Shown piece after piece: positions 1 to 64,000 of a stretch of DNA of 64,000 nt (its first letter is position 1; every line of letters begins with the position of its first letter). The notes under the pieces are model-generated. The model was not told the origin of the DNA. It ran no database searches and saw only the letters and a list, made by a program, of their open reading frames with translations. The stretch spans positions 42,836,021-42,900,020 of the forward strand of contig OZ007569.1 in assembly GCA_963931925.1 (NCBI GenBank), written 5' to 3'. The translations under genes were made by a program, and so were the position numbers. Origin of the DNA: Onchidella celtica. Lineage: Eukaryota > Mollusca > Gastropoda > Systellommatophora > Onchidiidae.

Positions 1-206
1 ACACCTCCCCTCTTCCCCCCCCCCCCAACCCCCAAAAAGAAAAACCTCTCAGCTCCCCGTTTTCTTAAAACTAAACAACAACCTTCACAGAATGTAGGTT
101 GCTGTTTTAAGTCAGTTTCATGCCTGTTTGTGATAATTAAATTGTCCATCGTTCACTAATAGGACTGTATGAGCCAAAGGGTTTAACAGAATATAATAGG
201 CCTACA
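1..206. other. intergenic or intronic flank of the F-box gene
   Basis: A C-rich run near positions 17-26 is followed by AT-rich sequence. I see no gene. If the F-box exon is spliced at 222, this stretch is the start of its first intron. Confidence 0.5.
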
Positions 207-221
207 TTAACTTTGATTTAC

Positions 222-1070
222 CTCACAGTTGCTAATACTCAGTTTCTTGAGGCTGGTCAGTCGCTTGACCACCGTCCACAGTTCATCCATTTCAATAGGG
301 ACAAAGTGTAGACATAGGACACTGAGATGGTTGGAGTGAATTGTCTCTGACAAACAATGGACGATGTTCCCTCCTTCTCGCATGGCTTGCTCGCTTCTGA
401 CGTCATTCAGGGGAAGCCCCGAATTTATTTTTAGTTTAAAAGTCTCCAAATAGTCCAGAGAGGATAAAAAATTGTCAACACCGGTCGCTGTGACCCTCCA
501 ACATGCATTGAGAGAAACTTCTTTCAATAGTGGAAATGATTCCGAAATAACTTCAAGATCATCGTCGGTCAGCGCAAATCCACCGTTTATTTGAACGTGT
601 TCGAGCTGGTTCAAATTCTGCAGGTTTTCCACCACGGCTCGGGTCCACAAAATGGGAAGACGCAGATAACGAAGGTTGTACAGTCTTGGAATCAGAGCAA
701 ACATGCTCTCGTACACGGGAGAGTTCTTGTACCAGGTCAGACGCTGCACGTGAAAACCATATACACGAAATATACAGCAAACCATACTGAAATGGTAATA
801 TTCGTACATGGAGGGGTCAATGTGTAATTCTCGCCAAAGCTGACTGGTTGTTTGAAGAATTCGCCGCCATTTTCTGCAAACCAGCGCCAGCGCCGGTAGC
901 TCGTCTTCGATTGGTCGAAAGAAATTGAAGACGCGGATGAGAATCTCGTCCGGCAGATCGTTGATGTACAGAGTGAGGACAGGCATCTTGGATTTCCCAT
1001 TTTTCTGGGACGTGTACTGTTTGTTGGAACTCTGAATCAGCATGGCCGGGAAATTCGTTGTAAATTTCAT
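222..1070 (-). CDS. F-box/LRR protein, first coding exon (partial)
   Basis: The product is probably a substrate-recognition subunit of an SCF ubiquitin ligase. Residues about 38-85 form an F-box: LPDEILIRVFNFF, a short acidic stretch, then the hallmark LALVCRKWRRI and LWREL. From about residue 125 on there are leucine-rich-repeat segments such as LRYLRLP, LLKEVSLNACW and LKKLSISNC. The open frame runs to a stop at 207, but GAG followed by GTAAAT at 222/221 is a good splice donor placed inside an LRR, so the exon most likely ends at 222 and further LRR exons lie at lower coordinates, outside the window. The start at 1070 is the first ATG; Met29 at 986 (before VLTLYINDLP) is a possible alternative. 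F-box identity is secure; the orthologue (FBXL/FBXO class) is not assigned. Confidence 0.85.
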
Positions 1071-1115
1071 ATGGCAGCTTTTTTTGTGTGATGCCCAGCA
1101 CAGTTGTAAAAGATG

Positions 1116-1280
1116 AAATTAACTTTCAGTTCATGTACACACGACACGAAATGTTTCCGATATGTATTTTACTAAATATCATTAGTTTCTCGGTTGTCCA
1201 GCAGGATTGCGAAAAGAGAAATTAACTTTCTATCAATGTACACAAGGACATGTATTGTTTCTGACGAGTATTTGCGAAAA
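1116..1280. repeat. two-copy degenerate tandem duplication
   Basis: The block AATTAACTTTC...ATGTACACA...TGTTTC...GTATTT occurs at 1116-1168 and again at 1219-1272, a period of about 103 bp. It lies 45 bp upstream of the F-box start codon, so it may fall in the 5' UTR or promoter. Confidence 0.6.
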
Positions 1281-7151
<5,871 letters not shown>

Positions 7152-8001
7152 GTGAGAGGATGAACGACTTTTTATTTTTAATGTGCTTTCATGGTAGCTC
7201 TAGTGCGTGAGTGAGGGACGGCCACTCATAGTAGTTTAGGGACACTTGGCCGAGTACCATTAATTGGATTATTTCCCTTGTAATACTAGCGCGGGACCCG
7301 TTATTCACATCACGGTGAAAAGCGCGCATTTTGATTGGTCAGTTGGAAATGTACCGGACTTCCAACTCTTATATCATGGCTTTGAGTTTCTTACAACTCG
7401 CTCACTCGTTGTTATCCACCGACAGAAAGACGGGAACCCGAATTCATTTTTGAGAGTAGACAATACCCTATCGGTACAAAATAGGTACTCATGATAACGT
7501 TTGTTATCAATGGAGATACGTCGTATTAATGGACGAAAGTATCCCGCACAAAATTGTCGAATGTTGTTAGTCCTGACACTTTGAAAATTTATATTAAAAC
7601 TATTACCGGGTTTCTGGTATAAGTAGTCAGTTAGAATTTTAGCAGCAAGTTTCTACTTTATAATGGTACCAATTTTGTTGTACTTTGATGCACATATCCT
7701 ATTGAAATAATTAATAAGAGGATCTCGGATTTAAAGTAAACCACGAGTTAGACGCATGTTATCCCCGATAAATCCAACCTGGGTCAAATTTATTCAATTA
7801 TTGCTGGAGGGGTCGTTAGAGTAATTTCTGCAGTTTACTGGGATACCTAATTGACTTTTGTGTGCACCCTTTTAACCGTACTGTAAATTCGATTGTGTTA
7901 GGACCCTAACCGGTTATGTTGTCGGGCTGGACTCCATGTCCGAGCCTTTCACTTGTGCAACACGGGCTACGTAATAGCTCTCTCGGACGTCCGCGCGGGC
8001 T

Positions 8002-8010
8002 CATAAATAA
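8002..8010 (+). promoter_or_regulatory. TATA-like box of the 5' LTR
   Basis: CATAAATAA follows a GC-rich stretch. A start site about 30 bp downstream (near 8030-8040) would place the intron inside R. The same motif is at 11574-11582 in the 3' LTR and, as a variant, near 52686-52693 in the solo LTR. Confidence 0.5.
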
Positions 8011-8160
8011 GATGCGGTTCGAGTGGTCAACACACTCCATCATAGACGCAGGAGACAAGAGCCGACGGCACGGTGAAGCTAGGCCGGCGGCGGCCTGCCG
8101 TGGCGCGCCTCGCCCAAGACATGGCCTAGTCCAGTTGCGCCAGTAGCAGAGAAACTTTGG

Positions 8161-9437
8161 GTAAGTTGGAGACTATTATATTAGAAGTGACTTTAATTTG
8201 CGCACCCCCCCCCCCTTTCTTGGATGCCGCGTAGAGAATGCTGATCTACAGAGACCATTATGAGTCCGGCTCAACGGTAATTGCCATTGTCATTATTCGT
8301 GTAAGATGCGCTTTGCAGTACAGTGTCTTGATATTGTGACTTTATTGTCAAAGTTAACGTTTGCGGTGCTAGATGATAATGATGGCTCGCTAACCAAGCT
8401 ATCAAGATTTGCTTGTGTGCATATATATAGTGTATGTGTAGCATTGCCTTGTTGTGGTAGGCAGTGAGGATTTCCTGACATGTTGATGTGGATGGCCTAT
8501 GTTACAGCGAGCGGCACTAAATTTGTGTACCTTGCCAGTACCACTATGCTATAGAGAGCAGTGTGATTGTGTGCTTAATGTTTAAGATGTGTAATTAATT
8601 ACATGTAGGCCTATTGGAGATGTATAATATTAGTTGGGCCTCACATGGGTGAGCCCCAGGATTGTTCTATGTGCGGCGGTGGATGAACAATGTTTCAGTG
8701 AGTCTACACATGTTGCAATGAGTCTCGCCGACATATATATATATATCATGTGCATACATTATAGTTATCCAGATGTATTATGCTTCTATATGAGTTTCGT
8801 AAGTGTGTGAAGGACAGTTTCATTTTAAGGAATGTACACATTACTTTATGTATCTAGTGGTGTGTCATACACATGTTAGCCTGGCGGCATAGCTCCGCGG
8901 CTAAGGTCAAAGGGCATGACCCTTCAGTATCGATTGGGAAGGGAAGTAACCAATACAATAGCCCTGGGGCGGGTTAGTACTAATAATGGGAGTGGGCCTA
9001 TGAGGATGGCCTGCATTGGGATGCAGCGTCTGTGTTATGGACGGTCAGTGGGCCATGTTGGCCACTGCGTTATTAAATGGAATGGCCACTCTGGATGTGT
9101 TGTACACCGGCTCAGCGGAGCGAAACTATTGTGTTCTTGCCCCTTCATTTGTTATGTCCTTCATACTTTGATTAGTACATTAATTAGTTTATGTTGCCAG
9201 TGTACTAGGAAACTCCTTGTGTATATGATATAGCCACTTGTAGTTGTTATTCATTAACCTTAGCGCTATTTTATCCCATGCATACATATCCAGTTGGTTA
9301 TTGCTTAAATTCTATATTATATTGTGGTTGTTTGATTTAATACTTAATACTATTACTATGTATGTCCACCATTGATTGCCTGATTAATGTTCGTCATTAT
9401 ATCCTAATCATATTTTCGTCTTTTTCTCTTGTTCCAG
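8161..9437 (+). other. spliceosomal-type intron inside the 5' LTR
   Basis: The stretch begins GTAAGT after CTTTGG and ends TCTCTTGTTCCAG before CTTATGG. A branch-point-like CCTAATC lies about 30 nt upstream of the acceptor. The same 1277-bp stretch is present in the 3' LTR and is missing to the base from the solo LTR at 52844/52845. Its edges therefore come from comparing copies as well as from splice motifs. Confidence 0.88.
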
Positions 9438-9507
9438 CTTATGGCTGGTTGGGTTTCTTTTTTTCGGCTTTTTTTGTTTGGTAGTGATACCGTTGTTAGG
9501 CTTTTTG

Positions 9508-9513
9508 AATAAA
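9508..9513 (+). promoter_or_regulatory. polyadenylation signal AATAAA in the 5' LTR
   Basis: AATAAA lies about 106 bp before the LTR end, as expected for the end of R. Equivalent hexamers occur near 13108 and 52961 in the other two copies. Confidence 0.6.
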
Positions 9514-9624
9514 TAAGATTGCCAGCAGAACCCTGTGTTTGTTAATCCTGTGTATCCTTAAGGGAGTTACTATTGAACCCACGCAGTAACCACATTAGCC
9601 ACTCGTAGTTCATCCAACATTTTC

Positions 9625-9643
9625 TGGTGTCAAGAAGTGGGAT
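9625..9643 (+). other. primer-binding site, tRNA-Leu type
   Basis: TGGTGTCAAGAAGTGGGAT begins five bases after the LTR. It matches the complement of a tRNA-Leu 3' end (TGGTGTCAGAAGTGGGAT) apart from one extra A. The tRNA sequence is from general knowledge. Confidence 0.75.
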
Positions 9644-9700
9644 ACACAGAAGGGTTAGTTTGTAGTGTAGAGAACCCAGCCATGGAAATTTTTAGTTTGA

Positions 9701-10117
9701 GGCCCAGCCAGCCAGCCAACCCCTGCCCTACCCCACAGGAACCAGGGAGCCACGAAGACCAACGCCCTCCAACATCAACTCAAGATCCAGGACCCGTACC
9801 CCGTTCCTGTGCACACCGTCCTGTCTGTTCCCCCGCCTCATGGTGGTTACTTTACCATCAGAAACCCAGATGGAGATGCCTCTGCGGTCAACGGAGACCT
9901 CTTGCGGTTATTTCACCCCCCAGTGGTCAACACACATCCACAGCACCCGCCTCCACTGCCTGCGTCGACCGATGTCTGGTACTTCCCGGCTCACCACCCT
10001 TGCCAGCCACCTGCAGCCCGACCGGACCCTCAACCTGGGATGACAACTTCCCAACGCCTGCCTCCTGTGCGACGGTCCAGCCGCCCACACAGACAACCCC
10101 AGAGATTGGACCTCTGA
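9701..10117 (+). pseudogene. remnant of the Gypsy pol C-terminus (integrase tail)
   Basis: This open frame has no credible start of its own. It reads PYPVPVHTVLSVPPPHGG, then FTIRNPDGDASAVNGDLLR, then proline-rich sequence, and ends PPVRRSSRPHRQPQRLDL before a stop. A proline-rich tail with an RRSSR...RLDL ending is typical of the last residues of Gypsy-type integrase polyproteins. Gag, protease, RT, RNase H and the integrase core are all missing, so the leader is fused almost directly to the end of pol. A longer overlapping frame (9637-10134) is out of phase and looks spurious. Confidence 0.55.
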
Positions 10118-10710
10118 CTCTTATTAGTGATTAACATTAGACATTGACTGTGAGTGCAGAAAGAGCAGGGGAGCGCACCCATCAAGACCCCCCGAGTTTC
10201 CATCAGGCCATATGATAGACCACCGAATTCAAGTGAGCTCGCCTCAAGATTTTAAGTTAGAGAGTATGCCCATGTTAGCTTTCTCCACAGCTTAGTTACA
10301 ATTACTTTTATGCCTATGTTGACCTTACCTTTTTCATTGCACTAGTGCCCTTATAGCATATTGTCTTTTTTTGTACTGTTCGATCCTACGTTAACCCTGA
10401 TAGTGGTCTGGGACCACCGTTGCAGGTCTGGGACCTGTTGTTTTGTCCATATGATGTAACTTGCTACAGCCAGAGCTGAGACTGTTGTGTACATCTTCAG
10501 GATGCCAGTAGTAACTTAGCCGGTTCACGCCACCTGTTAGTAGTTATAAAGAGGATGGACCATTGTTGTACTTCGGTTCACCGTGTGTAATTTGCAATTG
10601 TTCTACCCTAAGTGATGGTATCATAGCCCCTTAGAGTTTGATTATACCTTCAGTGGTCTTTTGTAAACCTTTGAATTGATGTATGTGTCACGTAAGGGAC
10701 TACGTGACTT

Positions 10711-10722
10711 AGCAGGGGAGAA
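10711..10722 (+). other. polypurine tract
   Basis: AGCAGGGGAGAA directly abuts the TG of the 3' LTR, the expected position for second-strand priming. Confidence 0.8.
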
Positions 10723-13219
10723 TGTGAGAGGATGAACGACTTTTTATTTTTAATGTGCTTTCATGGTAGCTCTAGTGCGTGAGTGAGGGACGGCCACTCA
10801 TAGTAGTTTAGGGACACTTGGCCGAGTACCATTAATTGGATTATTTCCCTTGTAATACTAGCGCGGGACCCGTTATTCACATCACGGTGAAAAGCGCGCA
10901 TTTTGATTGGTCAGTTGGAAATGTACCGGACTTCCAACTCTTATATCATGGCTTTGAGTTTCTTACAACTCGCTCACTCGTTGTTATCCACCGACAGAAA
11001 GACGGGAACCCGAATTCATTTTTGAGAGTAGACAATACCCTATCGGTACAAAATAGGTACTCATGATAACGTTTGTTATCAATGGAGATACGTCGTATTA
11101 ATGGACGAAAGTATCCCGCACAAAATTGTCGAATGTTGTTAGTCCTGACACTTTGAAAATTTATATTAAAACTATTACCGGGTTTCTGGTATAAGTAGTC
11201 AGTTAGAATTTTAGCAGCAAGTTTCTACTTTATAATGGTACCAATTTTGTTGTACTTTGATGCACATATCCTATTGAAATAATTAATAAGAGGATCTCGG
11301 ATTTAAAGTAAACCACGAGTTAGACGCATGTTATCCCCGATAAATCCAACCTGGGTCAAATTTATTCAATTATTGCTGGAGGGGTCGTTAGAGTAATTTC
11401 TGCAGTTTACTGGGATACCTAATTGACTTTTGTGTGCACCCTTTTAACCGTACTGTAAATTCGATTGTGTTAGGACCCTAACCGGTTATGTTGTCGGGCT
11501 GGACTCCATGTCCGAGCCTTTCACTTGTGCAACACGGGCTACGTAATAGCTCTCTCGGACGTCCGCGCGGGCTCATAAATAAGATGCGGTTCGAGTGGTC
11601 AACACACTCCATCATAGACGCAGGAGACAAGAGCCGACGGCACGGTGAAGCTAGGCCGGCGGCGGCCTGCCGTGGCGCGCCTCGCCCAAGACATGGCCTA
11701 GTCCAGTTGCGCCAGTAGCAGAGAAACTTTGGGTAAGTTGGAGACTATTATATTAGAAGTGACTTTAATTTGCGCACCCCCCCCCCCTTTCTTGGATGCC
11801 GCGTAGAGAATGCTGATCTACAGAGACCATTATGAGTCCGGCTCAACGGTAATTGCCATTGTCATTATTCGTGTAAGATGCGCTTTGCAGTACAGTGTCT
11901 TGATATTGTGACTTTATTGTCAAAGTTAACGTTTGCGGTGCTAGATGATAATGATGGCTCGCTAACCAAGCTATCAAGATTTGCTTGTGTGCATATATAT
12001 AGTGTATGTGTAGCATTGCCTTGTTGTGGTAGGCAGTGAGGATTTCCTGACATGTTGATGTGGATGGCTTATGTTACAGCGAGCGGCACTAAATTTGTGT
12101 ACCTTGCCAGTACCACTATGCTATAGAGAGCAGTGTGATTGTGTGCTTAATGTTTAAGATGTGTAATTAATTACATGTAGGCCTATTGGAGATGTATAAT
12201 ATTAGTTGGGCCTCACATGGGTGAGCCCCAGGATTGTTCTATGTGCGGCGGTGGATGAACAATGTTTCAGTGAGTCTACACATGTTGCAATGAGTCTCGC
12301 CGACATATATATATATATCATGTGCATACATTATAGTTATCCAGATGTATTATGCTTCTATATGAGTTTCGTAAGTGTGTGAAGGACAGTTTCATTTTAA
12401 GGAATGTACACATTACTTTATGTATCTAGTGGTGTGTCATACACATGTTAGCCTGGCGGCATAGCTCCGCGGCTAAGGTCAAAGGGCATGACCCTTCAGT
12501 ATCGATTGGGAAGGGAAGTAACCAATACAATAGCCCTGGGGCGGGTTAGTACTAATAATGGGAGTGGGCCTATGAGGATGGCCTGCATTGGGATGCAGCG
12601 TCTGTGTTATGGACGGTCAGTGGGCCATGTTGGCCACTGCGTTATTAAATGGAATGGCCACTCTGGATGTGTTGTACACCGGCTCAGCGGAGCGAAACTA
12701 TTGTGTTCTTGCCCCTTCATTTGTTATGTCCTTCATACTTTGATTAGTACATTAATTAGTTTATGTTGCCAGTGTACTAGGAAACTCCTTGTGTATATGA
12801 TATAGCCACTTGTAGTTGTTATTCATTAACCTTAGCGCTATTTTATCCCATGCATACATATCCAGTTGGTTATTGCTTAAATTCTATATTATATTGTGGT
12901 TGTTTGATTTAATACTTAATACTATTACTATGTATGTCCACCATTGATTGCCTGATTAATGTTCGTCATTATATCCTAATCATATTTTCGTCTTTTTCTC
13001 TTGTTCCAGCTTATGGCTGGTTGGGCTTCTTTTTTTGGGCTTCTTTTTCGGGGTTTCTTTTTTTCGGCTTTTTTTGTTTGGTAGTGATACCGTTGTTAGG
13101 CTTTTTGAATAAATAAGATTGCCAGCAGAACCCTGTGTTTGTTAATCCTGTGTATCCTTAAGGGAGTTACTATTGAACCCACGCAGTAACCACATTAGCC
13201 ACTCGTAGTTCATCCAACA
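10723..13219 (+). repeat. 3' LTR (2497 bp)
   Basis: Near-identical copy of 7151-9619. Its intron is 11733-13009, again 1277 bp. The extra 28 bp relative to the 5' LTR lies in the exon after the intron, within repeated GGGCTTCTTTTTTT-like sequence that is prone to slippage. Confidence 0.95.
11733..13009 (+). other. spliceosomal-type intron inside the 3' LTR
   Basis: Same length and boundaries as the 5' LTR intron (GTAAGT...TTCCAG). Confidence 0.87.

Positions 13220-13250
<31 letters not shown>
13220..13250. repeat. (TCTA)n microsatellite, right part
   Basis: Continuation of 7041-7150 beyond the LTR element. Confidence 0.95.
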
Positions 13251-14689
13251 TTCTCCGTCTGTCTGGTTGCATTGTGGCTGTTGCTCAGATGCTCTCTAGT
13301 CTCTGTGCAGCTATGTAAGCCGAGGAAAAAACAAATAATTACCTTTATAAGTTTATAATGATACTACCAAATCACAAAACGCTATGAACAGTTAGGCCTA
13401 GTGGAAATTAGCTTTTGTTATGCCCTAATTCTTTTAGAGACGCAGATCGAAGTCATCAAACACGTGTATTTCTTTATGTATTATATGTATCATTATTAAT
13501 CATAGTGAAGTTCAAGAACGCTACGTGATTGGACAGGAGACAACCGATTAATTAAGGTACCACAGATTGATTTTGTCCGTGAGTGTCCATAAAAGCAGTA
13601 GTGAGAGGAAGAGTGTAGGCTTACATCCGCAACTTTAGTTCCTGTTTGTTACAACTCCACTGTTTGCGCGACTGAGAAATTAGATGTTAAACATTTGCGG
13701 CGTTGGTATTAGATTAAGGAGTTAAATTAAAGCGAAACCGTGAAACAGCTTGATAAGCGCTGCAGCGTATACAGTATTTAACAAGTGGCAAAGCGCTCAT
13801 TAGTAAAATCTCTTCCACATACGTGTATTAAAACATCTCCATTTTTATCTCAGAAAAACGGGTTAGAACAAATAAGAACTACGGTCATGATATGTAAAAC
13901 AATGTGTATCCTTTTAAAAGATATTATACAGTGATAAACTAAGATTTTTGTCCCAGTTTTAAAATATAAGAATAACCATAACTATGGTATGTTATATCTT
14001 GTGACTTCACATAGTCCCGGTACGTACGTACGTGTATATGAGTTCCAGGAGGTTTGGGGTGCGGGAAGAAATGGGTAGATAAAGCGGTTGAGAAGTGTAC
14101 ACTAACAACTCCACCCCAAGATCCTTTTCGGCAAATTAAGGAATACTTTGCATGGTTAACACTAATTAGGTTTATCAGCGTCATGTTTTGCGATACTCCT
14201 CATGTCGTTGGCATATCAATCGCGATCCTACCCTGCCCTTCAGCTTTGTGGCCTCAACATTACTTTGTTGCTAAAAGTATTTTAGAGAGCAGCTTAAATG
14301 TACATGTACCCAGTGTTAAAAGAAATTCTCGCTAAATTTCATTACACTGTTTTGTTTGTTTTTAAGAGCACTCTGGTAAGTTTTCTAAACATAAACGGCG
14401 TAAAGTTGTTTGTTTGTTTTTTCCACACAATTTCACACTTTTTTGCCGGTGTATAATTATAAGACTATAACACAAATAAGCTACTCACCAATGTTCTATG
14501 TTATTCCACATGGGTATTTTTCGTCTTCCTAGGGAGCAAGCTTACCCAGGTGTAAAGTAAAGCTGGCCGGCAGTGTTGGCACGACTAAATGCATGTAATG
14601 TGTCTGAGAAGACAGCATTCTGCTTTTTAGAAGTCTGTGACTACCAATAGTCCTGCCTTATTTTGCTGAGCTAGTCGGGGTGCCTATTC
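13251..14689. other. intergenic stretch without a recognisable gene
   Basis: AT-rich. Open frames at 13939-14184 and 14054-14335 overlap on opposite strands and show no domain. I see no transposon ends. Confidence 0.5.
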
Positions 14690-15310
14690 CAACTGCGTAC
14701 TGTAACTTCAGAATCTTGAACATCTGAGTACAGTACAATAAATACAATTTATAATCCCCTTCCTTAACTCCAGCATCTTGGATATGCAGGTGCAATACTA
14801 TAAATACAATTTACAAATGCTTTCGTTAACTCTAGCATCTTGAATATCTGGGTGCAGTACTAAGAAATAGGCCTACAGTTTACAATTTGCCTTCGTCAAC
14901 TCCAGCATTTTGAACATCTGAGTACAGTACCATAAATTTGGCTGCCGAGAACTACATGTACTGGTCTTTAAGACATGTACATGTAGTACAATTGCCCTAC
15001 TTTAACTCCAATATCTTGAATATCTGAGCAAGGTAATGTAAATAATAAGCTTAGTTACAATAATTTATTGCCTTCGTCGACTCCAGCATCTTGAATAACT
15101 GAGTGAGGTACTATAAATGCAACTTCTAATTGCCGTCGTTAACTTCAGGATCTTGAATATCTGAGCACGGTATTATAAATGAAAATTACAATTGCCTTCG
15201 TTAACTCCAGTATCTTGAATATCTGAGCTCGGTACTATGGATAAATTTTACAATTGCCTTCTGTCAGCTCCGGCATCTAAATTTCTGGAGCGCAGTAGCC
15301 TACTTTGAAT
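14690..15310. repeat. minisatellite, about nine units of 60-70 bp
   Basis: The degenerate unit TTAACTCCAGCATCTTGAAT followed by ATCTGAGTACAGTACTATAA recurs from about 14698 to 15300. Between 14934 and 14996 the array is interrupted by a segment that also occurs inverted at 16696-16734. Confidence 0.85.
14934..14972 (+). repeat. 39-bp inverted repeat, left copy
   Basis: TTGGCTGCCGAGAACTACAT and its continuation are the reverse complement of 16696-16734 with one mismatch. The arms are 1.7 kb apart and the left copy sits inside the minisatellite. Confidence 0.8.
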
Positions 15311-17984
15311 AGAATTTTGAACCAAAAATCTGGTAACTGCATGTCTTTTTTTCGTATGAAGTAATCATTATTACTCCTGAGACAGAATTTCAGAACAGTT
15401 CGTCTATTTTTACATGATGCCACCTACTTCATTGATACACGTAGTTTTATTAATAATATTGATAACAAAACCAAGAAATAACAAACTCTTCTTTCAAACA
15501 GAACATGCAGTTTTGGATAGTTTGTGCCGAGTGTTCAATTTCGTCCACTTGAATTCAGTCACTTTATTCCTCGTTTTTTACCGCTCTTTTGAAGTTTACA
15601 CTCTCAAAAAGAAACAAAAAACAAAAAAAACTTTACACTCACAATCTATTTGCAGACTTTCTCTCGAATACTGACTAAGAGACCCGTCTCGGTGGTCCAT
15701 GCAAACGCAGCCCAAGTGACGTTCACCACACGATAGCTGGTTCTCACTTTCACCAACGATAGTGTTCATCTTTTATACTTTGTAGTGAACAAAATACTCT
15801 TCTCTTTTTATTAGACAGGCCATAAATCGACGCTGAAGTTTATCCAAGTTTTTCCATTTACGGGTGAAAATATTTAGCTGTGTGTGTGTTTGTGTTTGAA
15901 AGAGTTTTAAAAACTTAAGAGATTAATATGATACGAAAGAAAAAGAAAAAAGAAAAATTGAAACTGAAAAAAAAAACCTGTCACTCTCAACATCAAAAAC
16001 ATAAGGGATGAGATGGTAAGGTGGGAAAAAGAATGGGGGCAGGGGGGTGTCTTTTGCTTCCATAAACAGTTAAAGATTATTGACTGAATAATTTTAATAA
16101 ACCTAAATACTTACATCTGACGTCAACTGACTATCCGATCTTTTATCAACGTCATGTGTGTACAATCCAAACAAGTTCCAGTGCGTTATTCCAACTACGT
16201 GCTTTATGATTGGAGCTTTCGTAAACAAGTGACATCATCAGCAATAAACAAGACAGGTAATCCCCACTCTCTAATTGCTGTACGTCACCGTAGTGTTCTT
16301 TTTCAGGCCAATATTACCCTCAGGTAAAACTTCTGTTGACATTCGAACACTTGTTAAAAAAACAAAGATTTGACAAGTGAAAAGCAAGCTGTGACCGAGC
16401 GCTATCCAGCCATTATCTCATTAAAACCTGCATTGATTAGTCAAGTTATTTGCCCCAACTTACAAATTACTACAGGGGCGTATGTTGTGTCTATAATTCT
16501 CCTGACGGGAGTCCTCTGGTCACTTTTCTTTTCGGAGGTCTCTCTTAAGCCAGATACATAAATGTAGGCCTACTTTGCACTGAGAAGACTTAGGGCACGA
16601 GTATCTAAAATGTCTTTATCCATTTCCAGGATCTGTGGTCTCCACAAAATGCATGATCTTGTTTTCTGTTAAAATTGTTTTTAATTATTAAAATTCTTAA
16701 AGACCAGTACATGTAGTTCTCAGCAGCCAAATTTTAAAGTTTTAAGGGAAGAAATGCCTAGATCGTGAAACAATAATGTACATGTATTGTGAAAGAACAG
16801 AACTGTATTTTATTTTATTTTTTTCTCATTCCAGGTTGTGTATAATCATTTCTAGCGGCTTTCAACTCAATATGCGTTGATCCGGCCGGTGCAGGCATGT
16901 TGGAAATTTGGGATTTTTCTCATATTTTCGTGTCCCTGATCCTATTGGGGGGGGGGGGGGGGGGTAGGATCGAGTACCTAATCTTCTCGGATAAGGAAGA
17001 AAAAATTCGGAGGGCCCGTGTGCAAGTTGCGCACCTTAAAGATACCTTGGCAGTTGGAAATCGAAAAGAGCAGGCCGAACAGGCCGCTGCCCGGGCAAAA
17101 TTAAATAAAAATTCATCCCCACCATTCCCTCCCCTCCTCCCTCACCCCCCCCCCCCCAAAAAAAAAACACCCCTCCGACCGGCGATGCATTGTGGCGACG
17201 ACGTGCCTGCTCCAGTTGTAACTGGGCTGCAATGGCACAAAGGCAAAATTTCCCAAATGGGATTAAAGAGTTACACAAATACCACAATATAAATATAATG
17301 TTACTCAGGTCATGTATAACAGTTAATTTACACAAAGTTGACTAACGCGGGTTGCCCATCGGTGTGGCTGGGACGAATTGAAACTAAATTGTTTTAGGAG
17401 AGAATAAAAAAACAACACACAAATGGATGTAAGGGGAAGCAGGTCTTAACTGACTCTTTCTACATTTGACTGTGATTCTCCGAGTTTTAGCCACAGTTAA
17501 GTAGTCCTAACATTGATTTATACATATATATATATTTATAAGAAAAAGATGTTTCCAGAAGTACAGGAATCTTGACAAGCAAGCCATGGAAACACACGCC
17601 AAAGCATTCTACCACCCACTGCTAGCATTTCCTCTTTATCCACTATGACCACGCTGAATTTGTCCGTCCACGTGTTTTCCAAAGATCAGAAGTTGGTCAG
17701 GTTTTTTGTTGCCGTTTGTTTTCTTCATTTCAGTGTCAATTTATTAAAATGTAATTATCATACCTATGTCTTTCGTAGGTTTCCGTTGTACAAGGGCGGC
17801 ACAATACAAGTACACACACATGTATTACGGGGTACATGTATTCATATTATTAATCCAGGATTTTTTGGTTTGACTTGTTTCGTTGAGGAGTGAATGTCTA
17901 TTTTCAGGACAACGAGGCTATGTAAAGTATATCAATTATCCCATATCCGAAACGGATAACAAGGATTGGGCTCCCATGTCTGGC
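15311..17984. other. intergenic stretch without a confident gene
   Basis: It includes the right copy of the 39-bp inverted repeat (16696-16734), a long G run at 16948-16965, and a C then A run near 17144-17167. An open frame at 16897-17292 encodes a charged stretch (EEKIRRARVQVAHL, then EQAEQAAARAK) that could be coiled coil. It is bounded by homopolymers and I do not call it a gene. Confidence 0.45.
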
Positions 17985-18165
17985 TGTCGACAAGACATTA
18001 CCGTACTACATGTAATTGTAACGAGTGGCATAACATTGAACAGACCGCCAGAAATTAGGTTGCCATCTGCCACGGGCGTGATTCGAACCAAGCATGGAAC
18101 TCTCGCACTTGGTCGAGCGCTCTGAACACTTGGCCACCTCTTCCGCGAAGTTTGCCACACAAGTT
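17985..18165 (-). mobile_element. tRNA-derived SINE
   Basis: On the minus strand a tRNA-like head has an A-box-like GGTGGCCAAGTG (near 18138-18127) and a B box GGTTCGAATCA (near 18089-18079). It is followed by a non-tRNA body. The head resembles a Leu/Ser-type tRNA but does not fold into an intact cloverleaf by eye. Confidence 0.6.
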
Positions 18166-19462
18166 ACATGTATATCGTATGATGTTCAGCTAAGTTTACA
18201 AGCCATGTTATTGTTAAGTGGAAAGAGACGATGTGTTCCGTCGGGCGACGACGGCTCAGCCCATCACCAAGCTGCCATCCGAGCCGAAAGTTGGGTCATG
18301 ACAATGTATGCTAATGCGAGAGTGGTGAGCACCAACGGATTCAGCCACGTGTTTGAAACGACCACACTGTGCCAGTATTACATTCCTTTCTTGAATGTAA
18401 TTGCTAAGTTCCATTGTCCAAACACTAACTATCCCAGTAACGGCAGGACAACGCACGGAGGGGAGGGGACAGTCTACAGATGGTGTGTCAAAAAGACTCT
18501 GGTACGCCATAATTATATTATATCTACGAGATAGATGGATCGGCATACTACAGTATCAGATTCAGAATACTATACTAGCGGACAATCGGGCGAAAGACTA
18601 AGTAGGTGTACGGATATGGAAAAGCAAACGTTGAAAAAGATCAGATAGACAGACGGTGAGACAGTCAACCAGACCATGGTAATAAAAAAAAAAACAACGC
18701 ACATATCACATTTCTCATCAGACTTATTAGTCAGTATCACAGCCTTTGTGAACTCTTCAGATTAACATGAACGTGCGTATTACACTGTTGCAGTAAAGCA
18801 GGTGCAGTGGCCTGGGAGTTACATTTGATTTCAAATCTTTTTTCACTTAGAAATGATCAACTCTTTCAAATTTTTTCTGGTCTCTGATACGTTCCAAACT
18901 GAGACTTCCATACAAAATGAATACAAGAAAAGTCACGGATAAAAATGTTTCTTGTATTGTGTTCCCATTTCAAATTATATAAAATATAAGACTGAACATG
19001 CCAACGTTCCAGTTAAACACATACAATAAAACAGAAATTATGACAACCTTATTTCCCACAGTCTGAATGTTCCTGTTTTTCTATTGGCCACCATATTATG
19101 CCCGCTCACTGCAAGTTAAACTTTCACAAGGATGAAAGAGAGCATACAACAATGCATACTTTCCCTTTACATCATTTTTCATCAATCTTGTCTAAATATA
19201 GTCCCTTATACATATTGCCTAGGACTTTGCAGTACATGTATTAAACTCACATCCTTCATGCAACTCAAACAAAAGTAGAAATACCAGAATCAGTCATTAG
19301 TATGATTATGCATGACCAAAGATTGTTCTAATACATATACATGAACATGTACATACATGTACTAATTTATGTTGTTATTTAGGTAAACATCACCCATTGG
19401 TGGGGCACATGCTGTAGCAAGTTCCCTGAAAATTGTCTACAGGTGGTGCGTGAAGGGAAAGT
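18166..19462. other. intergenic stretch without a recognisable gene
   Basis: Frames at 18094-18534 (+) and 18256-18546 (-) overlap on opposite strands and show no domains. Several TACATGTA octamers lie between 18166 and 19360. Confidence 0.45.
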
Positions 19463-19468
19463 TTTATT
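19463..19468 (-). promoter_or_regulatory. candidate poly(A) signal of the TPR gene
   Basis: The minus strand reads AATAAA, giving a 3' UTR of about 390 nt below the stop codon at 19851. No nearer canonical signal was noticed. Confidence 0.4.
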
Positions 19469-19765
19469 ACTGCTGCTCAGACAATGCTATGACAATTTTA
19501 TAAAAATACAACAACAAATCTTTCATTCATCATTAACCTATCTGAATAGTATCTCATTCAGAACTGTCTGGCACTGGTCCAGCAGTAAAAGGTCTGCCAT
19601 TCCGAGAACGGAAGACTCCATTCACACCAATCACAACTTGACAATTCATGTTTACAGAGAGACAAGGGTCACAAGATCAGTATGCTAATTAACCCATTCA
19701 AGAACAGCCTAGAAATGTTCAAAAAATGTAATAACTTGTGATAATTTAGGAATTATAATATAAAC

Positions 19766-19885
19766 CATCAAGACCTAAATATTCCTTCAAATTTCACAAA
19801 ACTAAAACGCCCAGACTTGAATGTTCCTCTAAATTTCACAAAGCAAAACATCAAGACTTGAACATTCCTTTAAATTTTTCTGCAA
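19766..19885. repeat. three-copy repeat overlapping the TPR gene stop codon
   Basis: On the minus strand, GAAATTTARAGGAAYATTCA followed by AGTCT occurs three times with a period of about 40-45 bp. The first copy encodes the C-terminal FKGMFKS and the stop; the other two lie in the 3' UTR. Confidence 0.75.
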
Positions 19886-22800
19886 GTTCTCTGTCCTGCC
19901 TTTTGATACCTGCTTTACACAAGTCAATGTACTTCTTGATGCTGAGATCTGAGGAAAGACAAAAAGTAAATCTTTATCAGTCACAAATATTTTCATGGCA
20001 AAATCTAACTAATTATTTAAAATGACACCTCTACTGATCAATGAACAGACATATATTAAATCTTTCCACTTATTTAATTACATTTTCTTCATAAAGTGTC
20101 ACAATGAGGACTTTAGAACACAGAATGGTTGGCATGCTTGCCTCTATCTTGTATTCTAATTTAAAGAGAAAATGACCACAAAGACGGAATGAAGGAATCA
20201 CCCGAGCAGAAAAAAAAAGAGAGGGTTGAGATAAAGCTGAAGATAGCAAAGGTTTAGTGTGCCTGCTTACTAGGCTGATACTTCAGCAACATGGCTTCAT
20301 TCCAAATTCAAAAAGGATACAGGTATCCCAAACTGGACCGCTAAAGGGGTGAAATCCCGTTTTGGCATAATTTTAGGTCAACATTACAAGGCTATTACTG
20401 CTGTGTATTTATGTGAAACGCCATGGATCCTACATTAAAATAAAGTTCAATCCTTCTTCTGACAAAATATACTTCCTTTTGCATTGTTTAATGTGTTTAG
20501 CTGTGTGTTTTTGTAGCTTGAACAGGACATAGTCTTGCCGTTTTTGCTCTGAGCTGTGCGTACCGAATAGACACCCTCATAACAAAGGGTCACGGCGGGT
20601 CAGTATCATGTAACACACGTTTTTGAAAATAACTCACATAGAAAGCCAGATAAATGAGGTTTAATTCAATGTATTTTTCCTAGTGTTTTAAGTTGAAATT
20701 CTTTTGAAAATCATTTGTTGAAAAGTTTGTAGACCGAGAAACTAGCGGAAACTTTTATTGATCAGGAGCAAAATAATACGCAAATAACCCTCAGCCTTTG
20801 CATTATATGGGATGCCAAAATGAGACATGGGGCCTATTTGGGATCGAAGCGCCGACTGTTTTTAGAGACCCACCCGATGATTTCGTCACATTTATCCAAC
20901 ACTCAGTGCTAAGTCAATGGCGACACGGCTGACCTCCTTTTCAATTAAAAAAAAACAAAAACATAATTTTTGTCTCCCCTGTAAGAGTTCAAAAAAAAAT
21001 GACGTCGGATGACGTTTGCTGACTAAAAAATGTAAAATGAGATGCTTGTGTTTTGTTTTGTACCCCTCGAAAAAAATTAAGCATAATGTACACCCTCTTT
21101 ACTTGGATACTGAGAATTTTTAATGCCGTGGCTCAATAAAACCGTCATTTTATGGGAGGTCCAAGTTGGCTTCGCGGCTGATGACACAATGACCACAAAT
21201 TTTAGAAAATTCAAAATGACACAACTTTCTTAAATATGGAGATACAGAGACAAATTTGGTATCAAAATTCTTAGAATACTGAGATCTATCCATTTGAAGA
21301 AAAACTTATTGATATAGCCACTTTCCAAAATCAGTTTGGGGTACCTAATGTAATTGTAATGTCAAGATCCCAAACAGACTGAGACCAACAGTTATGTAAT
21401 TATATAATACATGTTTCTTTACTACTGTGTTATATTAGCACATCAGCCAGACATTTAAATTTGCTTTTCTCTTCAGGTAAATTTGGGATCATACAAATTG
21501 TTTACTATAAATATAACTTATTCCCCTCTACATTTATTAAACAACAGACCAGAGGATGCTTCTGATTTCCTATGATGATTCACAGTGAGTTGACATTGGC
21601 AATGCTGTTAAGTGAAAAATTGCTTAGAATTTGACTTTCAGAACACTCAGCCACACATTTAAAAAAAACAGAAGAAATTATTATACCCTACAGCAGAGTG
21701 TTCCCTATACTTTCTTTGGAATGATAGAGCAAAAAAGAAAAATGTTCCATATTGCAATCTTTCTTCGTAAGTTTGTGTGATGTCAGTCATTAATTTTGCA
21801 AGAAGACAAATCATTCACTGGAGCACTTGCAAATCATTGTTCAAGTTTTCTAAATTTAATCTAAGTTGTGTCAAGTTATTCTTTGAAAGAAACATGATTT
21901 ATTTGTCACTGATTCAAAGGAATGTTCATTATCAAACTGTGAGGTAGAGTGAAAGGATTTTATCACATTTTATTTGCAATTATTAGAACGTATTCTGTTC
22001 ACACAATGTTCCTTGTGAGTGAGCTTGTCACAAAAAGAACACATGCAAAATATTTGCCAATAAAATGCAATGATCTCAAATTAAGGCATCACATTGAGCT
22101 CATAGTCATAGCATATTTACCAATAATATACAGTTTAATGAGTCTGAGTATGAATTTGATAACTGTGATAGATAAACTGAAGAGCATTTTTCCAGAACTG
22201 GGTAAGTCACATTTTGCATGAGTTATGGCCCCTTTCAGATAGTCATTCAAAATTAGTGTAAGACACGGTGTAAGCATTCAGTTAAAACTTGCTTTGTTCC
22301 GTCTCTATCGGAAGTTTTAACTGAACACTTTCAAGTTGTAACTGAACACTTACACTGCATGTTACATTAATTTTGAATGACTATCTGAAAGGGGCCATAA
22401 CTCATGCAAATTTGACTAACCCAGTTTTGGAAAAACACTCTTCAATTAGTGATAGGAAGTCTCTAAACCAAACATTCACATAACACTGTACACCTGTATA
22501 ATGAAGATGTAGGGAATTAATCATGATCTTTCATAAATATCTCTCTTGATAATGGTTGCTATATAATAATATAATAATAATAGTTCGTCCATCAGGTATG
22601 ATGATGACCTTAACAACACCAGAGGAATAAAGAACAGAAATTGTTGAGAATTTCAACACATGGACAATAAAGAGAACTAAAGGACACAGAGGACAGAATG
22701 GAAAGACTGTTCTTTCATGACTTATGGCTTCTCATGTGACTGATAAGTCCTATTTTTGCCCTGCAGACCCTTCCGCATAAATGACAAGAGTGCTCCGTTG

Positions 22801-25800
22801 GTTCAGTACCACTGGGCCTTTTCTTGCGCCGTTCTCTTTTTTTGATAGCCTGCTGGACTCTGTCAGCTTCCCATGCTTTGCTGCCTCTGGTAAGGGCCGC
22901 CCTCCAATTTGCACGATCAAGCGAGAGCTTTTCCCACTCACTCACATCAATGGCAAAGGCCTTCAGTGATTGCTTGAGAGTGTCTTTGTAACGTCTCTTT
23001 GGGGCCCCAACATTCCTCGTTCCATTGGAGAGCTCAGAGAAGAAGATTTGCTTAGGGAGTCTGGAGTCGGGCATTCTGACAACATGTCCTGCCCAACGTA
23101 GCTGAATTTTTTTCAGGTGGCAGAAGATGCTCAATTCCTTGGCACGATTGAGGACCTCAGTGTCTGGAATTTTATCCTGCCATTTGATCCTTAGGATCTT
23201 TCTAAGGCAGGCCAGATGAAAGTGATTTAGCTTTCTGGCATGCGATTGGTACACTGTCCAGGTTTCAGCCCCATAGAGTAGGGTGGGAAGGACCACAGCA
23301 TTGTACACTTTCAGCTTAGTGTCTGTGCGAATGCCGGCGACATCCCATACTCTCTTTCGAAGCCTGCCAAATGCAGAGCTGGCTTTGCTGATTCTTGAGA
23401 GAATTTCAGTATCAACACAAGCCGCGGAAGACAGTGTACTGCCAAGATAGGTGAAGTTCTCCGACACCTTCAGAAGACTGTCATGGACTTTGATATTTGG
23501 GGTCACAGGATACTTGTCGTCTGGAGTAGGCTGATGGAGCACTTCCGTCTTCTTTGTGCTTATTGTGAGGCCAAAGTTGTCACAGGCACTAGAGAACTTA
23601 TCAACACAGTTTTACATGCTATCCTCATCGTGTGCCAGAAGTGCACAATCATCAGCAAATAGTAGGTCACAGACTTGAGTACTTTTGGTTTTGGTTTTTG
23701 CCTGAAGTCTCCTGAGGTTGAATAGACTGCCATCAGTTCGGTACTTGATGCTTACCCCTTGGGGAGGAGAGCTAAAGGCTTCTTGTAGCATTGCAGAGAA
23801 CATGATGCTGAACAGAGTTGGGGCTAAGACACAACCCTGTTTTACCCCATTTGTGACAGCAAAGGGCTCTGAAACACTGCCGTTGCTTTTGACTGCAGCT
23901 TGCATGCCATCATGAAACTGGCGCACTATTATATACACAGCTTTTGCTGTGGAAGAGGGGTCACTGCAGTGAGCTTGAATGAGACTATTTTTTTCTCTTT
24001 GATGAGCACTTTGATTTCATTATCATTATCATTGAACCAGTCCTGGTGCTTGCGGACAGGAAAACCAACAGTGCTGCTGGCGCAAGAGTGTACAGTCGTA
24101 TTTAGGTCAGTCCAGCTCTGTTCAATGTTCTCAGGGTCAAAAGTCACGCAATCCAATTTTGAGGAGAGTTCTGATGAGAGCTCGCTCTGTTTCTCAGCTG
24201 AGCAGAGTTTTGAAACATTTAGGCGTTTAGGTGGCGCTTTCCCTTGAGGGCGTCTATTGCGCCTCAATGTTAGTCTGAGCTTGCAAACAATGAGTCTGTG
24301 GTCAGTTCCACACTCGGCACCACACATCGCCTTTGTTACAAGGACATCCTTTCTGTCAGTCTTCCTCACAATGACATAGTCTATGAGATGCCAATGCTTT
24401 GAGCGGAAATGCATCCATGACGTTCTGTTTCTCACGGGGAGACTAAAATTTGTGTTGGTAATGAACAGGCCAAATTCAGCGCACAAAGTAAGTAAGCGCA
24501 ACCCATTGTTATTGCATGAACCAACTCCATGAGGGCCCAAAACATTTGGCCACGCTGAGATTTCGGAGCCAACCCTAGCATTGAAGTCCCCCAAGAGAAT
24601 CAGCTTATCAGCTGCCGGGACAGAGCATATGACAGATTCTAGATCAGAATAGAACTTGTCTTTGGCTTCATCTGGGTTTGTCATGGTGGGCGCATATGCG
24701 CTAATGAGGGTGGCTGACTGGCTTTTCCCAACTGGGATCCTGAGTGTCATTAGCCTGTCATTTATTTCAATTGGCATGGACTGCAAGTTTCTGACAAGGT
24801 CATTTTTAATTGCAAACCCAACACCATGCTGTCTCGGTTCGACTGCACCCTTGCCTTTCCAGAAGAAGGTGTATCCACCACTGAGCTCTTTGAGTTGGCA
24901 ACTATCAGGGAGTCTGGTCTCACTGAGTGCCACTATGTCCAGGTTGTACCTGCTGAGCTCAATGGCAATAAGTGCAGTGCGTCTTTCCGGGTTGTTTGAG
25001 TTGTCCTGTAGTGTGCGTATATTCCAGGCTCCTAGCCTGAGTAAGCTGAATTTCTTTTTGTTTCGACCGCAAAAAGGGATCCCCACTGGTCGCGGTATAC
25101 CAGTCAGGGTGATGTGAAGTGGGCTTTCTTTAGGGCACCTTTTCTAGCCCCTTCCTCAGTTGAGGTGAGCAGTGCTATCCTTAAATAAGGCTGCTCAGCT
25201 ACTGTGGGTGCTGCCTCCCCACGCCTCCACTTCAATCGACGATGAAGCGACCATAGCCCACAGCCACCAACGTGTAGGTCTGTGCTAACAGCTTCCAGAC
25301 TATCCAAACCTGCTGTCACCGCACTCGCCCATCGCCGTTGGAATTTTGAGAGGAAAGAAGACGAGACAAAGATGAAAGAAGACGAGGTGAGTGTTAAGAC
25401 TGGCGCAAAGAATTTGTTTTTAGTGAGAAAGAGCTGCGCAAACATCAGACTCACTCTCTCGCCTGGACACAACTTATCCAAGTGGCAAGACAGGGTCAAG
25501 ACGACTGGAAATGTATCCAGGTGCAGGAGGATGCCAGAGGGACAGCCTCGCAGTCCCAACTGACTAGGGTGAAAGACCCAAACCAAAGAACACCAATACT
25601 GGTGGATGCTCTGTGTCACGATATCCAGGCCAGAGTGACGGTATATTGCCATCTGCCCTATCAATCAACCACTGGCCTGCTGCCGCCAGCTTCGAAGCTG
25701 CGTCCGGGAAGTTTGCTCAATTCTTCGTCTGTGATTTAGGCAAACAAGCCTATGACCACACCGCTACCGGGGGCCAATATGAAGGACTCAAGTACTGAGG

Positions 25801-28512
25801 GTCACATTGTGCCCTAGCATGTGGCCGTTGGGTTAGATGAAACCTCCTCCGCCCTGGCCGTTTGCACCGACAGGTGCACGCCCACTGATACCATGCTAGC
25901 GTACCAGTTCATGAAACAGGTTGTACTGGATTACATGTTACCAGTAGCAGATTTTTCTGACCTGACCTATATACATGTGTATTATAAATCAATATAAAAT
26001 GAAAAGTAAAGTAAACTGACAATAAAAGCAGTTTAGACTAGAGCTTAAAAACCGTGAAAAGGACAGAGTGGCCTTTATCATGCCCAGGCGCCGCTGAACC
26101 TAAACTCACATTACTAGCACTTAATGATGAATCACAAACCTGGTGGGGCTTTTTCTAAAGTGCTGAGTGCACCCTCATAGTCCCCAAGTGCATACAGTGA
26201 TGTTCCTTTTCTAAATAAAGCTTTGACATTATGTGGCGATGCTTCTAATGCACTGTTGCAATGCTCGATGATGCGCTCATACTTGGGCTGTGGTTCTTTC
26301 AACATGCATGCTGCAAAACATAGTTTTCATCAATAATATGTGGTAGTTAACACAGTAGCATCTGGCTTACCTTTCTCATAAACAATCGCAATTTGCAAAA
26401 AAGGTCTTCTTGGTACTTTTACTGTTACAATGTTGCAATAATGCCATACATGCATATGATCCACCTTCAATACATCAATTTTAAGACATTACATGATGTG
26501 CGTCCACAGCTGAGTGACAGTGTTAAGATTAAGTCCTTGAAATTACATGTATGTAAAGTCTGCAATTCATAAAAATTCATTTTCACTATTGTTTTCACAA
26601 GCAAGTCCAAATTTAAGATTAAATTTTCGTCATCATTAAAACAATGAACTAAACTTATATACATAAATTCAACTTGTTGTGAATAGAGTAAGGTACAATA
26701 AAACTGAAAACGATTAATTCAGTTTACATAGGAAGGAGAATTAGAGTAAGTTGTGTCGTATTTTCAGAATCCAATCTGATTAGGAGCAGGTAGGACACAA
26801 TTTATGTAATTATACAATAGATATTATATAAAAAATACATTATATTTATATATGTGTTTATGTCCCATTTCCTGAAGAATGCCCATCCAAATATAAAATG
26901 TGGAAAACAGACATGGAGATGTCAAATTTTTATTTCTGAAAAAAAAATTTTGCTCTTGAACAGTTTCAGCATTTTTCAATTATAGTTTTTGCTCTGTAAA
27001 TTAGACTCTAGAGTAACTCACATTAAACAACAAAATATAAAAGTAAAATTGGGCTTAATTCATGATCACATGAAAGTTTATTTTATCCTCTTTGTAATGA
27101 TGTACACAATCCATAGGTCTGGGTACTTGATGAAACATGTTATGACTTGTAATGGTTACTCCAAACTGGTGTATTTCCACCTGATTGGGCGGATAAATAA
27201 AGTTGCTGTACAGTGTATACATGCTTATATAGTTTTATTTTGCATAAAAAATGAAAATATTTGGGCTTATTTGGCATCATGTGGAAGTGAAGACTCAGCT
27301 TATTCACTCTGTAATGATGCTCACAATTTTCTACTAGGGTGTGCAGCTGCCATGATGCCCACTGACGATGAAGCAAAGCATCCTCTTTTCAGAGGTGCAC
27401 ACAGCCATCAATCATAACAATGACATGATCCTATGTGTTTTTTACTCCATTATAAAACAAAAACAAAGCTGAAAATAAATTAGCCCTCTTAGTTAAAGGA
27501 GCAAAGAACAAATTTTCATAGGATGTGTTTTTTATAAAACGCACATAATTTTTGTACAATGCCCTTGGATAAACTTCACAACATGTCTACAGCAACTTTT
27601 TCAGCCCAGTCAGGCAAAATTTACATATAAGTCAGTTTCAAGTATCTACAGCAAGTCATTGCATGCTCCATAATGTAATAAATTATTCAGATTTGATGCC
27701 TCAAAAGTATTTATTTCTTGCTGTTGTCCAAAATGGTCTGATACCCCAAAGACTGAAATTTAATGGTTACAACATAATCCGTAAATTTATGGTGTAGCAA
27801 CGGAATCCAGTACCCAATTATATTATATAAATTCACTTTAAAAAAAAACACTTGCCATAAATGCAATGTAAAGGAATGAGTTCCGTATCTCTGAACCACG
27901 CAGTAAAGATTATATCCTGTTCCCCATCCTAAAACTACCCACCCTGCCTCTATCCCTAACCCTAAATCTAATCTTCTTTCAGCTAAGCCTATCCTTCCAA
28001 ATCTAGATATAGGCAAATAGAAAACAAAAAGAAAATCTATATAAAGAACAGTAATACTTCAAAATGGTTCAAACATACGGAACTCTTTCCAGTGCAAACT
28101 TGTGCAAAAGTTAAAGATGAATATGAATTTAAATAAACCATTTGCAGGCTACTTGTGGGCTTGATCTAAATCCATGTCTATGTCTTTTTCCTGTTTTTCT
28201 ATCTTTCACGGTACCTGCCAGGTTGTTGTAACAATCACACGTCAATATTCTTGATTCATCCATCATGTCTGGTGTCATTTTGGGCATGGTACTCTGATAT
28301 GTATCGCCTCCACTTGCTGCTATCATTCCCCCAAGTACATCTGGGCAGTTGGTACTCAGCCCCTTCAAATAAAGAATAGCTCTGTGGTAACTACCGGCGG
28401 CCTTCATAAACTTCCCTTCCTTGTGATAGGCATTTCCTTTCTCTTTGTATTCACGTGCTTTAGAAAGTTTGTCTGCATCTGATAATTTCGACTGCACGTC
28501 CATATTAGACAA
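19851..28512 (-). CDS. TTC9C: TTC9C-like tetratricopeptide-repeat protein, three exons
   Basis: Coding exons are 28512-28215, 26310-26140 and 19948-19851, each joint GT-AG (CTGGCAG/GTACC...TTTTGCAG/CATGC; CACCAG/GTTTG...CCTCAG/ATCTC). Phases are consistent and give 188 residues; vertebrate TTC9C is about 171. Exon 1 has the first TPR-like helix pair (YKEKGNAYHKEGKFMKAAGS, then YHRAILYLKGL) and ends CYNNLA. Exon 2 continues CMLKEPQPKYERIIEHCNSA and the next TPR (NVKALFRKGTSLYALGDYEG). Exon 3 ends AEKFKGMFKS. TTC9 proteins are TPR co-chaperone-like scaffolds of uncertain role. The gene is divergent from eIF3K. Its 6.2-kb second intron holds a TIR element, a hairpin element and a dead LINE. TTC9C versus TTC9A/B is not settled, but the short length favours C. 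Confidence 0.87.
20331..21346. mobile_element. candidate 1.0-kb non-autonomous TIR element
   Basis: AGGTATCCCAAACTG at 20331-20345 is inverted as CAGTTTGGGGTACCT at 21332-21346, one mismatch in 15 bp. The interior is non-coding. A target duplication is not clear, though TA lies near both ends. It is in intron 2 of the TPR gene. Confidence 0.45.
22179..22443. mobile_element. fold-back (hairpin) element
   Basis: Two arms of about 110-130 bp (22179-22290 and 22312-22443) are nearly perfect inverted copies around a loop of about 21 nt. Shared blocks include GCATGAGTTATGGCCCCTTT and CAGATAGTCATTCAAAATTA. The right arm carries a short internal duplication. No target duplication was found. Confidence 0.75.
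22715..23938 (-). pseudogene. LINE reverse transcriptase, C-terminal part
   Basis: A single reading frame contains IIVRQFHDGMQA, GVKQGCVLAPTLFSIMFSAM, the catalytic LLFADDCALL, then FTYLGSTLSS, LPTLLYGAETW and LRWAGHVVRMPDSRLPK. The end has a C-x2-C and H-x3-H finger followed by KS. A TAA at 23612-23614 interrupts it just after the FADD region. The fingers and first palm motifs expected upstream are absent. This is an inactive copy. Confidence 0.88.
23929..25086 (-). pseudogene. LINE apurinic-type endonuclease domain
   Basis: The frame has LRLGAWNIRTLQD, VALSETRLPD, ATLISAYAPT, LILLGDFNARVG, LIDYVIVRK and the C-terminal GTDHRLIVCKLRL, the expected series of an EEP-type endonuclease. The frame ends at 23929. 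The sequence next to the RT remnant suggests a frameshift plus a large deletion of the linker and the N-terminal half of the RT. Confidence 0.88.
26140..26310 (-). other. TTC9C: TPR gene exon 2
   Basis: Exon of 171 bp bounded by CAG/CATG on the upstream side and CCAG/GTTTG downstream. It encodes most of the second TPR. No long start-to-stop frame covers it, so it is easy to miss. Confidence 0.87.
27873..28090. mobile_element. MITE with GG ends and imperfect 8-bp target duplication
   Basis: GGAATGAGTTCCGTAT at the left is inverted at the right (ATACGGAACTCTTTCC). Flanks AATGTAAA and AGTGCAAA agree at 6 of 8. The interior contains CCCTAACCCTAAATCTAA. A related element is at 59628-59827. It lies in intron 1 of the TPR gene. 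Confidence 0.6.
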
Positions 28513-28945
28513 GCCAAGTCAGTTCCATAAAAAGTGGAAATGTCACACAAGATTTTCACTTCCTTTCTTATGGCTGCACAAGGTATTTCAGTGTGTGGAG
28601 AAAACGAAAGTTGAAGAACTTGGAATTTCTCCGATTCGGAAGAGTCTAAAGAGGAAGTAAAGTATTACGATTTTTATCCTTAAAGAGTAGAACTTTAAAG
28701 ATGCCTTTTTGTAGGGAACCACGATGAAATTGCCACATCTAATAATAATATAAGTCGTAGTCATACCCGAAACAGATAAAGATATCGCATATCACACATA
28801 TTTTTGCAGGGATTTCAAAATATTTCCATTAATAATTATTTATAATAACATTCAATTCTTCCCATCTCTCCTGAAGTTACTAGATCTATAGAAATGATTG
28901 ATTTCACTAACTGGGACCTGACACTACTTCCTTTTAATAAACAAG
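28513..28945. promoter_or_regulatory. shared divergent promoter region of TTC9C and eIF3K
   Basis: Only 433 bp separate the two start codons, which point away from each other. Both 5' UTRs and the core promoters must therefore lie here unless upstream exons exist. No TATA box stands out. Confidence 0.6.
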
Positions 28946-31900
28946 ATGGCGGAAGCAATGCGAGCAACCGTGGCCTCCCTGCTAAAGGGAATCGACAGGT
29001 GAAAGAAATTGTCTTATTCCTCTTAATCTTTGTATTTTTTGTGACTCGTCTATTACAAACTCAAAAGACACAGTAGCCCTGTGTCGTTTTGGAACCATAA
29101 TGTAGCATTAATAGACCTACGGGCGCATTCCACTTCACAACACAGATCTAGAGATATCTAATCTAGATCTAGATCTAGCAATAGCATCATTTAGTCAAAT
29201 TTAAACAGTCTAGCTCTAGATCTATGGTCAGTGCACTAGGTGCGGTCACGAGCCAAGAAATGGTAAATGGCCAGAAGTAAACAAAGTCTAGCGAGCTTCT
29301 GACTGGCTCAATTTAACCACTGAACTTTGGGCTTGTCAATGTCAGTGAACACTTAAAATTCTCTCTCAGTAGTCTCAGTTAATCTGTGCTGGTCAGAACA
29401 CTTTTCATGGGTAAGCATCAATTGCATGTCTGTGCGGTCACCTGCTGGTGGTGCAGTCACAAGACAGTTGCTGGTCGTGCAGTCACCTGCATGTAAGTGC
29501 CATCAGTGCATGCTCTTTGTGCGATCAATATCAAAATAGACCTAGATCTGATAATCAACCTTCCCATCCTCTTCTTTTCCAATTCCCTGACTTCCCACTT
29601 TTTCTTGCCCTCATGCTGAATTTACTAGATCTAGACTTATTCTTTGATCAAGTTGCAAAATGCCTTGAAATATACTAGATCTATATATAGATCTAGCCTA
29701 GACTATGTATTTAGATTTTACCGTATAATATTATTCTTTGTGAATAAATTCAGTTGTTTACTATTAGCTGGTGTGCTGTGGCTCTTTTTTTAAACTCTTT
29801 TTTATAATGTAATCATATTAAGGGAGGTCTTCCGCCCGTCCGCGCCATAATTTTTATCGCTATTAACTTAAGTAAAGCTTACGGTTACACATTGTCACTG
29901 TTATCAATTTAAACTCATAACACATGGGATAGTCAGATGGACCTGGGGGCGTGAGGGTCTAGTCAGTTTGTATCAATGTGCGGTAGTCAGATTGACTGAT
30001 CAGGCGAAAAGGGGCTGGGGTAGTTGTGTTTTCTTGACTGGCGCGGACGGGCGGAAGACCTTCCCATATTAATAATATAAGTAATAATGGTGCTAGTGAT
30101 CCCAGTTGATGCAAACACAACACTGGTGTCACACTGCAATTACCAGTGACTGCACCTCATGCAGGGTGTCAGATGAATGCATGTCAGTGCAGTGTCAGTG
30201 TCATGTGATGTGATGTATTGATAAGAATGTCTCAAAACCTGGATAAGTCACAAAAACACTGGTAAATGAAACTGTATGGAAAAACAAATATTGACCGCAC
30301 CAACATGCTGACCGCACCTAGTGCATTGACTATAGTCTTTTTCTAGAATCTAGTCTAGATCTCGAGCTAGGGTCAATGCATTAGGTGCGGTCACCAGGCA
30401 GGAAATTGTTCAATTTAACCAGTGAACTTACTCTTACTCTTAGGGCTTGTCAATGAAAACCTAAATTGGCTAAATAGGCCTACTGTCTTCCAATTATTGT
30501 GCTAGTCAGAACACTTTTCATGCGTTAGCATCAACTGCATCGCATGTCTGTGTGGTCACTGTATGTTGGTGCAGTGACAAGTTGTTGGTCCTGCAATCAC
30601 CTATATATATAGATTTAGGAAGTGTTATCCGTCGATATTGTCGGATAAAATTCCCCCTAGGATTTTTTTTATAAATCCGTCAACATAAATTCTGTATATT
30701 TGCGAGTCATCTCCCCTGATTCTAACCCTGTCTCCATCCTCCTCCCTTGTTCAGTACATCCCGACGCGATCAACGTTCGTATTGGGCGAGTGTTGATAAC
30801 GATATTGAAATTGGAGAGACTTGGAATTTTATTGAATTAATGGATACATGGCATGCGAAGGTTCAGGTCTAATCCGTTGATATGGGTTTCTTGGTTTTGT
30901 CATGCTTATTTAGTAAGACTTTCCTCGCACTTGTTCAGGGTTCTCACTAGCGTAGTTGTTAGCATCTCTGCCCGTCAGGCAAGTGGCCGTGGTTCGATTC
31001 TCAGCACGGCAGGCTTTTTTTTTCCTTTAATAAGTCTTTTTATTAGGCATCAATCTTTTTTTTTTTTTAATCCAATAACAATAAGGGAAGAAATCCAGTT
31101 TTGTTGTTATTTTTGTGTCTACACCTGTCAATCGGGCGACAGCGGTTCGACTCTCAGCCGGGTAGATTTTTTTTTAATTTTTTTTTTAAATCAGTAATAA
31201 TATAAGTAATAATGGTGTTAGTGATCCCAGTATTTTTTGGTATTTTTTTTTGTAATCCAACAACATTAATAGGAATAAATCCAGTTTGCCTGTGTGTTTG
31301 TTGTTGGTTGTTGTTGTTTGTCATTAGTCAACACCATTACCTGCGGATAAACCCGAGCTTTATCCGCTAATACCGTTGGTGGCCCAAGATCTGTCGATAG
31401 CGTTGCTGGATAAACCCAAGTATGCGCCGATAATATTGACAGATAAAGCGGGGCAGTATCCGCTGATAATGTTGACTGATAAAGCTGGGCAGTATCCATC
31501 GATAATGTTGTCAGATAAGGGCAGCCATAGATTTAACTGCCATCAGTGTTCTGTGCGATCAATATCAAAGTAGATCTGATAAAATCAACCTTCCCAATCT
31601 CCTCTTTTCCAATTCTCTGTCGTCCCACTCTTTCTGGAAGGTCTTCCCCCCGTCCGCGCCACTTACCAAAAAGTTAACAAACATAATATGATGAAGGCCT
31701 CCCCTAACCAGCAGTTTCGTTCTTTCTTTCTTCTTTCTTTGTCCCATACAAATACTAAACCCAACCTTTTGAACTGATAAGCCCGCTTAAAAGTCCCCTC
31801 TTTAGTGTGTTTTCTTGATTGGCGCGTACGGGCGGAGGACCTCCCCTCTTTCTCATCATCATGCTGATATTTTGCCTTATTTTTGTGGGCTGCTCTTCAT

Positions 31901-34900
31901 CACCACACCACGCCACCCACTCCTTTCTGGTACCTTCCCTTTTCTTTGCCTCTGCTAGCTCCTTTCTTTTCCGCTACTCCTGTACCTTCTGTGTTTTCTC
32001 TGGTTTCTTTCTTTCCTGCTTTAAAAGAAGGGAGAACTGTTCTCATACAATTTAAGTCACTGGATTTACTGGACCTATTCTTTGATCAAGTTGCAAAATC
32101 CCTTGAAATATAGCCTATGTAGGCCTATTTGGATTTTAATTTTTACCACCTCATTATTCTTTGTTTGTCATTAAATTCAGTTGTTTACTATTTATTTTTA
32201 TTATTAGCTGGTGTGCAGCCCTTTTGAACTCCTGTTTTGAATACATCATGTAATCATATCAATAATAAATAATAATGCTGCTACTGTGCTAGTGATCCCA
32301 GTTGATGCACACAGAACAAATTTGTGATTTGATGTCACACTGCAAATACCAGTGACCGCACTTCAGGCTGGGTATCAAATGAGTGCATGTGTCAGTGCAG
32401 TCAGCACCATATGCGCATAATCATGCTTATATTATATAATATAATTCCCAGAAAACATATTTTCAATGAAAACCCACCTAAAGCAGAGTGTCCTGAGCAT
32501 TTCTGTGAGCTTACACCAGACCACTAAATGGAGAAAACTGTAGGGTCACATATTTAGGCAGGCTACCTTTGAACTCAAGATGGAAGTTGTCCCCTTTGGG
32601 GACACAAAACTTGTGAAAGTTATGAAAGGCAAAATACAAGCTTAGACAGCAGTCATATGCTATGTGATGTTGTGATGTCATGATTAGAACATCACAAAAC
32701 ATGGATTAGTCACAAAAACACCGGTAAATGAAACTGTATGGAAAAAACAAATAATTATTGCATTGACGTGCTGACTGTACATAGTGCGTTGACGGTAGAT
32801 CTAAAGTGTAAAAAAAACTAAAATGAAATCTAGATCTAGTCTTTAGGTTTTTCCAAATGTCATCATTGAATTTTTATGTGTGCTCTTTTTTCCAGATACA
32901 ACCCGGAAAATCTGCAGACATTGGAAAGATATGTGGACATGCAAGCTCAAGAGAACACTTATGATCTGGAGGCAAATCTGGCTGTTCTGAAACTGTACGT
33001 TTTCCTGGGACCTTTTTAAAATCCATTTGTGTTTCCTCATTTCAATCCAAAATTGGGTAATAAATATGCTAACGAATGAAAACTGGTGGGTGGACTAAGC
33101 ATAGATCTATTTATTTCTAGATTCTGGCCTTCCTACTCCTAGGTCCTTTGGACACATTTTTGCCTATATGACTCATTCTCAAAAGGTCGTCATTGTGGTG
33201 GTGGCCCTAGAAAATTGGTTTTCTCTCAGCTCAGCTGAAAGCATTTACTTCCACCCATAGTGCAATGCGTAGCAGACAGGTTAAAGAGATAGATTTCATA
33301 ACTTCAGCTGCCACAAACACCTCAAACTGAAGAAAATGAATTAAAAAGTGAGAATTTGGTACTATTTTTGCCCTATAATTTGTTACATTGCAGGTGGGTT
33401 ATCCTACATGGTCAAAACATTAAAAAAGTATGAGCTAATAAGTTAAAATTATTGATGTTTAAGATGGGGGGATGTTTAATGTTCAAGATTCAGCTATTTG
33501 TTTACATATTGAGTTGAATTATTTTGTCCTAGTGGGGGGTATAAAATTTGATTTGAGACGTCACAGTGTCAGTCATCACAACACCTAGAAAATGATAGAT
33601 CTAGCGGGAAAACGCTGACGTTTCAGTGAGTGTGAGGTGCACTGGGGCTTTCTTTGATATCTCGGGGTTTATTTTCTCTTAGACTTTCAGTCATGGGATT
33701 TTAGCTTCAATGAAATAAAAGCAAACGAAATCAACAGCCTCGTTGTCGGTCATTCTGTGACGTCTCGGGCTGTGACGATATCATCTATTCGCAAATTTTG
33801 TTTCGGTGTCATTCAACTTTTTACAGTAACATTTAGTTACTTCCGCCAAGAAACGGAAGTCGGATTTCGAAAGTTCGAGTGGATTGGCGTGGTTCCGAGC
33901 ATAGAAGTTGTGGGTCATCACTGGTGCTTATGTGGCGTCTCGGTGCAATGTGACGTCTTTGGCCGTTCACGGGCGCCGTTAGCGTCATCAAAGCTGTCTA
34001 GGGCGACTTTCTGAGGCCAGAAAGTAAGATTGTCTAACTCGACACTGAACTATGACGCAAATTGCGACAGTTTGCCAATTTTGCAGCTCTATCGATTCGA
34101 ATGGGTAAGTATGACCAACATTAGACCTATGTCACTGTGACGTCTTCGCCACAATTATTGTATAACTTTAAATCCATTCATTATTTGTGATATATGGCGT
34201 GATAGTTTATGCGTGAAATGGGTTTTTAGATAAAATGACAAAGGTTTTTAGCCCAGACACCGAATTATACTTACATGCTAGGCAGGTAACTACCAAGACG
34301 TCACACGAATCTATGTGACTGACGGGTAGTCCGTCATTGTGACATCCTAGCTACAATTACCATCAACTTTTAATCTATCTATTATTTGTGATAAACCGAG
34401 CTAGATTTAGATGCAGGAAATGGCTTTTTAGAATAAAAAGATGGGGGTTTAAGCCCAGTCAGAGAGTTAGACCTACTGCAAAGCAGATTTCTGCTGAGAC
34501 GTCACACTCATCCGTGTGACTGCCAATGGCAGGGCTATTGTGATGTCTCAGATTTCTTGCCATTTTAATGCATTGTTTGAATATCAAAGCAGATTTTGGA
34601 AACGTGAGTATGGATAACATGGGTGAGAAAGTTCTCAGAAAGGCAGAGATTTCTTTTAGTATGGGAATAAACTTCTTTTTCTTTTACAGTTCAGTTTTTA
34701 GTGTGTGTCATAGTAACTTATAAATTTGAATGCATGTTTCTAAAAACTGTTATATTAAAATAAGAAGCAGTGAATTGTATTCATAATAGATAATGCTAAG
34801 TTTCTTTTTGTAACTGAGTTATTTTTGGCAGATTTAGCTTTGATTGAGCATGGATTTAAAGAAAGTGCTACAGTATGTGTAACTGCCTTCTTCTTCTTCT

Positions 34901-37900
34901 TTTTAAAAAAATTATGACAACTGACACTGTCATCATAGTGGCATTTCAGAATCTTGATGTTTTTTTTGCAGGCCTAAGTTTTCAAGAAATTCAACTTTTT
35001 AAGTATGGTACATCTTACGTATGATGTATTCTAGTAAGTGGTAATCTCAAGAGACTTATATTGCTAATACTGTACATGTAATTTGTAATGTCAGTTTACA
35101 ATGGTGATAATTATGTCCCAGCAGACGTATAACAGATTGGAATTTCAGGACCTGCTCACCCCTCACTTCACGCATTTTACCCCCTTTTTCTAAAGTTGAA
35201 AATGAAAAAAAAATATTTCAGGAAATGATACTACTGTAGTTAAGTGGCCAGTCAATCGTATGAAAAGACAGAAAATCAAAGTGTAACCTGAAAATTATAA
35301 ATTTCTTGTTGATTCTTTTATGTTTTAAAATTTATGTTGGATTCTTGGTATGCCCTAGTCATTTCAAAGTCACTGAAATAATGCCATAGTTCTTCTCCAG
35401 GTACCTCAAAAAAGTTCCACATCCCTAGATAGAAAGCCACCTCCATTTGACAAGAAAAGCAAGATGATTATGAAAGTGTTCAGCAAGGCTGAAGGCAGAT
35501 TCTCATGTATACAGAAGACAAACTTCAAGATGATACAAAGAACAATAACAACGGCATCAAATTGATGAACAGAAGGCTCACCAGAAGAAATGAAACTAGG
35601 CTTCACACTGCAGCATAATTCAAATACCAAATTTGATAACTGGCACAATTAATTTTGTTAATGTTGAGTCTGATTTTTTAAAAATATTTATTTATTTGGT
35701 TTCTATTCAGTTTTCATTCATGAACTGAAACCTTGGATAATAAATATTTTTATAATAATATATTTTAAATTACTGGTGTGAAGATTATTGATCATAGAAC
35801 CTCTATAAGTACAGGAAGCTATGAAACTGACCAAAAAGAGTGGGGCATTGGATTTATGTTGCTTCACCGTGATACTCAGTCGTATTAGTTTATTACTGGA
35901 TTATACTGATGTCAATTTTTCAATGTTAGAAGCTTACTTTGTTTATTACTCTTGTTTCAGTTGATACGATGGCTCTTTGTTATTGCATTTGTGCAGTCAG
36001 TGCTGTGCATGAATAATAAATCTTTGAGTGTGACAATTTTGTTCATATTTTTTCTTGTCATCACAGAGAAAAAAGTTCTGTCTAGAAAAAGTGGTCAATA
36101 AAATGCTTTTAAATCTATCCTGAACTTCCTTTTGCCCATCAGTAACAAACTGAGGCTCTTGTGGCAAAAGTTTTTTAAGCAAAACCTTTACCAAGACAAC
36201 ATAAAAAATGTGTGTCATCGTGACGTCTTGGCACAGGTCATGTCTAAAGCTAGGCCACAACAAATGTATAAGTGTTGTTTCACCTATAGGTATTAGGTCT
36301 ACTTACACTTGATACAAAACAGTCAGAAGGAAACTGCTCAAGGAAAGTATTGCTATTTAAATGGAAAAATCAGTTGATGGTTGTCAGAGACACATAAATG
36401 GGCCTAGATCTGACCTGAACTGAGTGAAAAAACATACATTTTATATTCATAGTACATGAATCATCATCAGAAAGAGACAGGAAGAAGTTATAAGTCAAAT
36501 GGAGCTATGTGCACGGCAGGAATGGGGGTAATAGTGTGTCTTCAGTGACGTCTTAGACAGGTCACCTTTTGATGTTACATACCCCATATTTCACAAACAA
36601 CGTTCAAAGTTATCTTTTAAAGTACAAAATGGAGTGCAGTACATCACTACTAAACCTCCCCAAAGAAAAAAACATAAAAATAATGAATTTTAAAAAATAG
36701 GTACAATGTAACAAAATGGGCACGACCTTTTGAGAATGAGTCATATATGTTCTTTTTATCATGTTTCTTTTTTTTTTTTTTTAATTTGCAGTGACATTAA
36801 CTAAATAAACCAGCCAACAGTGTGTTTATGATAGAGTTCCTAGAATCATAGAAACATAGACATAAACACTAAATATCAGTGGAAGAAGTAGGCTATTTGA
36901 GGCTGATGCATTCACTCAGCTATGGATTAGTGTTATTTTGGCTTTTGTTTGATGGCTGAGCAACTTCCAATTAATGCTGGAATATCGAAGTTTCATCAAC
37001 TTGTCACTTACTAAAAAACAGTAGCCTGAAGTATAGGATACAGCCCACATGTGACACATAAAACTCAGAAAAAGTCCAGTTTTGTAAGAAGAGTTGATCT
37101 TTAAAATGTGTTGATCTTGATCAAACATTTTCTATCCTCTCTTTACAGATATCAGTTTAACCCCAATATGTATCGCACAGGGACAACAGCTGTCATTCTT
37201 TTGAAGGCACTCACTAATTTACCTCACTCTGACTTCATCTTGTGCAAATGTCTCATTGAGACAAGTAGGGTAAGTTGAAATCTTTCAGCAGATTATTGCA
37301 CAAGTGTCTTGCATCAGGGTGGTGAATCAATGTTATTTGATATCGTACCACTTGCGAACTTTTTAAAGTAAAATTTCAACAAGATTTCTGTGTGTATTCA
37401 TCCACATTTGCAAGCTGTCTTTATTACTGTTACGTGAGTCTGGGTCAGAGAGCTCTGACCCACGGTAGCAGAAAGCGACGTGGCAAATTATATTGCTATA
37501 TATAATAAGTATGGGTCAGAGGTGACCCACGATAGTAGATTGCGTTGTGGAACAGTATATCACTATATGGCGAACCTGGGTCAGGTCTGACCCATGATAG
37601 TAGCATGTGTGTAAACCAAAACAGTGGTCAGCTCCATTTTCACTTTTGTCTTCAAATGCCCTGATGACCTTTTAACTCATTACGTGTTAGGAGAATACAC
37701 CAGGTTTCAGTAATCAGGTCCATTTGGTGGATTAATTACAGAATTAAAACCACCTCTCTGGGTCAGTATCACTCACGATAGTAGATTAGGATTAAACCTG
37801 TATGCATAGAGATAGTTTTATGTCTTGGCAAGTGCATGACACACACAATAATTTCCATAGGTTTTGTTGCTGTTTGTGCGTTGTTTTGAATGTCACTATT

Positions 37901-40900
37901 CTCTCTTTTGTCCATTACATAATTTACAAAACTTGTAGCTGATTCTTTATTATTACTTAAAATTCATCTGAATTTTGCATTTTCTTTACTTGTATTCATC
38001 CTTTTCCTTTTCAGTAATGCATGTGAACAGATTAATATATTCTCTGTTATACATTTCCAACTTAACCCATTAAAGGAGTCAGTCAATCCCATTTAACCAT
38101 AACATTCGAGAGAACCACCTCACACAAATAATTGCCATCCTCATTAGTTAAAGAATTAATTTAAGGAAAAAAATGAAGAAAGTGTTCATGCAGATTTAAT
38201 CAAACTCACAGGAAAAACAGAAAGAGAAAAATAAACAGTGTTTACTTTGTTCATAAGGTATAGCAACAAGTAAATCCACAGTAAATCCAGAAAGTGCACA
38301 TTGTCAGTGTCAGGCTGCTGTTCCTCTTCACAACCCCAACCTGATGGATGTCCTCATAGATCAATGGCTTCATTCTGTTAAAGCTAGATAGATCAGCTGA
38401 CAGGGATGCATTGTTATTCCTACCACTACCATCGTCAGAGATCATATATCCATTTTTGTAAATTCCTCATCATAAACTATTCCATGGCTTCCCTGAACAA
38501 ACCCAAACGTTTTCCATCACACAAACATGCTGAAGAAGTATCCAGAATTCAGCAGGCTGTTCTAACAATATGAAACTAGCAGCAAAATGCAGCCGAGCAG
38601 GAAATTTCATTTATGAGGGGAACTCAGTAAGAGGTAACAGCAAATGTCAGTTTCATGTTTATACCGTTGCTGGTGACGCGGTTATGAAACAGTATTTATG
38701 GGCAGCTTTTCATGATATGGGGTTAGGAAAAGGAAAAGAGTTATTTCCTACAGTTATAAAATATACCAGATTGATAATTCTTGTTTTCTTTTATCTTGCA
38801 TTCCTAGCTAACAGAGGAACCTGTTTCCAAGGTGCTGAAGCTAGCTCATTTTCTAGAGACTGCAAACTTTCAGCATTTCTGGGTAAGAAATCTGTTGTGT
38901 GATTTTTGCTAGTTGCTGCTATAGATTGCTGAGTGGCGACGGAAAGGTAGATTGTGGAGTAGAAACTTTGGAGGATTGTGTAATAATCATTCGTACCAAT
39001 ATAAAAGTCGTACTCCCATATATTTGGTTGAACTCTCCATATATAAGCCTATAAAATTGAGATCGCGAAGTATTGCAAACATGTGTCTTAGGAAGTGTTC
39101 AGAAGCCATCACAAGTTTTTACTTGATGACATTTTGTGAAGTGTGTGTGATGAATAAACTAAATCAGTAAATGATAAATTAATTAAGTTTGTCTCAAAAA
39201 TTACCCATTCATTATAATTAGAAGGCTTTCATTTCTCAGGTGGCTTTGATGGATGACCCAAATCTTATTGTTGGCATTGTGGGATTTGAAGATTCAATAC
39301 GAAAATGTGAGTCCATTTTTTTTTTCTTATCATGTTTATCTCACTGAAATCTTATCTATTATTTCTCATACTGTTTAGGAATACGTTTTTAGGGTATTGC
39401 AGTGCAACTCATGTATTACATAGTTTGCATCAGGCTGTTACCCAAACATGAAGATCATGAATCATCCAGCATTACGGCTACTGTAAGGAGTCAGTATTAA
39501 TTATTACAAATAATGGGCAGGGATTAAGTTCCATTGCCCTTGAAAAAATGTCAGTACAAAGGATGAATGTAACTTATTTCATCATGGTACAAAGTTAGAT
39601 GTGTTGTGTCAGTATTGTCAGTTCTTATTTCTCTATGAAGTTCAAACAATGTAGAATTATACTAAATTTTTATGAAATTGGTGGCACAATCTATAATACT
39701 TTTTGTAGCACATAGTTTGATGTTAAGGAAGGAAATGGCATGACGTTTGCTTGGTGTGCAACTGTATCCTAGTACAAAATAGAGTTAGAGTGTCAGTCTA
39801 CATGCAGTTTGTGGAAATTGTTTTCAATTGCAGTTCATCCTGAGTGAAATAAACCTTTTTTAGCAATTTTATATTATCATGTCTTCCCGTCAGTTGTTTG
39901 CCATGTTGTTGCATCCACGTACCAGAGCATCAGGAAAGACAAACTCCGGCAGTTATTGGGCAATATCTCAGGTTTGTACTTCACACCATGATACTTATGC
40001 CAATACTGCATAGCCTCCTTTCACAAGGCCACCCCCTATCTGCCTAAGCTAAGCAAAGGGGCATTACTGTAGGTTTTTTAAATGTTTTCCTTTTAAAAAA
40101 TAAAATAAAATTTATACTTGAATGTGATTTTTTTTTTAGTTCGTTTCTTGCTCTACATCATTATGACCATTTTCATCCCACATTCCGTTAATCTATATCA
40201 TTTGAAGTCCTTGCGTCATGCTTTACCGCTGAAATAATTGCAAACTTGCTCAAATATCTCATTTTTGCAAACGCAAACTTTGAAAAATTCTCACAGGAAA
40301 CAGAAAGCCGATAGAATTTTTTTTTTCATGAGGAAGAAGATCAAAGTATTGTCTATCATGATGTTCAATATGTTACTTCTGGTATTGAGAGGCCTAGCTT
40401 CCGAGAAAGCTTGAAAACACTATGTCAAATGCAACAACTCAGAATCTGTGCTGTCTTTGTCCAAACATTGCAGTTGTATGCATTAATTTTAACAGATGCA
40501 CAGACCAGTCAGTGGATCAGCAAGTATGGCTGGACAGAACAGTTGGATGGCTATGTCTTTATCACCAGTCAAGATGAGAACATCAAGACCAAGAACATTA
40601 CAGAAAAAATCTCTTTTGACAGTAAGTTTTTTTCTTTTTTTTGAGGGCCATTGCATGGTTTTAGGGGACGTGGATAATCTATTCGCAAAAAGTGCAAGCT
40701 TGAGTGAACTCAGTGCAGCAAAATTTTTACAGAGGGAACCCGCATAATCCAAAGTTGATGGGAAATGGATTACATTTTGATTTACCAGAGTTTGATTAAG
40801 AACAAATCTGCAGATTTAGATTGGTGAACGAAAGAAGAAGAAGATCTCTGGGCAGAGAAATATCCACTATTATGCTTTTGGCCTATACTATATGTTTGTA

Positions 40901-43900
40901 ATTACATGTACATCCCTTCTCGCGCATACCCCCACATACATACACACACACACACACACAAAAACAAACGCACAGGCACCAGTATGAGATCTTTTGATTA
41001 TTTTTTCTTTAGAAGTGACCGTACCGCAGCGGTAAAGCAATAAAGCAGCATTGAATGGCTTGGGTCTAGCTCACGGCTGTTAAGAGGCGGTATTCTAGTT
41101 GCCGAGCCCAGTCGAGCGGCCTCCCCGCTATTGGTGACCTGACCCGGTCGCGACCTCGTTAACTGGGTCAGCGACCTCGATTCTAGGGGGGGTTTCCCGG
41201 AGCCCGTTTAGCGCTTCTGACTCGCTGTTTTTTATCGGTAATCAAAGCAGTCTCACACCCAAATCAGCCCATATGTCATACTTTTGTAAACACATAATAA
41301 CTTAGCGATATATTGTAAATGTATACAGTGAACCATAGAAATGTATTCAACATCGTAGTAGAGATATAGAGGCACAAAATTATACAATATTTCCTCAAAT
41401 GAGTACATTGTTCATAAATTTCAGATATGAAATTAGATATGATTGGCCCCATCGAATGAGGTGAAATCATCACACAGCATGAGAAATAGGTTAACTTTCA
41501 AAACTCACATGACTGCATTCATGTATAGATATCCAGTGTCGAGTTATTCGAGTTTGACGATCGTTTTCCGTTGGCCTCACTGTCAGTGTCATGTCACGCC
41601 TGCACTTAACCAGTCATATGTTATCACAAATTCACAAATAATCAAAAACAATGAATGGGTCTATAAAATTATAAATAATGTCACAGATTAAGATTTTGTC
41701 TTCCTTCGTTTCACGGGTGGAGCACATGCTTGGAGTTCTGGGGAGGTTTGTAGATGTTGTGACTGCATGACTAGTTGAAGTTGGTGTTGCTTGTTTTTGA
41801 TGGCTGCTGCCCGTCTTTCTAACTTGGCCACAGAAGCGTGAATGAGCCCGCCCCCTTGCTCACCATGCAGTGCCATACCAAACCCGTATTTCTGTATCCA
41901 GGGAAGGCAGTGCTTCTCTAGAATATGTTGCTTAGGTATGATTTTATTGGGGAAAGAACATCTGAATAATTCCATGTACCTAGTAATCCAAGTTTGAATG
42001 TGTGGAATGTTGTTAGGTGGCACAGGTTTTCCATGTGATATTAATGTGTGAACTTTGGCGTATGCTTCATTTATTTCATTAAATTTGTCCCGCAACAGGA
42101 ACGCCATGGTCAGTATGCTCTGGTTGTGTGTGTTTTCCTGTGTTTTCTTGATAATGAACAAAGTAATGTCTTTATAAACTTTGGCAGTGATGTATTTGTG
42201 GCAGTGGTTTCCGATGAATGAACGGCTATGGTATGACTGAGGTGTAATGTTGTGTTTGTCAAGAATGTTGTCTAGTTGTGAGCAGATGGGCCCTGACCTA
42301 GGGCTGAGGGGCTCGAAATCAAGGTTGAGTAACTCTTCTTCTGCATCTGAGAGCTTCTCCTGAAAACGGCTTCTCTCTTCTTCATCATTAGTCAGAGTCA
42401 CACAACCTTGCAGGAACCGAATTCTTTCTTCGAGTCCCTCAGCCTTTGGCCAGTTGCTTCCATAGGATTTTACTGACGCAGACACACCTTTGCATTCATC
42501 TTCTGCTTGTAAGCCCAACTGCACATCGATTTCATGTGCAGCCTCTTCAAGCAGGCGATGGTGTTTCAGCACAATACCTAACAAAATATGAAGATATGGC
42601 GGAGCAGCATGGCTTGGATCTACATCTAGCATTGGGAGGTGGAGACTATTGTGAAAACGGCGCACATGTTTCTTCAGCCCTAAGCCGACCTCTTTGAAAC
42701 GTTTGTAGTCGTGTTTGATGGTGGCCAAAGAGTGGGCTGGAGAGTCATGTGTTTGTAATTTCATCATGTAGGACTTTGGCGCCAGGCACCACAGACATGG
42801 GTATGTGCCTTGTGCACCAGAGAGTCCATATATTTTAGCAAGAAAGTCATAATCGCCAAAAAGGAATAAAACTATTTTCTTGCCCTGCCATACTAGTGCT
42901 GAAAGCTCTGCAAGTTGAGGTTGTAAAACAGACATACATGTTTCAAGGTTTTCATAGCTGTCTTTGATTTTTGCCATTGCAACTAGAAATGTGTTGTGTT
43001 TTGAATTGGCTTTTTGTGTGTTAGCTATTTGAAGAGTAAATTTTAAACTATCTTTGCCGTGGTCCCCCCCAAACTTAACCCAAATTTCATCCTGTGGAAT
43101 GGTGAAGTCGTGCCACGTGAGTGTCTCATTTTGTTTCTGTTTGTCTAAGATGTTGACTACAAAATCTGATAGATTTGAAACCCTCCCGAATGCTGCGCGG
43201 TGTGTCTGTCCATCGGCGTCAATAAAATCCTCCATCTCTGTGACAATGTCAGCTGCCAGATCTTCCATGGCTTTCCGTTGTTCTTGCTCATTTGGCAACA
43301 TGAGGCCAGCTTCTTTAAGATACCGTCTTTGTTGACGTAAATGGCTCCATGTTAGATCTGTAGCTTCCTTCATTGCCATCACAGACTGGCTGCTCATTTG
43401 TGGTTTTAATTTAATGCCTGCCTCCTCACAAATATTCTTTCGTGTCGCTGTTTTGACCTGTCTAAGTTCTGATGCATGTTGTGTGGTAATACTGTCTTAT
43501 GATGCGCCTGCTATGCTAGTCCTAATGGTAGGAAGCAAATGTGTGCGTTTTCTTTTGGTGGTTTCTTTGGCTAGAGATGTTTCTTTATTTGTTTTTGTTA
43601 GTTTGGCTAATAGTATAGGTTGGCCTCCTGTCTTGCATTTGAAAATGTTTGTTTCTGAATTATTCAATCGTCTCCTAACAAAATGTGTGTGAAGTTTATG
43701 TTCTTCTTGTGTAAGTGGCCGTGTTGGGGACAATTCGAATGACTGGGAAAATAACTTGTCGTGTTTAAATGCCGGTGAGGTGTTGCTGTCTACCATAACC
43801 TTTGTAGGTTTGTGTGGCGTTGATGTAGCAATAGGGGGGCCGCTCAACTCTGCCTCATTAAGGCCACTGCTAGATGACGGTGTGTTTTCTGTTAGCGTTG

Positions 43901-46308
43901 TGTCCTCGCATGTTGTACTACAGGTCATTGATAGGTTGGATGTGTCATGTAATGTAGCTGATGTGGCTTCCGTTATGTCACGATGGATTGCGTCTTGTAT
44001 TGTACATGCAATCGTTTGTGTTGGTGCTGTCTCCTCAAATGTTGAATTTTGTGTTATCGGCGAAGGGATTATATCCTCTAATGTCGAAGTTGAACATGCT
44101 GCTGCTGCTGTGGAAATTATTGTTTGGTCTCTGTCTTGATGTGGTGTGGAGTCATTTGAAACATGTCTACTCCCCAAACTAGTCTTTAAATACTGTGCAC
44201 ATAATACACAATCTGCGGCCCTCGTGTGTGGCTGAAATTCAGTCCATAAATGTGAACTTCCTTGGGCCAACTTCCTGGCGTTAACAATACTACCTTTGAA
44301 GGCATGGCGTTTGATGTTTCCTATCACGGCCACACACGAATAACAAATAGTTGAGGAGTGAATATGATTCAAGTCGCCGGTGATGGATACACCAAAAGCA
44401 AGCAAAATGTCATTCTCAAAGTCCTTGCATTTCTTTGCTTTCCGCCTTTGCCGTTTTTGCTGTTTGGTAAGTGTCCTCCCACCACATGTTCGACACAGTT
44501 CGTGGAGGCGCTCAACGTGGATATGTTCTTCATGGTGCTCCATTTTGCAATATTTTTCACACAAGCTGCTAATAACAGGCGGCAAACAAACAAAAAATGG
44601 CACAGAAGCACCTCGATTGAGTCGCACAACTTTTTCAAAAATCGTAAACAAATCACACAGAACCTATACATACACCAAACTTGCACGGGTTAGAGGTTAG
44701 CCTTTACACTTTCGAAATATTGATTTTATATGGAAATCAAAGGCGGCCCGTGCAAAATATTGACGATTAAAGAGAACTAGTGTTGAAAATCAAATTCCAA
44801 AATCTAAAAAACACACACTGGAAATATCAGCCGATAAAATCAACAATCTTGAAAAGTAAGCAGCAAAAGTTATATCGTCCTGTTGGTACAATCCTGACGT
44901 TTAAAATGAGATCTCGCATGGTGCTGTAGCATTATTAGATCGGAAGATATCGCGCTGCAAAGGTATGCGAAAATTGGTGGAATCGTATTACACAGGCTTG
45001 ACCAGGGATGGCATGCCGTCACGGATGTGCACACGGCTGACAGGTGATTTATGACCGCATCGCGGGAGGTCGGCGGGGGATTCCGATCGGCAACTAGAAT
45101 ACCGCTTTCCAAGCGATTTAAACAGCCGTGAGCTGTAGTGGGCAGCAAACTCTGTTGCCTCTTGCCTGCCTTTATCTTGGCGGCATGTACTGTGTGTGAC
45201 CTCATCAATCAATAAAGACATTCTCCCATGTATGATGTTCAAATGCAAGACCGTAGGCCTACTGCATTATTCCATCTTGCTATCAGTGGAGTGAAATTAC
45301 CATTATTCAGTATAACAATGCCGTATTCGTCCCCCCTCCCCATCGAGTGTAGTGTGGTGAATGTGTAAACACTACAGCGAGGTATTTGCAGTTTGTGCTA
45401 AAAGCCTTGTGTAGGTGAAGTCTTTGTTCCTTGTACCTGTTATGGTTACGTCAGCAATCGCTAAATGTACTGGTCATAATGCAAGCACCATCTTGCGTAC
45501 ACGTGTTGTTGGATGATACCACTGGTTATCAGGGCAGAATCACGCTGCGTGCAGTGCTCCCACCTGTACCCCTGCCTCTCTCCACGGCATGTTTTTCACT
45601 TGGTCAAACAGACACTTAGGAGGGAGGCTCTACAACTTACCCATTGCATCATTTTTAGCAACTCTACCTCCCCCTTGACCGCTGCAAAGAGTAAAGACCT
45701 GTGTCGGTGTTTGTGGAAATTGGTTTTTACGGGGTTGGAAATCAGAAGCTACACTGAGGATGAGCGCGCTCGATTTCTCAGAATTTGGTCAAGTCGAAAT
45801 GTTTAATAGAGATAAAGAAGAAAAAAACAACTCATTTCGATATCACCTGGATTTAGCAGAAATTTGAATTACCACTCCACTGTATTTAATTGTAATGATC
45901 ACAACAAGAAGATCCTTGAAAATTAAATATCTTCATCGTCCATTTTTAAGAAATGTAATTTCTGCTGTCTTCAAACTGTTGAGGTTTTAGTTGAGACATC
46001 CTAATTTTTACCTGAGTGGTTTACTAATTGAGTAATCAGGAAAATATTCAGATCTATTACATCTTGTTGATGGTAAGATGGGTGAAAGTTGGCTGGAGAA
46101 ATCTGGCATGGCCAGAATATCAGCTACACACCTCATGCTATTCATAGTATGTTCCAAACAACACTAGTACACATATTATTGGGTATTGTGTTTGCAGATC
46201 TGAGTGATAAAACAACTAGTCCTCATCTGCCATGTTAAACTGGAGGCTTAATAGTGTTTTTCTTATTCTTTCACAGGTGTCGCAGCAATCATGGCATCAG
46301 GACTTTGA
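28946..46308 (+). CDS. EIF3K: eukaryotic translation initiation factor 3 subunit K, eight exons
   Basis: eIF3k is a non-core subunit of the eIF3 complex that binds the 40S ribosome. Exons are 28946-28998, 32896-32994, 37149-37269, 38808-38882, 39240-39306, 39894-39971, 40496-40621 and 46277-46308. All introns are GT-AG, phases agree, and the total of 651 nt gives 216 residues (human 218). The encoded order matches the family: [121 protein letters not shown] and C-terminal VAAIMASGL. The first ATG has a purine at -3 and G at +4. Intron 7 is 5.66 kb because a 4.06-kb transposon sits in it antisense. Confidence 0.98.
29225..30332. mobile_element. TIR-bounded unit A in eIF3K intron 1
   Basis: The ends are inverted: TGGTCAGTGCACTAGGTGCG at the left and the complement of TAGTCAATGCACTAGGTGCG at the right, with TA outside both. 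The interior shares long stretches with 30370-32795, for example CTTTGATCAAGTTGCAAAAT and TTCAGTTGTTTACTATTAGC. No coding capacity is apparent. It contains MITE 1. Confidence 0.6.
29822..30064. mobile_element. MITE 1, GG ends, 8-bp target duplication CATATTAA
   Basis: 26-bp inverted ends (29822-29847 and 30039-30064; inner part CCGCCCGTCCGCGCCA) are flanked by CATATTAA at 29814-29821 and 30065-30072. Unit B carries the empty-site version (CATATCAA) near 32265. Ends starting GG and an 8-bp duplication fit Merlin-type or another 8-bp-TSD superfamily. Confidence 0.85.
30940..31030 (+). mobile_element. tRNA-like SINE fragment
   Basis: AGCGTAGTTGTTAGCATCTC resembles an A box, CCCGTCAGGC an anticodon arm (GTC), and GTGGTTCGATTCT a B box, followed by a T run. 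The arms do not close into an intact tRNA. A second B-box-like GCGGTTCGACTCT is at about 31142. Confidence 0.4.
31330..31520. repeat. minisatellite of about 36 bp
   Basis: About four to five units like GATAATGTTGACTGATAAAG with CTGGGCAGTATCC between them. A related single unit (TATCCGTCGATATTGTCGGA) is at 30625-30646, at the other edge of the extra segment in unit B. Confidence 0.7.
31636..31845. mobile_element. MITE 2, same family as MITE 1, 8-bp target duplication CTCTTTCT
   Basis: The ends GGAAGGTCTTCC and GGACCTCCC (inverted GGGAGGTCC) match MITE 1 in opposite orientation. CTCTTTCT occurs at 31628-31635 and 31846-31853. Unit A has the empty site (CTTTTTCT) near 29598. Confidence 0.85.
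32896..32994 (+). other. EIF3K: eIF3K exon 2
   Basis: Acceptor TTTTCCAG/ATACAAC, donor AAACT/GTACGT. Encodes [20 protein letters not shown] and the next residues. Confidence 0.96.
33166..36746. mobile_element. possible large inverted-repeat-bounded element
   Basis: A perfect 25-bp inverted repeat (33166-33190 and 36722-36746, core ATGACTCATTCTCAAAAGG) bounds 3.58 kb of non-coding sequence in eIF3K intron 2. GACGTC motifs cluster near both ends and nowhere else that I noticed. No target duplication is clear, so the element interpretation is tentative. Confidence 0.4.
34135..34560. repeat. two-copy tandem repeat of about 202 bp
   Basis: Units start TGTGACGTC (34137) and TGTGACATC (34339) and share ACTTTWAATC...ATTATTTGTGATA, then GTTTAAGCCCAG or TTTTTAGCCCAG, then GAGACGTCACAC or AAGACGTCACAC. 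A third start is near 34540. Confidence 0.7.
37442..37593. promoter_or_regulatory. three GGGTCA/TGACCC palindromes
   Basis: Inverted half-sites occur at 37442-37461 (spacer 8), 37513-37528 (spacer 4) and 37578-37593 (spacer 4), in degenerate units of about 65-71 bp that also share GATAGTAG. They look like nuclear-receptor half-sites but could be just a decayed satellite. The location is eIF3K intron 3. Confidence 0.4.
41072..41105 (+). repeat. left TIR of the RAG1-like element
   Basis: Outer block of 10 bp, spacer of 5 bp, inner block of 19 bp. It begins CAC, as do RAG recombination signals and Transib ends. Confidence 0.8.
41688..44543 (-). pseudogene. RAG1-like transposase with one in-frame stop
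   Basis: The frame from ATG at 44543 to the stop at 41688 has 951 codons, broken once by TAA at 43497-43499. The N-terminal piece has C17-x2-C20, H62-x4-C67-x2-C70 and H106-x5-C112-x2-C115 with an upstream W100, the spacing of the RAG1 N-terminal zinc region. A Ser/Thr-rich linker follows. The C-terminal piece (from Met at 43397, own numbering) has D112 in [24 protein letters not shown]201-x2-C204, D258/D260 in [10 protein letters not shown]491-x4-H496 and E513 in ALHGEQGGG. The C-x2-C plus H-x4-H pair followed by an acidic residue mirrors the RAG1 ZnH2 and last catalytic region. Catalytic assignments are inference. The copy is probably inactive unless the stop is read through. Confidence 0.8.
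45087..45130 (-). repeat. right TIR of the RAG1-like element
   Basis: Same outer and inner blocks as the left TIR but with a 15-bp spacer instead of 5 bp. Confidence 0.8.
46277..46308 (+). other. EIF3K: eIF3K terminal coding exon
   Basis: Acceptor TTTCACAG/GTGTCGC; encodes the last ten residues and TGA. It is only 32 coding bases long and 5.66 kb from exon 7. Confidence 0.95.
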
Positions 46309-46373
46309 GTTCAGTGAACGTTCCAGTTGTATTTATAATCAAAGACAATGACACTGCCTGACCCTGGGTCCTC

Positions 46374-46379
46374 AATAAA
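46374..46379 (+). promoter_or_regulatory. EIF3K: poly(A) signal of eIF3K
   Basis: AATAAA 66 bp after the stop codon. Confidence 0.85.
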
Positions 46380-46399
46380 GCCATTCAGCACATCCACAG

Positions 46400-47777
46400 T
46401 CTTGATGTTTATTTATCCTAATTTATGTTTCGTATATACAATGTGTACTTCATTTGCACCAAAAAAAAGTAAAAAGGTGATCTTCAAGATTTACTGATAC
46501 CATTTTAAACACAACAAACAGACACCTTCTTTGTAGACAGAAATTCTTTTTACCACATAAACAACACAAATTAATAACCTTCAATCTGTGTTTAGATATA
46601 ATATATAATACACAATGTAATATGAAGACTTTTCTGTAATAATACAGATTCTAAGTAAGTTATTCTTGGGAAAAGTGTAAGTGTTCAGTGTTAAACTCGC
46701 CCTCCCACAGTGTGTCGATTTAATGATTTAAAGGTAGGTCATGAAATTTTTTTTTAAAGTGACAATTTGGGTTTCACGGGCAAAAAGTTACTCAGTTACT
46801 CTCATTAAACAATCTACAAAACCTAAAATGTGGGCCCAGAACATAAGTAACTGAGAAGCAGTGTACTCTGTCATTTACAACAAAACAGGAAAACACTGAT
46901 ATTATTTATTAATTTATTAAACACAGGTATGCAGTGAGTCACTGCTGTGTTAGAGGGCTTGGCTTGGAGCACATGTGCGCATAGGTAGGAATTGTCCTCC
47001 TCGGGGCTGACCTCAGCCCTAATGAAATTGTCATAATTATTGTCCCTCAGAACACGTACTAGCGCGTAACCAACATTTTGTTAATTTTGCAGGACAACTG
47101 TTTTAAGTTTTGGGCGATTTTCATCACCCTCCTGTGGCATCAGTTTTCACCTTCTCGTGCTGATATTTTGACATAACAATACATGTATAGGACCGCCAAT
47201 ATCCAAGTGCAAGGATGCTTTTTTTCTCAAAATTGGACAGTACGTGATCCTTGTTTTTTTTTAGAAATAATGGTACACTAAAAATTTAATAAGCCATATC
47301 TCAGCTAATAATGCTCGTATCGATTCCCTGATTAGAGAGGAGCTAGAAAATGGCACACGTAATCGCGGGGTGATTCTAACTCGATTTTGGCTGAAATGTC
47401 GGTTACGCTGGTATGTGTTTTGAGGGATGATAACCCTCAGCCTGTGTATATTCATGTATCATCATGGACAGGAAATGTGCACATCTACAGGTTGGTTCAG
47501 GCATGCCAAGTGGTTGCGGTTTATTTTCAGCCCCATGAAAATTTTCTAGTTCTCACCTTATGAGTGGAGCAAAAAAAAACTGAAAACAAATACCTGTAGG
47601 TGTAACTGTGAAGTGTGAAGTCCTGCGGTAGGCGATGAGTCACTTGAAAACTTGACTTTAATTTGTTTGTCTCTGCAGTTTCACAAAACCTACAGTTTCT
47701 TGTGACTCGTGCACTGTGGCACCATTGGGCTGTGTCATTTTAGTGTCGCTGACATAGGACTACATAATGTATACATG
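46400..47777. other. intergenic stretch without a recognisable gene
   Basis: AT-rich with no domain-bearing frame. A short GGGCTGACCTCAGCCC hairpin lies near 47004. Confidence 0.5.
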
Positions 47778-48335
47778 TAATAATAATAATAATAATAATA
47801 TATTGCATTTATATAGCGCCCAACCCCGTCGATGACAAGCTCTGGGCGCTTTAACAAACTCTTACACACACACACACACACGCATACACAAAAGAAATTC
47901 AAAAATATTTACTATTGTTGCTGCCGAAAAACACCTAGCCTAGTTTGTCTGAAAGAAATGGGTCTTCAGATGGCGTTTGAAAGAACCAATGTCATTAATT
48001 TCCCTGGTTGTCTTTGGAAGAGTGTTCCAGATGGTAGGGCCAAGAAATGAAAAGGACTTTTCTCCTACAGTGGACAGATTCATTTTAGGTACTTTCAATT
48101 TTGTAGTGTCAGATGATGATCTTAGTTGGCGAGATGGAACATAGTAATCAGTTAAATCAACTAGGTACGATGGAGCAGTATTATTGACACATTTGTGACA
48201 AATGGATGACAATTTGTACATTATTCTTTTCTCGACTGGCAGCCAGTGCAAACTCTGCAGAAGTGGCAGTGCTGAATCTCTTTTCTTTTTCTTCAAAACA
48301 AGTCTCGCTGCATTGTTTAATGTACATCCATTTTT
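47778..48335 (-). mobile_element. 5'-truncated LINE fragment (L2/CR1-like), 3' end with (TTA)n tail
   Basis: The minus-strand frame from about 48330 to 47940 reads NNAARLVLKKK, LPLLQSLHWLPVEKRIMYKL, APSYLVDL, VPSRQLRSSSD and IWNTLPKTTREI, the extreme C-terminus of a LINE RT. After the stop come GGGCGCTATATAAATGCAAT and an ATT tail, a usual 3' end of this LINE group. Confidence 0.85.
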
Positions 48336-49807
48336 TACACTTCTTTTTTTTTTAACTCCATCATAACTTTCGCTCAGTCGAAATAATTCGAGAAAAAGAA
48401 TCTGTGACGTAATTTAATTAAAGCTTATTTAAACTGCTGCACCAAAAACTTAAGTGTATGATCTAACTAATCTAATGTTTTACAGGTATCTTGATACAGT
48501 GTATCAGCTTGCTTCCTCTTTTCCTATTCTTCCTTCATTCTCCTATGTTTTACTAACCTTAGATTTTATTCTGTGCCTAGGAATTAAGTTACATGATTGC
48601 TTTTTGAAAAACAAGAAAGTTGGAAGGCCAGTCATTATGACAAAGAAATGATACAGTGCATAGTGAATCTTAAGAAAGCAGCCAGTTTTGGGTCAGTTGA
48701 ACACCTCAGGTTTCTTCAAACTGAAAAACAGGAATCAGAAGAACTTGGAAAGATTAATAAATGTGTTATGTGAACTACAACTTCAAAGCTTAATGGTAAT
48801 AGTTTTTTTGTTTGTTTTTATTTTGCACATCTTTGTACCAAGACCTGTTGGGAATCACAGACTCTGTGTATTTATTTAAAGTGTAGGAAAATGCAGTTGG
48901 AGAAGCTGAACATTTTCATGTATGAACAACCTGACCAGCATGAAATTTCTTGATCAATTATTCAGCTGTTGGAACAGTGAAATGTAATCAGGATGGTGAC
49001 GAGGATGTATTACGCTGGTTTAAAATAAAAGAGGTCATTAAAAATAATTTGTACATTGACATCAGATTTAGAATGCTCTGTGCAAACTAAGTTTTTTAAC
49101 TGATAACCGCTTTAAAGCCTTTGCATTTAATGTCTGCATTATGAAAATATGCGAAGACTTTAGATTTGTTATATTAGTGGATGGATATTTCAGACTTTTA
49201 TATTAGTGGATGGATATTTCAGACTAAACGAGTTTCTTGAACTTTTCATTACTTGGGGGAGGGGGGGGGGCAGTCAGTGGCAGCTACAGCTCAGGCGTGC
49301 AAGGAGATCTATACGAACACGTTCTCTAAGGTTGCTCTGATTGAAAGAGCAAAAAAATCCATCCAATCATTTTCTGCTAACTGGTAAACCTTCAACTCGT
49401 GGGTATGAAGAAAAGTCGTTTTCAATGGCCAAAATGGGTGTGATTCTGGCTTCATAAAGATCGTGATTCTTTATTTCTAGGTCATTGTGATCATTTACCT
49501 TTCCACATCCCTCAGCTAAGTCAGGATATTATAAAAGATTTGTTCAATTAAAAGCTGTTCCCACGAAGCCTGTTTTCGCTCCTTTCACCACATGGCTTTT
49601 TCTGTGCGTTTTTCTTTTCTCTTATCCGCCTACCGACTACGCGCGTTTTCTAAAAATTGCTCCAATTTTTATTGTACCGGTAGGTGTTTCAGTGTAGGCC
49701 TAAGCGTGTTTTTGAGACAGTAACTATAATACCTCTCGAAAAACCACGCGCCAAAAACAAAAAAAAATTATTCATGGGAACAGACCTGTATTTGTTGTGT
49801 CGCTATC
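48336..49807. other. intergenic stretch without a recognisable gene
   Basis: Contains a perfect two-copy duplication of about 31 bp (TATTAGTGGATGGATATTTC) at 49171-49225 and a G run near 49257. No supported gene. Confidence 0.5.
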
Positions 49808-51830
49808 GTGACTCGTAGCATTTGGAACAAGAAAGAAGAACTGAGCTCATTTTTGAACGAAACTAAACCTGACGTAATCATCGGAACAGAAACATGGCTA
49901 AACGAAAATATAAAAACCAGTGAAATTTCAATTAATGATGATTATGAAATCTACAGAAATGATAGGAAGAAGAGAAGGGGAGGTGGGGTCTTGATAGCAG
50001 TGAAGAAGAACTTAGTTAGTGAAAAAATACCTAGTGAGGAAGCAGGAGAAACTGTTCTCTGTAAGATTAGAGTGCAGGGTAAACCTCCTCTTGTTGTGGG
50101 TGCAGTCTATCGACCTCCTGGTAGTGACTTGGAAACTAGTAAGAACATTTGTAATGAACTTCTCAGTGCCTACCAAAAGAACAAAAAGGCTACCATCTGG
50201 ATAGGAGGAGATTTCAATTTACCTGATATAAACTGGGAAGAAGGAAATGTGAAGAGTTGCCAAAACTTAAGAGAAATAAATGACCTATTTTTAGACAGTG
50301 CTGCGGATATAGGCCTAGAGCAAGCAGTAAAAGAGACCACTCGAGGAGATGCACTGTTAGACCTATTCTTTACTAATTTCCCTAACCTTACAAGAGAGAT
50401 CAAAATTCTTCCTGGACTAGGGGACCATGACATAGTCCAGATTGATTCAGAACTGAAACCCTTTAAGAAAAGACCTATTAGGCGACAGATTTACCTATGG
50501 AATCAGACAGACGAAAATAATTTGAAAAGGGAGGCAGCAACTTTTGGCACTTTTTTCATGAAATACCACTCTTCAAAAACTGACGCAAACAAACTCTGGG
50601 ACTGTATCAAGTTAAATTTGAACATGATCATGGAAAATGTCCCAACAAAAATGTCATCCACAAAAATTCACCAACCCTGGATAAATACTTTAACGAAAAG
50701 ATTAGTTCGGAAAAAATATAAATGGTTCAAAAAAATGAAACAGTGCAACTCCGAACGAGTGAAAAACAAATATCTAGAAATTAAAAGATTGACACAGAAA
50801 GAATGCCGGAAAGCTCATAATAATTATATCCATGAGATGATAAGTGATTCATCTGATAACAGTAAAAAACTTTGGAGATATGTGAAAAGTAAAAATAAAG
50901 AAAACTTAGGAGTAGCCGCACTGAACGATGAGAGAGGGCACCCACAGCAAGATGCCCAAAAAAGAGCCAATATCTTAAATACTCAATTTTGTAAGGTCTT
51001 TTCCGACCCAGGGGGAGTCTTCTCGGGAGAGCTGAGTGATGCCAAACTGCCGGATATGGATGAAATATTTGTCACAGAAAATTGAGTACTGAAACTTTTG
51101 GAAAACCTTAACGAAAATAAAGCTACAGGGCCTGATGGAATTCCCGCCAAATTACTGAAACTCTGTGCCAAGGAAATTGCCCCTGTTTACACTTTGTTAT
51201 TTAGACCTTCAATTGAACAAGGAAAAATACCGGAAGACTGGAAAAAAGCAAATGTAGTACCCATTTTTAAGAAAGGAAATAGAGCTAGTCCTGAAAATTA
51301 TAGACCAGTCTCCCTGACATCAATATCTTGTAAACTTTTAGAGCATATCTTGCATACCAGCATCATGAAGCATCTCGAGAAACACTCAGTTTTAACACAT
51401 GTACAGCATGGTTTTAGAAAACACAGGTCGTGTGAGTCCCAGCTGGTCACAACTTGCAATGATTTTGTTAATAACTTGAATAACAACAACCAGACTGATA
51501 CCATCTTATTAGATTTCAGTAAAGCCTTCGATAAAGTGCACCATGCTAGTCTCTTGACTAAACTAAACCATTATGGAGTTAGAAACAGTACTTTGAAGTG
51601 GATTAAGTCTTTCTTAGAAAATAGAACACAGATAGTCGTCGTTGATGGAAAGTCATCCAATCCTGCAGCTGTTCTCTCGGGAGTACCCCAGGGTACTGTA
51701 ATGGGCCCCTTACTATTCCTAGTTTATATTAACGATATGCCAAGTAAGATCTCTCCAGGCACTAAATTACGACTGTTTGCTGATGATAGCCTCCTCTATA
51801 GAACAATAAACTCAAAAGAAGATACGGAAA
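49808..51830 (+). pseudogene. LINE endonuclease-RT, part before the LTR
   Basis: Endonuclease motifs are KPDVIIGTETWL, VVGAVYRPPGS, WIGGDFNLPDINW and LPGLGDHDIV. RT motifs are NENKATGPDGIPAKLLKLCA, VVPIFKKGN, NYRPVSLTS, ILLDFSKAFDKVHH, LSGVPQGTVMGPLLFLVYIN and the catalytic LRLFADDSLLY. The frame continues without shift through the TGA at 51083. The ATG-less start at 49808 is just the first open codon after truncation. Confidence 0.9.
51827..51830 (+). repeat. target-site duplication GAAA of the solo LTR
   Basis: GAAA at 51827-51830 is repeated at 53073-53076. Removing the LTR and one GAAA restores an uninterrupted RT frame (DTE then ILQKDLDSLQ). Confidence 0.92.
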
Positions 51831-53072
51831 TGTGAGAGGATGAACGACTTTCTATTTTTAATGTGCTTTCATGGTAACTCTGGTGCGTGAGTAGGGGACG
51901 GCCACTCATAGTAGTTTATGGACACTTGGCCGAGTACCATTAATTGGATTATTTCCCTTGTAATACTAGCGCGGGACCCGTTATTCACATCACGGTGAAA
52001 AGCGCGCATTTTGATTGGTCAGTTGGAAATGTTGACCACCGGGCTTCCAACTCTTATATCATGGCTTTAAGTTTCATACAACTCGCTCCGTCGTTGTTAT
52101 CCGCCGACAGAAAGACGGGAACCCGAATTCATTGTTGAGAGTAGGCAATACCCTATCGGTACAAAATAGGTACTCATGATAACGTTTGTTATCAACGGAG
52201 ATACGTCGTATTAATGGACGAAAGTATCCCGCACAAAATTGTCGAATGTCGTTAGTCCTGAAGCTTTGAAAATTTACATTAAAACTATTACTGGGTTTCT
52301 GATATAAGTAGTCAGTTAGAATTTTAGCAGCAAGTTTCTACTTTATAATGGTACTAATTTTGTTGTACTTTGATGCACATATCCTATTGAAATAATTAAT
52401 AAGAGGGTCTCGGATTTAAAGTAAACCACGAGTTAGGCGCATGTTATCCCCGATAAATCCAACCTGGGTCAAATTTATTCAATTATTGCTGGAGGGGACG
52501 TTAGAGTAATTTCTGCAGTTTACTGGGATACCTAATTGACTTTTGTGTGCACCCTTTTAACCGTACTGTAAATTCGATTGTGTTAGGACCCTAACCGGTT
52601 ATGTTGTCGGGCTGGACTCCATGTCCGAGCCTTTCACTCGTCCAATTGGACTACGTAATAGCTCTCTCGGACGTCCGCGCCGGCTAATAAATAAGATGCG
52701 AGTTCGAGTGGTCAGCACACTCCATCAAAGACGCAGAGACAAGAGCCGACAGCACAGTGAACCTAGACCGGCGGCGGCCTGCCGTGGCGCGCCTCGCCCA
52801 AAACATGGCCTAGTCCAGTTGCGCCAGTAGCAGAGAAACTTTGGCTTATGGCTGGTTGGGCTTCTTTTTTTGGGCTTCTTCTTTTTCTGGGCTTCTTTTT
52901 CTTTTTCCTGGTAGGCTTTTCCCTATGCCTTTTGGTAGCGATACCTTTGTTAGGCTTTCGAATAAATAAGATTGCCAGCAGAACCCTGTGTTTGTTAATC
53001 CTGTGTATCCTTAAGGGAGTTACTATTGAACCCACGCAGTAACCACATTAGCCACTCGTAGTTCATCCAACA
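51831..53072 (+). mobile_element. solo LTR without the intron (1242 bp)
   Basis: Same family as the LTRs at 7-13 kb: begins TGTGAGAGG, ends CATCCAACA, with several per cent substitutions throughout. At 52844/52845 it runs directly from GAAACTTTGG into CTTATGGCTGG, lacking exactly the 1277-bp GT-AG segment found in the other copies. Confidence 0.93.
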
Positions 53073-53843
53073 GAAATTTTACAGAAAGATCTAGACAGTC
53101 TACAAAAATGGGAGAGGGACTGGCGTATGGAATTCCACCCCAATAAATGCCAAGTCCTGAGAATTTCAAATAAAAAACACAACATCACCTCAGACTACTT
53201 TATACACGACGAAAAATTGAGCGAAACACATGAGGCTAAATATTTGGGAGTTACATTGGACAGAAAACTTACATGGAACCAACACATTAATAACACATGT
53301 AACAAAGCAAACGGTATACTAGCATTTCTAAAAAGGAACATCTCTAACTGCGATAGGAAAGTAAAAGAAAAATGCTATAACACCTTTGTGAGGCCCTCCC
53401 TAGAGTATGGCTGCAGTGTCTGGGACCCCCACTGTCGAATAAACATAGACCAACTGGAAAGGGTCCAGAGGAGAGCTGCCCGCTTTGTGACAAATGACTA
53501 TACTAGAAGTAGTAGTGTAAATAAAATGATGAGAGACCTCGAGTGGACACCATTAGAAGAGAGGAGAGCAAAAAACAAAGTAAAAATATTTTATAAAGGC
53601 AGGGAAGGAAATATCCATATCCCACTGAACCACCTCACCATTAATACCAGAGGCAACAGAAGGAATAATATAAAATATAACATCCCAAGCTCACGGGTTA
53701 ACAGCCATCTTTATTCTTTTTACCCTAATGTCATCAGGATGTGGAACAACCTCCCGGCAGAAGTCCAAACACTATCGTCTGCAACGACTTTCGACAATGA
53801 ATTTAAGAACATTATTATCCGTTGCAGCTACCATTGTAACTAA
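53073..53843 (+). pseudogene. LINE reverse transcriptase, part after the LTR
   Basis: In frame with the upstream part: WRMEFHPNKCQVLRIS, KYLGVTLDRKLTWNQHI, VRPSLEYGCSVWDPH, QLERVQRRAARFVTNDY and MWNNLPAEVQT, the usual thumb and C-terminal part of CR1/Rex-group RTs, ending at TAA 53841-53843. Confidence 0.9.
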
Positions 53844-54078
53844 AGTGCGGGTTGTATGTCTGTGCACAATCTGGAAACCAAGAGATATTTATACCAGAGT
53901 TATATATACAAAAGACTTTATACAACTAATATATTTTTAAATGGTCTTAACATCTATGTAAGATTTTACCCTGTTTTTAGCCTCAGAGGAGCGACGTTGA
54001 GTCGCATATACTATAGTGCAGTTGGGGAATCGTCTTATAGTTATAGACGAACCAACTATAAAAGAAGAAGAAGAAGAT

Positions 54079-54690
54079 ATCAGTTGCGTGGCAATTTACG
54101 TATACATCTATTAAATCCAGGCGAATGGATCTCCATCCACACACATGTGACACTCGGGCTCATTACAGAGTCAACGGAAACATGAGTCTAAGACACGACT
54201 GCGAGTCGCATGCTTGGCGCAAGGCTAAATTTTAAGTTCAATAGAACGGTAAATTATTAATGGCATCCAGCTTCTGGGCATTCTATAATTTCTGTTTTAA
54301 TGGATTAGTATAGAATTAGAACAAACACATACTCACGCACGCACACAAGTTACAGGGTGGAAAACAAAACTGCAGAGTTTATTTGGGAAATATTGGAGAG
54401 TGCAGGTTGATTTAATACCGTAACTAGGCCTACCTCACCCCCCCACCCCCGCCCCCCCCCCACCCAACCTTAAAAAAGCTGTCCCACACGTTAAAACAGT
54501 GTAAGTTATTTCTGGTCCCACATGATCCTATCCACGACGACTTGCCATGTCCCCATGGGAGCGAGTGTTTTCTCGAGCGGGCGGCCAGACATACAGAGAC
54601 AAAAATAAAAGACTCCGCCTGCATGAGGTGGTCGTGAGCACAGACGACCACTGTAGGCCTACCAGAAGCTGAAGAAGCCCAATTTTCGTG
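54079..54690. other. spacer between the LINE and the THAP gene
   Basis: No gene seen. A C-rich tract lies at 54435-54464. Two TAGGCCTA octamers lie at 54425 and 54654. Confidence 0.5.
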
Positions 54691-54699
54691 ACTACCGGA

Positions 54700-54788
54700 A
54701 ATATGCGCACCGCCATTTTGGATGAGTGCAAACTTCACTTGACTCGTTCAGTAAACTCGCCAACTAGGAATAAAGATTCATTATTAAG
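54700..54788 (+). other. candidate 5' non-coding exon of the THAP gene
   Basis: Sequence around GCGCACCGCCATTTTGGATG leads to a strong donor TTAAG/GTGAGT at 54788. A pyrimidine-rich acceptor TTGTTCAG lies at 56234, four bases before the THAP start codon. The exon start is a guess. Confidence 0.5.
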
Positions 54789-55079
54789 GTGAGTGGGTGA
54801 AGTACCCTAATTTCGGTTGTTGTAGACATATGCATTACATGTAATTTGTTTGCATAATCAGCGAGTGTATTGTAGATTTAGACCAACATGAGAATTACGT
54901 TGAAGAAGAAGAGCCGAAGTGGTCTGCGGCTGCCACCAACGATTGGAGTCGTGAGCCAGTTTTAATGTGTTGATCTAGTCTAGAATGAAGAAAGACCTAG
55001 GAGTAGCCTGCAATACAAACACCCACCACAACAAAGTATTTTTACAATTTTTATAATTCCGATATATTGATCCACAGAT

Positions 55080-55510
55080 CACTGCCCTAAGTACAGTTGT
55101 AGATCTAGATCTAGATCTAGAAAATCTAGATCTAAATCTAGGTCTTGTACCCACCTTGTCATCTTTGGATTTGGTGGCATTTAAAAAGTAAAAAAAAGTA
55201 AGATTATTATAATAAAATATCCTAGGTATAGATCTAGATCTAGAATAGATCTAGAATCTAGATTTATAAAAATCACTTTAATTAATATCCCATGAGCCTG
55301 AGGAGAAATTCACTTTCTCAGAGAGCATTTTTATTAAGAGCATTTATAATGTAATTTATCTTATTCTTGACCTTTTTATAGATCTAGATCTAGATCTACA
55401 TGGTCTACAATACAATACATCACGTCTAACATATCACTGCATAGGTTTATCTCGGAACTTTAATATGCCATACATGTATCTAGAGATCTAAATCTAGATT
55501 AGATAATCCT
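55080..55510. repeat. AGATCT/TCTAGA-rich cluster
   Basis: Repeated runs of AGATCTAGATCT near 55104, 55229 and 55380 and many single copies. The same motif clusters at 29150-29240 and around units A and B in eIF3K intron 1. Confidence 0.7.
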
Positions 55511-56238
55511 ATAAAATAATTCAAAACAAAACATTTAATGTCTTCAAATTTAAATTAAAATAATCTTTAGTACCTTTACTCTCACTGTCAGTAGTGAGTA
55601 GCTGAGTGTGAGCATGAGCATGTAATGTTTAGCCCAGAAGATCCCAGACTATACATTGACAAAGGTTGCGAAAGGTTGCAATTTATATTATATTGTAATC
55701 CATGATCAATAAAAAAAATTATAAGACTTTCCAGAAGTAGATCTATTTTAAAATCAAGATTGATCAAGACTAAGAGAAGAGAATACTAAAATGCAGATTT
55801 TACATCATCTGCACACATGCCCATATCATTATCAATGAACCATAGTCAGAGAGTAAATTAAAACAAATAGCTGGCTGTCTCACTGTAGGTAGTGGCAGTG
55901 AAAATTCAAACATAAAAAAAAAGAAGACGGAATTAGTTATCTCACTTGAAGAAGACTATCAATTTAAGTATGTGTGCAAAATTTCAGAGCTGTAAGTTTA
56001 AAAATTAAAGGCATGGCGAGCATTTGAAAATTTCGCGATTACCGTTTTTTGCGAAAAGTGACGGAAACCCATTTTTTGGAGTCGTCTATATTCTTCAAAT
56101 GAATGTTAGTCATGTTAGGAAACATTCTTCCTACTTTAATCATGTCTGTACTATACATGGTGTAAGAAAAACAAACAAGTCACTGTGACTAGATGTATTT
56201 GATACAAAGTTGTTTTTGTGTGTGTGTTGTTCAGGAAC

Positions 56239-59200
56239 ATGACGACAAGGTGCTGCACATGGAACTGCACCAACTGCCGCTCCAAAAATATAGACCCTCG
56301 AACAGGATGCCATGTCCGAATGCACAAATTCCCAGATCCATATGCTGAAAAGGAAAGGTATGTAAAGGTTTGCAAAAGCTATTCTTTAACCCTTAGAACT
56401 AGAAGACAAAAGAGCCAATTATCGGCCTAATTATTTTACAGTGAAAAAGGTGATGGGGCCAATCATCGGCCTGACTGTGTACTACCTCAGTAGTGAAAAA
56501 GGCGAACAGGTCGATTATCGGCCCATTGATAAAGCAGATCTGATTTGTCGTGTCATGCTCTTGTAACCAATCAGAATGCCCGTTTCATAAAGTCGATGGA
56601 TCTGTACATATCATAATGATGGGTCCTCCTAGATCCTGCTGTTGTAAACACATCTATAGTCGTATTTTTGTCCTCTGAACATGTCTTTCTAGATGGGTAA
56701 CATCCAAGATACCCCCGTCTCCAGAGGGTTAATCATCCTACTCACCATATTATTTCAGACAAGTTAATAAATTTACAGTTTCTTGAAATGAAGAAGTAGT
56801 GGAATGTAAAAGTATACATTACCAAATTGAAGACGTATTAAATATAAGTAAAAAATTGGCAAAAAGTAAAGTTGTATGTAGCATTAGTAGCAAAGCCTTC
56901 GTATTCGCATTATAACACGTTATCATGGGTCCAACCTACCCACACACCTAAGTGTCTTGGCGCACATTTATAGGAAAATGCCGATGACCGCTGTTGGAGG
57001 TCTGTGATACTGAAAGGGTTATGGTTGATTCTCAAAGCTAGAGTTACATGAAAACTCCATTTTTTAATTTTTTTTTTCCATTTGTTTTTAAAGTTTGGTT
57101 CATCAATTTTATTTATTTTGGTTTTGCTTTATATAAAATTGCAATAACATCACTTTTTCTTTTTTTCTAGATGCCAACAGTGGATTGTAAATGCTGGTAG
57201 ACTTGACCTCACTCTGGAGAATATTAAACACAAGAGAGTCTGCTCAATTCATTTTGAGCCCTCTGCCTATGCCTGCCCAACTGACATGTCCCAGTCATCG
57301 TTATTGCCAACTGCCATCCCAACAATTGCAGATTGTCCCAATCCACCGGCGCTGACCACAGTTAATCGCGAAACACCATTTGAGGGAGATACCAACTGCC
57401 AGCCACCAACAGTTACAAGTGAAGCACCATTTGAGAGAGAAACTGAAAACCAGCTGTCAGCAATTAAACAGGAATCACCATTTGAGAGAGAAACCGATTA
57501 TCAGCTGCCAACAATTAAACAGGAATCACCATTTGAGACAGAAACCGATGACCAGCTGCCAGCAATTAAACAGGAATCACCATTTGAGAGAGAAACTGAT
57601 TACCAGCCATTAACAATTACAAGCGAAGCACCATTTGAGAGAGAAACCGATGACCAGCTGCCAGCAATTAAACAGGAATCACCATTTGAGAGAGAAACCG
57701 ATTACCAGCCACCAATAATTGAACAGGAAGCATCATTTGAGAGACAAACCGATTACCAGTCATCAACCATTAAACGCGAAGCACCATTTGAGAAAGAAGC
57801 CGATTACCAGGCACCAACAAAACAACATAAGGAAGAGGAAGCTAATGTGGATCATCATGATGTAGTAGATAGTTCAACTCTAATCAGTGCAGAAATTGAA
57901 AATGAGGAGGTGACAAAGTTAAAGGAAGAAATTAAAAATCTCCAAGACCAAATCAAGAAACTTCAACAGGACAAGTACCAACTAATTCAAAAATTAAAAA
58001 GAGCACAAAGAAAATCTGTGGTATCTCTATTCTGTGGTGGTGAGTGAAGTGTGGGCCACATTGCTCCCCTGCCCATCTGTCATTTCAAACGTCCACACTG
58101 GCTAGGTATGACGTACGTCAAGAATTTTCTGTATGTTGGCAAATTACAATTCACCTGTAAGGCAAACATCTGCACCAGCTGTATGAAGTAAGAATAGTGG
58201 ATTACAGTGGATCCTGTATGTGTTGTGCATTTACAGTAATGGAAACCACTTCCTACCCTAGAGATGCCTTATGCGATTTTCTACTGCAGTTACACCACGC
58301 CCGGTGAGTAGTTTATAATATAGTTCAAGTTGCATGTAAGGCTCGGCTGGTACCACAGGTTTTAATAGATCTATTTAGTGATCTTCTTTGGATAATAATG
58401 GTACTTTATATGATCTCTGATTTGAATATTTACATTGTAACGAACGCAAACCCTGATGCAAAACCTGATCTTAAAAAAATACAAATGTGCACATAGGCCC
58501 ACACGTATACACATGTAACCTGAACTTTTGATGTGGCCGTATGTACATGGACATTTCCATGCAAACGTCAGCCTTGCGGCCAAAATCTTATCTTGAACAC
58601 GTGATGAAAGTTTTAAAAATAATTTTTCAACTGAAACATCATCCATACATTGAAAATGAAATTGAGTATGAATTATAATTAACTATAAAAACATCCATCT
58701 TGCACACACACATACACACACACAGACACGCCCTTGCAGTATCCCTCTTCTGTGACTCAAATGGAACTCCCGCTGATAATAGTGATAGACAGAATGTTCA
58801 TACTGCAGACTGGTGCTTATTGCTAGTGAGGCTACCATGTGTTCAAGAGTAGTCCGAAAAGAAGGAAAAAAGTCACTCAAAATAGATTTAGTTTTCAGTT
58901 TAACTTAAACTTTAAGTAGTAACCAATGCAATGGAAGCGGAAAGAAGGAGTTTATGTTACCACATGAATTTGACTTCAGTGTCTCATTGAAAGAAAAAGA
59001 TATCCGCAGTTTTTCCAGTTTTAATCTGTGAGTCTGCGTTTAGTGTGCGAGGTGATCAACCATGAAAGGAGCGTCAGCGTAAGGCACAGCTGTGTGTGCG
59101 AGGTTGTTTTCAGACATTGTACACCACTGCTCAGAAAGGACGCTTTTGCCAGTGCGACTTAAGGAGTCCTTCTCTTTTCAAAAGGTTTAAACATTGCTTT

Positions 59201-59582
59201 TCGGGATTATTTTTGCTTATAATTCTTACTGAATGAATTTAAATCAGATACATTGTTTGTCTCTATATGCTGGACAGTCTCCTCTTCAAATATTCAACAT
59301 TTTTTTAAATCACAGTGTTGGGTATTTGACTGCAAATCATTGCTGTGTTATATTTTTATATGTTAAGGGTGTTTCAGTCTTGTTATGTAACAATAAAAAA
59401 AAAACAACATGCAATTCTAATGCAACTCATGTCATCATCTCTCAGACCTTCCTGAAAACTTCACTATTTTGTTGTGCCTGAGCTCAACTTCATGTTTCTC
59501 ATGATTTTCCTTAACAGGTATCCACTGTTTGGGATCAGATTATGTCACTGACTTCATAGAAAGATGTTTCAGTAACAGCTGA
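56239..59582 (+). CDS. THAP-domain protein with 17-residue repeats and coiled coil
   Basis: THAP proteins are zinc-dependent DNA-binding factors. Coding exons are 56239-56357 and 57171-58039 (GT-AG, AG/A arginine codon split). The C2CH module is C6-x3-C10, W44 and C64-x2-H67 with HKFPDP between and LLPTAIPTI after it, as in the family. Nine 17-residue repeats follow (about 57370-57828, type ESPFERETDYQLPTIKQ), then a coiled coil (EVTKLKEEIKNLQDQIKKLQ). The frame can stop at 58047 (331 residues). However, GGTG/GTGAGT at 58039 is a good donor, and the acceptor TTAACAG at 59517 continues in phase for 21 codons to TGA at 59580. I prefer the spliced end but both are open. An upstream 5' UTR exon probably ends at 54788. 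Confidence 0.82.
56420..56535. repeat. three-copy degenerate repeat in THAP intron
   Basis: GTGAAAAAGGYGA...ATCGGCC recurs about every 57-65 bp. Confidence 0.5.
57370..57828 (+). repeat. 51-bp coding tandem repeat, nine units
   Basis: Each unit encodes 17 residues around PFERETD. Five units contain the I-K-x-E tetrapeptide. Units alternate between a KQE and a TSE junction, suggesting duplication of larger blocks. Confidence 0.9.
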
Positions 59583-59611
59583 CACTTTTGGACAACATGG
59601 AACCTGTAACT
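59518..59611 (+). other. candidate third coding exon of the THAP gene
   Basis: Flanked by TTAACAG at the left and GTAAGT at the right. In the THAP phase it reads IHCLGSDYVTDFIERCFSNS then TGA. A further well-formed acceptor (CTTTTTCAG at 61204) starts a possible 3' UTR exon that could run to AATAAA near 62708. Confidence 0.45.
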
Positions 59612-59627
59612 GTAAGTATCAAATTTT

Positions 59628-59827
59628 GGAGAGAGTTTGGCACATCCCGACCACCTAGTCATGGCTACCCTGTCCCTAAGCCCATCCTTATCCCTTAACC
59701 TAAACCTAAATCTAATTAAATGGTATCGCTAATCTTCCCCTTTCAATAAGGAAACAGAAAGAAAATCTGTGAAGAATTTTATCTTAAAATATCAGGGTTC
59801 AGGGTGGTCAGGATTAGAACTCTTACC
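59628..59827. mobile_element. MITE with GG ends and 8-bp target duplication
   Basis: The ends GGAGAGAGTTTGG and (inverted) GGTAAGAGTTCTAAT lead into a shared GACCACC block. Flanks are CAAATTTT and CAAATTCT. The core has CCTAAACCTAAATCTAA, like the element at 27873-28090. It starts 16 bp after the donor at 59611. Confidence 0.65.
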
Positions 59828-60184
59828 CAAATTCTCCTACTGCTGTTAGTAGTGTAACATTACAGGTTGCCTTTAGGCAAGAATGTAACTTGGATCACCA
59901 GTCTTTTAGAATGCTGGGCATGTAATCCAGTGCTCTTCAAGATACAGGGGTGTAGATCTTTCAGATTTTTTCATTTTGTTGAATTTTGAGGGTAAATTCC
60001 TAGATCTAGAGCTAAATCTGTCCTTATTTTTAGTTATTTCAGGTTGTTTTTGTTTTCTTTGTTCACTGATGATATATTTTTTCAACAGTAACAAATTGAA
60101 ACCTAAAAAGTACGAATAAAAACAGTTAATTTCACAACTACATTAATGCTATTGTCACGACATTGGTTTGCTGTTTGTACGACG

Positions 60185-60285
60185 AATTTTCTGAGAAAAA
60201 TTCTCTGACGGACGAGTTCCCTTCACTATCGTTAGTCCAAGAATCTCCGAAGGTTTCAGAGAAAAATTCTCTGACCCACGAAAAT
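60185..60285. repeat. duplicated palindromic segment
   Basis: GAGAAAAATTCTCTGAC occurs at about 60190 and 60260. The second copy forms TCAGAGAAAAATTCTCTGA, a perfect inverted repeat with a 3-nt loop. Open frames on both strands here are a by-product of this symmetry. Confidence 0.6.
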
Positions 60286-60609
60286 AGCCTAGGCCTAGCC
60301 AAGCGGGGAAATAGATGCAAGACAAAGGAAGTAAATCTAATTGTTTTTAGTTGTAAACAGCATCGCGGCTTTTCATTTTCAGAGAATTTTTTCAAATGTC
60401 ATTTACACCCCTGAAGACAAATCCGACAGTTTATTGCATGTTACCACTGGCGTTTATCTTTACATGTTACTTACAAGTTACAAGCTTTGCTGAAAGTGAA
60501 ATTCTGTCACTGCCCAAAATCAGATTATGGGGAACTTTACTGTTCATGCACATAATCATAATATATGTAGTTTATGCGAAACTTCTTGAGACACCCGTAG
60601 TCAGATTGT

Positions 60610-60960
60610 CGCTTGGTCCCCAGTGAAAAGGCTTTTTGTATTGGTGGGCCAAAATTGTGGAACAACATCAGCATTGACACCAGGAAAAGTGAAAGCATTG
60701 TCACATTTAAAAATAGGCTCAAAACTGAAATGTTTAGGACTACTTTCATTGAAACTGAATGATGTCCGTTTTTTGGTCTCAGAGGTTTGAGGATAAGAGT
60801 AGATCGTGTGTTTGTGAATGTGTGAGAGTGGGAACATGATGAACTGATTTTTTGTTAATCCCGTTTTTAATTTTAGTTCAGCGCCTTAGAGCACATCATT
60901 TTTCTTGTGTGGATTTGAGCGCTATATAGGTTAATTATTACTTATTAAATTTATTGATGA
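60610..60960 (+). mobile_element. LINE 3'-end fragment (L2/CR1-like)
   Basis: The plus-strand frame reads EKAFCIGGPKLWNNIS, then IVTFKNRLKTEMFRTTF and stops at about 60762. Later come TTTGAGCGCTATATAGG and an AT-rich tail. This is the same C-terminal region as the fragment at 47778-48335, in opposite orientation. Confidence 0.75.
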
Positions 60961-61204
60961 ATCAGTGGTGGTGTACTCTGGTAGACACATGGGAATTCAA
61001 ACAGTTAAAGGATAACTGATGTGCTTTGCTCTTTATGAAATATTATAAGATTGGGGAAATAAATACATGTATAATGTATTGGACTCCTATTGCATGGTCT
61101 AAAAAAATTTCCAGTGGTCACAGGTTTATGTTTGTTTTTTAGGTTTTCAAGATGATTTTCTGAGTCCAGTCTTTAATTTTGTCCAAATAATTTTCCTTTT
61201 TCAG

Positions 61205-61320
61205 AACAGAACTCCTTCAGAGAGGGCAATCATCCCAAAGATACAGAATAAGGCCCACCTTAAGAGACAACAAAATTCACCTCTGAAATACAATGGGTAT
61301 GATGTAACTGTGATCTAATC
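61205..61320 (+). other. possible exon, function unknown
   Basis: After CTTTTTCAG an open stretch reads NRTPSERAIIPKIQNKAHLK and continues to TAA near 61318. Joined to the ATG at 59597 in the preceding exon it would give about 41 residues; otherwise it is 3' UTR of the THAP transcript. No family recognised. Confidence 0.3.
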
Positions 61321-61486
61321 TGCCTTTTGGACTGTCACAGTGAAAAAGGGGAATATGTTGTGAGAGACTTGACCTTCATCACCAAGTGGCACGAACATGA
61401 AGTTGGAAATGCAGATTAAACAAATATATAACTAGATGAAGTTCCCGGCATTATCCGGGATAATGAACCCACCGTTCCCGTCCCCG

Positions 61487-61489
61487 TCC

Positions 61490-61521
<32 letters not shown>
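61487..61521. repeat. C run followed by (CT)n
   Basis: Twelve C residues or more, then about ten TC units and a T run. Confidence 0.9.
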
Positions 61522-62730
61522 TTTTGGTCTAGAAAGCTTCCCATAATTATTCTACATTCTTACTACAGATTTCATGCACTCCAGAGCACTACGCACTGAT
61601 TTCTGGTAGGGAAATTGCCCGCACCGAACTGAACATGTATTAATACATCGTTTCCGGTGCAGTGAGCTTACCACTGGGAGCCAAAACAAAGATCATTGTA
61701 TTTTACTTTCTTCCGACTTTTAGTTTAAAAGTACCTGAAACTTGAATCAACATAATTGGTCGACACAAAAGCGATTGGGGCTGGATTAGTTGATACTTAA
61801 GAAAATTAATTTTATAACTTTTGAAACTGGCATTTAGGCTGTAGAGTCGAGCAAAAAAAGGGGGCGAAATTGCACCACAACGAATTACTCCCACCACTAA
61901 TTTTTTTTATAATAAGATATTATATAATATGAGTAATTTCTTCAGTGGTAGTATATTGGGTCAACATTTTGAAGATCTGTGCCCATGTGTTATGGTTCAG
62001 ATATATGCCACTAATGAACACATTTCCATGAACTTTCACTGTGCAGACAGATTGGATGATTCTAATTTCTATCCAAGATTTTGAAGAAATTGTATCATTT
62101 CTTAAAGGACAGTTGCCTAACATCCTATTAGAAATGGACATTTATGTATACATGTCCATGTAATTAATGAACAAGAAAGAATTGAGTATTACCTTATGGA
62201 ATAATTGAGTTATTGAGTTATACAATGTATGCATTTGGTACTGTCAAATCCCTGCACTTGTCAGTCTGTTGGCAATGGTTCAGCATAAGTATCATTCATC
62301 TTGGTTATGACATGCATGTACTATGTAGTTCTTTTCAGAATATTGCAACGGAACAGGCAGGTAGATGTAATTGTGTATTGTCAGTTGATAATATGCTGAA
62401 TACCTTGAAGTCAAACTGAGGTTTCGAGAAAATGAGAAAAAAACTTTTCCATTCACATACCAAACAATTCTGATTGCAGATTGTGATGGGTACATCTACA
62501 TTACAAAATCTGTTAAGGACACAGAGTGGTTTTTCTTGTGGAAAAAGTGACATAGGTTAAGCAGTTAAATTTTGAACTGACTTTGGCATTTATGAGGCAG
62601 CCTGAGAATACGTATCCATCCAGTGGCAAAAATCTTAGTACGTGTATTGAATAATCAGCTTCCACAGCCAAACCATTCCTACATCTTGTATGTAAGTTTT
62701 AGCATGAAATAAAGCTTCTGAATGCTTTAA

Positions 62731-64000
62731 TTTTGCATTTTAATGTAGTGGACCAAATTTGTTGACATTACATTTATAATTTTACTGTTATCATGGTCAA
62801 CAACTTTATCCTCTTTTGGACGCACACTCATATTTTCCCACCCTATCACACCATATACCAGTAAAAATGGAAAATCCAGAGCTTTTCATTCATAGCAAGT
62901 GTACATGGATGCATTGGCTCTGTAGTATTTTGTACGAGTTGTGCATCTTCGTAAAGGAAAGAACATCATCATCTAGAAATGGGCAACCTTGCAGCGTATG
63001 TTTTTCAGTTGATTTTAATTGCAGTTCTACTACATATAAATCTTTTAGCTGACAAAGTAACCTATGCTTTGTGCAGGAAAACTTTCCTTCGATATTGATT
63101 TTAATTGCATTCTACATTTAAATCTTTTAGCTGACAAAGTAACCTATGCTTTGTGCAGGAAAACTTTCCTTTTGATATATTTTAGGTGCAGAAGAAATTT
63201 ATTTTATTTTTTAAAATTAATATCTGCAAAACTTGCAGATGCTATCAAGACGTTGGACAGAGAGATAGCAAAACATCTGTTCTGACTTGACTTTTTGCGA
63301 AAAAAAGAAAGTCCTGGGTTGATTGAAATGTTGATCTCTACTCAATAATAATTTGAGTTTTGTAATGGTTATAAACTCAAATAATGGCATAATTGCTTTC
63401 CTGGTGAGAAAAACGCCTCAAAATGTATGAAAATAAATGTGTTGGCTTTAAGTGCGATTTCTCATTTTGTGATATCCATGATGTGTTTTATACCTTTATA
63501 GTGTTATAACTTTGGATTCTAGTGAAGATATTTTAAACACTTTAAAAACAAAATGCTCAGCAAAACCTCTGCTATATGATGGTGCAAAAACTCCAATTGT
63601 GAAATGTTCACATCACGACTGGTTTTCCTAGGTTGCCTCACATTTATCTTATAGTATACAAAAGATGATATCTGAGTCAGATTGTGTACATACTATGCTT
63701 GTCTACCGCAGTTATTTTCGGGTGTCTTTGTGGATAAACCAACAGTCTATTTATTAGGAAAGAATCCCAGTAAAAAATTTTGGTTCCATTAAGGGCCCCT
63801 GAAAATTTCACCTGATAGAAATATCAACCGTAACAAGGTTGTAGCAGCTTTCAGTACAGTAAAATGGTCTTTAATCCATAGCGCAAGTGGCGCACCAGTT
63901 ATGCACATCGACATGATATTTCAAGGACCAATATTATATATGCATCACTAAGCCTATATACGCCGTGATACAGTATAACAGGAATTTGATACAGTGAGGT
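62731..64000. other. window end, no supported gene
   Basis: Only short frames without domains. It contains an 82-bp tandem duplication at about 63013-63176 sharing TTTTAGCTGACAAAGTAACC and TGCAGGAAAACTTTCCTT. Confidence 0.5.
63013..63176. repeat. two-copy tandem duplication, period 82 bp
   Basis: AATCTTTTAGCTGACAAAGT with the following 40 bp is repeated almost exactly. Confidence 0.85.

Follow-up and report, generated by a model that had tools for sequence, protein, structure and literature searches.

A probable spliceosomal intron in the R region of a Ty3/gypsy LTR coexists with abundant intron-minus copies in the genome of Onchidella celtica

The window, which is the whole 64,000-nt stretch of Onchidella celtica DNA analysed here (assembly GCA_963931925.1, contig OZ007569.1, positions 42,836,021 to 42,900,020), contains a short LTR element at 7-13 kb and a solo LTR at 51.8 kb. 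Both LTRs of the short element carry a 1277-nt block that is missing from the solo LTR. LTRs with and without this block are referred to as intron-plus and intron-minus. The following features are located on the forward strand.

7151-9619 (+): 5' LTR of the short element, TG...CA, intron-plus, delimited by sequence comparison
8003-8010 (+): TATA-like box ATAAATAA
8031-8160 (+): predicted exon 1 of R, with a putative 5' limit, ending in CTTTGG
8161-9437 (+): probable spliceosomal intron, 5' LTR copy (from its ends, splice scores and genome junction counts)
9404-9408 (+): branch-point-like CTAAT; its A, at 9407, precedes the intron end by 30 nt, with no AG between
9438-9530 (+): predicted exon 2, the 3' part of R, with a putative end and a variable T-rich array
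9484 (+): last base of the second-best acceptor by splice score, TTTGGTAG/TGATACCG
9508-9513 (+): poly(A) signal AATAAA
9620-10722 (+): internal region of the non-autonomous element, PBS-like at 9625-9643 and PPT-like at 10711-10722
10723-13219 (+): 3' LTR of the short element (LTR B), intron-plus
11733-13009 (+): probable spliceosomal intron, 3' LTR copy
51831-53072 (+): solo LTR, intron-minus, with target duplication GAAA at 51827-51830 and 53073-53076
52844/52845 (+): fused exon junction CTTTGG/CTTATGG

The short element (7151-13219) is flanked by the target duplication TATC (7147-7150 and 13220-13223), which lies within a TATC microsatellite. Its paired LTRs differ by one substitution, which is inside the block, and by a single 28-nt indel in the tandem array of exon 2. 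This T-rich array has the unit TTGGGCTTCTTTTT (window 9451, 13023-13050 and 52856-52920), and its length differs between copies. The PBS-like sequence after the 5' LTR, TGGTGTCAAGAAGTGGGAT, resembles the complement of an animal tRNA-Leu 3' end, with one extra base. No tRNA or tmRNA genes were found in the window by ARAGORN.

The longest frame of the internal region contains no Pfam domain. An autonomous relative (L069) encodes a polyprotein with a protease (60-155), an RT (386-545), an RNase H (647-753) and an integrase core (975-1072), all identified by Pfam, and a gag-like protein with a CCHC knuckle. Positions 1-65 of the short internal region match 66-130 of L069 at 91%, and positions 156-1103 match 4572-5517 at 95%, the latter being the 3' part of the autonomous internal region. 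As judged from these alignments, the short element is a non-autonomous deletion derivative, which has the common LTRs and internal ends and is devoid of gag-pol. The TG...CA LTRs, the target duplications and the pol order protease-RT-RNase H-integrase indicate that the family is a Ty3/gypsy LTR retrotransposon.

The sequence-only reading had proposed that the segment in both LTRs is an intron between the transcription start and the poly(A) signal, starting with GTAAGT and containing a branch-point-like CCTAATC. Sequence comparison supports this. The block is found at 8161-9437 and 11733-13009 and has the structure GTAAGT...CCTAATC...TTGTTCCAG. The TATA-like box at 8003 and the AATAAA at 9508 flank it, and both signals are retained in the solo LTR (TATA-like box at 52687). 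These positions place the block inside the predicted R, which probably starts at about 8024-8036.

The sequence features of a U2-type intron are present in the block: GT...AG ends, a consensus donor, a branch point and a pyrimidine tract. In 6 of 35 copies the branch-point-like motif is CTAAC. The donor and acceptor of the block each rank first in LTR B when scored with rough, general splice-site weights not trained on this genome. With the same weights, only the real block reaches the combined score among 2,970,703 possible blocks, 60 nt or longer, on the sense strand of LTR B, and the best antisense donor/acceptor pair scores 16.1 versus 21.7 for the block. The splice ends show no extra conservation over the rest of the intron, as 855 of 1253 25-nt windows are equally conserved in one set. 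In a diverged set, 444 of 1218 60-nt windows are as conserved as the splice ends. Neither set supports purifying selection on the splice ends.

The solo LTR is about 96% identical to LTR B. Their alignment contains several small gaps and one large gap of exactly 1277 nt, and it confirmed the claim that the solo copy joins the two flanks precisely, at 52844/52845. Placement of the large gap is ambiguous by 1 nt due to a common G, and one of the two placements gives GT...AG. The solo LTR interrupts the RT frame of a non-LTR element, whose sequences on either side rejoin into an open frame. Among the matches listed in a protein search with this RT were relatives at 53-68% identity from mixed sources, Branchiostoma belcheri being one of those named. 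An age limit for the solo LTR, based on one in-frame stop in this host element and on generic mutation fractions, was rejected as too rough.

The window also contains other notable frames. On the reverse strand, frames at 22715-25143 resemble by eye the endonuclease and RT of a second non-LTR element; a 298-aa frame among them has no Pfam match. Two adjoining frames at 41691-44663 (-), of 602 and 388 aa, match Pfam DUF1280 (3.6e-16) and RAG1_imp_bd (6.5e-06), respectively. From these matches the locus looks like a transposon with a part similar to the RAG1 N-terminus, comparable to known RAG1-N transposons. A frame at 57148-58047 (+) matches the THAP domain (8.3e-08); within it, a tandem array of about nine 51-bp units (57370-57820) preserves the reading frame.

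A survey of intron-plus and intron-minus copies had been proposed, and we carried it out on the whole 1.14-Gb genome (43 contigs, window included). The family has well over a thousand end repeats, and both states are abundant. Allowing at most two mismatches, we counted the intron-plus 5' junction at 1533 places, its 3' counterpart at 1687 and the fused form at 961, whereas the reversed-pattern controls gave 0. The fused junctions include 401 perfect 23-mers. Pattern searches of the genome found no fused joins with 1-30 extra bases and none with 1-4 missing bases. Thirty of 30 intron-plus loci picked by the 5' junction alone end in TTGTTCCAG followed directly by CTTATGGC. A second exon-1 type likewise occurs in both states: with three mismatches allowed, it has 1032 plus and 487 minus junctions, and these counts overlap with the first set. 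The intron-plus share of counted junctions is about 61% (1533/2494) to 68% (type 2, 1032/1519). Exact family patterns were found at 0 places in viral contigs (three patterns) and prokaryote contigs (one pattern), and no poly(A)-tailed retrocopies of spliced R were found in the genome.

A diverged subfamily, about 5% different in U3, is also present. All five copies fetched from it have the intron, with unchanged splice ends; as the query itself contained the intron, these copies attest to its presence and do not measure its frequency. In L078, a fused copy that also belongs to this subfamily (99% identity over 264 nt) lies next to a plus copy. Elsewhere in the genome, fused junctions at C8:56781019-56787901 have a steady spacing of 2294 bases, and those at C1:101889871-101909271 are mostly 2397-2398 bases apart. 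This suggests head-to-tail arrays of the LTR and internal region.

Neighbouring junctions were typed from the matches listed, the first 100 places per search. Among these matches, junctions of short elements are spaced about 2.3 kb apart in the intron-minus and 3.6 kb in the intron-plus state for most hand-picked same-strand neighbours. The corresponding spacings of long elements are about 6.7 kb and 7.9-8.0 kb. In both forms the difference equals one intron. Spacings outside these classes were 2582, 2900, 3264, 3398, 5118, 7202, 7204, 7411 and 8014 bases, and the 8014-base pair encloses a gypsy-like element of another kind. At C4:50172700-50178900 (L070), two intron-minus LTRs flank a 1554-aa frame from a different gypsy-like element, which is probably nested. 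Full-length intron-minus elements, whose existence had been posed as a check, do occur beside intron-plus ones, both as short non-autonomous and as autonomous forms. Pieces of two sampled 6.7-kb intron-minus internal regions are 99.5% identical to an intron-plus internal region. In 17 LTR pairs covering both states, the partners diverge by 0 to 1%, which indicates that both kinds moved recently. A candidate mixed element at C1:64296000-64304400 was resolved into separate insertions.

If splicing causes the loss, the donor is expected to be joined sometimes to the next-best acceptor. A single search for the donor joined to the acceptor at 9484 found such joins at six places in the genome (four exact, one with one mismatch and one with two), and the control gave 0. 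One of the joins carries the other exon-1 variant. Two exact joins are located 2227 bases apart on one strand (C14:12567511 and 12569738), which is the spacing of short intron-minus elements; another of the joins is at C16:37276830. A deletion between TTTGG microhomologies would have kept a TAG. The TAG is absent from the matched sequence, and such a deletion is therefore disfavoured.

An additional informative copy is a chimeric element at C2:18551100-18558500 (L102, L094 and L101). It is one insertion with the target duplication TTCC and an intron-plus 3' LTR. Its 5' LTR is composed of U3, exon 1, nt 1-69 of the intron and then 1757 nt of pol; exon 1 begins again at window-equivalent 8024-8034 and continues across a fused junction to exon 2 and U5. 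Microhomology of about 11 nt, at the predicted 5' end of the RNA, spans the last join. The most economical interpretation of this one copy is that strong-stop DNA synthesis began on a 5' R that had been spliced, then switched to pol and afterwards to an unspliced R. Because the two LTRs of the element differ, a second molecule must have taken part.

The distribution of intron states was compared to trees of the LTRs. The first tree contained 72 LTRs (34 plus and 38 minus), with both LTRs of some elements included and with six short or unreadable loci as well as duplicate and internal loci left out. Eighteen changes of intron state are needed on it, and well-supported branches force 13 or more of these; intron-minus LTRs also fall into groups. 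When a single LTR represents each known element (66 rows), 11 changes are forced by well-supported branches, and with a U3/U5 tree that leaves out exon 1 (67 rows, three dropped), nine are. For the 62 main-group rows of the latter tree, the intron state needs 20 changes, compared to a shuffled mean of 20.4 (154 of 300 shuffles as low). The intron state thus does not follow the U3/U5 tree. The exon-1 type needs 10 changes on the tree without exon 1 (shuffled mean 13.7, 4 of 300 as low), which indicates that R is only loosely tied to U3. An apparently tight clustering of exon-1 type (5 changes, shuffled 13.5) was rejected, since the rows of that tree included as much as 60 nt of exon 1 itself.

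R and U3 therefore reassort, and the tree alone cannot separate loss from exchange. Recombination is frequent among these LTRs and could move the intron state too. The intron could have been gained or lost once or twice, with the two states spread afterwards by gene conversion or by recombination of co-packaged RNAs that takes R from one molecule and U3 from another. We consider this unlikely, although the frequent changes of exon-1 type are in its favour. Distances in the intron and in U3 are nearly uncorrelated (r -0.01 to 0.07 in one sample set, 0.29 in another), and even between the halves of U3 the correlation reaches only r = 0.32. In some copies the intron is a patchwork, and in one sample of plus copies its diversity is 2.06%, lower than the 3.0% of U3. 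Diversity of U3/U5 is 3.1% within plus, 3.6% within minus and 3.4% between them, values not decisive for polarity.

The sequence next to the junction is harder to reconcile with exchange. We counted exon-1 haplotypes at 79 junctions of fetched loci, a few of which give more than one junction, leaving out known partner LTRs. Among haplotypes seen more than once, 6 of 7 at a length of 60 nt and 6 of 11 at 100 nt are found in both intron states. Unless splicing was involved, each of these six haplotypes, with identical 60-100 nt tails, would need a separate crossover located between the sites that distinguish it and the junction. The 9484-acceptor join requires at least one more exact event, and the fused R of the chimeric element begins at the predicted cap region.

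It is very improbable that the block is a transposon or other insertion and the intron-minus copies are old empty sites. Its absence from many copies agrees with an insertion, as does the fact that retrotransposon families commonly show large indels in their LTRs. However, the sequence-only reading had held that an inserted segment would be missing from most copies and would have inverted repeats or a target duplication, and the evidence points the other way. The majority of junctions are intron-plus at the mismatch limits used. Compared to the solo copy, no target duplication longer than the 1-nt ambiguity is found at the block ends, and the block contains neither terminal inverted repeats nor an end-to-end inverted repeat. 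It has no Rfam match at the gathering score (best E 4.9), and its longest frame has no Pfam match. In addition, its ends coincide with the best donor and the best acceptor of the LTR, and the alternative join uses the second acceptor. Ordinary DNA deletion in intron-plus copies is barely conceivable as the origin of intron-minus copies, since the 1-nt microhomology at the block ends would have to account for 401 exact joins, no near misses in the ranges searched (1-30 extra or 1-4 missing bases), and full-length copies that lack the block in both LTRs at 0-1% LTR divergence.

The block is therefore very probably, on the evidence of genomic sequence, a U2 spliceosomal intron in R of a Ty3/gypsy LTR, which has been lost repeatedly through reverse transcription of spliced RNA. 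This is supported by the exact ends at the best splice sites, the abundance of both states and the lack of near-miss joins in the ranges searched. The predicted alternative join, the recent full-length copies of both kinds and the shared exon-1 haplotypes provide additional support. In the proposed route, for which we infer the limits of R, splicing itself, the strong-stop step and the number of losses, transcription would start just upstream of exon 1 and end after exon 2, so that each end of the genomic RNA has a copy of the intron. Where the copy in the 5' R is spliced, minus-strand strong-stop DNA would copy the spliced R and pair with the 3' R, and both new LTRs would be devoid of the intron. 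Where that copy is retained, both new LTRs would keep the intron. Loss would have happened several times or more, while intron-plus copies stay active. The 51.8-kb copy need not itself record a loss event, since intron-minus LTRs also group on the tree and recombination moves LTR parts between lineages.

Introns in Penelope-like elements were reportedly described by Arkhipova and colleagues in 2003. In some of these elements, introns are found in the terminal repeat. According to the portion of the literature consulted, copies of Penelope-like elements keep spliceosomal introns, similar to the copies described here, and their retention is attributed to a template that is antisense or unspliced (PMC3846280). 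Penelope-like elements encode a GIY-YIG endonuclease and use another replication route. In contrast, the present family has a Ty3/gypsy protease, RT, RNase H and integrase, no GIY-YIG match was found in the autonomous relative by Pfam, and copies with and without the intron exist side by side.

Foamy virus provides a second comparison. In the sections of the source consulted, a strong major splice donor is located in R upstream of the poly(A) signal in both LTRs, the 5' poly(A) site is silenced in a U1-dependent manner, and the RNA structure at the donor is proposed to differ between the 5' and 3' LTR (PMC3694450). The LTRs studied here likewise have a strong donor within R before the poly(A) signal in both LTRs. 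Unlike the virus as described in those sections, they contain the best acceptor in the same R, which creates a complete intron within the LTR, and no contrast in donor accessibility between the 5' and 3' LTR was found by simple folding. Silencing of the 5' poly(A) site by U1, as in foamy virus, is a candidate explanation of intron persistence.

Other systems share individual features. The excerpt consulted on split-intron retroviral vectors describes an LTR donor duplicated by reverse transcription, as here (PMC3182074, on the vectors of Ismail et al. 2000); those vectors are engineered, and their acceptor is located downstream of the packaging signal, outside the LTR. The taeniid ta-TRIM are, like part of this family, short non-autonomous LTR elements accompanied by solo LTRs, and the solo LTRs start transcripts, many of which are spliced. 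The splicing connects the LTR with acceptors that lie in neighbouring genes or DNA, and no whole LTR intron is described in the part of that source consulted (PMC4558846). Two further phrase matches, as far as the extracts consulted go, concern a bacterial group II intron gene, ltrB (PMC4256276), and a lentiviral vector (PMC5542766). In the parts consulted, the Penelope-like elements, foamy viruses and split-intron vectors likewise do not have a complete intron in R of a Ty3/gypsy element. Our literature search, in which subscription journals were little covered, did not turn up any Ty3/gypsy element reported to have an entire intron inside its LTR.

It is possible, if doubtful, that the intron has a function in the element's life cycle. 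By binding the donor, U1 would silence the poly(A) site of the 5' LTR, and splicing would lead to early polyadenylation. While the intron is retained, mainly the unspliced 5' R would yield full-length genomic RNA; once it is spliced, the exon-2 acceptor would promote early polyadenylation. Such a role, if true, would explain why about 61-68% of the counted junctions are intron-plus although every spliced template erases the intron. The genomic copies would then be records of single splicing outcomes.

An intron in R is expected to vanish once spliced RNA is copied, yet both states coexist in large numbers, and their coexistence spans autonomous and non-autonomous forms. The family would be a natural assay of splicing and retrotransposition, with more than 2000 counted junctions, some of them with an alternative acceptor. 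Its copies in the genome can be used to ask how frequently genomic RNA undergoes splicing before it is reverse-transcribed. The family also bears on how introns in the R region survive and on intron loss through cDNA.
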